Shown here one piece after another: positions 1 to 63,301 of a stretch of DNA of 63,301 nt. The stretch lies in contig NW_003140811.1 of assembly GCF_000003605.2 (NCBI RefSeq), positions 1,418,777-1,482,077 on the forward strand, written 5' to 3'. The translations under genes and the position numbers were made by a program. Position 1 is the first letter of the stretch. Each line of letters opens with the position of its first letter. Below the pieces are notes generated by a model that worked only from the letters and a program-made list of their open reading frames with translations, did not search any database and was not told the origin of the DNA. This DNA comes from Saccoglossus kowalevskii (lineage: Eukaryota; Hemichordata; Enteropneusta; Harrimaniidae).

Positions 1-113
1 ATGTGAAAAGTGGTGAATAAGTACCAAGTGTACAAGATAAAAACTGTCAATGTTGTGTGCTACGCGATCTGTACATAATTACAGATGGTTGTATATCTCT
101 TTGGTAAACTGTC

Positions 114-150
114 CAGTCAGTCAGTCAGTCAGTCATGTCCACCCCCCCCC
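114..150. repeat. (CAGT)n microsatellite followed by a poly-C run
   Basis: About five and a half CAGT units (114-135) are followed by a C run at about 141-150. Simple sequence, with no coding meaning. Confidence 0.85.
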
Positions 151-199
151 CTTCCCCCATCCTAATATCATCAAACAATCTCTATATAATACAGTTCTC

Positions 200-2313
200 A
201 TAAAAAGGATAAAGAATATTTTATTTACAGTAAAACCTGCTAAAATCATTGATATAGAGAAATAGAAATATCTGACAGACTCTTACAGTGCAGGCACTTA
301 TACCACAAAAGTTATGAAGATGTAAACAGAAGTAGATTTCAGAAACGAACAGGAAGACTAGCACAAAACAAAAGCATGCAGGCAAGTCTGTTCATGGTCA
401 AAAACTGATTTTTCTCATCTAAGAGTGTCCGTCTTAAAGCACCACAATCGTGCAATGAGATCATTCAAATTTTGAGTAAGCAACATGTTGCATGGGACCT
501 CCGATATAAAAAAACTGTGATCAATTGAAGAGTGCTTTAATTTTAATAAGGAAACAACTTGATCCACTTCCTGCCCAACCTGCATATCTGTATTCCATAA
601 CAGAACAAAAATATTGTATTTTTACTAGACAAGCATAGCTCTTCATGGCTAGTATTCAAGGTCAGTGGCAATCATTATGGTCGACCTTCATCAGTTTCAT
701 TAGTGATTAGATATTTCAGGTCAATATTCCTTGTAAACAAATACCGGTAAAATAAAAGAACGAAGACAAAAACTGTTTGTAAATTAATGTGCGAGATAAA
801 AATGTTTTTATCCTGTTATTTTTTTTAAAAATAATCCCCCCCCCCCAGTCAATTTTGATTATTTTCTTTTGTGATCACCTTCGGAAGTTCATTACAGTAT
901 CTCTCATTGGTTAGAGAACTCATAAAATCAAGTAATGTTAGCTCATTAGCCAATAAAATTATCTGTTACATGTACAACTAACGCACTAAATTCAACATTG
1001 TTTTTTCCTCAACAACTTTTATATAATTTACATACAAACTAAAACATGTATCAATTTCAACCCAAAACACCATGGACTGGAACACAATGTTTAACAAGTT
1101 AAGAACAATAATAATTTAACAAGGATGAAATGAGTGTGCCCTCCTAAGGCAAGCAACATAATTTGAGCTTCTGCACATGGAGGGCGCAATACAGTTAATT
1201 AACAGACTTAAACTTCATTTAAGCACAAAAAAAAATAGTTTCTTCAATAATTTTTCCACCAAAATAATAAAATTTAACTAATATAAATGTCTATATTTTA
1301 ATAAAAAATTGATAACATGCAAGAAAATATTGTGCAAGGGAAAAAAAAAAATCATGAAAACTCATGATTGAAAAATTGAATTAACGAGACATCCTAGAAA
1401 ACAATTCCTATAATATAATTAACTTGATGGGAAAATAATTGGAGTATAGATTTTACTAACACACAAACCTGCATACACTCAAACAGTCGTGTCATCCTTC
1501 ACGTCTTGTGTCCATCTTTACAATATCTATAATATATCTCTGATGTATATACACAACATGGACTGCCTGCACCACATTCAATAAAATATATAGTTACCAT
1601 GCCAACACTAAAACAACATTGAATGCTGTGTATTCTGATATTTTTTCCTGATATCTTGAATAATTGAAGAAGAAAAAACTCTTGAAACCTTTTAATAAAA
1701 ACTTTCATTCTACATTTCTGAACTTCTGTAAACTTTTTAAATATTTTCAAAATCAGTTTTAGATAAACCACTGAGTAGAACGAAACACCCCTCTACCATC
1801 TTGAATTTTTTTTTAATAAAAAAAAAAAGAACAAGATGAAGACATATATAGGACTAACACATGAGAAGGTTTGTATCACTTAGTACTTGCACTCTAAGGT
1901 TGCACACGGGGAGATTATTATTTTACAAAGACTGAATTATTGATTTTGTGATCTTACCTCTCATGTGAAAGTTTTATCTTATATGTAAACGTTAACAAAC
2001 TGCCAGGCAACTTTTTGGCATATTTGATTTTTTTTTTTACTGATGATGAGATGATGGGTAATATGACAGTCACATAAATCTCTAAACGGCTGCAACCTTG
2101 ATGCAAGTACTAGATATTGTTTTAAATGCTGAAAAGAAAACCTCCACTCAGGACACTTCAAGTCAAAATGCAATAACCTGTGGGCAGCAAGGCACGTTAC
2201 CAAAAACGCAATAAAACCACAGCAACTCCCAAAGAGATTATTGCAATAGAGAGCGAAGACGTCCTCACAAAGTGGTTCATCATCCATAGTTTGTAACTCA
2301 TTAAATATAAGAT
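200..2313 (-). other. VGLL4: probable VGLL4 3' UTR and downstream DNA
   Basis: No coding signal is visible after the stop at 2314. The only canonical AATAAA I found on the minus strand in this stretch is at 225-220, which would give a 3' UTR of about 2.1 kb. ATTAAA variants occur earlier, for example near 1690 and 1806. Two UGUANAUA Pumilio-type motifs read on the minus strand, at 1553-1546 and at 229-222, the latter overlapping the AATAAA; in AT-rich DNA these may be chance. The stretch also has a poly-C run at about 837-846 and many A/T runs. Confidence 0.4.
220..225 (-). terminator. candidate VGLL4 polyadenylation signal AATAAA
   Basis: The minus strand reads TGTAAATAAAATATTC here. It is the first exact AATAAA downstream of the VGLL4 stop. 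Earlier ATTAAA hexamers could be used instead, so this is only a candidate. Confidence 0.25.
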
Positions 2314-2570
2314 CTATATTGAAACCATTGTAGACCGCTGAATATTGATGTGATTGTTATTAGGTTTTGTGGCTGGTGATTGGCTGTCATCTTCTTTTAG
2401 ATCACTGCTTTGAATTTCACTCCACGTTTTCCCAAGTGCTTGTGCAAAATGCTCGTCTACTGTCCCAGTTATGCGAATGGCGTTAGAAGGTTTTGACGAC
2501 CAGTACTCCTCTTTGTAGTCTTTGCCAAGACTTCTACGAAAATGCTCGTCGATAGCTGGATCACACAAGC
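2314..2570 (-). CDS. VGLL4: VGLL4 terminal coding exon 4 with both Tondu (TDU) motifs
   Basis: The exon begins after a polypyrimidine acceptor TTTTCTCTCCTTCCTCAG (intron ends at 2571) and ends at TAG, 2316-2314. It encodes LCDPAIDEHFRRSLGKDYKE, a short linker, ITGTVDEHFAQALGKTWSEI, and a tail ending STMVSI. The two copies of the (V/I)DEHF....LGK core are the paired TDU motifs that define VGLL4 and fly Tgi. Other VGLL family members carry a single TDU. The motif residues, including both HF pairs and the LG pairs, are intact, so TEAD binding should be preserved (inference from family). Confidence 0.95.
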
Positions 2571-5500
2571 CTGAGGAAGGAGAGAAAACAGAAATGTTTT
2601 ACATAATTGTTAGATAATATTTATGCATTAAAATAGAAATATTGGTAAAAAACAGTTTTTTATAGTTTTTAAGTAATTTCCACAAAGGGGCTTTAGAAGT
2701 GACAAAATATTTCCCACATTTCTGAAGTCTGATAAATGATGCCAGCATCAGCATCTTCATAAAAGTTTAAGATTATTAATAATAACAATAAATTTAGACA
2801 CATACCTGATGGACAGGTGACTTCTCTTCGATACGAGCCATTTGATGCAGTATTTAATTCATTTTTGTCTTGAACCGCACTCAACTGAAGACCGTTCTCC
2901 CTCGACTGGGGCGGAGGCGCACAGGCAATCACCGACGGCCTCATCTGTTGCGAGTTGGTTGTCACAGTAACAGATAAATGGTTGTTATTGGCAACTGATG
3001 AGTCTATCCTGTTTTCGGGATCCAATAATGTCGTCATGTTCGGCAAATAACTGTTGTCAGAGAGCTCTTTGACTGTGGATAGCACACTGAAATATAAAAA
3101 TACAAGACTTTGTATTTTCTGATAATTTGGTTATTCCATTCTTTGGGTAGAGGTGTTTTGGTTTAAAACAATGCCTTCCTGGGCTGCAAATGTCATGTCA
3201 CCACTTATCCAGCAACAAACTTTCAACATCAAGATCAAGTACGTTGTGGTCATCATCATTAAAAACCCAGCCATACTTGACCACTAATAAACACACTGCT
3301 TAAAACCCAACAAAGTAAATACAGCGTTCAATGGGAAAATACCAGAAAACGTATCAACATGGACATTGCCAGCATTCTGTTCCCACGGATTGATTCAACA
3401 GATGCACTGGACAAAGCAGAACACTAGCTGCAAAACGTTTAGATATTGCAGTTCACATTACAAAGTACACCGTAGTGTTTGTGGTTCCCTAGTGCAAAGC
3501 AGTGGATTATAGCATTATAAAAATAAACTAACGGGTACTTTTACAAAGAAAATCTGCCAGCAACTAACAAGTTCATTACTTACTCCAATACTCACAAGGC
3601 TTTCAAAACTACCCCCTACTTCCCAAGCTTCCTGCGTTGCAAGCTTCGTAGCACCGCCGAAACGTTAACTTTCGTGGAGATCTCTATATAAATGTTCAGA
3701 AAATTCTCTTTAACCTAAATGTAGTAGGTTTATAAATCTTACTTTTGAGTTGCGTTCCTAGGGACGGTTTGTTTATATTAAACATCATAAACAATAATCA
3801 GAATGCGTTCTGTGTGAGTTAGCGTGTCAGAGGGTAAAACAGATGAAAGCATGGAATCATTCCAGCTGATCTTGTACATGCTCACTCAGGCAAAATGTGC
3901 ATTATCTAACTGTTGCAGATGTTGGGTATTTGTACAAGACCACCCAAATGACGGATTAGCGAACTGGAAAGAGGTATGCCATTACCGAGAGCTATCTCAA
4001 TGTTGGCTCCAGGCAATTTTCATCTCAAATGTCTCTCTTCTCACCGATACAAGGGCATGTACGAAATTTATAATTCAAGAAAATTTGGTGACGAATGCAA
4101 TGAGAAAAAAATATGCGAAACTTGTCATAATAGCCCTGATCAGATTCCATGTCGAGAACTAAATAGATTTGTTCACAAGATGAACTGCATCTTTAGATGG
4201 GTGGGTATGACATGAATCTGAAGATGGTAAATGTTTTAATTTAATCTCAGCATAATCCAAGTAAACTGACATGTTCACATTTTTTTTTTATAAGAAACAG
4301 GAGTATCTATGTTACATCTGATTACTGAAACAAAGTGAAGTTAAGAATTGATAATATACACTAACCATCCCTCCAGTGTACCAAAATCTATTGGGGGAAA
4401 ACAAACTACCCAATCCAGTGGTATCCTAAGGGGTCTCTCACACTTATTTAGAAGAAGCTGAAGGACCCTAATCTCCCTCCCCAGCAAATGATAAATCAAG
4501 AAATGTGTGGAATTACCAATAAAATAATACTTAATAGACTGAAGACAGTGGAATATTTCACAACTGGAACTTGTCTGACTTGGGCATTCGGTTTAACATG
4601 TCTTTGGGATATTCTTTAGTGCTCTGTTGACATTATGCTGCCAATTACAAACACTAGCAGAGTGCAGACCCCAGTGTTCAGTCATTCATGCAGGGTCACT
4701 GGTAAACCATTAGAGACATGCAACTAAGTGTTCCTCAGGTAATTTCCATGCGAGACCATTCACTTGGAAGTCGAGGGAATTCCGTAATGATTATTTGCAC
4801 ATTTTTGTACACAACAAAGAAAGCATTTCACTTTTGAAAGTTCAAAGGAATGTTCCAATCACAAGATAAGATAACACAACTACTAATCAGACAGCATTAA
4901 ACACTGAGTTGCACTTGCTACAATTAGAATGACTGATGTGGTGCTTGTAAAAAGGGGGCTACAATGACCAATCAGAATGACCAACACTCTATGCTTTTTT
5001 TTGGGGGGGGGGGAGGACAACCAATAAGAATGATTAACATATGGAGTACTGTCTGTATGAAATCTGTTAAATTTTTGCTGCCAGGCACTTTCCCCTGATT
5101 TTATAGCATTTTACAGGAACTAGAGTAAAAACATGCAGCCTCTCGACTGAGATAGCGCCGCTGTTAGCAATGCACATTTCAATTAAAGAACTGAAGATAT
5201 CATTAGAAAATGAACAATATGTATAGTATGTATAGTAATCGGACTTGCTGTTTTCAACAAGAATTCAAAAATATCACTTTTTACCAAAAATGACATAAAT
5301 ATTTATCAAAATTAGATAATTGTATCATCACGAAATGAACAAATCTGAGAAAGGTCCACATGTAGTACCTATATATGTAATATCAAAGCAATTGGAGTTT
5401 TGGTTTTTAACAAGAAGTCGAAAATATCACTTTTTACCAAAAATGACAAAAATATTCACCAAAATTAGAGAATTGAGGATATCATCATGAAATGAACAAA

Positions 5501-8500
5501 TCTAAGAGAGGTCTACCCAAGGTACATATACACCAAGTATCAAAGCATTCAGGCATTCAGGCATTCGGACGACATACAATCACTCGTATGATAAGCTCCG
5601 CTCGACAAAGTCGACAGTGGAGCTAATAAAAATTCAACAGGCCTTGCTATTTGAAAATGGCTGTAGAGTGGCAAATAGCTCTCCCAATGCACTGAGGTGA
5701 GTTATGGGCATGATTTCAAATGGCTCTCCTCAAGCTTTCGAAGCATTGAGTTGAGAAATAATTATGCTACACAGTGCGCATGTGTTTAAAAATACACGTT
5801 TTTTTACCCATAATGCATCTTTAACACACATACAAACAATGCAGCCTATTAAGATGATATTCAAGTAGTTTTGTAAGAATAAGAAGCCACTTGAAATATA
5901 TATTACGATGATAAATCAGAAATGCCATACCGACTTAATACAGGCGCATAATTATCACTATTACGCAAGACAATGGTTGGTAACGGAGACGATACATAAT
6001 TAATGATGAGGCACACATTTCACTGGTCAATCAGGAATCGTTGAGAGATGCACAGGATGTGTATTCCAAAAACATTTTAAAATCAGCCAAGATTGTAAAT
6101 TAGTCAGTGGTAATAATTCACTGTAATGCTGGAAATCATAACGATTTTCTAAAGAAAGAGGTGTTGATGTCTCGTATACAGGACGCTGGTTGTCGTTAAT
6201 GAGAAATCTTACAACATGCTGATTAATTGCATTATATTGATTGAGTTTAAGAACATCTGATTTGGTTTCAATGACAAATACACATAAAATATATTCCAAT
6301 TTTCATTCTGTAAATATAAACAGAGAAAATCGTGCATATTTTAGAAGACATTTCCAGCTTATAGCTACATCAATTACGGTTTCTTTCACATCAATCATCT
6401 CGCAACTATGAAATGAATTTGACCGACATTATCAATGAAGGTCGGTGAAAGAAGTAAAAAAAAAAAACTGTGCCAGTACAAAAATGTAGAGACACAGCAT
6501 GCCAAGCTGTTAACATACAGAGAAACATCAAATTCCCATTAGTCTAGCCTGGTCTCGATATTCAACACGTAAACCTCTGCCGAATCTGGTCACATTCAGT
6601 CACGGTTACTAGTCAGTAAAAATCTAGGTCAACTCATGATAGATCAAAACTGATACTCGACTGTCGAATCGACGGCTGTGAAATGGTAAATAAAATGAAA
6701 AATACTGTCACAAAATCCAATCCGTGAGAGAGCATGCTACCACATTTGATCTACTGGTAGTGACACGCTTACGTAAATTACAGAAGTGTTTCTATGGTCA
6801 AAATAAGTAATATTTCAAATAATCATAATGGTTTACATGTGCTTCCATTGGAGATGCGCTTCTATTAAAGCAAATTTGGAATACAGTTTTAATTTTGCTG
6901 AAATACAACAGTCAAAATAAAAAAAAAAATATTTTTGCCCAGCAACAATCGTGTCCCCGACCCCACTTCATCAGTGTTCTGTCCTCAGTCCTGAAGGAAT
7001 TACAAGGGCAAGCAAACATATTTGTCTACATATCTTTCCAATAAATTGTCTCATTAGTGTTATCCATCAAATATGAACTCCATCTCTACTATGTAGCAGG
7101 CATCTTTATAATTCCAACCCAGTACCGAGTTGTAGGCAGTATGCAAGACTGCTGCTGTAGCAGGCATCTTTACAATTCCAACCCAGTACTGAGTTGTAGG
7201 CAGTATGCAAGACTGCTGTCGTAGCAGGCATCTTTACAATTCCAACCCAGTACTGAGTTGTAGGCAGAATGCAAGACTGCTGCCGTGCAGCTGGCAAATG
7301 TATTGGTTTAATTAATATCTAAAATCTAGTTATGATAACAAATACCCTGGATGCGATCTTTGCTTGACCTTTTCATTGTATCGCCATTTATTCAGTTCGC
7401 CGACATCAACATGAAATACATATAGGCCAAGCAAACCTTTGTTCGCAAAACAGTTGCAATGAATTTGCAATTTGTAAGCAATCAAAAACGATATCTTTAT
7501 TTCTTTGTCAGTCATAAAAGATTTTGAATCTTGATTTCTCAAGCTGGATTATTATATTTCTTCTCTCCTACCTTTTATTGAATAATTTTGCATGTTTGAT
7601 ACCTACATGGTTTTTTTTATTGATATGCGATATGTCAGTCAAGAAAGCTAAATGTGTTTTATTATTTACTAGAATTGAATTGTTTTAAGTTTGTTAAGTC
7701 ATATATAACACAATATGGTAGAAATTTATGTCACGTCATGGTTATGGCTAAGGGTTGAAAAATTCAATATTGGAAGGGGGGAACAAATACATTCTTCAAA
7801 ATTATCGTCACATAAATTAACAAATCTGAGAGGGTTCCCTTTGAGTTACCTATATACTAAGTATCAAAACAAGCAGACTTGTACTTTTCAGGAAGAAGTT
7901 GAAAATGTGAAAAAAATTGGACGCGAACAGATGGACGGATGGACGACAACATTTCACAATCAGTAAATATGGCTATTTTTTGCTTTTAAAACAAAAGTTT
8001 ACTTAAAGCAAACCATGGAATTTGAACAAATTCAGACACCTGGCTTGCACAAGCTGCCAATTTGAAAATATCCCAACCCCTGGTGAGGTGTGAAAAACAC
8101 CAATATTTAAATAGAACTCAAATTAGCAATGATTCCACCTGCAACTAATCAGAATTTCATTTGAAAAAGCATTGAACTGATATTACAAAAGAAACACAGC
8201 CAAACAACACCATATTGGTTTAATTAATAAGAACCAGGAGTCTCCATGTTTGCATGGATTAAATTGAAGATATTATTACTATTGACACCAATATAATTGG
8301 AGAGGAATTTACTTGCTATGTCAGGACCATTTATTTTTTCTTTCTGGCCAGTCTGAAAGACAGTTCTAATTTCAAGACTGGAATCCCAAATAGTTTCTGG
8401 TAATCCTAAGTTTACATGTTAAATATTTCCCGAGAATTTATTGCCGGTCATTAGCTGGTGGAAGCTACGACAGTGAAAAAAAAGAAAAGGAAAAATAAAA

Positions 8501-11500
8501 AAAAATGGGAAAGATAAACCTCAACAAAATCTGATTTTCATTTGTATTAAAAAGTAGCCGAATTGTAATTTTTAAAGAACACATTTTTTCCTGAGCATCT
8601 TTAAGATAAAGTTATGGTATTTGGTTCAAAACATGCAAAATGTTGGCGGAAACATTACTGTATTCAAAGTGTCAACCAAGGTTTGAAATAACTATTACAA
8701 GACTTGCTGGTTGAGCTAAGCTGAGATTTTTTTCACGCATATTAAATGATCGGCATACATGTCTAGCAATTGACATAATAACGATTCTTGTTCTCAATGT
8801 TAACACAGCATGGATCGAAAGCCTGGAAATGGCAAGACGAGGCAGTTCGACAACGAGCATGCATGATGCCAGCAGCATTGTCATCATAGAGTAAGATTTT
8901 TCAAAACAGTTAATGAGTTGGGGGGGGGGGGGGCTTCGCTTCATGCAAATAGCATGGCATAGCAAACTAGAATAAATTGGAATTATGGGTAATTTTGAAA
9001 TGATAGCTAAAATGGATAAATCAGCGATGTTTGATTCCCATAAGTGTGAAATAAGAAAGTCAATAAATGTATGCATGATCTTGACAACTCGACAAGACAC
9101 AGTAAGACACATAATTGCAGTTACACTAATACTAGTATTTGAAATGTACAATGTTCAGAAGAAATGCAGCGATAAGTATGCAGCTATTATATGACAATTG
9201 AGGATTTCAGGATGAAATATCTACGTCAATACGTTCATTTCAAAGATGTCACTAACAGTTATGTAATCTTATTAATTATTCACGAGTCATTTTATTAGGA
9301 CAATGAAGTATACAAAAAATAAAATAGCAAGATACATTTTTATAAGGTGGGGAGTTTAATTTGGTTTCCGTAAGACAAAAAATGTCCTTGTGATTTGCAG
9401 CAAATCAGGAAAAAAAGTCACCTCAAAGCAATGCAGTCAAGTTGAAATTGTCGTTATCGTCTATACGCATCCACATTTTAGCCATTTCACACGTTGCATG
9501 ATGCTCTTCAATTAAGTCAGTTTTATTTTTAGCAAGATTACATAATTGTCACAAACGCTATTGTAAATATGAATCTGAAAGTTAAGTGTCCATTTTGTCC
9601 AATCATGGTATAATAGCAGATCATTTGAAAGTCATAATGACTACAGCAATGCTGTGACAACATTTGTACAGTGAGCAGTCTAGCTCGGTAGGGTTTCATG
9701 GTTCAGTCTCGCATTTTATTGTCTACAAAAGATCAAAAGTTGACCCCTTAACATCAAACTCCCAAGAGAAAATGCACAGAATGTGACCAACGTGTTACTT
9801 TAACAATACACCTCTGATGTAAACCAATGAAAGTTCATTTTTATTACTCAATAAACGGTAAATGGGGACGAGAATTGCCATCCAAACCAGCTGCCAACAA
9901 GTCATCAACTTCATGGGGTTGTTTCGTCAACACAAGATTAATGACCAATAAGTCATTTCTTTTCTTAAATTCGCTTTACAGAGTGTTTTACACAAAGTTA
10001 CATGCTGTGTCACATTTCACATGGGTCTCATGCAACATATATGGCATGCCGACTGTGGCACTTAATAGTTCACACACAATTGCTACTCAGTGTTTTGGGC
10101 ATCTTCAAAAGATCAATATTGACGCAATTCCCCCTGATGTGGTTCAAAGGATCAATCTGACCAAATATTTTTAAAACTTCAAACAAGTTAGAGAGTTCAA
10201 TAAGAAAATTATCTGTAAAAATAGCTTTCAATCTCATCAGCATTAAGTAGCAGTCGGCAGCTTTTATTCGTCAACGGCTGTCAAAACTTATAACGCATCT
10301 CGTCTGAACAAAGTTCAAATTTTTTTTCAATCCTAGTAAGAGCCACATCAGCGCTCCCAGGAAGTTTGTTTGCTTGTTACTCTTGGAATACATTTACACC
10401 TCACCAGATAAATTTTGACCTTGTGCCAGGACAATGGACAAAGCCACCAGTTGTTCACTACATATCTTTCACATTGGCATCTGAAGAACTTTTTCTGGGT
10501 AACAGAAACAAATTTCTTCCCACAGTCCTGGCGACAGAGATTGATGAGAGTACAAGTATCCATTAAAATTTATAATGTGTCTTTTGCAGAGAGGTTGTTG
10601 ACAGTGTAGTGACATCATAGCAACAGGTGACAGATACCTCATCCATTAGAATAGGAGACAATATACGAGACCCGAATCTCTTTAATGCCAATGTGGTGAC
10701 CGATTATTGCCTTATATACACTGCAACTTATTTTCAATTTTTTTTTTAAAAACAGCGAAAAATAATGTATTACAGATAAACTGGCATACTGATATGATAC
10801 ATTTATACTGTAAAACCTCAATTTGAAATAATATACAGTATTTCGATATTCTCTTTAATACCAATGTAATGTGTTTGAATTACTGCATTATATGCATTGT
10901 AACTTTATTTCGCAAACAATTTTGTGAAAAAATAAAGTACTGATATGATACAATGTATACTGTAAAGCATCAATTTTCAATAGTATCAGTATTTTGATAT
11001 TTATATGAACAATAAATAAACAATATGTTCTAGTATAAATTAGTGGCAATAAAACCTAGTGTACAAATAACGAGTTTACAGCAAAAAATTCCCTCAAAAT
11101 CGTCGCTGGTGGCATGGTCTTGAGTCATCTATCCATGTTATGGATTAACGTCTTTCAACGCTTTAGTTTTTCGTGCCAAAATTTCACAGCAACTTTTTGC
11201 ACTTTGTATGCATTTTTCCTTTTTAATTTAAAACAAAATGGTCAGCAAAAGCCGACAATGCAGTCCAAAGGAATATATGTATCGTACTTGACCGCGTTAG
11301 CGCCCAGGGGCCTCAACTCAGAAAATCATGATTTTTTAGGGGTGGGCGCTTACTCGAGCACCCCCCTCGAAAAAGAGTGCAAATGAAAATTTTGATTCAT
11401 CAAGTGACAAATTACGTCTTTGAGGGAAAATCAAATTACTAAATTAGTTGCGTCGTCATTGATTTTCACAATGAAGAAACCGAAATGATCACAAAAAATA

Positions 11501-14500
11501 CGCACATTTTATTACAATATTAATTACGTACAATTGAGTCTGTTGGAACTCAGTCAAAGTCAAAATTGTCATATTATTTCCACCATGATGCATTTGCAGA
11601 TTTGACCTACAGCAGTGTCTTTTGACCTAATGGGTCAAGTTGGTTATTAACTAATCAGAATGCTGTGTTTTGACTGACGCAATTCTTTGGAAATTCCCGA
11701 AAACTTTCCGGTAACGCAATGCGGAAGTGAATTATCGATGTTGAAGTACGATCTGTTGGAATTGATTTCAGCGACTAAAAGACATGGTTTTTCCAAAAAA
11801 CTAGTAACTAGCCATTTTTGAGGTAAACTAAATATGGCATGAAATATTTATCGCATTTTACTTTTATTAACAGGACACTGTCGAAGCGTAGTTTACACAC
11901 GTACGGTTACCTTATTCTATGCATTCACAACATGTTCACAGCGATTGATATCCACGCTGTATCATATAAAAACGATTACCAAGATTCGTTACGCAAGACT
12001 AAGTTTTAAATTAGTTGCATTTTGAAAGGGTGGGCGCTTTGCCGAATGTGACCCCAAATATAAAAATTGCGCAAAAGTGGGGGATGGGCGCTTGCCCGGA
12101 CATGGGCGTTAACGTGGTCGAGTACGGTATAATGCATCCTACATCCCCCTGCTTGTCACCCTCATTCCCAGCATTAATGATACCATCCTCAGAAACAAAC
12201 ACATCAGCATCTTGAAAAAGAAAAGCAAGCAGTTCTGTTGATGGACTTTGCAACTTCAATAGACAAATGGGACCATCTTTCTATGATAACATGAACTGAC
12301 AATGATAAACACTGCATGGTCTAGTGGTGATACAAGCAAGAGATAACTCTAATACAGACATGGGCCTATCAAAGCCGCAAAATTCCAAGAACAGATGTCC
12401 TTCATACCACGCAATCTTTCCCACCACTATTACAGGATAGGTGGCCTTTGCCTCGCATTGAAGTCATGGGAACAGAGACTTTTGAACATTTTATGGCATA
12501 ATTTAAGCATTGAAGAATTCTAGACAGATTGCATGTAGTTGGACAGTTCACAATGTTTGATTGAGTTTTTAGATTTTCCCATACATTTGATTTCAAGGCC
12601 GTTGTCAATGGTTCAACATTATGAATGCCGAAGTCAGCATTTGATATCTTTCACAGAATAAACTCACATGAAGATTTTTCCTGATTTTTTTTTTTTTAAA
12701 AAAGATCTGTGATCAATAGGAAATTATATTTATTTAGTCCAAAATTACCAAAGAGAAAAAAAATATATAAAAAAATTGTTTGACCGAAAGGGTTTGCGGA
12801 AAAGTAATATGGAAGAAATTTTTTCTCATGAGCATAAGTTAATACTGGATTGCTCTGACAAGTAATACTATTCCACACTATCCCATACTGCATAAACTTA
12901 TTATTATACATAGTTTTCCTGCTTATAGTAATACACTGTGGCCTCGTTATAACAAACTCTTTTGGAAACGTACAATTAGTTTGTTATAGTGAAATGTTCA
13001 CTATAATGAAGCACATAATACATTGGGTTTGTTGTGAGCGGGGGAACATGTTATGTGTTCATTATATCAGGAAATTCATTATAAAGGTGTTCATTATATT
13101 GAGGTTACAGTGTAATTTAAATAAAACTCAAAATTGGCAACAAAAGCTTGTTTTCACTGTTGAAATGTTCAGTGATAGGATTCTGGTTTAGTGATACACG
13201 CTGCAGTGTCCAATGTACCAATATGAAAGCGTTTAAATGTAATATCAATATTCTTGAATTAATTTAGACTGAGACAGTAAATTCTTTTGTTTTTGGTACT
13301 AGATTTATAATAACGTAGTTTATATATTCATGAACCAAAAATAAAAATTACAATATAGATCTATGGAATTAATTCTTGATCTTTTCATGCGGATTAAACT
13401 GATTCTCAAGGAATTTAAATCCCAAAGAATGAAATTACCAGCATGCTACTCTTGTTTGTTTTTGAAAAATATTAATTTTTAGGTACAAATTCAATTTTTA
13501 AGGGAATATTCATGGTTGACTAGTTTTGAGGTACAGTAGGTGGAGGACTGCCCTCAAGTTACCATCATTGCAGCTTTCAATTTCTAGAATTCACTGATTA
13601 AATAAAATCCTGGGTCAAATTTTGAACTGTTTACATACATCCTTGGGGTAGGCCCTGTAAATGCAACAAAGCTGTTGCTGTATACAGACATGAAAATACT
13701 GGAATTCTAATCATGAGCAACACAAACACCAATAAATATCCAAGAACAATGTCAAGGCCCAGTACAACACCAACCTAGCAGTAAATATTTAAAAGCAAAA
13801 TACCACAAAGATATTGGCAAAACTGTTTGGAGTGAGTCCAATGGTTATCAGCTGTCTTGTAGCATATAGAAAATCTACATACAATACAAATCATCCATCA
13901 CAAGGCCTGATCATTCATCCACAGCGTTAATGGGCTAGGAATAAGACTAAATTGGAGGACAATGAACCTACTATCAATTAATGGAGGACAAAACAATCCT
14001 TATTGCAAGTCACTTGAGGTGCCTGTGAAATATTTCGGTAATGGTGTCACTTTAATTTTATATTACCAGCCATATTTATTCACTTCAGTCAGTTATAAGC
14101 ATCTCACATATACTGATGTTTGTTTTATGATGACATGTGATTCGTTCTCTGTCCTCTCAAGGGAAGGCAAAAACAATTAAATAAGAGTGAAAGAAATTCT
14201 TGTCAAATACTTTAAAAGCATTAATTTAAATGTATTTAATATCACATCCCTAGTTTAGGCTCAAAGTTCAACATAGACCGAGACCGGCCGGTACTCAATC
14301 CATACTCACGTTTGCGTTCCCGCACAACGGGTAGTGGTCGTGGTAGGCTTTGATGCTATGTGATTCTCATCAAACTTCAACGCCTGTGATAGTTCTCGGC
14401 GCTCTGTACTCCGTCTGATCCTATTGATTTTTGATGGCAAATCTTTTGGAGATTCGGACCTTGACGTCTCCGTACTTCTCAAGGCAGCTTCTCCTGGTGG

Positions 14501-17500
14501 TTCGAAGAAGAAAGTCTTATTAAAATGTGCCGAGATAAATGTCTTAAGATCTACACATAGTTGAGCATGTCTTTTTTTTTCTAGAGAGCCGAAGCAGATT
14601 GCTACACAGTTATGACATCCAATACAGTAATACACACTGCTATAGTGCAACAGGAAGAAGAACAGACAGTCAAATATTTAGGCACAGAATGCATTCGTGA
14701 TATAAAGGAAGTAATAAATTTCTCTCTTTTTTTTTTTTTAAACTATACAGACATGACATGATTGGCCAACAGTGTACTTGTTTCATTAGCTTTTACCAAT
14801 AGAAACCATATATATCAAAACTGGGTTCTCCTATCCTGATGCTGTATCCATGGAAATGTAGTTCAGGTAAACAAAACTTATACATGTACATGCATTTGCC
14901 AAGAAGTAGGTGTTAAGTGTCAATATATTATCAGAAAAAAAAACTGAAGGAATTTGAGAAAATATCTCAAGCATTACAGTTGATAGCCCTAATTTATAAC
15001 ATATTCTTTGAATGTCCACTCAAGCAGAAAGATTTTCCCGCCAAAAACTTGGGCACAACTTTTTTTTTTTATACCTTAACCCTGAGTGCCACAATATTTC
15101 CCCGGCCAAAATGTTGGTGTAATATTTTACCAATTTTCATGTATTTCCCCACAATTTTTGAATAATTTTGAAACAAATAGAGATTTGTTATAGTTATAAG
15201 TCCTGAATTGTGACAGAAGTTAACTTTTGAGCTCAATTGACAAAATAGTCTCATTTAAAGTCTACACTTCCCTTCAGAAGATTGGAACGAAAATAGCCAA
15301 AATGTTTGAGTAAAAACTGAAAATTGACTCAAATTTTGTCTGTTGGCTCCAAAATTAGGTTTCATTTCCAGAAAAGGTCAACTTCTAGTTGTCAAAATTG
15401 ATGATGCAATATGGCAGACTATTTTATTTCAACCATGTGTTAGACTGTACGAGTACTGTGAACAAATTTTGACAAGAAAATGTTATGTGCCACTCTTGAC
15501 CGACTAATTATATAAATTCCTCTTTATTTTGTATCTGGCTTTGCAATTTTTTTTCTAATTTTAGTATGAGCGATATATATTAATAAGAATGCATTGAGAA
15601 AGCCTATGAAGCGAAACTTCAAGTTATTACATCCTGTAGGTATCACATTGCAGGAAGACTAGTTAATAGAGACAATTATCATCTACAGAGGCAGGGAGAC
15701 TATTTTTGTATTTGTACAAACATACCGTCAACATAGATAAATGTGAATATATTGAATCATTTTACATCCACTGGTGGCAAATAGCTGGGGAGTATAGTTT
15801 AAAGGAGATATTGTGCATATGTCGACATTGTAGACTAAACAAGAGTACTAAAGAGTCTTTATGGAATCTAGCCAATCTATTAGGCAATTGTGCTTACATA
15901 ATTCGTCTTGACGTTTACTTCCCACGATTTCGTAACCGCAAGGAATCAGAAAATCACAGGAGCTACTCAGGCGGAGAAGGGAAATATTCATTGACAGCTG
16001 GAAATCAGGGATTTATATGCTGGAATGTAGCAGGTTAACAAGCAAATGGTTTACAGATAAACATTACCATGGCAACATACAGAAAGGAGAAGGGAATAGA
16101 AAGTAACTGACAACAACAAATTTCCATGTGCATTGCATCGGATTCATTGACATTTTGACACTCTGATGGAACAGTGGGAGCCAAACAACCAAGTATGTCA
16201 GGAACTTTCTGCAAGATGCAGGCATTCCCCCCACAGCATTCACGGCAACGTTGGCATAGCTCAGTATTGGATAGCAGGAATATTATCATATACTGTGGTC
16301 GCAAAGCTACAGCTAAGCACAGTGATCTAATCACGTATACATTTACAAATAGTTCAAGTCCGGATTTTATTATTTTTTTTTTCTGGCAGTTGCCACGGTT
16401 ATATTCTCTTAATAATCAATTCTTTCTTTATTTGGTCATTAGTTTTTGATAACAAAATAATTTCTAGCTACAGATGATCCAGATCAGGAACAAATAAAAA
16501 TTTCATCCATATTTTTGGTTCTGTTTCAGTACAAGCAAAAACATTTTTTTTTTTTTTTTTAGATGTGGATTCAAGCCTGAAACCCACTGCTGTGCTCCCC
16601 GATCAGCCTTCTAGGCTTTCGAAACAAGTGGATCAGTGGTATTTGAGAATAGTTTTCAAACATACAATTATCGAGTTATAATTGCCAAATGGGTCAAAGG
16701 GCGTGATTTTAGGATGATAACTTATGTCCGAACTATAGAGTTATTTAACAACCAAATAAGGCAAACAGCCGAATTGTAATTAAAATAAACGATAATGCGC
16801 AAGCTGTATTTGGGCAAGAGGGTAACAGCTACAAATAAAGACATCTCCGACTTGACAGAACAAAAAATATTTCAATTGGAAAAAAAAAATTCTTGATTTC
16901 CGCTGCTAAGGCAACTGTTCCCTGAGTTACAAGAATCATGCTCCGTGTTAAGTAAAAACTTGCAGTATTTATTTTGAAAGAAATATAGCCGACAGTAGTC
17001 GTATGTTGAAAATATTAGAAGAATTGGTATTTACTGTGTCTCGCTTCTGCAATTGTATTATTGCTTGTCTAGGAATAAATACACGCGCACTCCTGTTTGT
17101 ATGCGTTGGCAGTGAGTCACATTATAGAGGCAAGTGTCATTTTTCTGATTAAATATACAGAACACAGACATAGGAGATTGATTACAATGTGGAGCCAGAA
17201 AGACAAATGCAGAGCATTTGTAATGCCGACAATGAAGACTTTCAAAACTTTTAAATGCCAAAGTCAACATTATTCACACTTTACCAGGGAAAAAAAAAAA
17301 CTTGCATATTTTTTTTCATGTTTGATTAAGTCACGTAGGTACAAAATCAGCAAGGGGCCAAAAAAAAACAAAAACAAAAAAAAAACGCAAGAATGTGCAG
17401 AATGTAGGCCCAACATTTTGGCGGGAAAATTTATGCCATTGTAAGGGATTAGCAATTTGGGGAGGGGGAGGGGGTAACAATTCATACGCACACGTGTGAA

Positions 17501-20500
17501 TCCATACGCTTTCAGTCTTCCATGAACTAAACTTGGGGAGTTTCATTTTCTTATATTTTACTAAAATTTATTTGTTAATTTGATACCAAATAAATGTAAT
17601 TTCAGATTTGTGAAGAAAAATAGTAAACTATTATGCAGGTTTATTTTGTGAACGGTGGCAAAATAGGTTAATTAGGCAACAAGTTCTGAGTGTATCAAAA
17701 GTTGTTATTTCTGTCTTTGATTTTCATTAATTTAGCAAATGGAAATGCAGATAATTCTAGTTTTTTACCAAAATTTATCATAAATTCTGGAAAAATTTTA
17801 CCAAGGGGATCAATACATGTGAAAAAACAGCATCTATCGGTACTTCAGAGTGAGATTTGGTTTCTATTAAGTACAGATTTACAGCGGAGAAAGAAAAGGC
17901 TGACCAGAACTACATCCAAAATGAGAGATTCAAGAAGCCAGAAGACGACAATTGTTGAAAGCTGAGTGTCTAGAGTTCAAGTCCCACGTGGTTGTCATTG
18001 CAACACTGTCTGCAAACCGGGTGGCCAATGTGACATAACATCCATGATGCCATCCACACACATGCAGACTCAGTAATTAAATTAAATAAACAAAAATAAT
18101 GACTGAAATGTGGAAAATGTAGAATTGCTTACAGATGATTTAATTAGAAATTAATTAAAATTATCCAAAATTTGCCTGACAATGTGCAAGTGAACTGAGA
18201 AGAGATTAATAACAATCCAAGGTTGAAAATTGTTTGACAGACCAGTCACTATAAACAGATACATAAACTGAAGAGTGCATAGGAAAAAACACATTGTCTT
18301 TGACACACATCTCTAAATATACCCCCCTCCATCTTGCTCCTACTCCAGTGACCCTAAAATCACAGTCCAATCATAATTTTCCAGTTAATATCGACAGACA
18401 TCTCTCATTCTGATTTTTGTTGAAATCCAATTTCTTACACTAAACAAGAATTGATACTGAAGACAGGCCCCCTATTAAAGTTATAAGCAAACAACTAAAC
18501 TTGTAATTTGATTTGGTAATGGAGCAAAACTTGACATTATGACGAGAGAGACGTTTTATACTAACAAGATTTATCACACTACAAATTATGCAAATTATGC
18601 CTTCAAGTAAGGCTTCCATAGTCTAATGAGGAGCTAAACTTAATGAAAAAGTGCTACCAGAGAATTTGAAAGACTCGGTGACAAAGTACGCACTTGAAAT
18701 CATAAGTAAATGTAATGCACTATTAGAAATCAATCAAAAGAATGTAGTACTCTGAATATACAGCAAAGATTAAAATCCACACAAGTGTCAAAGTTGTATA
18801 TAAAATACTTCTATCATACACACACACACACCCCTTCACAACACAAACACTCTATTTCCCCCTGGGCCATACTGGTACATATAAATTCTTTTAAAAGTCA
18901 CGGTTATCACAACTAATCGTTTTATGAACATCATATTTTGTAACAATGCAATGAAGTTATTAATAATTTTACAAACTATATACAATACAGATTGAAGGGC
19001 CGTCCATTAACAAATGTCTATTTCAAATAAGATGCCAACAGAAGTACAATTGCAGAGTGAGAGGAAATCCAACCTGGGTAATCTATCATGAGAATATATT
19101 GGACGTGGACAAAGCTATCAACAACCTAAACAGAAATTTTATTTTGTATGTTATTACACTTCGAGTAGAATTGCTTTCACATTACCAACGAATGTATGTT
19201 ATTTAGAAAACAAACAAATTTAATCCTTCCTTAGCGATATGTATACATAAATACACTTAATTTTTCAGTTACAAATTTGTCTTTCAGGTGAAGAAATACA
19301 AGCCTCCAGAGAAAAGCAACAGATCTAGGTAATTACTGACAATCACAAAAGTTTGAGAAAACTGATCCCAAAACAGTGGATCCACCACTGTTATCTAAGT
19401 ATGTGTACGGTACTTGGTTATGGTACTTGTCAAACATCAAAGTCAGCAGAGAGCCATGTTCTCGTTCACTATCATTTCACACGCAGTAGATATTGAAGTA
19501 GTGAAACCAATGGAATTAGACAAAAATAAACAAATATTACCTTCGAATACACGTATAACGTGGTAAGGCAAACAAGCTTCGAAACTAGCGTGTCCAGTGT
19601 AAGTTAAGGTCTCCATATTAAAACTAACACGCCACTCTGCACGGCCAGTATACACACACTTTAATCTATCCACTGCGTTGCACAGAAATGACGGAGATGC
19701 AAAATGGGTTGGTTGTTTTCACAAGTTAGCCTCGACTATGCCAACTATGCCAAGAATGTCATTCATGCTAGTACTCTGTGCTAGGGAGAAACTCTGAAGG
19801 TGCCTTTTCTAAGGCATACTGCCACCAAGCAGTCAGCATGGTAAAACTTGGCACAGCAACACATGCCTATGAGTGAAACTAAAACAGTTTAGCACAATCT
19901 CATGGATGATTCCATTTAAAGATAGGGGTGGGCTGATGAAGACCACCTCATAAACATTTTTGCTTAGACCAATTAATTTCAATTTTAATTGCAGCAACTT
20001 GTTCCATTTGAATGCAACATACATAGTTATTTAAATTACATATTATATAAATACAAGGTAAAATTATTTTCAATTTGTCTACCCTTGGCATTAATGGCAT
20101 TTCCCCTTATTACAAGGATTGGAAATTTGTTTTAAGCCTGCTGCTTTTACTCATGTGGTAGCGATTAACTGGTTGCCTAATGCATTTCCCAAGAATCATA
20201 ATTACACACTGCACACTGGCCATCGGGTCGAGGATGTTGACTTGGATCATATTTTTTTTTTCAATCTAAATACAGTATTAATGTAGTAAATTAACATTTT
20301 AGAAAAATAAATATTAATTATTATGTAAACAAAATTTAATTAAACTTTAACTCTCTATTGATTCAATTATTTTTACTAATTAAGTTGTCAGGGAGCTGCC
20401 TGACTTGACTCTGTTGAGTGAATACCTGAGGCAGTTTTAACCTACGGCCCACATATCCCTGATGTTTGCTGCACTATGCACTACAAGCTGTTAAACCGTA

Positions 20501-23500
20501 ACGTAAAAATAAACACCCCCATTAACGCTGCAAGTCAACGCTGCAATTTCGAACTTAAAACACAAATTTTATTATGTGTTAGTTTCTTCTGCTCCAAAGA
20601 CTGAATTTAGTATGACATTAATATTTCACTCACTAAACAATATTTCACTAAAATATGTGATTAAAAAGCAACTTAAATTGTAAAAAGCCGTGGAGCGCTA
20701 TTTTACACAAAATCGGCTAGTAAGGCGTCATAGTACACAAATCTGTGCTGAGACGACATCTGTGATGGCACAATGTAAACACCCTCCACAACAGAATAAT
20801 CAATCTCTGAGACATTAATTTGCATAATTTCCATACCACAGTGGCAAAAGAATATTTATCAAGTATCGTCTTACGAGTGTCCTAGTTTCCATCCATCAGA
20901 AATGTCATAACACATTCTCAAAATATGTATGCGCAACTTTTCGCTTCAAAGGGAGGAGGCAGTAGAATGTTTTTTTGAAAAGGGTAATATTTGACCTACG
21001 CAGGAAATCTCGAGAATGTATGTTCAGAACACAGCTGCTAATCTACATATCTCAGAGAATACAGTTCGAACGAGCCAACAAGTAAAAAAAAAAAAAAGTT
21101 ACTTTGCCAGCAGATCTGATTTACAACTTCCAAAAACTTAACACATCGCTTGCCCTATACAACTCATTTCGGCTATCCATGGAGGTATTCAGCAGGTGAC
21201 CCAATAAACTTTCAGTATTTTTCACTCCAATCTGTGCACATCTTAGAATGTCAGAATTTGGCTGCCATAAATGCACACAAATTCTACCTCGCTCATTATC
21301 GTTAATACATTGTCTGCTGCTGCAGTTACATCTCATTTATTTTAGGGTATCCATGGAGACTTATAGCTAGCGATGTGATGCGATAAGAACCAAGGGACTA
21401 ACATTGAAACATTGCGTGCAAAATGGACAACAAAATATACGACATTTACGAAACATTATAGTCAACTTTCCGAAAAAATGTCATCGGTATTTGGAAATGA
21501 TGTTATCCTCAAGAATATTCTAATTATTACTACAACTTGGAACAAAGCCAAGGCGTGAAAAAAAAATAGTGTCACCTTTTGATCTTGTAAGATTTCAAAA
21601 TTTACATCATGTTGTTTTTTTCATTGGCAAAAATCCAACCTTTTATTAACCTTGAGTAACCTGTAATTTGCGTCGATTTTGAAATAACTATAAGTGCACA
21701 GACTATCACAACACAGTGAAGTACGATTTTAGCATAACTATAAGCCTACATTACAATGCAGGCAAAGATGTTTTTCTCTTTTCTTTTTTTTTGTTCAGAG
21801 GGGTGGTGCACGCCATCTGGGGCAATACGACATTCACCCAATTGACTCAATTAGTAACCGGATCAGAGTTAGGCAGTAAAGCCTTCAACTGTGAAGTTCA
21901 AGATCACGATAATTGATCACTTCCGCCACATTGATAAAGATGGGGGAAACTTCTGCTTGATTTCCGCCTTGGCATTCACACCTGCGGTGAGTCAGGAAGT
22001 GTCACAAATTCAACATCACCGAATGTTTAGATAATTTGTGTCCGTCCCTCACAGATCATATTTACCACCGAGTTCATATTGCCATGCATACTGAGCATCT
22101 CTAGGTTGCTGGATATTTAATATCTCATGCACATATTTACGAGTGATCTTCTAGCGATATGCGACGAATGCGTGGTATGTCAAAACTGGACAAATGAGAT
22201 AGCAAATAGGACAATAAAAGACATTGCAATAACAGAAACTGTCACACAAGCAAACTATAATTATAATAATTAGAGCACATTTGTGAGTTTGTAACTTTTA
22301 CAAAAATTAAAGCAACGTTCTTCTTGAAGAACCTTGTTGTAAGTTTCACTGTTTAGATGAAAAGTTCGACGCATAAATCCGTCATAACCCGTGATATAAA
22401 TTGTTCACGCCAACGTTTTAGTCCCATGTGATGCATTTTTCTTCAATTTCTTTGTTTGAAAACAGTTGACTTTTGTCTTGACCCTTTTTCACAAGTAAAC
22501 CCCTAAAAATTTGTTTTTCGTAAATATTTAAAACGATCTAATCGGAAATTACAGTATCTTGAATATTCATGATTTTATGATTTTCCTGACATTCGGCGCC
22601 GACAACATTTTGCGAAAACCAAAGCAATGAAATTTCCACTGCTACAAAGTTTTAAGATTTTCACTAAATGTTTGTTGTGATATTAAAGTGCATTACAATA
22701 TATTCACTTGGTTGAGAAATTTAAGAAAGAAATTCTACAAAAAATATTGTCTCAGAATTTCTTTGAAAGAAGTACTGTAAAATGCGCCTTTTTAGCTAGC
22801 ATGTTATTTTTAGCTAATTTACCTAATCTGTACTTTTGCTAATTTAAGATGTAGCTAATTTAACATAAAGTATATTCTCACAATGAGGTATTCGAAACTT
22901 TAGCTAAATTAAGATTCTGTTAATTAATGCCGAGAGTCAAATTCGCTAAAACTGCATGCAGCTATTTAAACGTGTTCTACAGTGATTTAAAAAAATGTTG
23001 AAGCTGCCTGTAGACACATGTTTATCATAATATTATATTCAATATTTTCATGAAACTGTATTCTAAATAACTATAAAAAAAAAAACCCGATCACTGGTAG
23101 CATAGTGGTTGTCGCATCAGACTCATGATCGGTAGACCCAAGTTCAAATCCAATCTTAGGCTGAACATCAAAGGGTCGACCCCTACCCTGGGTGAGTGTG
23201 CCACAGACTCAATGAGAAGGCCAATTCCGCTGGCCGAGATTCATTCACTTACGAATGCGACTTTGGGGGAACCTTGGTTAAGGTCCGCAGGTGCTTGTGT
23301 TCGACCGAGCCTGGTTGATGCCAGGATAGCGCATTAAAATTGCCATTTGATAGGGAGATGGCCACACAGCCCTGTCATGTAGTCCCAAACAGGAAATGAC
23401 TTCTGTGGCAAAATGCACTATGTGTCAGCACTAGCACTTGCAATTTGCACTTAAAAAAAAAAAGTCAGGAGTGACAACAGTGACATTCAATATCCGGAAC

Positions 23501-26500
23501 TGTCGCCAGGCACAAAAACATTTAAAAAAAAAAAAAAACATGCGCACAAGATGCAAAGTCATACGTAATATGCAATACAAGATTTATGTAATAATATTGC
23601 CAAATATGGAGAAAGAAAGTAGAACCCTATTAGTCAATAATACATTTCTGCCATTGCAAACATTCACAGCTATAGAGACACATACAGGTTAACGAATACA
23701 ACACCAGTGGGGAATCACACGCATCGCATCGCATCGCTATCTCCAATGGTATTATAACAGCCAATGTTTTGAAATTTATCTGATTGTTAAACTCGTTTTT
23801 AAAGATACAAAGTTTTATGCGTTTGATGTAATGGGAAAACTCTCAAGCCCGGAATGGGTAAAAGAAATCAAGCAAAGTTTTTTTATGAATATGTGAAAAT
23901 GTTTTCACATTCATACATGAAGTGAACACTTTGCAAATTATATATCTACAATTGTGTTCCCTATTCATGTAAAAAAAAAAATCTTAAAACAGTTTAAAAA
24001 TAAAATAAAAGTTCTTCATACTTTCAAAAATATGATGCGGCCTATTTCATGAAATTTTTACAAATTAAAATAATTTTATTTTTAATTAGTCATTTATATT
24101 ATTAAGATTTCACCATCAAACATGATAAAACAATCCTGAATGAGTATTGATAATATTTTGTCTTATTACTGGTATATCAGTTGGACATTGTTACACTTGT
24201 TTTAATGCCACTGATTCTTTTCATGAAGGCAGAAAAAAAGTACTGGGCTGCCCATTAAACCAATTTTCAGAGAAAGGGAAATGCTATGGCACCATTTCTT
24301 TTAGATCACAAATATACATGTTTAATACAGTAAGATAAATAAAACTTCTTGGACAAAATGGACATACGGTATTTGTTCCATCAGTAGCTTACGTAATTGA
24401 CAGGTGTACATGTATATGATCAAAATATATAGTGTACAGCAGAATTAAAATTAAAATGATTATGTAAACCATATCAAAATGAGAAATCACGATAGTCTAT
24501 TGAGGGGGGGGGGGGGTGTTGATCACTAAATTTAACATTGCTATGGAAAGTTCCACTCAACATTAGATAGATCCATAATCACTTTGCATCCCCTTACAAA
24601 CTTCTATTCCTATCTCTGGCAAGGCACTTACTCATCTTTCATCCTTCATCCGATCTATAGTGCCTCAAAGCAGTTTCAAGGATCGTGGAGTTATTTATAA
24701 TCAAGGAAGTTGGGCAGAAGATATTGGGTGCACACTCCGCCTAATTAACTTCATCCCAGTCTCAGATAATTGATGAACTCTGCAAACTGGGAGACGCTGC
24801 TACCACACTCCCCGAGTTAAGACAGTTTAAGAACAGCGATGATATGATCTCACCAGCAAAAAGAGTGTAATTTAATATGCGTGATTCATTGAAATCCTAG
24901 GGAGAATTAAATGCGTGCTCTGCATAAAACAAACCACAAATTTTCTTTAAATTACATTTATGGTGGATTCTTTTCCTGAGCAACCATTATGGGTTTTTAC
25001 ATGATCAATAAATGTCTATTAAATTGGGGAAGGAGGTAACAATCAGTGAAGTTTTTATCTACAGACTTTATCTTAGTCAGCCCTTGAGTTACGGTAGTAT
25101 TGATCTCAAACTCTCTGATTAGCCATCACTACATAACACCTATCCGGTAACCGTATAAGCCAATCACGGATGACCTTATATTTAGATCTTGCAAATAAAT
25201 TGTCAAACTGAGAAAATTTTTCAAAATTTTTTTGCAGTTTTCGGAGAAATTAATATTTGCTAGTTTTATTCACAATTACGAATACAAAACGATAAATAAC
25301 AATTAAGAAATATTATCAATTATCAACTTATAGAAAAATAAGCAATAACCTAAAGGAGTGGGAAGCATATCAGTCTTGCACATCACATGACCACTTTAAA
25401 GATTATTATGATAAATTACAAGAGAACAACATTATCAACTTAATTGTATTTGCAGGTTGATTCATTTTGTTTGTAGCATACATGTAAGCATTTCTTAAAT
25501 TTGGAGTAAATACAACTATTCAATGAAAACCAGCGATCAGGAAAGTTAATCTGCACGACATATTGTAATAGTAGACATCCACGCACATAATACATGTGTA
25601 CATATATGGACGATCGGAGATTGTTAAACATCGCTACAACATTCTTTGAGTAAATAAGAGCATTCCTAAACAAAGATACATTGAATGAACTAAAGAAACG
25701 AATACCAGCCATAATACAGCCGGATCAAAAACAATTTGACCGATTTCTTACTTATTTCCATGCAGTCAGGGAGGCAAAAAAATTTCTGCATGAGAATTCT
25801 GCGTATTCATACCCATTGTGTTATTTTGCAGCTTGGCATCACGACTTTAAGAAATTTAATCCACGGAATACCAACCGATGTTCCGTAGTCTTTAGTTACA
25901 TCAGTGCCCGAGTTATTCAATCGTTTACACGTGTTAGCAACATGTTTTCAATTCTCACTCAATCCCCACCGAAATCTTATTAACAGATTTGAAATTTGAT
26001 GAATTAGAACATACAAGACTGTAGTAAAATAAACACAGAAAACCTCAACTTCTGTACACACACAAAACCCCCAAACCATTTTGCATCAACCAGAAAACAA
26101 AGTGGTACGACTATGTGGCTCAGTAATTTTAATTAAATCATCAAATCTTAGAAGATGTACATTCCTGCATTGAAGTAAAATATACAGTTATACTCTATTT
26201 GCAAAGATAATAATTACCAGAAGTGGTCCAGATGTCACCAAAGATTTATTCGCATTATGTATCACGATGGATCATAGCTCAGCATACATTTGGTGCGAAC
26301 ACATGTGAACATTTTTTTCTCTTTAGGAAACCGAACACTATAAGAGGTACACAAATATGAAGGCTTGGAAGATGCCTTTCAAAATAAATAAAGTGTAATT
26401 CACACCAAAAATAAATAATATAATAATAGAGTTACTTTAATAAATTCGTAGCAGTATCAAATATCTGTTTCATTTTTTGACTTCACTTGCTGTGCATGTT

Positions 26501-29500
26501 TAATTCACCGCCGGAAATCCACACAAAGAAAACAACCGATAAATACTGATGCATAATAGACAGTCAGAAATAAAATCTAAACAGGCAGACTTGAAAGGAA
26601 GATGACATAACTGATGTCACGCTCAAGTTCCTAAATTGAACTAAAAAGTGTAATAATTGATTGAAAAGAATTGCATATTTCTAAAAAAGGAACAAGAACA
26701 CAAATTCCAGCCATTCCACTAGTTATTCCCATAACAACAACAGACAGGCACACAGAGAAAATTTGGCATCAGAATTCCAGGTTTTCACCTCAAAACCAGG
26801 AAAGAGCACTTTGTTTTTGTTAAAATTTTAATCATTTCCTTTGTGGGGTAGGGTGGTGTGGAGTTAACTACCAATCTCTTCCAGAAGTTAAAGAAAATTA
26901 GAGGGTAATACCCCCGCCTCACCAATCAGGATGAGCCTAGGAAATCAACAGGAAACTGCATCTTGGCTTCATTCCAACTTTCAGTCACAGTTAATTTTAA
27001 ACTGCCATGACTGGTCACCGGTTACAACATTCTTAACCATTTGGGCTTATACTTGGGGTGTCTAAAAATATATCAGAGCACAGAGATCGCAACAACAATT
27101 TATGAGCGAAAATACTTTGTAGCAACACATAAATAACTGCACTGATGAGTGTCAAAGATTAATGTGCATGAGGAGAGATGATGAAGATGATGAGAACGAT
27201 GAGGAAGAGGAGAACAATGAGGAATAGGAGAACGGTGAGGAAGAGGAGAACGATGAGGAAGAGGAGAACTATGAGGAAGAGGAGAAAGAATAGGCTTGAA
27301 TTTAATTGTTAAAACGTTAAAAAAGCAATGAAGTGAGAATTAGTGGAAGGATAAAAAAACCATTGAAGAAACACAAACATCAGAAAGAAAAGTTTTGTTG
27401 TTCAATTCATCATTAAAGACAGATGAAAAATGATTTCAAAGACTGTCTATACAGTGAAGCAAAAACATTTGTTTATTTTAAAAATTGTAATTGACACAAA
27501 TGGACAACTGTAAAGTATGTTTAGATAGTATCTTTTGTGGTTAAACCAAAGAGTAATTGCTACAAGTACAAAGTCAGGGTCATTAAACAGTATTGATGGA
27601 CACATTCTTGATATCTATACAACAGAAATTGCCTGATGTCAAAGACTCATCAGCCAAAACTCATCTAAAATTAGTTGTTTATCCAGTGAAGTGACCCGAC
27701 ATAAGGACTGAATCCGATATCTTGTGTTTAATAAAAAAAATATGATCCTCGAATTGGTGCCCCTTGGTGCAAGTAAAAACAATTTCTGGCAGAACATACA
27801 ACACTTCATTTCATACAAACACTGATAAGCATGAACATACAGCAAACAATTTGAGTCGGTGTAGCGGTAGTTATTCTTGTATCACTAAATTTGACGGAAT
27901 ACTATTTTTTTTCATAATCCATGAGAATCGAAACAATTGAAAAATTAAGATATTATAAGAAACAAATTTAAAAAACAGTTGCTATGGCAATTTACCTTCC
28001 ATTATATCAGTGTCCGATACCTGTCCTTCCACAAAAGCGCTTTGCTCGTCGAGTTTCACCATATTACATGTGTATCCGAGTGAATACTGTGCGATGCAAC
28101 GTAAAGAAAATTGCATATGTGGCCGGGTTGAAATGCACCGAATGGATTTAAATACCAACCATGTTGCTAAAACGGGCAGAAGTGGGAGGAGCCACAGATA
28201 GAATTCATCCCTGAGAGCAAGCAACTGAGCTGGTCGAATCCATGGTGACAAGACGTGCCCTTTGACCTCTCCTAGTCTCTGAATGGTGATGTGCTTATTT
28301 CAGGTGGAATGCTGTGTATTCAAATTCCAAAGTCGGCAAATAGTCTAGTTTTTAAATGCAAGTATTAAACTCTCTCTAAAAATATGCAGCACAAGTTTAG
28401 TTAAGCAAAAGACAAATTGCAATGCTAACACTGCATTACATTGTGTTAGAGTAAAAAGACAAGGCAAAACTGCTGTGTGTTTTGGTGTACATTTCCTGAG
28501 CTATAAGCATACTTGTTTTAGGAAAATGAATTCCACTATGTTAGGAGTATATATTAGGAGCTTCTAGAGCAAACTTCGGAATCTATACCATTATGGGACG
28601 ATGGACAGTCTCTCTCGATACAGACACGCAAGCGTCTATATGCCCACCAGCACTGCAGCTCTAACATGCCACCATTCCCAAGAAAGCCATTAAAGAACAT
28701 TAACTTGTCAATTTTTTCAAGATTACAATCTCTTTAAGCATTCAGGTCAGCTGGAATCAAGTCTTTTTGTTACTCAGTATTGGAGAATACTATCAAACTA
28801 TTAAACTTTATTTCTGCAGCATTTATGAAGCTGAATATGTCCCACAAATTGAACCAAATTGGCAGAATAGTTTAAGAGATAGTGGACAAATAAGTTCAAT
28901 GTCAAAAGGGCCATGGTCCAATGGCTTCAAATATTAATAGTGAAAGCAAATTTCCATTAATGAAAGGATGGTGAAAAGAATGAAAACCAAATCAAAAAAT
29001 ATTCAAATGAGATTACAATTCTTGTAAATTAAAACTAAAATTAAAAATTATTTTTTGGCAATTTCCACTAAAAACAAGCCGGTAGGCTGGTTGGCGATCC
29101 ACTCCGCTCAAAAACAAGCACCATGTTTTTGGCTGTTTCCATGGTGTGACATAAACGCGAAGCTAACGTCGGTTTATAACTAATACGAAGTTCGCAAACA
29201 CCATTCAGTTTTTGGAAGTCACTTAGTTTATTACAAGGACCACAATCACTCTCCTAGTCGAGTGACTGTGCTAGGACGTATTCTGCTGTTACATTTATTA
29301 TTTCCAACCGTTTTGCGATAGCATTTTCTAGAATGAAGCGTTTCCTGTAAATGCTGGAAAGCGAAATAATAAAATAACGAGATGGTAAACAAGCTGGTCA
29401 AAAACAAGCAACATGTTTTTTGGCTGTTTCCATGGTGACATAAACGTGAAGCTGACGTCTGTTTATAACTAATACGAAGTTCGCAAACACCATTCAGTCT

Positions 29501-32500
29501 TTAGAAGTCACTTAGTTTAGTACTAGGACCACAGTTACTCTCTCCTAGTAGAGTGACTGTGCGATAGCATTTTTTAGAATGAAGCGTTTCCCGGAAATGC
29601 TGGAAAGCGAAATAATGAAATAACGAAATGGTAAATATTTACCTAAATTGCAGTGTGTTGACCTTCATAACAATATACTTCATAATGCAAAACACTAGTC
29701 ACAGTGAGTAATTTAAATATACGACTCCTAATCGAAAAATATGACCACAGTCCAGAATTTCAGACGGATATTAAGCAACCTAAGAGCATATCAGAAGCAT
29801 TTACTCTAAAATATAAAAAAAGAACTGCAGTCAAAAGTCAAGAATGCCAGCAAATAAAGGACTCTGTCCCACAATCCTTTGTGCGCGTTATTACGGACAC
29901 GCGCAAAAAACTGTACCACGCTTGTCAAATCTGGGTCAAATATACAGTACGCTACTATCTTGCCACAGATTGTTTAGTAGTGGAGTGTTCGGTGACCATT
30001 GAATTAGCCCGTGATTCATATTTTATGTGTATTAATTTATTCATCAATTTTCGTGACTGACAGTACTGCCCAAATTTTAGTCAAAAAACGCAACTGGTGA
30101 AACANNNNNNNNNNNNNNNNNNNNNNNNNNNNNNNNNNNNNNNNNNNNNNNNNNACTGCGAACTCGGCAAATTTGGTTGCACAACTTCCCTTTATCATAT
30201 ACACCCAGCGACACCGATGCCAGCTGACTGTGTACAAAACTGGTAGGAGGTAATACATTTGGGGCGAAAGTATTCAAAAATCAGTTTTTGGATGTTGCAA
30301 TGGCAGTGGTGGGCCAGGATTTTTTTCCAATTAATGACGGCACGACCTACCTGTGAAGTATGAACAAAACCAGCCGAGCCGTTGCTGGTGAAAAGTTACC
30401 CCAACTTTGGGGTCAAATTTCTCGGTAATGAAAACAGATATCAAAAATTCAAATGGTAACTTTGTGCCCACACTCAAGCTGAGTAGAATGAGCTATGTTT
30501 GAAGTATTTTATCCCAAATTTGTAGGAGGAGATACATTTGGCGCGAAGCTATCCAAAAATCAGTTTTTTGGCTGTTGCTATGGCAACGGTGGGCCAAAAA
30601 AATTTTCCAGATTTTTCCTTATAACTAGGGTTAAGGTGTGACCTACCTGCCAAGTTTGAACGAAATCGGCCAAGCCAAAAAAATCACAGAAGAAATAATA
30701 CGTGAACACTGGAACACTGGAAATGTACACACACAGACAGACACACACACACACACACAAAACGACAAAAGTGATTATAAGGGCAATCCTAGCGGAGCGG
30801 ATCGCCAATATTACAATTTATAGATTAACCCCCCCACCCCCCAAATAAAAACAAGCTGAAAACTGATTAATACTTTACTTTTATACGTCACTGGATTTCA
30901 ATTTTCTCATGTAAACAATAGACTTGGACCACTCATTAATTATGTATGCAAAGCCACAGGGGGCGATGTTCAGATTTCATAATACATGGCAATAGTTGGG
31001 AAACAGTGTGGCACACATACAGAAGGATCATATTTTAGAATTCACAAACGTGTCACTTTCGTTGATTGCTTCACTTTGCAACTCATAACTGAAGCCCACG
31101 GCAATTCTGTATTATATTTAGAGTCAGAAAATATAGATTAATTGTTTATAAATGAAATTTATTTGTTTTTGATTAAGTACGATGAAGCATACATCTCGGA
31201 TTCCACTTCCACTATGTTACAAGCCCTTATGGGCAGATCTGCCTATTTTAAAGTTTAGTGCCTGTAATTTCACACAGTGTGATTAAATGCAGTGTAAAAC
31301 TAGTCATAGTTTTTATCATAGTCCCCATTTGTACTTAACTGACAAAAGCATGCCTGAGAAATGCTTAAGACACATCAAAATAAAATCAACATGGCCACCA
31401 GTCAGCCATTTTGAATCCAATAATATGTTTTATGGTGAAAAATGTTTATTTAATAGTTAAATTTCATCAAAACCGCAATTAATTATGTTTTGTCCTAAGA
31501 AATCAGTGCAAGTGTCTGAAAAATAGGATTTGAAATAAACAAAAATGATGAACAGTCATTTTTAATAAAACTGCAAAAAAATACATCAGTAACCCAACAT
31601 GATAGATAGATTTCAGTGCCAAGTTCGAATGTTTGATGACAAGAACTGGTGCCAATTGCTGTTACAGGTCACCAAAACAAAAAACAAATCACTGTTCACA
31701 TGAATAACATCATGACTTGTCATTGCACAAGCTTTTAACAAATCAGTCCAGACATGTTTAATAGTTTAAATAAATTTGAAATTCTTGAAAAGTCTAATTT
31801 TTGGCAATTTGGAAATTACTTTGGTAAAAAAATAATTTGTGACAGAATTTATTTTACAACACAATATTTGCCCGAGAAAAACTACGGTATTTGACGAGTT
31901 AAAAACATATAGCCATCACGACAGACACACACACATATATATATACATGTATAATGGAATACAGAACTAGCCTACACTCTACAAAAACAATCATTAAAGT
32001 TCCAAAGTTTACATAGATTTAATGCAGTATAACACAAGAACACAAAGAATCTTTTGTCCAGAGGGTTAATAAATTCTGACCTGCATGCCAAATAAATCAA
32101 AATGCCTTGGGCTATAGATACTTTAGTTAATCTCAACAGTGTGTTCTCGGTACATTTCTTCACAGGTTGCAATGATCACACAGATATCCACCACTCTGGG
32201 ATGAAACAAGGAGAATCATGGGATAGATACAGGAAGAGCAACCCACATTGGTCGTCTTTTAACAGTATTCATTTCTTCAGAGAGTTGCCGAGAGTTACCA
32301 GGGCCAATATTAGTCAGCGATGTTAAAATAACAAAAACGAACCCCTGATGGGTTTTCTAGCTGGTAATGTTATCCATTTAATGTCAATCACCACTTTTTT
32401 TTCTCCTCCAAAATCATGGTATAATATTATTCACAATGTACGTGGTTTTTGATAATATCTTGTTAAATTTTGGGACATAATTTCCCATTGCCTACACATC

Positions 32501-35500
32501 TTGATTAACATTAACGAGGAAATATCAATAAAATTTAATTTTAAATTTAATTTTAAATACTTGAAGGGTACAGATCTCGCACATAAAGGTAGGGAGGGGG
32601 TAGTACAGGGAAAGTAAGCACTCGGGGGGAAAACTACACACTAGCGGATACTGTCAATGGAACAAGTCTTCTGGCAAGATTAATTCCATTCCTGCTGGTA
32701 ATATGGTAAACATCTTGCGTACTTTCTGTCAAATAAAGCAGCAAGTCAATAAATATACACAACTAGTCAAATTGCCCACAGTATTCAAAGCAACTTGTAA
32801 CATTTATTGCTACTGACACAGGTGCCCGTATCAATAACAGTTAGAAAATCAGAAATGCAAAATTAGAAACGTGTATTGGAGATACTGATCTTTACCAACC
32901 ACTATTGAATAGATACTAAACAGACTGTTTTGAATAAACATAGATCATATTGCCCTCTACTTAAATAACATCAACAATAATGGGGAATTGCTTTAATACA
33001 TACATAAGAAAAAAACTACAAACAATTTATTGAATAAATTAATAAAATCTTGCATATGGCTGGAAATATTTCATCTGGTATAAAATCCAAATATAAACCA
33101 AGCTAAAGCAATAAGTGAACTTATAACGTGCATGCTTACACATCTTAAACTGGTATTCCTGATAAAATTGGAAGTTAATTGAAAGATGATACGGTATAGA
33201 CTATACCAGTAATGAACTTGTCTACAAGTCCAAGTGGTTTTAAAATAAGCAATGTAATCAGAGATGGGTGCTAAGCTAGAGCCAACTATGCAGAGAGTTT
33301 GATTATTGGTAATTTGATGAAAAGTTGCATCCTATGACAATACTAGTATTCTTGCTGATGGATCTTGTAAACATGAAAACCTCAAAGCTTTCTATGGCAT
33401 CTATGGCATGTAATTCAATGCAAGGGTGAATTGACTTGCCTCAGCTGGCAGACTAGACTAGACTGTCCTGCCCAGCCCTGTCCTGTCCTGTCCTGTTCTG
33501 TCCTGTCTTTGAGGTGAATGATTCGTGATGATAAAGAGTATTTGGGAGGGCGGATTTCTAAGAATTTAGATCTCAACACAACTTTGCTTGATTTGACACT
33601 GACAATCCATGTGCAATCAGAAATTCTTTAGCCATTTTGCTAATGAACTGGTTTCATCCTTATCAACTATGGTTGCTAAGCGACATTGGTACAAATGATG
33701 CTGCTCCTGCCTAATATCATCAGAACATAAACCCAGGACCATCCCTCCTGATAAGGGGGATACTGGAACAGCGCCCCCACAGCTCACAAATGTGGCTCAC
33801 AAATGTTACTGAATTCAGACAAAAAATTGCAAGAGACTATGGCTTTTCAAACAATTCCAGGTTGCCTAAAGAAAAATGTCAAGATAAAAGAAATCTGTGT
33901 TTATAAAAATATAGGGGTGATGGAGACAGCCTTTTTTTAATTACCAATCTAGAGAAATGGTGAAGTGCTCTATAATTGTCTGTTTACCTAACACCAATAT
34001 CTGATAATTTGCAGAAGTCGCACACAGCTGAAAATGATATGACCTTTTCACACCCAAAAAATACTGTTTTTTTTACTTAATATTTAACAGACTTCAACTT
34101 GAAAACGAAAACATGACAAACACATGCAAGATTTTATAGTTCACTCTGAGGACATGACTGGCAAAGGAAATTGAGATAACGGGACAAAATTTTTAATCGA
34201 AATCAAAATAAATTAAAACTGCAAAGTAGCTTTTTCTGAGTCCAAGTTTGAAGGTCGAGAGTAGAATGTCTTAATATGTACCCAATGATGTGCATTTTAT
34301 TTTTTACGGAAGATGTTTTGGAAGTGAAGTATGGGGCAGTACCACAACCGGAAGTGAATTGTGGGTCAGTAGCACTACCGGAAGTGAATTTTGGGCCAGT
34401 AGCACTACCGGAAGTGAATTGTGGGCCAGTAGCACTACCGGAAGTGAATTGTGGGCCAGTAGCACTACCGGAAGTGAATTTTGGGCCAGTAGCACTACCG
34501 GAAGTGAATTGTGGGCCAGTAGCACTACCGGAAGTGAATTTTGGGCCAGTAGCACTACCGGAAGTGAATTGTGGGCCAGTAGCACTACCGGAAGCACAGT
34601 GTGGAACAGTACCACTACTGGAAGTGAATTGTGGGCCAGTAGCACTACCGGAAGCACAGTGTGGAACAGTACCACTACTGGAAGTGAATTTTGGGCCAGT
34701 ACCACTACCGGAAGCACAGTGTGGAACAGTACCACTACTGGAAGTGAATTGTGGGCCAGTAGCACTACCGGAAGTGAATTGTGGGCCAGTAGCACTACCG
34801 GAAGCACAGTGTGGAACAGTACCACTACCGGAAGTGATCCCATTTATATAAATTGTTACATTTATCAATTGCATTTCCTTGAACTATTGTGAGACAATCA
34901 TGAAAAAAAAAAACTGGGACAATTGAATATATTGACCACAGAGAAATGTCTCATGTTTGATGAGAACACTGGTACAGACAAACAAATGGGTTGAAGTCAC
35001 AGTAAATACAGTTAATAGACAACACAAAACTGTGTGATTAAAATGAAACCATAACTTTAGACAAACGAAGCAACTAGGATAAGTGACTATTTTGATGGGA
35101 ATTTTAAAAGCTTTTTCAGCTTTACAGACAAATCAAGTTAAATGAATGGTTATTACATTAGAAGGCAATAAAACAAATGAAGCCATTAAATAGATACAAT
35201 CAAGATTATAGCGCAGATATTTGAAAAGCCTCTTCAAACTTAGACTGATTGCGGTAATTCTACTTTGGGGTGAAAAGTTGATTCCGGTGAGTGAACCACT
35301 CTCTTGAAATGGTTTTCTGCTTGATTTAGAGGATGGAAAATTCATACGTCTCACACAAAGTGAAAACAACAAACGTTGCAAGAATTTCAATATCCAAGGT
35401 ATTGAAAGTCATGATTTATAAAAAATCTAAATCTGAACAAATATTTTTTTTTTCAGAACATTTGAACTGTGAACATTTCTCCAAGAGTATAAATTGACTC

Positions 35501-38500
35501 CAAGACTATCGCAACATTTAATTCTGTCCCATCAGGCAGCAAGAATTTTTTTTTTGAAGCAAAAAAAGATTAATGACTGGAAATTTATTTACCGCATAGT
35601 TTGGTTGATCTCTTTTAGTCGGTGTGAAAGATAATCCCGGCCTGTGTTATGTACGTAATTTCAACTATGATACACTTTGTAACACTGTACGTCTTTTCAC
35701 TGTGGGTAGTCACTTATACCGCCAAAATAAAGAGATTCTTTTCCCGTCCATCTTCTTCAAGACACGAAAATAGTTCTCCACTGTTTTTAGTTTTCATTCG
35801 CAGTTTGCATTTATTTTATAATGAAGCCACAGTTTAAAATTATTGATTTAAAGAAATATAGCTGTGCAGATGAGCACTGAGCACAGCTTGGAAATTTTAA
35901 ACTTCGAAGGAATGCTTGTTATAATTATATAAATAGTTGAAGCAATGAAAACTGACTTAAGGATTTGTTGTCGCTACTGAGAAAATATATGCAACTGGAA
36001 GCCTAAGGCATCACCTTTAGATAACAATGGCTTCGCATATATGTACACCAAGAATTATATGGGTAGCTGTATTATTATTCGTGGCTGGCTGCTGTAAACG
36101 GAACTATGTCAAATGAATAAATATTGAGAGGTTCCAAGAGTGGAAAACATGTATCCAATAATTTTTTTATAAACAGATAAATCACTGCATTGTCCACCAT
36201 AGGGGTGGAAGAGCGTTTCAAACATGCCAACCTTTAAACTGCAGCACCACATTTTAGTGAATAAACTATAGGAGCTGATGGGGGGAATTAACACAGTACA
36301 CATAAATCTGGCTAAAAATACCCCCAATTGGAATTTTTACAGGATCCATATTGTCTGTATCAAAATGGCTTGCATCAATCAGCGCTATGCAATTGCCGCC
36401 TGGATTTTTAATGACTAGCAAAAACAAATCTCCTTTGAACTCAATACCATTCCTGGCATAAGTGAAGTCACCCTGGTAACTGGTCTCCATGGAGGGTTGT
36501 CATGCCGACCCAACATCATCGCTCAGGGGACATCTAAGGTCATGGTATTTTCCTTGATGATTTCTAAATTGAATAGAGGGGGGTTTTCCTGGCTCAATGG
36601 TGTCCAAAATTAGAATCTGAGAAGATATTCAATAAGTAGTCTTTTTCGTGATATAATTCCACAACACACATGGCTCAAATTTGAGCTGCCCAAACACCTC
36701 CCCCCTCCCATCTGCTTCATTTTAAGGTGAAAAAGAAAGAAAGATTTATGTGACATTACAATGTAATGCAGCGCTACATAGCACAGTACTACGACAACAC
36801 AATGTGGTGCTGCAACACGATGCAATGCTACGACACAATACAGTGAAATGACAACACAATGCCATGCCACATTATGTAACACCATGGAACAGAAAAAATT
36901 AAACATGGTACAATTAATAACTTTTTTGGTGTATAAAAGTCATAAGTTTTCTGGTTAAGATTCATCATTAAAATGAAATTTCTGGGAAATTAAAAAGATT
37001 CAATAGCGTAAAAATATTATTTTCAGAATTCTATTTTTAAATTTCATATTCTCACCAAAGGATAATGCTCAAACACTTTATTCTCTGTAATTTGATCACC
37101 TTTATTTTAAACACCCAGCATTAGACTGCTCAATAGGAATGGCGTAATAATAGCTTAACAAGCGCTGTGAATGACCCCTATATGTCACACATCCTGGTAC
37201 TTTCTGGGGTTGCACACAACAAATTGAATAAAAATAACAATCTAACAGACTCAAAACAGAAAACATTCAAATTATAACACACGCAAATTAAATAAGCAGA
37301 ATATATTAAATTATTATACATCTGTCACCATAATATTATAAGTTACAGCGTGCTGTAATTTTACAGTATTGCACTGGGTATTTTCATCCTACCATATTAG
37401 GAAACGCAAATTCCAAATATGGAACGATTGCATGCATAAGCGTGTTCTAATAATAAAAAAAAAACATGGCTGCCCCCCAGGGTTTGATCAGACATCACAC
37501 AAAGAAGTTCGCTAAATCTGTTCTAAATGTTTTGGATTTCTGCATTCCCATGAGTACCGGTATTATGAGGATACTGTAAAGTATGCACTCAGACAGTACT
37601 AACCTCATATTCATAAACAACAGAAGAGACTTGTCTATTTTCATGGCAATAGGAAAACATAATTTACATATTAAAATAGGCAGACATAAAACTCCATAAG
37701 TTTATATTGATTATATAATACATGTGATCAAATCAAATCAAATCAAAAACAAAATGTACTTCATTGCAATGTGTGATAATGATTAACCGTTTCACCACCA
37801 GTTCCCTCTTTTCATCACAAATTCACAAAATAGTTCTGTTTATAGTCAGCACTTTCCTTCAGAATATTGGGAGAAAAATAGCCAAATGTTTTGAATGAAA
37901 ACTGAAAATTGACTTCAATTTTGTCTGTTGGCTCCATAAGTATTGTTATTTCCAGAAACATTGAAGAATAAATAAAAAAAAGTGCTAGAAATTCTCGTGG
38001 TGAAAAGGTTAAACAGAGAGGCAATCCTTGTAGGAAAGAATGAGGAATGGCTGAGGTGTGAAATACTTTAGATATCTAGACGATAAAACAATTATAAACA
38101 TGTGTAACAAATAAATTTAGTTGTCCCATTTCAATTTTTCCATGTTTTGTTTCAATTTTGTTCCCTCTTATTGCTTTTTTTTTTACTATTTTCTAAATGG
38201 ATGCAATAAATGTTGTATTCAATAATTTCCAATATTGTACCTCCATTTTATAAGACCAGGATGTATGACCTCAAGACCAGGATGTATGACCTCAAGTCCT
38301 GAGGATATGCGATCTGGAGAGCAGGATATGAGACCTCTAGCACAAGAAGTACATTTATTCAGCCAGCATATACATGTCCTATCTTTGAAGTGTAACCACT
38401 ATAAGCACGGCATGGAATGTAAAAATATCCACAACATGTGAACTTCATCAGGAAATGGCCCTCCGGGACATTCCCAGTCTTGGATTTTTATCACGTATCA

Positions 38501-41500
38501 ATCATCCTTAAACCGAGAAATGTAAACATCTTTTATAAAGTTGTGAAGCAGTATATGTGGATGTTTATTATCAGTGCTGAGTCCCATTTGTTAACATGCA
38601 GCTCACACACTAGTAGTAGACATTCTCGGTCAATGTTAATGAAAATATACCAAGATTGTAGAAATACACAGACTGTATGTATCTGTGCAAAGAGCCTATA
38701 CATTGGTGAATAGTATACACTCTAATCACATCCTTCCACTCTCGCTTGGCAGAACTAAAAAAAAAAAAAAAACTGTTGTATAGCTGCATATTATAAGCTT
38801 TCCAGATCAAAGGTTGTATTCAATCAACATGTATGCTAAGTTCTGCTATTGAAGAATTAAACTCTGCTGGGAAAAATACTGTCACAAATGTATTAAGGAG
38901 TGGACTTTTTTTTCTTTTCTTTTTGGAGGGGGGAAGGGGTCTTGTGTACATGCAAAATAAAGTTGGTGGTAACACAGTTTTTTGTTCATTTAGTTTTTAT
39001 TATATCAATTCAATAACAGCTGAGCCGTATACATTAAAATACTTTATTTTAGCTGGAATTCATTTTCGCTGAAAAGACTATTTTGGTGTTTTGTATTGAA
39101 TTCATTTTCACTGATTTGTGTCAAATTGAATGTAAAATATAAGAAAAAAAGTATATTCGCTGGATTTTATTTCATTGAATCATTCTTTCAGCGAAAATAG
39201 CGAAAATTTATTTCAAGTGAAACCACCATCGTCACCCTCCAATCCCCATTTTCAATTGAGCACTACTGGAAAACTTAACACTGACACAATCAATACATAT
39301 ATAAGATCCCAGACAATTTAACAAAAAAGACGCGTTCATTGGGAGCAGATGGGTGTCATTGCAAAACAGATTATTTAATATTTTCGAGATCAAAAACAAA
39401 GAAAATATGTTCCAACTCAGAAATGCGAGAAATCCCCCGCTGGTATTTTGATCATTCAGACCGATAATTGTACATAGCTCTTAATATCATAATCCTATAG
39501 GTACATCAGAACCATATGCAAAGAACCATATCTAAACTAGAAACACATTTACAAGCGGCAAATTTCAGAGCCAGAAAAATGCAAAATCTATCAAGCGAAA
39601 AACAAATAAACATTTGCATTAACTGTTGTCACTCTAATTGGCCAACAAGAACAACTTTCCCCTCCCCAAGGGATGGAGTTCCCCCTCCCCTCTCCCTCTG
39701 CATAACTTTAAATGATAACAACTTTTCTACCAGATGGCAGTAATCATCCCAGTGCAAAACATGTTATTAAAACTTTAACGACAGAACATTAAAAGTTTCA
39801 AGTGTACATGTAAATAATCCAAAAGATGAATCCTGATAAGATCAGCGGGAATCCCTATCCTTGACTAGACTTTGGAAAACATGAAGCCAGGAGAAGTTAA
39901 TTATACTCTGTAGTATATATTCTCAGCAGAGAAATTTCGGTCATTTTAAAATGAATCAAATTGGAACCAAATATATAATTACATTTGAAATTAATTTTAA
40001 ATATTTCTACTGAGCAATCAAGCCATTACAATTTTTTTTCTAATGTTTTTATGGAATTTATGACAAATGGTTTATAGGCCAAGCAGAAAAATAAATTATA
40101 ATGAGTGTTTTCAGAACAAAATGTAATGGTTAGACTTAAGGAGCATGTGCTGAATGCTGAATTTTGAGCTTCTGAGTATGTTACTGAGCACAAGTACAGA
40201 GAATTATGGGATATATATTTCCATTGAATATAATGGTAGAAATATTATCTCACTGAAAACTCACTAAAGTAAACATAAATTTGGTTTTAACAAAATTTTT
40301 AGGATTCATAACAATAAAAATTATACATTATGCAAGTTTTTTTAAGGCCAACAGGAACCAATGCAAAAACGATTCAGATTCAGTATCAAAAAAAATATGA
40401 ACTACCAGTAATAACAATGAGAATATGAAAAACATGACATTGTATTCAACTGACTTATTATCTAGTAACCTGAGAAAACTATGATTTTTAAGAGGTGGGT
40501 ACTTAGTTGAGCATAAAAACCCTATTAAACAATTATCAAAATGAACATTTTTGCTCACAATTTACATGTAACCATGTCTGTGATAATATTACGTCTCGTA
40601 GCAGAAAATTAAACATTGTTTTTTTCTTTAAAAAGTTATGTTGTCATTGATTGCAACAAAAGTTTTACAAAGAACAAACAAGTATTCACATTATTTATCA
40701 TCTGAATTTCTTATTATTATTAATTATTAAAGAGCAAGTGAAAATACAGTCAAAGTAATTAATTTACTGAAAGCAGTCATTCACAAACACTCAATGCAAA
40801 GCAATTTCCATCGTAATATTTTGCTGCATGACCTGCAACAACATCCAAAATTAAATTCTCTCATTAACCAATCATTTTTTTTTTAAATTGGCAATTATTA
40901 ATTTTTAAAAGTTAAACAAAGTGTGAAAGAAGTATTTATACATTCTCGGTTGTCATTTGCAAAACAGACACTGTAATTTAATTATTAGGAAAAGTAAAAC
41001 AATGTCATGTGACCAGATTTCATGACTAGACAGTATTGTACAATTGGGGGCATTACGGAAGTGATTGACATTTGTCAAAAATACAAATCTTACAAAAATA
41101 AGTGCTGGGAATTTGATATAGGAGCTAAGGTGATTGAATACTGTATTATCTGGAAATCAGATAGAGAAATTGTAGAAATATTGATTGTAATAATTCACTT
41201 GCGGGGCAACAGAGGAACACCACCACCATCATTTATATCTGAGAAAAGTATCAGCAAAAAAAAAAAAGACAAATTATGGAGTACGAGTATTTTGCATTTT
41301 TTTCAGACATATTGGACACCAAACAGACACAGAAGCTTTCATTATATCATATTTCATTGGACAGGCATGCGTGACTATCAGAGTTCTAACCTTTTGAACG
41401 CTGTAACTTTCCCGCCAAAATGTTGTTGCAACATTATGCACATTTCCATGTATTATTCTAGAATTTCTTTGATAATTTTTAACAAAATAAAAAATAATTC

Positions 41501-44500
41501 TTCTTTCCCTGAAGTCTTCAACACTTTTTGGCAAAAAAATGGAAATTTTTTTGAAAAGTGTTATGATACAAAATGAAATGGTGATCAATAATGATATGCA
41601 TTAATTTTGAGTTCAGTTGGCAAAATATTTCTTAAAATTAAAGTACCTTCAATTTCTGTATCAATTTTTAAAAGCACGGATTTGGTCAGATCACTGCCAA
41701 TCGAGACAGATAACTGACACAGGTGCTAGCTATCTCTCCATACATACAGAACGTCTCAATTACTCCAAACCACATTTTCCACTGGCAATGGGATGAGATT
41801 TCATAAACAGTAGCACGTGCGAGTGTTTTGGTAAAAGCCTGACCAGAATACCAGTGCAAGGTTTTTTCACACAGGGCTAATGTTTCAATGTCTTCCCCAC
41901 TGGCATGCTTATACCGGTTAGTTTGTTGTGAAAACTTCATTACACAGGATTTGGTGTTTTCTTCCCTGCGTGCTCAGATCCGTTTTGCCGTGTAATTGGA
42001 ATGTAAGCTTAGTCACAGTCCTGGTTCGTAAGTCGGTTACAGGGAAGAGTTTTGGTACAAATTGATTATCCACTCATGTGTACTACAACTCAAGACTATG
42101 TGGCTGGCAAAGTAAGACAGACATACAAAACATCAAGTTAATTTATGTGAAAATGTAGTACATAAATATTTACATAAATAAACTGAAACATAATTAATAG
42201 CAAGCTTACTAAATGAACATTGAATTGGTATAAAAAACATGTTTTGGCCTTCCCAGCCACTAATTTGAGATAGGGGTAGAAGGGAAGAACTGCTACTTGT
42301 ATTATTAATAAATTGATCATTTGATCGCAAAAATTAATTGTCATCTTTTTTTATTCTGAAATAGGAAATTATTTTTTTCCCAAATTAACTAAGGAATTAC
42401 AGGGGGGGGAAAATAGAAATTTTTTTTGTGGTGGGAAAAAATATGGTAGGCATTCAAAGCAAAGGATGGCTTATAGAAGAAGCTAAAGGGTCTAGCAAAT
42501 TCTGATGACTCGATTAATTTTAAGTTTTCAGGTCAGAAAAATACCACTTTATGAACTATCAAGCAATATCGATTCAGTCTAATTTGCACGTTAGCGACTC
42601 GTTCAAAGTAAAAAGTATGCTTAAGTTACAAGGTGGCACGTTCCTCAATTACTATCATTTAATCAGATGTCTGAAATATGAAATTAAACTTGACGTCAAA
42701 TTTTCTTTTGTCACGAACCAGTAATTGAATATTTAATTAAAAACATTTATGAATTTATACATTCACTTTCACACACGTGTACGGTCTCTTTAAACAGTGA
42801 GGTTACTATTACCATTATCCTGCAGTTCTCGTGTACTCCACGATATTCACATATATGGATGAATGAAATTTAAATATCAGAATCACAGTAAAAAAAAATT
42901 GTTAATATATGAAGAGTACAACTCCTTAATCCGTTTCATATGGGACTTATACGTGTGCACAACTTGTGTAAAATACATTGTTTTTGTTACATGAAATTAG
43001 AACATGCACGTCTTGACGACCACCTCCATTTCAAGGCACATAACATTTTTAAGTTCTGCAGAAATTAAGAATTAATTTTTATATCCCCATTAAATTTTTG
43101 AAAGTTCTCTTTGTGTTCGTCAAATTAAAGTGGAGGGGTTGTCCCGAGCGTGTCCTTGAAACTTGAGTTCCAAGTGGCGTATACAACAGATTGTTTATTT
43201 ACATCAAAAGACGTGTTCCGTGTAGTAGTAATATGGCCAAAAATAAAAACAGCCTTTATTCGGCCATCTTTGATCTGATTATGAAACACACTGATGTGTA
43301 TGATGTATGTGCCAAATACGAATAAAAATGGCACATAAATTGTGGAAATATAGTAGTACGACCAAAAAGTCAGATGGCTGTCAATCGGCCATCCTTGACC
43401 AGATTTTGAAACAAATTGTCATGAACATGCATCCTAACATGTATAAAGTACATGTATGTGCCAAATTTGAATGAAAACTGACAGAGCACGTCCAAGATAC
43501 CCCCCCAAAAAAAAAAAAAAGATGCCTGCCCGTCGACCATCTTTGATCCAATTGCAAAATAAATCGTCATGGACATGTATATTCTATGTACCAAGTTTGA
43601 ATGAAAACTGACAAAACATGACCAAAATACAACATTTTCAAAAAACAAGATAGCTGCCAGTCGGCCATTTTGAATCGAATCGCTGAACCACTGCATGTGC
43701 ATATGTCCCACATAAAGTACTTGGCACATGCAAAGAATGAACGGAATCGGTCCAAGGGATTCTGAGATACGACTCCGAACGGACGCATGGACGCACATAC
43801 GCACGGACAGAGACCGAATTATAAGTCCCCGTTTTCAGACTTTGTCCGAACATGGACTAAAAAGACAAGTCAAGAACACAGACTGCACTACAAGAAAATA
43901 TATAAATCATAATTTGTTCTTGTTTGTCATGAATTTTAAATAAAACAAGACTTTTTATAATAGACAGGGTTGAACTTCTGTTTCACTAGTACACGTAAAC
44001 TTTTTGAATGCTCGACCTTTTCCCGCCAAAATTTTGGTCCAAGATTTTGCACAATTTCATGTATTTTTCTATAAATTTGGAAAATAGAAACTTTCAAAAA
44101 TTATAAAATAAAATAAAAATAAAAATAAAAATTCCATTACGTGTAAAGTGATGATAGTTGACCATAATTCAAAGAGCAAAGCAAAATGTATTATTATATT
44201 TAAAAATCATAACAGAATGAGAAAAATAATACACCAATCAACACTACCGAGCTACATCTTGTGAATGGTTAATGCTTGAATACACATCTCAAGGGGTCTC
44301 TAATTATTTCAAAACCGATCTGGAGATAATGTTCATTTCCATCTGGAATCGTTGCTCTCACCAAACCTCATTCCAGCATGAACACCCGCATGAGATCAGG
44401 GATTCAGTCCACATGCAACAATTCACATTCTCGGCACAGACATAGAGCCGTAAAAATAAACAATTATACTTAATTGGGAGATACAGAGTCAAGTTTTCAG

Positions 44501-47500
44501 ATGCAAAAATCAATGTCTACTAGTCTCTCAATTTACCGAGCTGTCCATCATCACCGCAGGATCACCAGCCAGCAAATACCAGAGAGGAGGAAGGACACGG
44601 CCAACTGTGCTGAATAGTTGCTTGAACAATGTAGATACACTGAAAGTCAGGAAGGTATACACAAACAACACAGTTTTTAACAGTATAGCCACTGTGAAGT
44701 TTTCAATCAGACTGTTATTGTTGGCCATGAACATCAGTTATAAACAGCTAATACCAACAAACAATGAATAAAAAGTATTCCAGGGCCAACCACAACATGT
44801 ATACAAAAAACCAGCCACTAGATGGTATTAACAGACACTTGTACTATTAGCCTAGAACTAGAGCGGCAAATAATGGTACCATTTGCATATACTCCCAAGT
44901 AAAACAAGCAAATAAACTACCTAGGGCCTTTGCAAGGCTATAACCCACCAACCAATAATACCAAACATTGATGATGATAAACAGGAAATATAACACCCAA
45001 AACCCATTACCTACTATAACAACCAACACCAGATTATCAACGATTACTTCAGTATAACGTGGTGAACACCAACCATCAAGAATAATAGTTTGCTTTATTT
45101 TTTCAAAAATGCAAATCAAGACCTATTAAGACAATGTCAAAAACAATAATATGAGGTTATTACGAGGATACCTTAAAGTATGCACTAAGACCGTACAGCG
45201 GCAGTATCGACCGACGCACAGCAGAAGTCGATGCAACAGCGTACTGTCTGAGTGCATGCTTTGAGGTATCTTCGTAATAACCTTATTATTATACATCTTT
45301 TCCTTTCAAGGATACATCATGGGAATGCCGAAATCCAAAAAAGTTTAGAACGGAATCAGCGAATTTCTTGTGTGGAGTCCGGTCAAACCCTGGTGGCAGC
45401 CATGTTTGTTTTTATTATTAGAAGACGCTTATGCGCGTAATCATTCAATATTTGGAATTCACATTTCCTTATATATGGTAAGATGAAAATACCTCGCAAA
45501 ATTATGGCACGCTATAACTTATGGTGTTACGATGACAGATGTATAATATTAAATAATATAATTGTAATAATATCATGTGTGTTGTTCCAATCAAGTTTGA
45601 ATTAAATTGACATGCCTAAAAATCTGTTGATGACATTTTTCTAACTTTTTCATCTAAGTTTTATTTAGATGAAACAGGCTCAGGCATATTCAAGAACCAT
45701 TGATGAATGCATAGGTGGATGAACAGACAGCCAGCCACAATACAAAACACAAGTCCCTGTAAGGGAAAAGGAATAAAAATGCATGGAAATATGCAAAATA
45801 TAACTCCACTATTTTGGTGGGGAAAAATATTGCGTTCAATGGGCTCAATATGAAGTTGATAATTTGTGTTCAACCAGTTGTATCTGTATAGTAATTTAAC
45901 TGCTTCAAATATAAAAAAATCAGCATAAACAGATCTGCATTGTGACTGTTGATCATATGAAGCAGAACCCTGGGTGAATTTATTTGATCATTTTTGAGAA
46001 GCAGATAGTTTGATGAATTTAAAAAAAAAAAATTGTCAATATATCCAAAGACAGCAAAAACATTTAATTAATCTGACATTCAATTTGTTTTAATTTGAGT
46101 AAATATGGTTGCTCACCAATCTGAAACCAAAACAAAGAACATACAAAGTGATTCAAAATTGTTATCAAAACACCCAAAAAAACAAATGATTTTTATTAGT
46201 GGACTATGAGGGCAGCATCACTGCTTCATACAAAGTATTCAGATACCCCCCCCCCCCCCCCCAATTGAAAGACTTTTACATTAATGTATTACAATTAATT
46301 AGTCGAAAAATGTTGGCATTACTATGGTTACCATCTAGATATGGAAGCAATTTCTAGAAAATTAAGGAATGGACCAATCAAAGAAAAGGGGGGTCAGAAT
46401 TACAAAACAAAACTTAGCATAAGACTGCACCAAACTTCGGGGAGTGTTTTAAAAAAAAATTGATGAATCAAATCTACCCCCCCCACCACCACCAAAAACA
46501 ATGGAGACCACCTAGAATGTGTCACTCTTGGAAAATTTTAAAAATGCCTTCAAATATGTCTGTTTCAGCCTTATCTTTTCCTGTCAGCAGCCAACAAATT
46601 ATCTCATCAGACAAGAATGCGCAGTCACCAAATAATCTAAAAGAACTACAAGGACAAACTGCCTTTGCCTTAATCAGAGATCACCCAACTTCCTGTCTCA
46701 CAAGACACACAGACAACAAAAGCCAATAACAGTCTTGTAACCTTTTCATATCAAGCCCTGATAAACTCCCCTAGATTGAGATTATAGTGAAAACAATGTT
46801 TATTTTATTTTTGTACAAGGATACACACAGGAGTATATTTACAAAATATGCAACTTGTAACTTAATAATTTCTTGGTGATATTTACCACCTGTTTGCAAA
46901 ATAACCTTCTTTTTTATCTTTATTGACATTTCGAATCAGTCAAATTCAGTACAGGCAGCTATCTTGATCCGAAACTATGACAATAATTCTACACAGAGTT
47001 TAAAATTGAATGCATCTACAGCAGTCGTCATGACAAACAACATACCATGAGGTTTTGGCCTTATGGCCCTCGTGTTAGAAATACTGCACTCTTGAGACAT
47101 TCCAGTATCTTTACTGGGGTCTTGAGACTATTACGTGAAATATTTGATAGTGTAAATATATGCACTAATGGCGGGGAGTATAGGATTCACCCAGATTCAG
47201 TAAATAATAGAACGAAGGTGAATCGTCATCAATCCACGTGCATTGCTAGCACGTGCAATGTAAACCAAGAATATGCTAGCACGTGCAATGTAAACCAAGA
47301 ATAGAAGTTAGAAGCAGAAAGATCACCAACACTCAGACTTAACTTAACCAAAGTATTCTGCAAAATCAGTCTATTTTCATTCAACGATCATTCTTCCTAA
47401 ATTTCACAGCAGTACAAGAACAAATTACACTGTACAAACATTGATTTGACAATGTTGGAGTTCTCAAAAAAGCATACAAATTAAATTTAAAAAAAAAAAC

Positions 47501-50500
47501 TTGCCTGTAAATCCTGTAATATGAATTAAACCAAAAAAACAATCTTAAATGTTTACAACAAAAAAAAAAGCAAATTATTGCATACTAATTAAGCAGGCCT
47601 TGATTACTAAAATTAATGGAGGATCTCCAACTATTTCATCATAAGTTGTCTCACTCAGCCTGCTAAATTGGTTTTAATTTTCAACATAGGAAAAAATGTC
47701 TGGCATTTTCAGTGGGGCAAATTGTTGAACTATTATAATTAATATTATCAATAACTTTTGCCAACTATTAAAAGATGCAATCCAGATGAATAGATTGAAT
47801 AATTTCTAAAACAGGATTGAATTTTCTTCCAGCTTACTTTATGCATTCATATTTTTATACCTACTCTTGTCTCTCCTAGTTGTTTATGTAATGAAAAGTA
47901 CATTAAATATATATGCATCACATTTTGCCAAAAAAAACTATATTCCCTTACATACAATTAAGTTTGCTGAATTTTGAATTAAACAAGTTGAATTAAACAT
48001 GACATCTTGCAATAAAAAACCAAACTAGTCAGCCATTTTGAATTGGAACATGACACGGTGTGCAGTGTATGCGTAAAGTTTGGTTTGATTCGGCTTTAGT
48101 TTATAACAGACTCCATTCGGCAATCTTGAATTGCATAAACATGTATGTGTGATATAATGTATCTGTGAAGTTTGAACGTGATTGGTCAAAAATGTCAGAG
48201 ATGTCGCTGGAACAAACAAAATGGCCACCAGTTAACCACAGAAATAGAAGAAAGTTTTAACACTAAAATGGATGCCATACCATACAGACATTTTGATTCG
48301 AATCATGAAACAATTACATATGCAAATGTATCCCAAGATGTATGATGATATGTGTGTGAAGTTTGTACCTAATTATTCCAAGTGTATCCGAGATACAGGT
48401 ACTGTATTTTGTGTATTAGAAGTGCATCTTGATTTTAATTTTTGACACACTCAAGACAAAAAGTGAAGCGGTGATTACATATGATAGTGACCAGTATGAT
48501 CACTTAAACACACATTTACCATGGCAAGAACCAGATTCAGTTCAACTATTCACAAAAATAACTTGTTCTGCTGCTTTTCATATTGTCATCAATTGTCTTC
48601 TGATACAGTTGTAGCGATGTTATCATAACAATAGTTGGTACCGTGTAATAAATCAACCCGAATTCACAAAACTAAATAAATACAGCTAGTTTCAAATTCC
48701 TACAAAAGACCCAGGTTTTCACTGAGAAAAAGAAAGAATTGCTTAATAAAGGGCAATCTCTTACTTGCAAACAAGAGTGCAAGTGCGATTGTTTTCAAAT
48801 TTCAAAATGGTTACAGGTACCCAACACGAACAGATTCATTTCATTGTTGTACATTGTATATTTTGGAGTACGGAGCTTGTTTATTCAAAGCATGCAAGGT
48901 ACAGACTGACATAAACCACTCAATTGTAATTATTGGACTCTATTCTATCTCCCATTTAGTACAAACTGTAATATTTGTAGTTTTTCCAATGCCTTTTTAT
49001 TTACATTGACTACAGCACTGGGATAGACGCATTTACTTTAGCACAGTACATATTTTATAAAACACATCTTTTTACCTAGCACGTTATTTTAGCTAATTTA
49101 TCAAATCCGTAATTTTGCTAATTCAAGGTGTAGCTAATCTAAAAGAGAGTACCGGTATATTGTCACATTGAGATTGATGGCACTTTAGTAAAATTAAGAT
49201 TTTGTTAAAACTTACATGGAGTCAAATTCACCAAATTGGCATGTAGCTATTTAACAGTTTTTTACAGTTATAAAGCTGCACTAGAAATCCTATATTCTAA
49301 TTAGGCAACCCACCAATGATTCTCAATCATTTTTTTTTTTTTTGACGTGCAAAATTGAGAGCGCCAATTATTATTTGGAAGGAGGGGGTTCCAACTGGTT
49401 TAAGGAGAGACAAAAATTACAATATCAAAAATTCCAACCCCCAAAATAACAAACTACCAGAACAATGAGTGGGTATACCATTATGTATCTCAAATTCATT
49501 TCCAGTACAGGCATTTTAATCAATCCCCGGAACTCATCAATATGTGAAATATAATTTTGAATTGTATTTAATTGTCTGCCTTGATACAACATGATGTCAC
49601 TAAAACAGTTTTGATTATCACTTTGATGTGAATAAACCGATGATTGACAGTCATTTTGCAGCGTGCCTTTTCGTCAACTTTTAGACTTACAATTAAAACT
49701 TGTTAAACGAGCAAACTAACATCGAAATAGTAATTTACAAATATTCATAACTGCATACAACAGAAAAATACAACACTACATGCATATAAATATTAAAAAA
49801 AAAAAAAAGCCTTAACCATCAAGTGGAATTTGCACACTGAAATCTGCTCACAAAACCCGCTGAACCAAAATGCAAACTCTAAACAAGTAATTTACATAAG
49901 CACATGCATGAGCAAGTATACACGATATAAACCCCACTTTCTCGCAAGCACCATGCTTGAGGGGATATATAATAATAATATAAACCACTGGAATGTATCC
50001 TGGATTTATTAGTACATGTAATACAAATATCAAAATAGCTATGTTTTCATTGCTGTATCATCATACAAGGGCCACACCACTTATCCTTTTCACCACCAGA
50101 CTTCCTAGCCCAAATTTTGTTGAGTCAATTTTCAGTTTTTACTCAAAAATTTTGGTTATTTTTGTCCCAATCTTCTGCAAACTATAAATAAATGGGGCTA
50201 TTTTGCGAATTTGGGATGAAAAGAGGGAACAGGTAGTGAAAAGGCTAAACAATAGTTATCCATTAATAATGAAACTACCGTATCACATGTTGAATTTCTT
50301 AAAGATTTTTTTTATTTTTTAAAGTATTAAGTACTCTTAAGTGCGTTGTTTGTTGTGATAATAACAGAGTAGTTTCCAATATTATTTGAAGAGAATATAA
50401 TCTATTATTGTTTATATAAGTAAGTAAAACAAATTAATTGAGTCTGGGCATACCAGTGTAGACTACCAATTTGTGATTGACTGGACACATGCTACAATTT

Positions 50501-52425
50501 GTGTTTGTTTGTTTGTTCCTTCATGTGGATACACAATAGATAGTACAGTTTGATGTGAAATCATTATTGCAGAAATTGCATGTATTTACAATGAATGGTT
50601 GGAATGTAAGTATTATTATACATATGTAAAACATGGTATTTAAAACCGTAATGGCATGTTGTGTTGCAAAAAAAGATATATTAAATTCTATCATTAGTTG
50701 CCGTATGTAGGTTAATTTATCAGATCCATTGAGAAATTTGGAATATTTTGTGGAGATTACTAGGTACCAGTAATTTTTTTGTAACCCAGATTAATATCGT
50801 TGCCAGGGTTTTGACTCAAATTCATTGAATTCTGCACTTAGCATGACATGTTCTGCAAACAAACATATGGAAAAATACAACAGATTTTATTTGCTTCACC
50901 AAACTGAAAAAATATTCCCAAAATAAAGATTTACATGATTGGTCTAGAAAGAAATCTCTGATAGAGCACCACCCAATTACAATGTATAAAGTAATCTCGC
51001 TTACAAGAGGTTACCAAATATTATTACTGACAAATCACTGTCAAACCAGTGATCAGATGATGTACATACTTATACTTTTTTTTAATGGTCTGAATAAAAT
51101 ATTTTGTAAATGATGTAATCCAAAACTCCTACATGTACAGTAAATTTATTATGTACTCAAGATAAAACTCATCGAAGCTAATAAATTGGAAAATGATTCA
51201 ATTTTCAAGACACATTATTAAAAATAAATCACTAATATGTATCAAGCCAGAAAACATTAACACATTGAAAGTTAGGTGTTACAGCTCGCTTTGAAAGATA
51301 TACATTTAAACACCTGGTGTTACTGTTACATACCATTCATACTATTTCAGCAGATGATGTTTTGTTTTTTTTCTGAGTGGATAATTAATTTTTTCAGTGA
51401 TAAAATTGTAGTTAAATATTAAACATAAACAGAGGTTAGTAATTTAAAATTGCAGAATAATTCAAAGATGTCATTTTCTTTTTCTTTTATCAATAATAAA
51501 GAGAAACTTTAATTTAATTGGTAGCTTGTAAAATTTCCCGTTATTTTGTTGAACTGCTGGAGGAAACACAAAAATCAGAAGGTACAACTAATCTGCAATG
51601 TATATGCAACTAATACAAGCAGCCTCTCGGCTGAGATAGCTCCGCTGTTAGCGATGCACATTTCAATTAAAGAACAGAAGATATCATTAGAAAATGAACA
51701 ATGTGCATAGTATCAATGCAATGGGACTTGCTGTTTTCAACAAGAATTCAAAAATATCATTTTGCACCATAAATGATTGTGATTTTTAACAAGAAGTTGA
51801 AAATATCACTTTTTACAAAAAATGACAAAATATTCACCAAAATTAGAGAATTGAAGATATCATTACAAAATGAACAAATCTGAGAGAGGTCTACCCAAGG
51901 TACATATACACCAAGTATCAAAGCATTCAGGCTTGTAGTTTTCAAGAAGAAGTCGAAAAAGTAAAACATTGACACGGACGACGACGGACAATGACTCGTA
52001 TGATAAGCTCCGCTCGACAAAGTCGACAGCGAAGCTAATAAAAAAAATTGCAAGATGTTCGTGAAATCCTTTTTTGCACCTCACAAATATCCAGTGAAAA
52101 ATCTTGCATAATTTTGTTCCTCAAAATGTTTATGAAACTTGATACCATACAGTAGTTTTAAAAAAAAAATCAAAAACACCTTTTTAAGTGTCTCATTATA
52201 TTTCCCCCATTTTACATGTAGATGAGAATTTACTAGTATTCAACCAACTGAAAATAAAGTACCGTATTTGTTGCACTGATGCAGAAAACAATAATTACAT
52301 CATCAGATATAATACACAAATGATATAATTCTAATTTCCTGAGTTTCCGCTCAGGATATGAGCCAGCATGACTAATACCACAATATTTTTTCTTGATCAA
52401 TTACGGAAATGTTTAGCAAAAAGAT

Positions 52426-52457
<32 letters not shown>

Positions 52458-55400
52458 TCACATATTTGAGATTCTTGAAGCAAATTGAAATGTATCACTA
52501 ATTTATTTTTACTTGTTTTCAAATGATTACAATTTCCTCAGAATATTTCATGAATTGTAATCTTTTTTTATACACAAGTGAAAGTGACAAGATGTATTGT
52601 AGCCAAATATGAACTATTGGTGGCAGAGGTAGAATTTGCAGAAGTGGAGATTTCAAAGTGAAAATTATTGGTCAAAGTTCTCGTAACTTTATCTGATCCA
52701 TGCACAGTCAGTGAGATGAATAGAACATTTACAAAAGGTTTAACATTTTTCGCAGTATATATTCATAGTGACCAGGAGGTAGTCAATCATTATTTTATCA
52801 GTCAATAATGTTTATTACGTAGTATACACAAATAGACTCAAATGCTCATTTAAAAAAAAAGACCAAAAGCCAAACAAACACTCCAACTCTCTCACAGAAC
52901 CCAATATACCTGAACATTAATCTCATAAAAGCAGTCCCCCTATGACATTCTACAAACTAACATGGGGTATACCAGTAGGTTATCACAGTAAATCATGCAA
53001 ACATCGCTATATCTGAAATCAAACAGTGAGAATCACTTTTTGTGTTGACAGGGATGCTCCCCAATTGGTACAGAATAACAAATTGCCCTCTTCTGGTAAC
53101 ACTGACATCAATAATTGAAAAATTGTTCATAAAAGAACATAACAGCAAATGCACGCAATCACAAAAGCACATAACTAATAAACACACATACTAATTTTAG
53201 TTTTCTAATATACAAATTCTGAAACAGCAAGGTAATCACACATTCACACATTGAATGCACTTCTCTAACAAAGCGCGATTCAGATATACCAAATACGAAA
53301 AATATTTTCTTTAACAAGCCAAATCACCTTAAATATTCAGCAACAATAAAGCAAACAAAGCATGCATATTTGTACTCTTTCATTGTAACCATGGTGATGG
53401 ATGGACATACGATTCATTCATTATTATTCCATTCATGGTGATTGTACTTCGCATCAGTTTCTCTTACTCTTCAATCACACAAAATGACACAAAAGATGCA
53501 AGATTGGCAAAATAATCTCAAATTCATTTTTCTTTAATAATACAGACTACTATTTCAAAACAAATCACCAAACTGCGTGTAAACATCCAGGGGCAAAAAT
53601 ATAAGATTTCATTGTGAATGTCTGTTCTGTATGAAATTGATTGCCAATAAAGTACACAAGGCATTGTACAGGTAGATTCAGTAAGGGTCCATTCCCTCAC
53701 ACTAAAGACTAGGAGCATGTTAAAATACATGTTTTCTGTTACCAGTGTTTTGTAAGATATTGCATACTGTTCTCAGATCAGCTTTCAGCTGGTACATGTA
53801 TCATGCCATATAGTATAATGTCTGAGCTGCGTTAAGAATAATTAAATCAAGTCAACTAGTCCTCGAGTCATACCATTAGGGCAGTAAAAGCGAAAAGGAA
53901 TAAGAAGAGAGTATTGGCAGTGTTTGAAATTTCTCAAAATTGTTTACCAGCACTAGAGCAGGCAAGTTTCAAATTTTATCAGCCCTGCCAGAAAATTACT
54001 GTCCTACTTTACAGATCCTTTCAAAATACTTGTCTTCCAATTCTATGCACCAACAAAAATTTAATGAACTTTTGATTTTAAATTGTTGAATACTTTGCAT
54101 CTTTGTATCAAAAGAAAAATGGCATTCAACTTTAGCCAATAATATCATTTCATGAAATTGCAGTTTCAAAATATTTATTGGTGACAATGAAAAAATGTTA
54201 TCCAATCACCTGACATGCAAGTTTCAATTTTTACCTGCTCCACTGAAAAATACCCTGTCGAGGGCGTACAATAATTTCAAACATAGGTATTGAATTCTGC
54301 AAAGTTACTACTGTATCATCATCATCATGTTCACATGGAATAGAAGTCTGTCTAAAGCCAAAGCACAGTATATTTGTTTTAAGCCTCATTACCTATGTAA
54401 AACAATGTCAGAAACAATACCTCAAAGATGAGTCAAGCCATTTTCAGGCTGAAATCAATAATTCCCCAATCCTTTCCTCCTTCAAAAAAAAAAAACATGT
54501 TTACATCGAGAAGCTTTATCATGGTGCCCTAGATTAAAGCAACAAGTTATAAGTAACATGATAGATGTCTTTACTGTCCAACAGGTCACAACAGATTCTC
54601 TTAAAAAACAACAGTAATAGTGATCATTACTGGCATTACTGGGGTGATATATGGGGAAATGTGCATTCTCTAACATTACCCAGAATTCCTTAATTCCATA
54701 GTTACCATTAGTCAGCCTTTCATTCTTAAGACATTGGGTCCCATTTCAAAATGAGAACTACTTTCAATTCAACATGGGCAATTATTGAAATGTGAATTTT
54801 ATTTACATTGTAGAAAAATAAAGAGGAACAAATAACAGTGATATGTCTGAAATCATATGTTATTTGTGAAAAAAAAAAAAAAAAAAACCTGATGCATGAT
54901 TTTCATTTCATAATCCTGCATAAGGTTGCACTAACATGCACATACAGCATTTGAAATTAGGCAGAGAGGGATTATCACGCTGAATATTTATCAGACTATC
55001 GTAAAATGTCTTTGAACTCGCATAGCCATGCAAGGGCTAATCTGCACTGGCTCGGAAGGTTGTAAATGATTAGCTAGTTTGAATTCGCATAACAATACTG
55101 ACAATGAACGTGCATTCAACGCCACAAGTTTTTTTGTTTTTTTAGCCAATCAGAATTCATCTTCCGAGCCAGTGCAGATCAGCCGCCATGCAAGGTTTAG
55201 AAACGGCAGTATCCCCCCCCCCCATGTCAGTAACAGCTCCAAGCAAAAAATGACCTCATTTAAACCTCTGTGCTGAACAAAACCTCATTTAAAAAGAATA
55301 TCCGATTGGTTCCACGCCATTCACTAAAACATCCAACGTTTAGTATTTTTTGGGCACCATATTCAATTAAAGTCTGGGTCAAGGGTTAACAAAATCAGAG

Positions 55401-58400
55401 GGTTCAGTTACAACAGCTTATTTCCTAAACACTGCACAAACGTTATTAACAACAAGCATTCTTATATCAGCAAGGCGACTGGCAACACCTGTGGATTTCT
55501 CCCTTTGTGACGACAACTTCAACAAGAACAGAAATCACGACACTTTTAGTCTGAGGCTGAACAGGATTATGAAAACTCACAAAATTTGCCAAAAGATACG
55601 TGCTACTGTGGAATACTTTATTTTTGCTGGAATTAATTTTCGCTGAAAAGGCTTTTTGGGCATTTTGTATAGAATTTATTTTCACTGATTTTTGATGAGT
55701 TTAATGTGAAATACAGAAAAAAAGTATATTCGCTGGATTTTATTTTCACGGAATCATCCTTTCAGCGAAAATAGCGAAAATAAATTCCAAGCGAAAATAA
55801 AGTATTTTACAGTATATACTGATGGAATTACAAAGGAATATACAGCACAATCCATCTAACGCTGTTACTACTGCTTTACCAGGGCAGTCTTTTAATGAAG
55901 CAACATCAGGCTGACTGAAAGTAATCTGCGTACGCCTTACTGACGGAGCAGACGCCAGCTTGCTATATAAACATATCACAATACACATTACAAGAGCATA
56001 TACATTAATATATACATGACGGAGACCGACCAAATGCTTTCTGACAACCAAGTATGTGATGTACAGTGTACGCACTCCAATTCAAAGAGTTAAGAAAAAA
56101 AAATGACTTTATATTCTTTTTCTAGCACAAGTTAATTAATAACCACTGGTATTTCTTATAATTCCAACATGAATTAGACATCATGTAACTATTTCTGAGC
56201 GCCAGAACAAGTTGCTAATGTTATCAATAGTGTTTGCCAGAGTGCAATGTACGTGGGATCCATGATCCACATCAATAAAACGTTTATCTGTACAAGCTGG
56301 CTACGAGAAGCACAAGAGAACACATGGTAATCACCTAAATATTAGCATTTATAATATGAATAGTACAAGTAAATTTTATAAAAATAATGACAACCTCTAT
56401 ATAATGACATTCTGCTTCAAACTGCACTCATTATTTTAAATTCTCATGGTAAAAAAAAAAAAACAGGTTCGCATCGTTAGTGTCAGTCGGTCAATGCTCG
56501 CTTAGTCTACAGTGTGTTGGAATTTCACAGCACAGTAAAAGGCTACTGAAAATACTATTACAATACAACAAATACATGCATATTTAGCAGCGATGAAAGG
56601 CAAGCTGCGCTGTATCTATGGCAATATGACGAATCAGGTTTCTACATATTTGAGCCGGTGACACGTAACCAGGCTGTTGCTTGACCCGTAAATCAATACA
56701 CAACTCAATCATGAATGTGTCGCGCAATTTGGAGAATAATTACAAAATTGTACATTTCATCGCATATTCATCTAAACATCTGTTATGTTTTAAACCCCCC
56801 ACAAAGCAAAGATCAACGTACAACGCCTCCCTGAAGGCATTAAATAGTCTCCATGGAAACCATTAAATACAGTGATTCAATTCAGCATGAATTTTTATTT
56901 TTTTATCATACATGTAACTGGTTCAGTTTCTATTTTTAGATTTTGGTTGAGCTAGGTATGGTTGTGATGAATTAACTTGAATTACTCACAATGCTACAGT
57001 GCTCTCTTAATATTAAGAAAACAAACAAATTGCACACATCAAAATAAACAGTAAATAACTTCCATACAAGTTCACTGGAATTATGATCATAGAATTTGAT
57101 ATGATATTATTTGTTTGGCAAATGTATAAAGCGGTCAGACATGGGCAGACCAAGATCATCTCTTTAAAACCTCATTAAATGGGTGTGGTGGGGTTTTATT
57201 CAATATTGAACATGTTTTTATGGAAGATAGCCAATTGAATGCATGTACATGTACATTGAACTAACTTGCGGTGAATAAATTGAAAAACCCAAATTAGAAG
57301 ATTAACATACATAAAACCAGGCCTGCAGATTTAGTTTTGTTGGGGTTTTTTTTCTACTACATCTCTTGGTATGCAAAACTGAAAAACTGGAAAAGATAAT
57401 GCCAAGAGACAAAAAAGTAAAATATTTTAGCTGGAATTAATTTTCATTGAAAAGACTTTCGTTGGGTGTTTTGCATGGAATTTATTTTCACGAAATTTTG
57501 ACAAGTTGAATGTAAAATATAGGAAAAAAAAGGTTTTTTCGCTGGATTTTATAGTATGTCAAAACTAATATTACAGCGAACGCAAGATATTTACATACAC
57601 CTAACTCCCACACCTGGTAGGCAATTTATATGATAATACCAAGGGACTTTGCAACATCCCCAGACACTTTCCTAGACAATCAAGTGACCATTGTAGACGC
57701 AATAAAGTTACATACCCGCCTATGTAAACAAGTAATAGGGATTCAGATCTACATTCCTCTTGTTGCTGTGTTGAATGGTTAACCCGTTAACAAGCAAAAA
57801 CAAAGTATTTTTGGTCAATGCATAATTAATTTGGTAGCACAGCATTTTATAATCTCTTTCAAAATATATTAAATAATTGATATGCAGAACATTTAATTAA
57901 AAAAAATAATTAAGTATTGAATAATAAAGTATTTGATACCATGGTTACAAATGACAATACTCTACTACTGTATATGTATTACATACAAGCAAACATTAAA
58001 ATACTGAAGAGTAATTTATTTTCTCCTGTATTTTAGTTTCGTTATTAAACATATGAAGGTACGGTTCAGTGAAAATAAAATGAAATTATTTTTTTTCTAT
58101 GTTTTACATTCCACTCATCAAAATTCAGTGAATATAAATGTCATGCAAAACACCCAAAATAATCTTTTTAGTAAAAATTTATTTTTAAGTTTTTTTACAG
58201 TATTACAAAATACGTAATATGCGTGCACAATTTATACAGTCTTTCACAGAGCTGATACATGAAACAATTTTTTCACCAAACGCAGTAAAAAATGAACTTT
58301 ATATTCTCAATTCTCTGCAAGATGGAGACAAAAAATACCTCGTAACCTTTGAAAACAATATGAGCTTTCGTTTCGTTTTATGGCATTAATTACTAATTGA

Positions 58401-61400
58401 AAGAAGAGACTGATTGGAAAGACAAATAAATTATTCAAGGTGTTTTACTACATAAATAATTCACCTACAAACATGTAATGAAGGCGAGAACATGTGGTAT
58501 AATATGCACTTAGAGTGGGAGAGACATTCTCAAAAAAAGATAATAAGTATCCCTGTGTAAGGTAATATTGACACATCATAGACATGTCTGGATCGAACAG
58601 TACTAGCAGAAATATACGCTTATTTACCGTTCTGGTCTTGGTCACACATTTCGATAAAATCTATTTTTTGCCTGCAGATTAGTGGTGTAAGGCCTAAATT
58701 TCAACAGGCGTACATAGTGCAAACATCCCATCACTGTCTAGTTGTTCTTTTAGGGAGACTTCTTCCCTCCCCCGATGTAGAGTGTACAATATGTTACTGA
58801 TGTAGCACCTTTGATAGGAACACAAATCACAGACTGTGACTGTTCAAGTCACAAAAAAACAACAGCGTGTACTTTCAAAGTCACCTGTAAATCAACGAAC
58901 ACTATGAAGTGACAGCGGTCCATCTTCCGTGGTAACAACCGTCCATTCAGTTCATTTTATGGTTGGCTACCCAGAACAATAAAACCTGTAACTTTAGGGC
59001 ACGCGATGATGAACCATCGCAGGTGGTAGCCTCGGTGACAAAAGAACGAAAACAAACCTCTCTTCACCGGACTACCACTCATTCCGTTCATTCCTACACT
59101 GACGATCCCAAGAGAAATGAACAATCAGGGACATTTATATTTGATCTATTTGTTACCATCCAAATGGATACAATTTCTGCATCAGTCTTTTACATGTAAT
59201 GGGATTGACGAGATTGTTACCCAGAGCCACACGAGCACTCCACATAAGACAGAAGTAAAAACAAACTATTTTGAGTTCAGGACAAACCAAGTTCCCAAAA
59301 AATATTTCCATATAAATGAACAGTGGAAACCAAGTAGTTTTGGCATAATGTTTTACAGTTTTCCAAATCAATGGTTTTCACAAACCAGACCACCTGAAAA
59401 GTGTACCCACATGTTAAAAATGAAGTTTGTATGCACACAGACAGACACACTGACAGACAGAAGTCATTTCATTGACACTTAGAATTAAAAGTGCGGAAAA
59501 CGAGAAAAATGAAGAAAATAATTACATATACTAATCTAGTTCATTATAAGCTGTAGTATAATGTATTTTAATACTGCTACTAAATACAAAATTGTTTTAA
59601 TTAATCACTACTGTTTGTCATTATTTTCACCAAAAGTAGATCAGACTGTAATAGAAACTTTCCGGAAAGCGGGGCCCCGCTGTGTGGAGTAAAACTTGTG
59701 TTTTGTTGCATGTAGTGTGTGCCATTTGCATTTACTCCCCACCTAAAGTGACTGAACACATGGCAGTAAAGGCCTATACATATTGGGTCTCCTGGGAAGC
59801 AGCACAGCTTAGAATTACAATACATTGACAGGTTACATTACAGTGTAGAGCACTTAGCTCTCTTTATATTCTTATACATGTAGCAGTAACCCAACACCAG
59901 CAATGGCCGATAGCCATTTTTTTTTTTTAAATAATTCTTTAATATGATGAAAATATTTGTTTTTATTATCATGCAAAATCTACAATCATTAGGGGTTTAC
60001 ATGATTAAATACTGATTGATCTTCCTCTATGCATCTGAAATTTTTCTTACCAATTGAGTTGATTTATAGACCTGGATTAATTATTTTTATTTATTAAAAA
60101 AAAAAAACAGTAATCATCATTTACTTGTGGAGATGGAAATAATTAGATGGTAAGTCTCGTTCTCGGTTTGATATTATTATACTTTAATTTATTTTATAAG
60201 TAAATTCAGTTTAAGGTTCTCCTTAACAATGTAGATTTTAAATTACCGGTAATAGTTATTCATATAAATATTGTATTTTTTTTTTTTTAAACAGCAAGAC
60301 ATCAAATTGAGGTTTTATTTAAACCTTTGAGCAACTTTTGTCATCTTTCATCAAAATAAAATTAATTTTTTTTATATTTTTTTCAAAATTTGGATCAAGG
60401 CCCTCGGACATTATGATAATTTAAATAGAAATTGTCAACAAAGAAATGTAGAAAATGCATCAGCAAAATGTTACACTAAAATTTTGACGGGAAAAATTAT
60501 GGCACTGTAAATTTTTACATTTTCGACACTAGAAATGTTTGCTCAGGACAGCAAAGTTTCGCACGCAAAAGGCACTGAACTCGTAAATATTGAACAAAAA
60601 AAAAAATTGTCTTTCATATAACTAAATAGATGCACATACATAAAATACATTACAAAAAAATACATTAAAAAGTTTGCTGCTAAAAATAGCTATTTACATT
60701 TTAATGGGATAATAATTCAGTAAAAACTAATATTCGTGCCGGAATAGATAACAATGCAAACCCACTTTCCACTTCATGATAGCCATTACCAAGAGCAAAG
60801 CAATATGAACAGTAACTGTTTCTTCTCATCTGTCAAGTCATGTTGTTACTTTAGTAAATGTCTTAAGACAAACGATCATTTAATTGTCATTCCTGGAGTG
60901 CCAAGAGTCAGCCTGGACATATTTAAGAGCACTAAATAGGTCTCCTTTAGCAGTCCCTCTGTCACTCAGGCCTGGGGATACTCTTATAATGGCAATATTC
61001 CACATACAGAACATACCTTCCAACCCATAATGATATTATCTAAAATACCAGACATGCTATGTTTAAATTAATATCACGATTTTGAAGTACATAATCTATG
61101 GAGTTATTATTAGCCCTGCTATCTACTCATTCTGAACATAAAATTAGATCGTAAAATTCTATTCAGAATTAAAAATACAAGATCCCAATAAAACTGACAA
61201 CTCTTCAAACACTTTTAGAGAAGTTTTATACCGCTTTCATTGAATTCACATTCTGTGGATGTTTTTTTTGTTGTTTTCAATTTCCAAAAATGTGATGTAC
61301 TGAAAGAAACAAAAAGTTTGAAATACTGGGAATTTTTGTCTACAATAGAATGAAAACAGTCACGTATTATTAAACACGCCTATCTTACTCAGGCTTGAAA

Positions 61401-62255
61401 TATTTTAACAAAATAAAAAAGACAGACAATATTATTAACATTTAGAAAGTTTATACAACATTATACCGTCTTTTAATAGCACGTTTGCTCTAGATAATGT
61501 TTTGAACAGAAACACGCACACCCACACAATAAAACACGTCTTTATCAATGCGTGGTTTGCGAAGGGAAATATTCCAAGTAGCAACTTCTCTATTCACGCA
61601 TCGAGAGGGAAGCACTGGATTGGGTTTCCATTTCAGCTGCCAGGCCAACAGCGAGAATCGCAACAACATGATGTCTGGATCTCATTAAACATGCTTTATA
61701 AATAACACAGAAATTGTGACAACTTGATAGTCTTACATGGACCGGATTGTTTTTTTATTACTGGGCGAATTAGACGTGTCGACAGATTGGTCGGCAACCG
61801 CACTGTGTACTACTACCATGGTACTCCCGAAACAGATCAACAAGTGAGGTCGCGACTACACAGCTGACCTGATCGGCAGGTCTTTTATAGTTCGATCGTC
61901 CCCATTTTAGTTCCGCCCCTTCCCCTCTATACCCACCTCGCGAAATTATTTAAGGTTAAACACTGGGTTGTCAGCGAAGTAAAGGAAAGACAGATGTGGG
62001 TTTCATGCGTATTCCAACTGAATAGACGACAACAGAAATATGCGAGCATGTCTGGTATGCTGCATACAGAACACGACGCAAACACATAACACAGGTAGAA
62101 TTGAACGGCATGTCGCTCGTTCACAAACATCTGACGCACAAATAATCTCCTAGAACACAAAGTACCGTCCACAATACACCCGTAAACTCACGATTTGCTT
62201 CGTCGGTCTGCACCATGGCCGCTGCGTGCGATAAAACATCCAGCGGAGTCTCCAT
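2314..62255 (-). CDS. VGLL4: VGLL4-like TEAD cofactor, four spliced coding exons, 261 aa
   Basis: Joining 62255-62192, 14493-14310, 3086-2806 and 2570-2314 on the minus strand gives one open frame of 261 codons ending in TAG. Seen: the N-terminus METPLDVLSHAAAMV and the junction NREAALR; a basic stretch at about residues 43-55; RPSVIACAPP at about 132-141; SYRR at about 167-170; TDU1 IDEHFRRSLGKDY at about 183-195; and TDU2 VDEHFAQALGKTW at about 214-226. All have clear counterparts, in the same order, in vertebrate VGLL4 (about 290 aa), so identity is firm. Known of the family: a nuclear protein without a DNA-binding domain, whose paired Tondu motifs bind TEAD/Scalloped and compete with YAP/Yorkie (Drosophila Tgi is the fly counterpart). 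It is somewhat shorter than the human protein, mainly in the middle. The start has A at -3 and G at +4. Introns are 47.7 kb, 11.2 kb and 235 nt. Confidence 0.95.
2806..3086 (-). CDS. VGLL4: VGLL4 coding exon 3
   Basis: The exon is 281 nt: one base, 93 codons and one base. It starts after the acceptor TTTTATATTTCAG (intron ends at 3087) in phase 2, completing ACT with the AC from exon 2. It ends at the donor TCAG|GTATGT (intron starts at 2805) in phase 1. The encoded segment is mostly low-complexity and hydrophilic, but carries MRPSVIACAPPP and SYRREVTCPS. These align with the RPSVITC and SYRR landmarks preceding the Tondu motifs in vertebrate VGLL4. The intron to exon 4 is only 235 nt, in contrast to the other two. 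Confidence 0.92.
3088..5134 (-). other. intron 2, part: no gene seen
   Basis: AT-rich intronic sequence. Short ORFs at 3824-4215 lack any motif I recognise and have no splice or family support. A G run lies at about 5004-5012. Confidence 0.5.
5135..5630. mobile_element. dispersed repeat family A, copy 1, with internal dimer and hairpin tail
   Basis: It begins at GCAGCCTCTCGACTGAGATA and ends at AGCTCCGCTCGAC-AAA-GTCGACAGTGGAGCT, a stem-loop-forming tail. Inside, a monomer of roughly 175 bp (ATATCACTTTTTACCAAAAA to GAAATGAACAAATCT) occurs twice. The same head, monomers and tail recur at 51619-52045, and a truncated piece at about 7690-7960. No ORF. The superfamily is not recognised; a non-autonomous retroelement is possible because the ends lack obvious terminal inverted repeats. 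Confidence 0.6.
5640..7090 (-). other. intron 2, part: no gene seen
   Basis: AT-rich unique-looking intron sequence. The 90-codon minus-strand ORF at 6027-6299 has no recognisable motif and no support as an exon. Confidence 0.45.
7094..7285. repeat. three tandem copies of a 64-bp unit
   Basis: Units start at 7094, 7158 and 7222 (TAGCAGGCATCTTTA...). They differ at only a few positions, so the expansion is recent. The short ORF across it reflects the repetition. Confidence 0.85.
7690..7960. mobile_element. truncated copy of repeat family A
   Basis: It shares the stretch 'ACAAATCTGAGAG ... CCTATATACTAAGTATCAAA ... GAAGAAGTTGAAAA' and the ATGGACGGATGGACGACA tail with the right half of the 51.6 kb copy. 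The head and hairpin are missing. Confidence 0.45.
7967..10660 (-). other. intron 2, part: no gene seen
   Basis: A 159-codon minus ORF (8672-9151) and a 115-codon plus ORF (9827-10174) are present but show no recognisable domain or plausible splice context. A long G run lies at about 8921-8933. Treated as non-coding. Confidence 0.4.
10670..10995. repeat. diverged tandem duplication, period about 175 bp
   Basis: 'CTCTTTAATGCCAATGTGG' to 'ACTGATATGATACA...ATACTGTAAAACCTCAATTT' recurs as 'CTCTTTAATACCAATGTAA' to 'ACTGATATGATACA...ATACTGTAAAGCATCAATTT'. The two copies differ by many substitutions and indels. Confidence 0.6.
11283..12126. mobile_element. non-autonomous DNA transposon with about 25-bp terminal inverted repeats
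   Basis: The left end reads CGTACTTGACCGCGTTAGCG and the right end, reverse-complemented, reads CGTACTCGACCACGTTAACG, both followed by CCC. GTAT flanks both sides (11279-11282 and 12127-12130). The ends can equally be set one base outward with TA duplications as in Tc1/mariner-like elements. About 844 bp, with no transposase ORF. GGGTGGGCGCTT-type motifs lie just inside both ends. Confidence 0.65.
12934..13112. mobile_element. MITE with mariner-like ends and TA flanks
   Basis: The left end CACTGTGGCCTCGTTATAAC mirrors the right end (reverse complement CACTGTAACCTCAATATAAT). TA lies immediately outside on both sides (12932-12933 and 13113-13114). At 179 bp without an ORF, it fits a mariner-type MITE. 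Confidence 0.65.
13115..14309 (-). other. intron 2, part next to exon 2: no gene seen
   Basis: AT-rich sequence leading to the exon 2 donor. The 72-codon plus ORF at 13962-14180 has no recognisable feature. Confidence 0.45.
14310..14493 (-). CDS. VGLL4: VGLL4 coding exon 2
   Basis: The exon is 184 nt: two bases, 60 codons and two bases. It begins after the acceptor CGAACCACCAG at 14494 and ends at the donor AAC|GTGAGT (intron starts at 14309). It encodes EAALRSTETSRSESPKDLPS and then a basic stretch KINRIRRSTERRE, followed by an acidic/threonine-rich part (KFDENH, PTTTTT). The EAALR start matches the vertebrate VGLL4 exon that receives alternative first exons. The basic cluster is a plausible nuclear-localisation signal (inference). 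The frame is also open upstream of the acceptor to 14650, but that stretch has no family similarity and is read as intron. Confidence 0.9.
15015..15420. mobile_element. MITE-like repeat with TTTCCCGCCAAAA motif
   Basis: It contains TTTTCCCGCCAAAAAC, a second CCCCGGCCAAAATGTTGG, and a right part (AACTGAAAATTGACTCAAAT ... TGTTGGCTCCA) shared with 37784-38016. Related fragments lie at about 17395-17435, 41385-41650, 43985-44120, 45780-45850, 50076-50247 and 60470-60520. No coding capacity. The exact ends of this copy are unclear; it may be a composite. Confidence 0.5.
15430..19440 (-). other. intron 1, part: no supported gene
   Basis: Contains poly-A, poly-T and short CA runs (for example 18822-18833). 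GTTCAAGTCC at 17975-17984 looks like an RNA polymerase III B box, but no A box precedes it. The opposed ORFs at 15706-16334 lack recognisable domains. A CGCCAAAAT-family fragment lies at about 17395-17435, in reverse orientation. Confidence 0.4.
19541..19616 (-). CDS. VGLL4: weaker candidate alternative first exon C of VGLL4
   Basis: An ATG with A at -3 and G at +4 (19616-19614) opens 25 codons, METLTYTGHASFEACLPYHV then IRVFE. They end at a donor CGAAG|GTAATA (intron starts at 19540), again in phase 1, so splicing to exon 2 gives VFEG-EAALR. The M-(D/E)-x-L-x-Y start and the (F/Y)EG end loosely resemble the vertebrate alternative first exon, but the similarity is short. The frame is open upstream to 19673. 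It could be a third start of the same gene or a chance ORF with a donor-like end. Confidence 0.35.
19680..21790 (-). other. intron 1, part: no gene seen
   Basis: AT-rich sequence. None of the short ORFs shows domain or splice support. Confidence 0.4.
21843..22001. promoter_or_regulatory. candidate intronic enhancer: AP-1 and ETS motif cluster
   Basis: TGACTCA at 21843-21849; an ETS-type CACTTCCG at 21918-21925; and a composite TGAGTCAGGAAGTG at 21988-22001, an AP-1 consensus abutting GGAAGTG. The surrounding 21790-22190 looks non-repetitive and less AT-rich than its neighbours. The regulatory role is inference; the motifs are seen. Confidence 0.3.
22773..22984. mobile_element. MITE with TTAGC-rich interior, copy 1
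   Basis: The left end TACTGTAAAATGCGCCTTTT pairs with the reverse-complemented right end CACTGTAGAACACGTTTAAA, and both continue into TAGCT..CATG. The interior repeats TAGCTAATTTA. A second, more diverged copy is at 49053-49270. Confidence 0.6.
23086..23463 (+). mobile_element. tRNA-derived SINE with A and B boxes
   Basis: TAGCATAGTGG at 23098-23108 fits the polymerase III A-box consensus TRGYNNARNGG exactly. GTTCAAATCC at 23142-23151 fits the B box. The 33-nt spacing is tRNA-like. A non-tRNA body follows and the copy ends in an A run at about 23453-23463. An A run also precedes it (23076-23085), possibly an older insertion target. It is too long and poorly folded to be a functional tRNA gene. 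The 70-codon ORF inside it is incidental. Confidence 0.75.
23470..27190 (-). other. intron 1, part: no gene seen
   Basis: Long AT-rich stretch with A runs near 23521-23540, a short (CGCAT)n at about 23721-23736 and a G run at about 24504-24514. The segment 24600-24900 is less AT-rich and looks non-repetitive, but I can assign nothing to it. The 100-codon plus ORF at 25681-25983 has no recognisable motif. Confidence 0.4.
27198..27287. repeat. polypurine minisatellite, five 18-bp units
   Basis: Units of GATGAGGAAGAGGAGAAC start at 27198, 27216, 27234, 27252 and 27270, with one or two changes each. The plus strand is almost pure purine over 90 bp. Confidence 0.9.
27996..28062 (-). CDS. VGLL4: candidate alternative first exon B of VGLL4
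   Basis: A frame open from 28251 ends at a good donor GAAG|GTAAAT (intron starts at 27995) in phase 1. Joining its final G to exon 2 gives IMEG-EAALR. This is the junction used by an alternative first exon of vertebrate VGLL4, whose isoform reads CYEG-EAALR. The nearest ATG in good context (A at -3, G at +4) is at 28062-28060 and encodes MVKLDEQSAFVEGQVSDTDI, then M, E and a shared G. An in-frame ATG further up (MQFSLRC) is also possible. The region 28000-28270 is less AT-rich than its surroundings and carries no repeat I recognise. This product would be 262 aa. Not proven without transcript data. Confidence 0.55.
28256..28268 (-). promoter_or_regulatory. DR1-type nuclear-receptor motif upstream of alternative exon B
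   Basis: The minus strand reads AGGTCA-A-AGGGCA, two half-sites spaced by one base (DR1, the HNF4/RXR type), immediately upstream of the open frame of candidate first exon B. A TEAD-type TGGAATGC lies nearby at 28305-28312. Role inferred from motifs only. Confidence 0.25.
29109..29636. repeat. tandem duplication of an about 290-bp unit
   Basis: CAAAAACAAGCACCATG at 29109 recurs as CAAAAACAAGCAACATG at 29399. Both copies run through 'AACTAATACGAAGTTCGCAA' and 'GAATGAAGCGTTTCC' to 'GAAATAAT.AAATAACGA.AT'. The second copy has lost about 45 bp in its middle. Confidence 0.85.
30105..30154. other. assembly gap (50 N)
   Basis: Fifty consecutive N. Gap size may be nominal. It sits at the edge of a repeated region (30240-30830), a likely cause of the break. 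Confidence 1.
30240..30830. mobile_element. dimeric dispersed repeat with CA-rich and AGCGGAGCGGATCGCC tail
   Basis: TAGGAGGTAATACATTTGGG...TCAGTTTTTGGATGTTGC at 30242 recurs near 30522 as TAGGAGGAGATACATTTGGC...TCAGTTTTTTGGCTGTTGC. The period is about 280 bp. The second monomer runs into CCAAGTTTGAACGAAATCGG, a (CA)n tract at 30728-30758 and a tail TTATAAGGGCAATCC..AGCGGAGCGG. The monomer-plus-tail design resembles family A and the 43.2 kb repeat. Confidence 0.55.
30835..33460 (-). other. intron 1, part: no gene seen
   Basis: AT-rich. It contains a fragment of the 43.2 kb monomer family near 31388-31420 (ATGGCCACCAGTCAGCCATT) and a TA/CA-rich patch near 31924-31950. No supported ORF. Confidence 0.4.
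33463..33509. repeat. (TCCTG)n microsatellite
   Basis: A short imperfect run of CCTGT pentamers within the intron. Confidence 0.8.
34321..34837. repeat. 30-bp minisatellite, 17 units, with an ETS-type site at nearly every junction
   Basis: Seventeen 30-bp units start at 34321 and run to 34830, plus a 7-bp remnant. Three main variants occur: GAAGTGAATTGTGGG, GAAGTGAATTTTGGG and GAAGCACAGTGTGGA types, partly alternating. Unit junctions create ACCGGAAGTG, the ETS consensus, ten times; ACCGGAAGCA four times; and ACTGGAAGTG three times. The unit length is a multiple of three and the unit lacks stops in several frames, so 180-220-codon ORFs appear on both strands. These are artefacts of the repeat and I do not call them genes. 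Confidence 0.95.
34845..36260 (-). other. intron 1, part: no gene seen
   Basis: AT-rich, with T and A runs near 35445 and 35550. A plus-strand frame after TTGATCTCTTTTAG (35608-35621) stays open for about 50 codons, but has no recognised motif. Confidence 0.35.
36266..36490 (-). other. unassigned 74-codon ORF
   Basis: It starts at an ATG in good context (CTCCATGG) and encodes METSYQGDFTYARNG, then a hydrophobic patch DLFLLVIKNPGG and DASHFDTDNMDPVKIP. It is more protein-like in composition than the surrounding chance ORFs, but I recognise no family. A weak donor G|GTATTT at about 36320 lies in phase 1, so a further VGLL4 first exon is conceivable. A retropseudogene fragment or chance is as likely. 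Confidence 0.15.
36745..36885. repeat. degenerate short tandem repeat rich in ACAACACAATG
   Basis: Imperfect repetition of ACAACACAATG / GCAATGCTACGACAC motifs over about 140 bp. The minus-strand ORF over it (His/Cys/Val-rich) is a product of the repeat. Confidence 0.6.
37318..37612 (+). mobile_element. foldback-family repeat, copy 1 (opposite orientation to 45.1 kb)
   Basis: The run TACATCTGTCACCATAATAT ... GGTATTTTCATCCTACCATA ... TTCTGCATTCCCATGAG ... AAAGTATGCACTCAGACAGT is the reverse complement of sequence at about 45240-45550. Only one of the two palindrome arms is present here. Confidence 0.6.
37784..38016. mobile_element. MITE with AACC.TTTCACCAC terminal inverted repeats
   Basis: The left end ATTAACCGTTTCACCACCAG mirrors the right end (reverse complement TTTAACCTTTTCACCACGAG). 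The interior shares AACTGAAAATTGACTTCAAT...TGTTGGCTCC with 15.3 kb and, inverted, with 50.1 kb. Confidence 0.6.
38252..38293. repeat. two tandem copies of a 21-bp unit
   Basis: AAGACCAGGATGTATGACCT plus C is repeated exactly at 38252 and 38273, followed by a degenerate continuation. Confidence 0.8.
39035..39216 (+). mobile_element. TTTCGC-family MITE, copy 1
   Basis: AATACTTTATTTTAGCTGGA ... TTTCGCTGAAAAGAC ... GTATATTCGCTGGATTTTAT ... TTTCAGCGAAAATAGCGAAAA matches the intact copy at 55604-55814. Its extreme ends are degraded. Confidence 0.6.
39220..41380 (-). other. intron 1, part: no gene seen, possible decayed transposon copy
   Basis: Sequence at about 40460-40830 (CTGAGAAAACTATGATTTTT ... 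GTTGTCATTGATTGCAACAA) loosely follows the interior of the 11.3-12.1 kb element, suggesting an old decayed copy. The 184-codon ORF at 41022-41576 runs into a MITE and is not considered a gene. Confidence 0.35.
41385..41650 (+). mobile_element. CCCGCCAAAAT-family MITE-like copy
   Basis: ACCTTTTGAACGCTGTAACT followed by TTCCCGCCAAAATGTTG and, at the far end, TGAGTTCAGTTGGCAAAATA parallels 15.0-15.25 kb and 43.98-44.12 kb. Confidence 0.45.
41660..43180 (-). other. intron 1, part: no gene seen
   Basis: AT-rich. Short ORFs only, without recognisable features. Confidence 0.4.
43185..43870. mobile_element. dispersed repeat of about four ~140-bp monomers with a GGACGCA-rich tail
   Basis: The pattern 'GATGGCTGTCAATCGGCCAT..TTGA...ATGTGCCAAATTTGAATGAA' recurs from about 43240, 43370, 43515 and 43640 with heavy divergence. 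The last unit ends in CGAACGGACGCATGGACGCA and ATAAGTCCCCG. A related block lies at 48005-48410. The overlapping 70-144-codon ORFs are incidental. Confidence 0.55.
43985..44132 (+). mobile_element. CCCGCCAAAAT-family fragment followed by (AAAAT)n
   Basis: TTTTTGAATGCTCGACCTTT and TCCCGCCAAAATTTTGG are shared with 41.4 kb. A short A-rich microsatellite follows at 44103-44132. Confidence 0.45.
44140..45140 (-). other. intron 1, part: no gene seen
   Basis: Less repetitive sequence. The ORFs at 44528-44734 and 44847-45119 (a hydrophobic 90-codon frame) have no family match or splice support that I can see. Confidence 0.35.
45145..45550 (-). mobile_element. foldback element with 147-bp imperfect palindrome, copy 2
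   Basis: The left arm 45145-45196 (GAGGTTATTACGAGGATACC ... TATGCACTAAGACCGTAC) is mirrored by the right arm 45241-45291, with a 44-nt loop between. The following 260 bp match, inverted, the repeat at 37318-37612. No transposase. Confidence 0.65.
45860..47230 (-). other. intron 1, part: no gene seen
   Basis: AT-rich, with a C run at about 46247-46262. No supported ORF; the 89-codon plus ORF at 46460 begins in a C/A-rich run. Confidence 0.4.
47235..47303. repeat. 30-bp tandem duplication carrying CACGTG E-boxes
   Basis: TGCTAGCACGTGCAATGTAA followed by ACCAAGAATA occurs at 47244 and 47274. With one upstream copy, CACGTG appears at 47235-47240, 47250-47255 and 47280-47285. CACGTG is the canonical bHLH (Myc/USF/CLOCK-type) E-box; whether it is used here is unknown. 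Confidence 0.8.
48005..48410. mobile_element. dispersed repeat of ~140-bp monomers, second block
   Basis: CAGCCATTTTGAATTGGAAC ... TAAAGTTTGGTTTGATTCGG, then CCATTCGGCAATCTTGAATT ... GAAGTTTGAACGTGATTGG, then a third unit ending near TCCGAGATACAGG. It shows the same monomer logic as 43185-43870. Confidence 0.5.
49053..49270. mobile_element. TTAGC-rich MITE, copy 2
   Basis: AACACATCTTTTTACCTAGC...TTTAGCTAATTTATC...TAGCTAATCTAAA...CATGTAGCTATTTAACAG follows the 22.8 kb copy throughout. Confidence 0.55.
49275..51615 (-). other. intron 1, part: no gene; includes an inverted MITE copy at about 50076-50247
   Basis: TTTTCACCACCAGACTTCCT ... TGAGTCAATTTTCAGTTTTT ... GGTAGTGAAAAGGCTAAA at 50076-50247 is the reverse-orientation relative of 37784-38016. 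The rest is AT-rich without coding signal. Confidence 0.45.
51619..52045. mobile_element. repeat family A, copy 3 with complete tail
   Basis: The head GCAGCCTCTCGGCTGAGATA is followed by the AACAAGAATTCAAAAATATC monomers. The tail reads ACACGGACGACGACGGACAA and then AGCTCCGCTCGAC-AAA-GTCGACAGCGAAGCT. It matches 5135-5630 end to end. Confidence 0.65.
52050..55020 (-). other. intron 1, part: no gene seen
   Basis: AT-rich, with a 20+ A run at about 52435-52457 and another at 54870-54887. Short ORFs only, none recognisable. Confidence 0.4.
55035..55184. mobile_element. 150-bp MITE with 24-bp TIRs and perfect 10-bp target duplication
   Basis: The left end GGCTAATCTGCACTGGCTCG and the reverse-complemented right end GGCTGATCTGCACTGGCTCG both continue GAAG: 24 bp with one mismatch, with weaker pairing beyond. 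GCCATGCAAG flanks it exactly on both sides (55025-55034 and 55185-55194). A 9-11-bp duplication fits Mutator-like elements better than hAT (8 bp). No ORF. Confidence 0.85.
55604..55814 (+). mobile_element. TTTCGC-family MITE, intact copy
   Basis: The left end TACTGTGGAATACTTTATTT mirrors the right end (reverse complement TACTGTAAAATACTTTATTT) for roughly 38 bp, continuing through TTTCGC blocks. 211 bp, no ORF, TA within both termini. Relatives lie at 39.0, 57.4 and 58.1 kb. Confidence 0.75.
55820..57410 (-). other. intron 1, part: no gene seen
   Basis: AT-rich. The 109-codon minus ORF at 55746-56075 partly overlaps the MITE and has no recognisable domain. Confidence 0.4.
57417..57580 (+). 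mobile_element. TTTCGC-family MITE, truncated copy
   Basis: AATATTTTAGCTGGAATTAA ... TTGGGTGTTTTGCATGGAAT ... TTCGCTGGATTTTATAG. The right end is lost. Confidence 0.55.
58050..58205 (-). mobile_element. TTTCGC-family MITE, inverted diverged copy
   Basis: On the minus strand it reads TTTTGGGTGTTTTGCATGAC ... TTCACTGAATTTTGATGAGT ... AATGTAAAACATAG, following the 39.0 kb copy. The plus-strand TTTTTTACAGTATT marks the TACTGTAAA end. Confidence 0.5.
58210..61700 (-). other. intron 1, part: no supported gene
   Basis: AT-rich, with A and T runs at about 59919, 60096, 60280 and 60600. A short inverted CCCGCCAAAAT-family relic lies at about 60470-60520. The 121-codon plus ORF at 59117-59482 has no recognisable motif. 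Confidence 0.4.
61840..61920 (-). promoter_or_regulatory. candidate TATA/GC-box promoter inside VGLL4 intron 1
   Basis: On the minus strand a GC box GGGGCGGAAC (61920-61911) is followed 22 nt later by CTATAAAAG (61890-61882). Initiation would be expected at about 61860-61855, and a donor-like CCAT|GTAAGA lies at 61736. A nearby ATG (ACCATGG, about 61819-61817) opens 28 codons, but joining at that donor to exon 2 creates an in-frame stop. If it is a real promoter, its exon is non-coding or leads elsewhere. The surrounding DNA is unusually GC-rich for this window. Confidence 0.35.
62192..62255 (-). CDS. VGLL4: VGLL4 coding exon 1 (N-terminus METPLDV)
   Basis: The ATG at 62255-62253 opens 21 codons plus one base, encoding METPLDVLSHAAAMVQTDEA followed by N. 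It ends at a consensus donor C|GTGAGT (intron begins at 62191) in phase 1. Joining that C to the GA of exon 2 restores REAALR, the same junction as in vertebrate VGLL4. The same frame stays open for about 200 nt upstream through the predicted leader, but I find no earlier in-frame ATG, so this start is chosen. The exon probably begins at 62269, after an acceptor TTATTTTTCAG. The conserved N-terminal motif has no assigned biochemical role that I can state from sequence. Confidence 0.9.
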
Positions 62256-62403
62256 CCTGATCGAGCTCTCTGAAAAATAACAAGGTGAGATCTAGTCAAG
62301 GTGGTTGATTCTTGTCGCGCTGCTTCTTGCTGATCGTTGCAAACACGGCGGTTTACAGCTACGCACATACGAGGAAAATCGGCTAAATCATAGCGGAACC
62401 TAC

Positions 62404-62640
62404 CTTCTAACGCTATGCCAGATGACTTCGCAATCACTTGTACCGATCCAGTGGAACTTCTACCTCGAAATCACCTAAATTCAGTTCCTGTTCAGAATTC
62501 AAGCAAGTTCACCAGGCAAGAATGTGAAGAATGACGGAATGCACCTTGATTGGAATCGACCATTTTAATGGGGGCAAAATGTCCTCTATCGTTCTGTAAA
62601 CACAATATATCTTTCGAAAGTATACGGTATGTTCACCAAT
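62404..62640 (-). other. VGLL4: probable non-coding leader exon of VGLL4 (5' boundary uncertain)
   Basis: A strong donor AAG|GTAGGT (exon ends at 62404, intron starts at 62403) lies 134 nt upstream of the acceptor TTATTTTTCAG at 62270. This predicts a small intron separating a 5' UTR exon from coding exon 1. The 5' end is not visible. A TATATATA tract at 62660-62671 and an ATTGG (CCAAT in reverse) near 62640 lie just upstream and suggest initiation around 62640. If this intron is not used, the leader simply runs into exon 1. A short upstream ORF (62563-62492) sits inside it. Confidence 0.4.
62492..62563 (-). other. candidate upstream ORF, 23 codons, in the VGLL4 leader
   Basis: The sequence AAAATGG at 62566-62560 (A at -3, G at +4) starts 23 codons ending in TGA at 62494-62492, entirely before the predicted leader donor at 62403. 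If the transcript starts upstream of 62563, this would be a translated upstream ORF that could dampen VGLL4 translation. The peptide has no recognisable motif. Its relevance depends on where transcription starts, which is not visible here. Confidence 0.25.
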
Positions 62641-62649
62641 TCACCGCCT

Positions 62650-63301
62650 TACAATGACATTATATATATATTTAAAACCTTTAAAAACATGGCCTACACT
62701 ATCAATTCGTATTCAAATTAGTCCCGTTTGTGAAAAGCTATTCTGAATTAAATTGTCGAATAATGGTTTCGTCTAACACACATGGGTTTTTTCGAGGTTC
62801 CTGATTGGCTCGCGATTGATACCCAGCTGTTCACAACAAAGATCGTGTCCTCAACCAAAAAAGAATAGTTGTAGCGATGACATCATACTTTTTTTGGGCC
62901 GAACGGTGAATGCATTATGTCGTGCCTGTACAATGACCATCAGGTTGTTTTTTTTTAAATTGTTTAAATAACACGGAAATAGAATTTTACATAATATAAT
63001 ATTACAAATTCGTAAGAATACAGGACGGGAAATTAATAGAGAACTGATTTACAGTTTTGAATATCTTCTTAAAGTATTATTCACAGTAGTACACCATTGC
63101 ATGTATTATATTAGCCCTGCGTACAGTGCTGTGTGTACAGGGACGCGTTCGGTTGATAGATGTCCCCACCACAGCCCTGCGAACCTCCATAGACAAAGTC
63201 CGGGACTTTGAAAAAAATATCTTTTTTAATGAAATAACATACCAAAAATGATGATCGATTATCAGTTCGGAATCCAATTGTGGAATGGAATCGGCTACTT
63301 T
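62650..63301. other. upstream flank of VGLL4: no gene seen
   Basis: No coding signal on either strand. TATATATA at about 62660-62671 could serve as a promoter element for the leader exon. A TEAD-type TGGAATGG is at 63281-63288. An imperfect palindrome CCCTGCGTACAG..GTGTACAGGG lies at 63115-63142. Confidence 0.4.

Follow-up and report, generated by a model that had tools for sequence, protein, structure and literature searches.

A candidate alternative first exon of VGLL4 within a 47.7-kb intron of the acorn worm Saccoglossus kowalevskii

The VGLL4 gene on the minus strand

VGLL4 is a restrainer of YAP–TEAD growth signalling. The window analyzed here, that is the whole stretch of 63,301 bp, carries a VGLL4 gene on its minus strand, the exons of which were all assigned by homology (Table 1; exons are named by their boundary positions). 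The joined exons match the Pfam VGLL4 family (PF15245) with 63.4 bits, the cut-off being 27, and align with PDB 4ln0 chain C, a TEAD-binding fragment of VGLL4, at an E value of 3.1e-14 with both motifs aligned. The gene identity proposed by the initial annotation is thus borne out, as is the presence in this gene of an intron of 47.7 kb. Like the TEAD cofactors of the VGLL4/Tgi group, the window protein has two Tondu (TDU) motifs at its C-terminal end, a Pfam VGLL4 match, and a METPLDV N-terminal exon that ends in phase 1 before EAALR; it differs from them in its divergent middle part.

Table 1. Features of the VGLL4 locus in the window
Feature	Coordinates	Strand	Details or basis
METPLDV exon (ATG 62255)	62192..62269	-	acceptor before 62269; ends C/GTGAGT, phase 1
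Second possible promoter and first exon	61737..61920	-	GGGGCGG 61919, TATAAAAG 61889, ATG 61819
Giant intron, 47,698 bp, containing candidate exon 1b	14494..62191	-	sequence
Presumed 5' UTR and promoter of exon 1b	28063..28300	-	base composition, motifs
Candidate alternative first coding exon 1b, MVKLDEQSAFVEGQVSDTDIME + G	27996..28062	-	ATG in AAT ATG G context
Donor GTAAAT of exon 1b, phase 1	27990..27995	-	score 5.27 including exon side
First common exon, EAALR...	14310..14493	-	starts GA-GAA-GCT after CCACCAG; donor AC/GTGAGT
Common exon with RPSVI	2806..3086	-
Last coding exon and stop, two TDU (Tondu) motifs DEHFRRSLG and DEHFAQALG	2314..2570	-	Pfam and PDB 4ln0

Joined to exon 14493, the METPLDV exon yields ...EANR-EAALR. 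An acceptor that we rate as good, TTTTTCAG/TTATTTTTCAG, lies 14 bases ahead of the METPLDV ATG. This acceptor makes it probable that the distal transcript begins with an untranslated exon located farther upstream and that the METPLDV exon is its second, not its first, exon. The CpG-richest of the 400-bp windows listed fall at 61400–63000 (observed/expected 0.91–1.37, compared with a window mean of 0.58), and this region of ~1.6 kb is a candidate for an unmethylated promoter that would serve the distal transcript.

Between exons 14310 and 3086, which join directly in phase 2, no exon was found, so that the common exons number three. Neither an acceptor–coding–donor scan nor a pattern search with RSPIER-type words, taken from the middle of the human protein, gave a convincing candidate for a missing middle VGLL4 exon between these two.

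Elsewhere in the window, at 34320–34837, a 30-bp unit is repeated 17 times in tandem (85% matches), and several frames are open there on both strands; the minus-strand frame tested had no Pfam match. A dispersed repeat family occupies 5128–5632, 7803–7919, and 51612–52044, with copies that are mostly 72–81% identical. On the plus strand, 23125–23290 is an open, coding-like stretch of 55 codons with a moderate donor and no Pfam match.

Frame, donor, and coding signal of candidate exon 1b

Within the giant intron, the initial annotation had placed an alternative first exon at 27996..28062, with an open frame ending in a GAAG/GTAAAT donor in phase 1 and the splice product IMEG-EAALR. The coordinates are exact on the minus-strand sequence, and frame and donor read as claimed: 22 codons run from the ATG at 28062 to the last exon base at 27996, and GTAAAT follows from 27995. 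Frame and phase fit exon 14493, to which the phase-1 donor can be joined by sequence, with G/GA as the junction codon and ...DIMEG-EAALR as the product. Around the ATG at 28062, positions -3 and +4 are occupied by A and G, respectively, and position +5 of the donor is not a G. The frame remains open up to 28299 and includes a second ATG, at 28116, whose context is poor. D, E, Q, S, and V are abundant in the peptide, a composition atypical for translations of this A+T-rich intron.

Searches for tRNAs and against Rfam (gathering scores) gave nothing. No relatives were confirmed in prokaryote-genome and viral collections, which is expected because this is an animal gene. A repeat or transposon origin was rejected, since no copy of exon 1b occurs elsewhere in the window at an E value of 1e-4 and the 105-residue open frame has no Pfam match.

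The donor and acceptor splice matrices and the amino-acid frequencies used for scoring were general background values. In the intron, 602 phase-1 GTs on the minus strand follow a frame that is open for 8 codons or more from an ATG, and among them that of exon 1b alone attains a donor score of 5.27 or higher; by the same criteria the plus strand gave 0 of 381. The minus strand from 62491 to 14494 has six donors of at least 5.2 bits, one of which (62403) is outside the intron, and only that of exon 1b comes after a phase-1 frame of this kind and minimum length. To set these counts against expectation, we simulated introns from the intron's own statistics (Markov orders 1–3, 40 per order). These contained on average 0.375–0.65 pairs of such a donor with an open frame no shorter than 20 codons, and 35–45% of the simulated introns contained at least one. 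Hence, the frame and donor of exon 1b are not significant on their own, and the same expectation counts in favor of a chance reading, in which a cryptic donor of fair quality terminates an open frame by accident, in a part of the intron richer in G+C, and is never used for splicing.

Coding potential was scored as average protein composition versus intron composition, either from residues only or with even synonymous use, and a joint scan summed donor and coding bits over phase-1 candidates that have 12 or more codons and a donor score of at least 0. Over the entire minus strand, exon 1b ranks second of 46 candidates with 15.3 bits (12.8 with residue composition only), behind a stretch inside VGLL4 exon 3086–2806 (16.3 bits) and ahead of the METPLDV exon at rank 3 (14.4 bits; 10.3). 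Rank 4 is far lower at 5.1 bits (4.7 with residues only), so that, besides segments of VGLL4 exons, no minus-strand phase-1 candidate comes near exon 1b. The best of 43 plus-strand phase-1 candidates reached 11.5 bits, compared with 15.3 for exon 1b. In simulated introns, the joint score has maxima of about 5 on average; 15.3 bits was attained in 0 of 200 and, with the fuller score, in 2 of 300 (2 of 500 together), and 12.8 bits with residue composition only in 0 of 200. These results speak against chance.

Among other ATG-started open stretches of 21 codons, the coding score of exon 1b is matched by 1 of 290 (residues only) and 0 of 290 (even synonymous use) on the minus strand, and by 2 and 1 of 259, respectively, on the plus strand. 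In a cruder count, made without a splice matrix and with the junction codon omitted, at least 6 of 7 donor matches were found for 0 of 244 plus-strand candidates and for 1 of 385 minus-strand candidates; this one is exon 1b, which has at least 8 coding bits as well. Six minus-strand candidates have 8 coding bits, five of which start in or overlap the METPLDV exon, the sixth being exon 1b; on the plus strand there are five such pairs, derived from three unrelated open stretches, and four of the five have poor donors (1–2 of 7 matches).

The signal is also specific to the frame. It amounts to 0.45 bits per codon in the frame of exon 1b, compared with 0.24 and 0.16 in the other forward frames, both of which contain stops, and is about zero on the opposite strand. 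Cumulatively, it peaks at 28050–28053, adjoining the ATG at 28062, and declines unevenly upstream though the frame stays open. The codons that follow this ATG come close to the METPLDV exon in coding likeness; those immediately before it in the frame do not. A coding signal that starts at a well-placed ATG argues further against a chance frame.

Shuffles that preserve base composition gave p values of 0.004–0.047 over three scores for the 21-codon body of exon 1b, 0.010–0.040 for the METPLDV exon, and 0.81–0.96 for the 21-codon stretch that precedes exon 1b. When the junction codon was left out, the range for exon 1b was 0.004–0.097, the amino-acid p value going from 0.047 to 0.097. The shuffle test is a poor judge of exons, since it misses VGLL4 exons known from homology: in exon 14493, the opening 21 codons gave 0.017, 0.71, and 0.47 and the entire exon 0.10, 0.40, and 0.89, and exon 3086 gave 0.28–0.45. 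This failure leaves room for chance, as does the local G+C content of 46%, which raises the coding score of exon 1b and accounts for part of its signal. The proportion of 21-codon stretches scoring at least as high as exon 1b was 0 of 40 in exon 14493, 19% of 73 in exon 3086, and 0 of 64 in the last exon. A score this high is therefore rare in the intron yet not the rule in exons. Because the coding test was picked after the peptide had been seen, its p values deserve a discount. The coding-like composition of exon 1b is supported statistically, and we regard a chance frame as unlikely.

An acceptor–coding–donor scan of the minus strand returned exons 3086, 14493, and METPLDV as its top three segments (25.8, 24.4, and 23.1 bits). 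As an internal cassette exon, exon 1b was rejected, its best acceptor, at 28166, being weak and the total only 6.3 bits, a low value of the kind that a first exon should give. In 28500–27996, no acceptor scores above 4 bits by a crude matrix that gives the acceptor of exon 14493 itself only 4.6; exon 1b, if real, would thus probably be the exon in which transcription starts. It might instead be the first exon of another transcript (a noncoding RNA or a nested gene) or be joined elsewhere than to exon 14493. An intron of 47.7 kb plausibly holds other transcripts, and our test covers the donor side only. Its phase, however, fits exon 14493, and the best internal-exon segment within the intron, which is the next segment of the scan, reached 12.0 bits among the 14 best listed, compared with 23.1–25.8 bits for VGLL4 exons, so we consider another transcript highly improbable.

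Upstream of the exon, the G+C fraction over 28000–28300 is 0.455, a value attained by 1.4% of the 400-bp windows, and the CpG density is attained by 3.8% of them. The CpG rise is modest (observed/expected 0.77), compared with 1.26 in the METPLDV region. TATTTAA occurs at 28154, and a TEAD-type GCATTCC lies at 28312, just outside the presumed promoter. Upstream ATGs are found at 28243 (an open reading frame of 12 codons) and 28069 (ATGTAA), one of them in near-ideal context, and both would be within the leader if transcription starts above 28243.

Comparison with the vertebrate two-promoter gene

For this comparison, we take human VGLL4-001 to be the METPLDV form and the peptide of the human alternative first exon to be MLFMK...CYEG, which served as reference for exon 1b; this peptide was not found in print in the open-licence literature searched. 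There, we also found no report of an alternative first exon in an invertebrate VGLL4, and the portion of PMC6874126 that was available does not mention N-termini. A two-N-terminus arrangement of VGLL4 is already known in vertebrates. Xenopus vgll4 has six exons and, like its mammalian orthologues, two promoters that give two mRNAs with different N-termini, a conclusion based on databases for mammalian VGLL4 and on RACE for Xenopus (PMC12922143). The shorter Xenopus form, found by RACE, has a unique end of 22 residues; it is maternal, its zygotic expression is undetectable, and its adult expression is mainly ovarian (PMC12922143). In the available part of a report on the human gene, VGLL4-001 is translated from the second exon and VGLL4-003 from a unique first exon, the last four exons being common (PMC5481333). 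The two promoters and two N-termini that the initial annotation ascribed to vertebrates are thus in print, for the human gene as far as this part goes (PMC12922143; PMC5481333).

The window gene resembles this arrangement in several respects. Human VGLL4-001/-003 and Xenopus vgll4.La/vgll4.Lb place two N-termini on one common set of exons that ends with the two-TDU exon, and both the METPLDV and the alternative form are joined before EAALR. The junction proposed as shared holds, in that the phase-1 donor of exon 1b fits the acceptor of the EAALR exon. Translation of VGLL4-001 from exon 2 and of VGLL4-003 from exon 1, as described in the available part of the human report, is paralleled by a METPLDV exon with an acceptor and an exon 1b for which the crude matrix gives no acceptor above 4 bits. 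According to these papers, the common exons number four in human and Xenopus (PMC12922143; PMC5481333), whereas there are three in the window. More generally, alternative promoters in long 5' introns offer a parallel, in that a first exon in the proximal position encodes a short N-terminus of its own; the only difference is the gene involved.

These likenesses favor a stronger form of our reading, in which exon 1b and the alternative first exon of vertebrates are direct orthologues and the two-promoter gene predates vertebrates: gene, acceptor, and phase are the same, EG precedes EAALR in both, and, to the extent of the human report available, translation would begin in the first exon as in VGLL4-003, and the acceptor of the METPLDV exon is what a counterpart of VGLL4-001 should show. 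The residues do not bear this out. Against the human exon, the short form of exon 1b gave p values of 0.41–0.46 (local) and 0.19–0.24 (global), and the form begun at 28116 gave 0.39–0.68, whereas for the METPLDV exons of the window and human 0 of 2000 shuffles aligned as well. Among 453 ATG-started intronic peptides, 19–69%, depending on score and form, scored as high against the human exon. By shuffles and intronic peptides alike, homology with the human alternative exon is unsupported on sequence, and the peptides of the two exons are unrelated by this measure. The initial annotation had pointed to EG before EAALR in both exons; this is weak evidence of homology, because donors of at least 3 bits in the intron span (both strands, phase 1 onto exon 14493) give xG in 54 of 66 cases and EG in 5 of 66. 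Nor is the shared phase informative, since any first exon spliced to acceptor 14493 must end in phase 1. Direct orthology is therefore doubtful in our judgment, and an independent origin and a rapid divergence of exon 1b would fit equally well. Duplication of the METPLDV exon (1a) as the source of exon 1b was not adopted (local p 0.08, global p 0.52).

Predicted promoter use at the VGLL4 locus

Taken together, the coding statistics, the gene, the frame, the donor, the phase, and the junction agree with the alternative first exon of VGLL4 that had been annotated here, and its homology with the vertebrate exon is unsupported. We consider 27996–28062 likely to be the coding part of a real alternative first exon. 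A promoter just upstream of 28062 in the 47.7-kb intron would start the transcript, and its first donor (27996/27995) would be spliced to common exon 14493. The protein would swap METPLDVLSHAAAMVQTDEANR for MVKLDEQSAFVEGQVSDTDIMEG and keep the rest, including both TEAD-binding Tondu motifs. The Pfam profile match begins at residues 101 and 104 in the two N-terminal forms and does not discriminate between the N-termini. Since the N-terminus would be exchanged and the remainder unchanged, exon 1b would serve mainly as a second point of transcriptional control, and its N-terminus may confer different stability or partners. As initially proposed, an internal promoter might also account for the retention of the giant intron.

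A further candidate is found at 61.9 kb. It lies near the 5' end of the giant intron, where the DNA is rich in CpG, at 300–370 bp downstream from the METPLDV exon. Its ATG has the context ACC-ATG-G and opens 27 codons that end at a phase-2 donor, AT/GTAAGA (G at 61736), in frame with exon 3086 and out of frame with exon 14493. A human VGLL4 isoform reportedly also omits the EAALR exon. The joint score of 10.6 was attained by 1% of 300 simulated introns for phase 2. With residue composition only, the score is an unremarkable 5.8, and shuffles of the candidate's own bases indicate an ordinary coding composition (p 0.16–0.42). TATAAA followed by A or G occurs 31 times on the minus strand of the window. 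This segment is a lead only, a possible third promoter of VGLL4, and weaker than exon 1b. In a VGLL4 gene with three promoters, the distal one would give the METPLDV form, a TATA-box promoter at 61.9 kb would give MVVVHSAVADQ... spliced onto exon 3086 with EAALR skipped, and the intronic one at 28.1 kb would give MVKLDEQ...; the multi-promoter plan, junctions, and phases would then be ancient in animals, the alternative peptides would diverge freely, and selection would keep the choice of promoter. We think this extended scheme rather improbable.

If an internal promoter changes only the N-terminus of VGLL4 in so distant an animal, control by two isoforms, as known from frog and human cells, might date far back in the regulation of the Hippo pathway, and this could be tested wherever an animal has transcript data. 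If exon 1b arose independently, a proximal promoter would have evolved repeatedly in one long intron.
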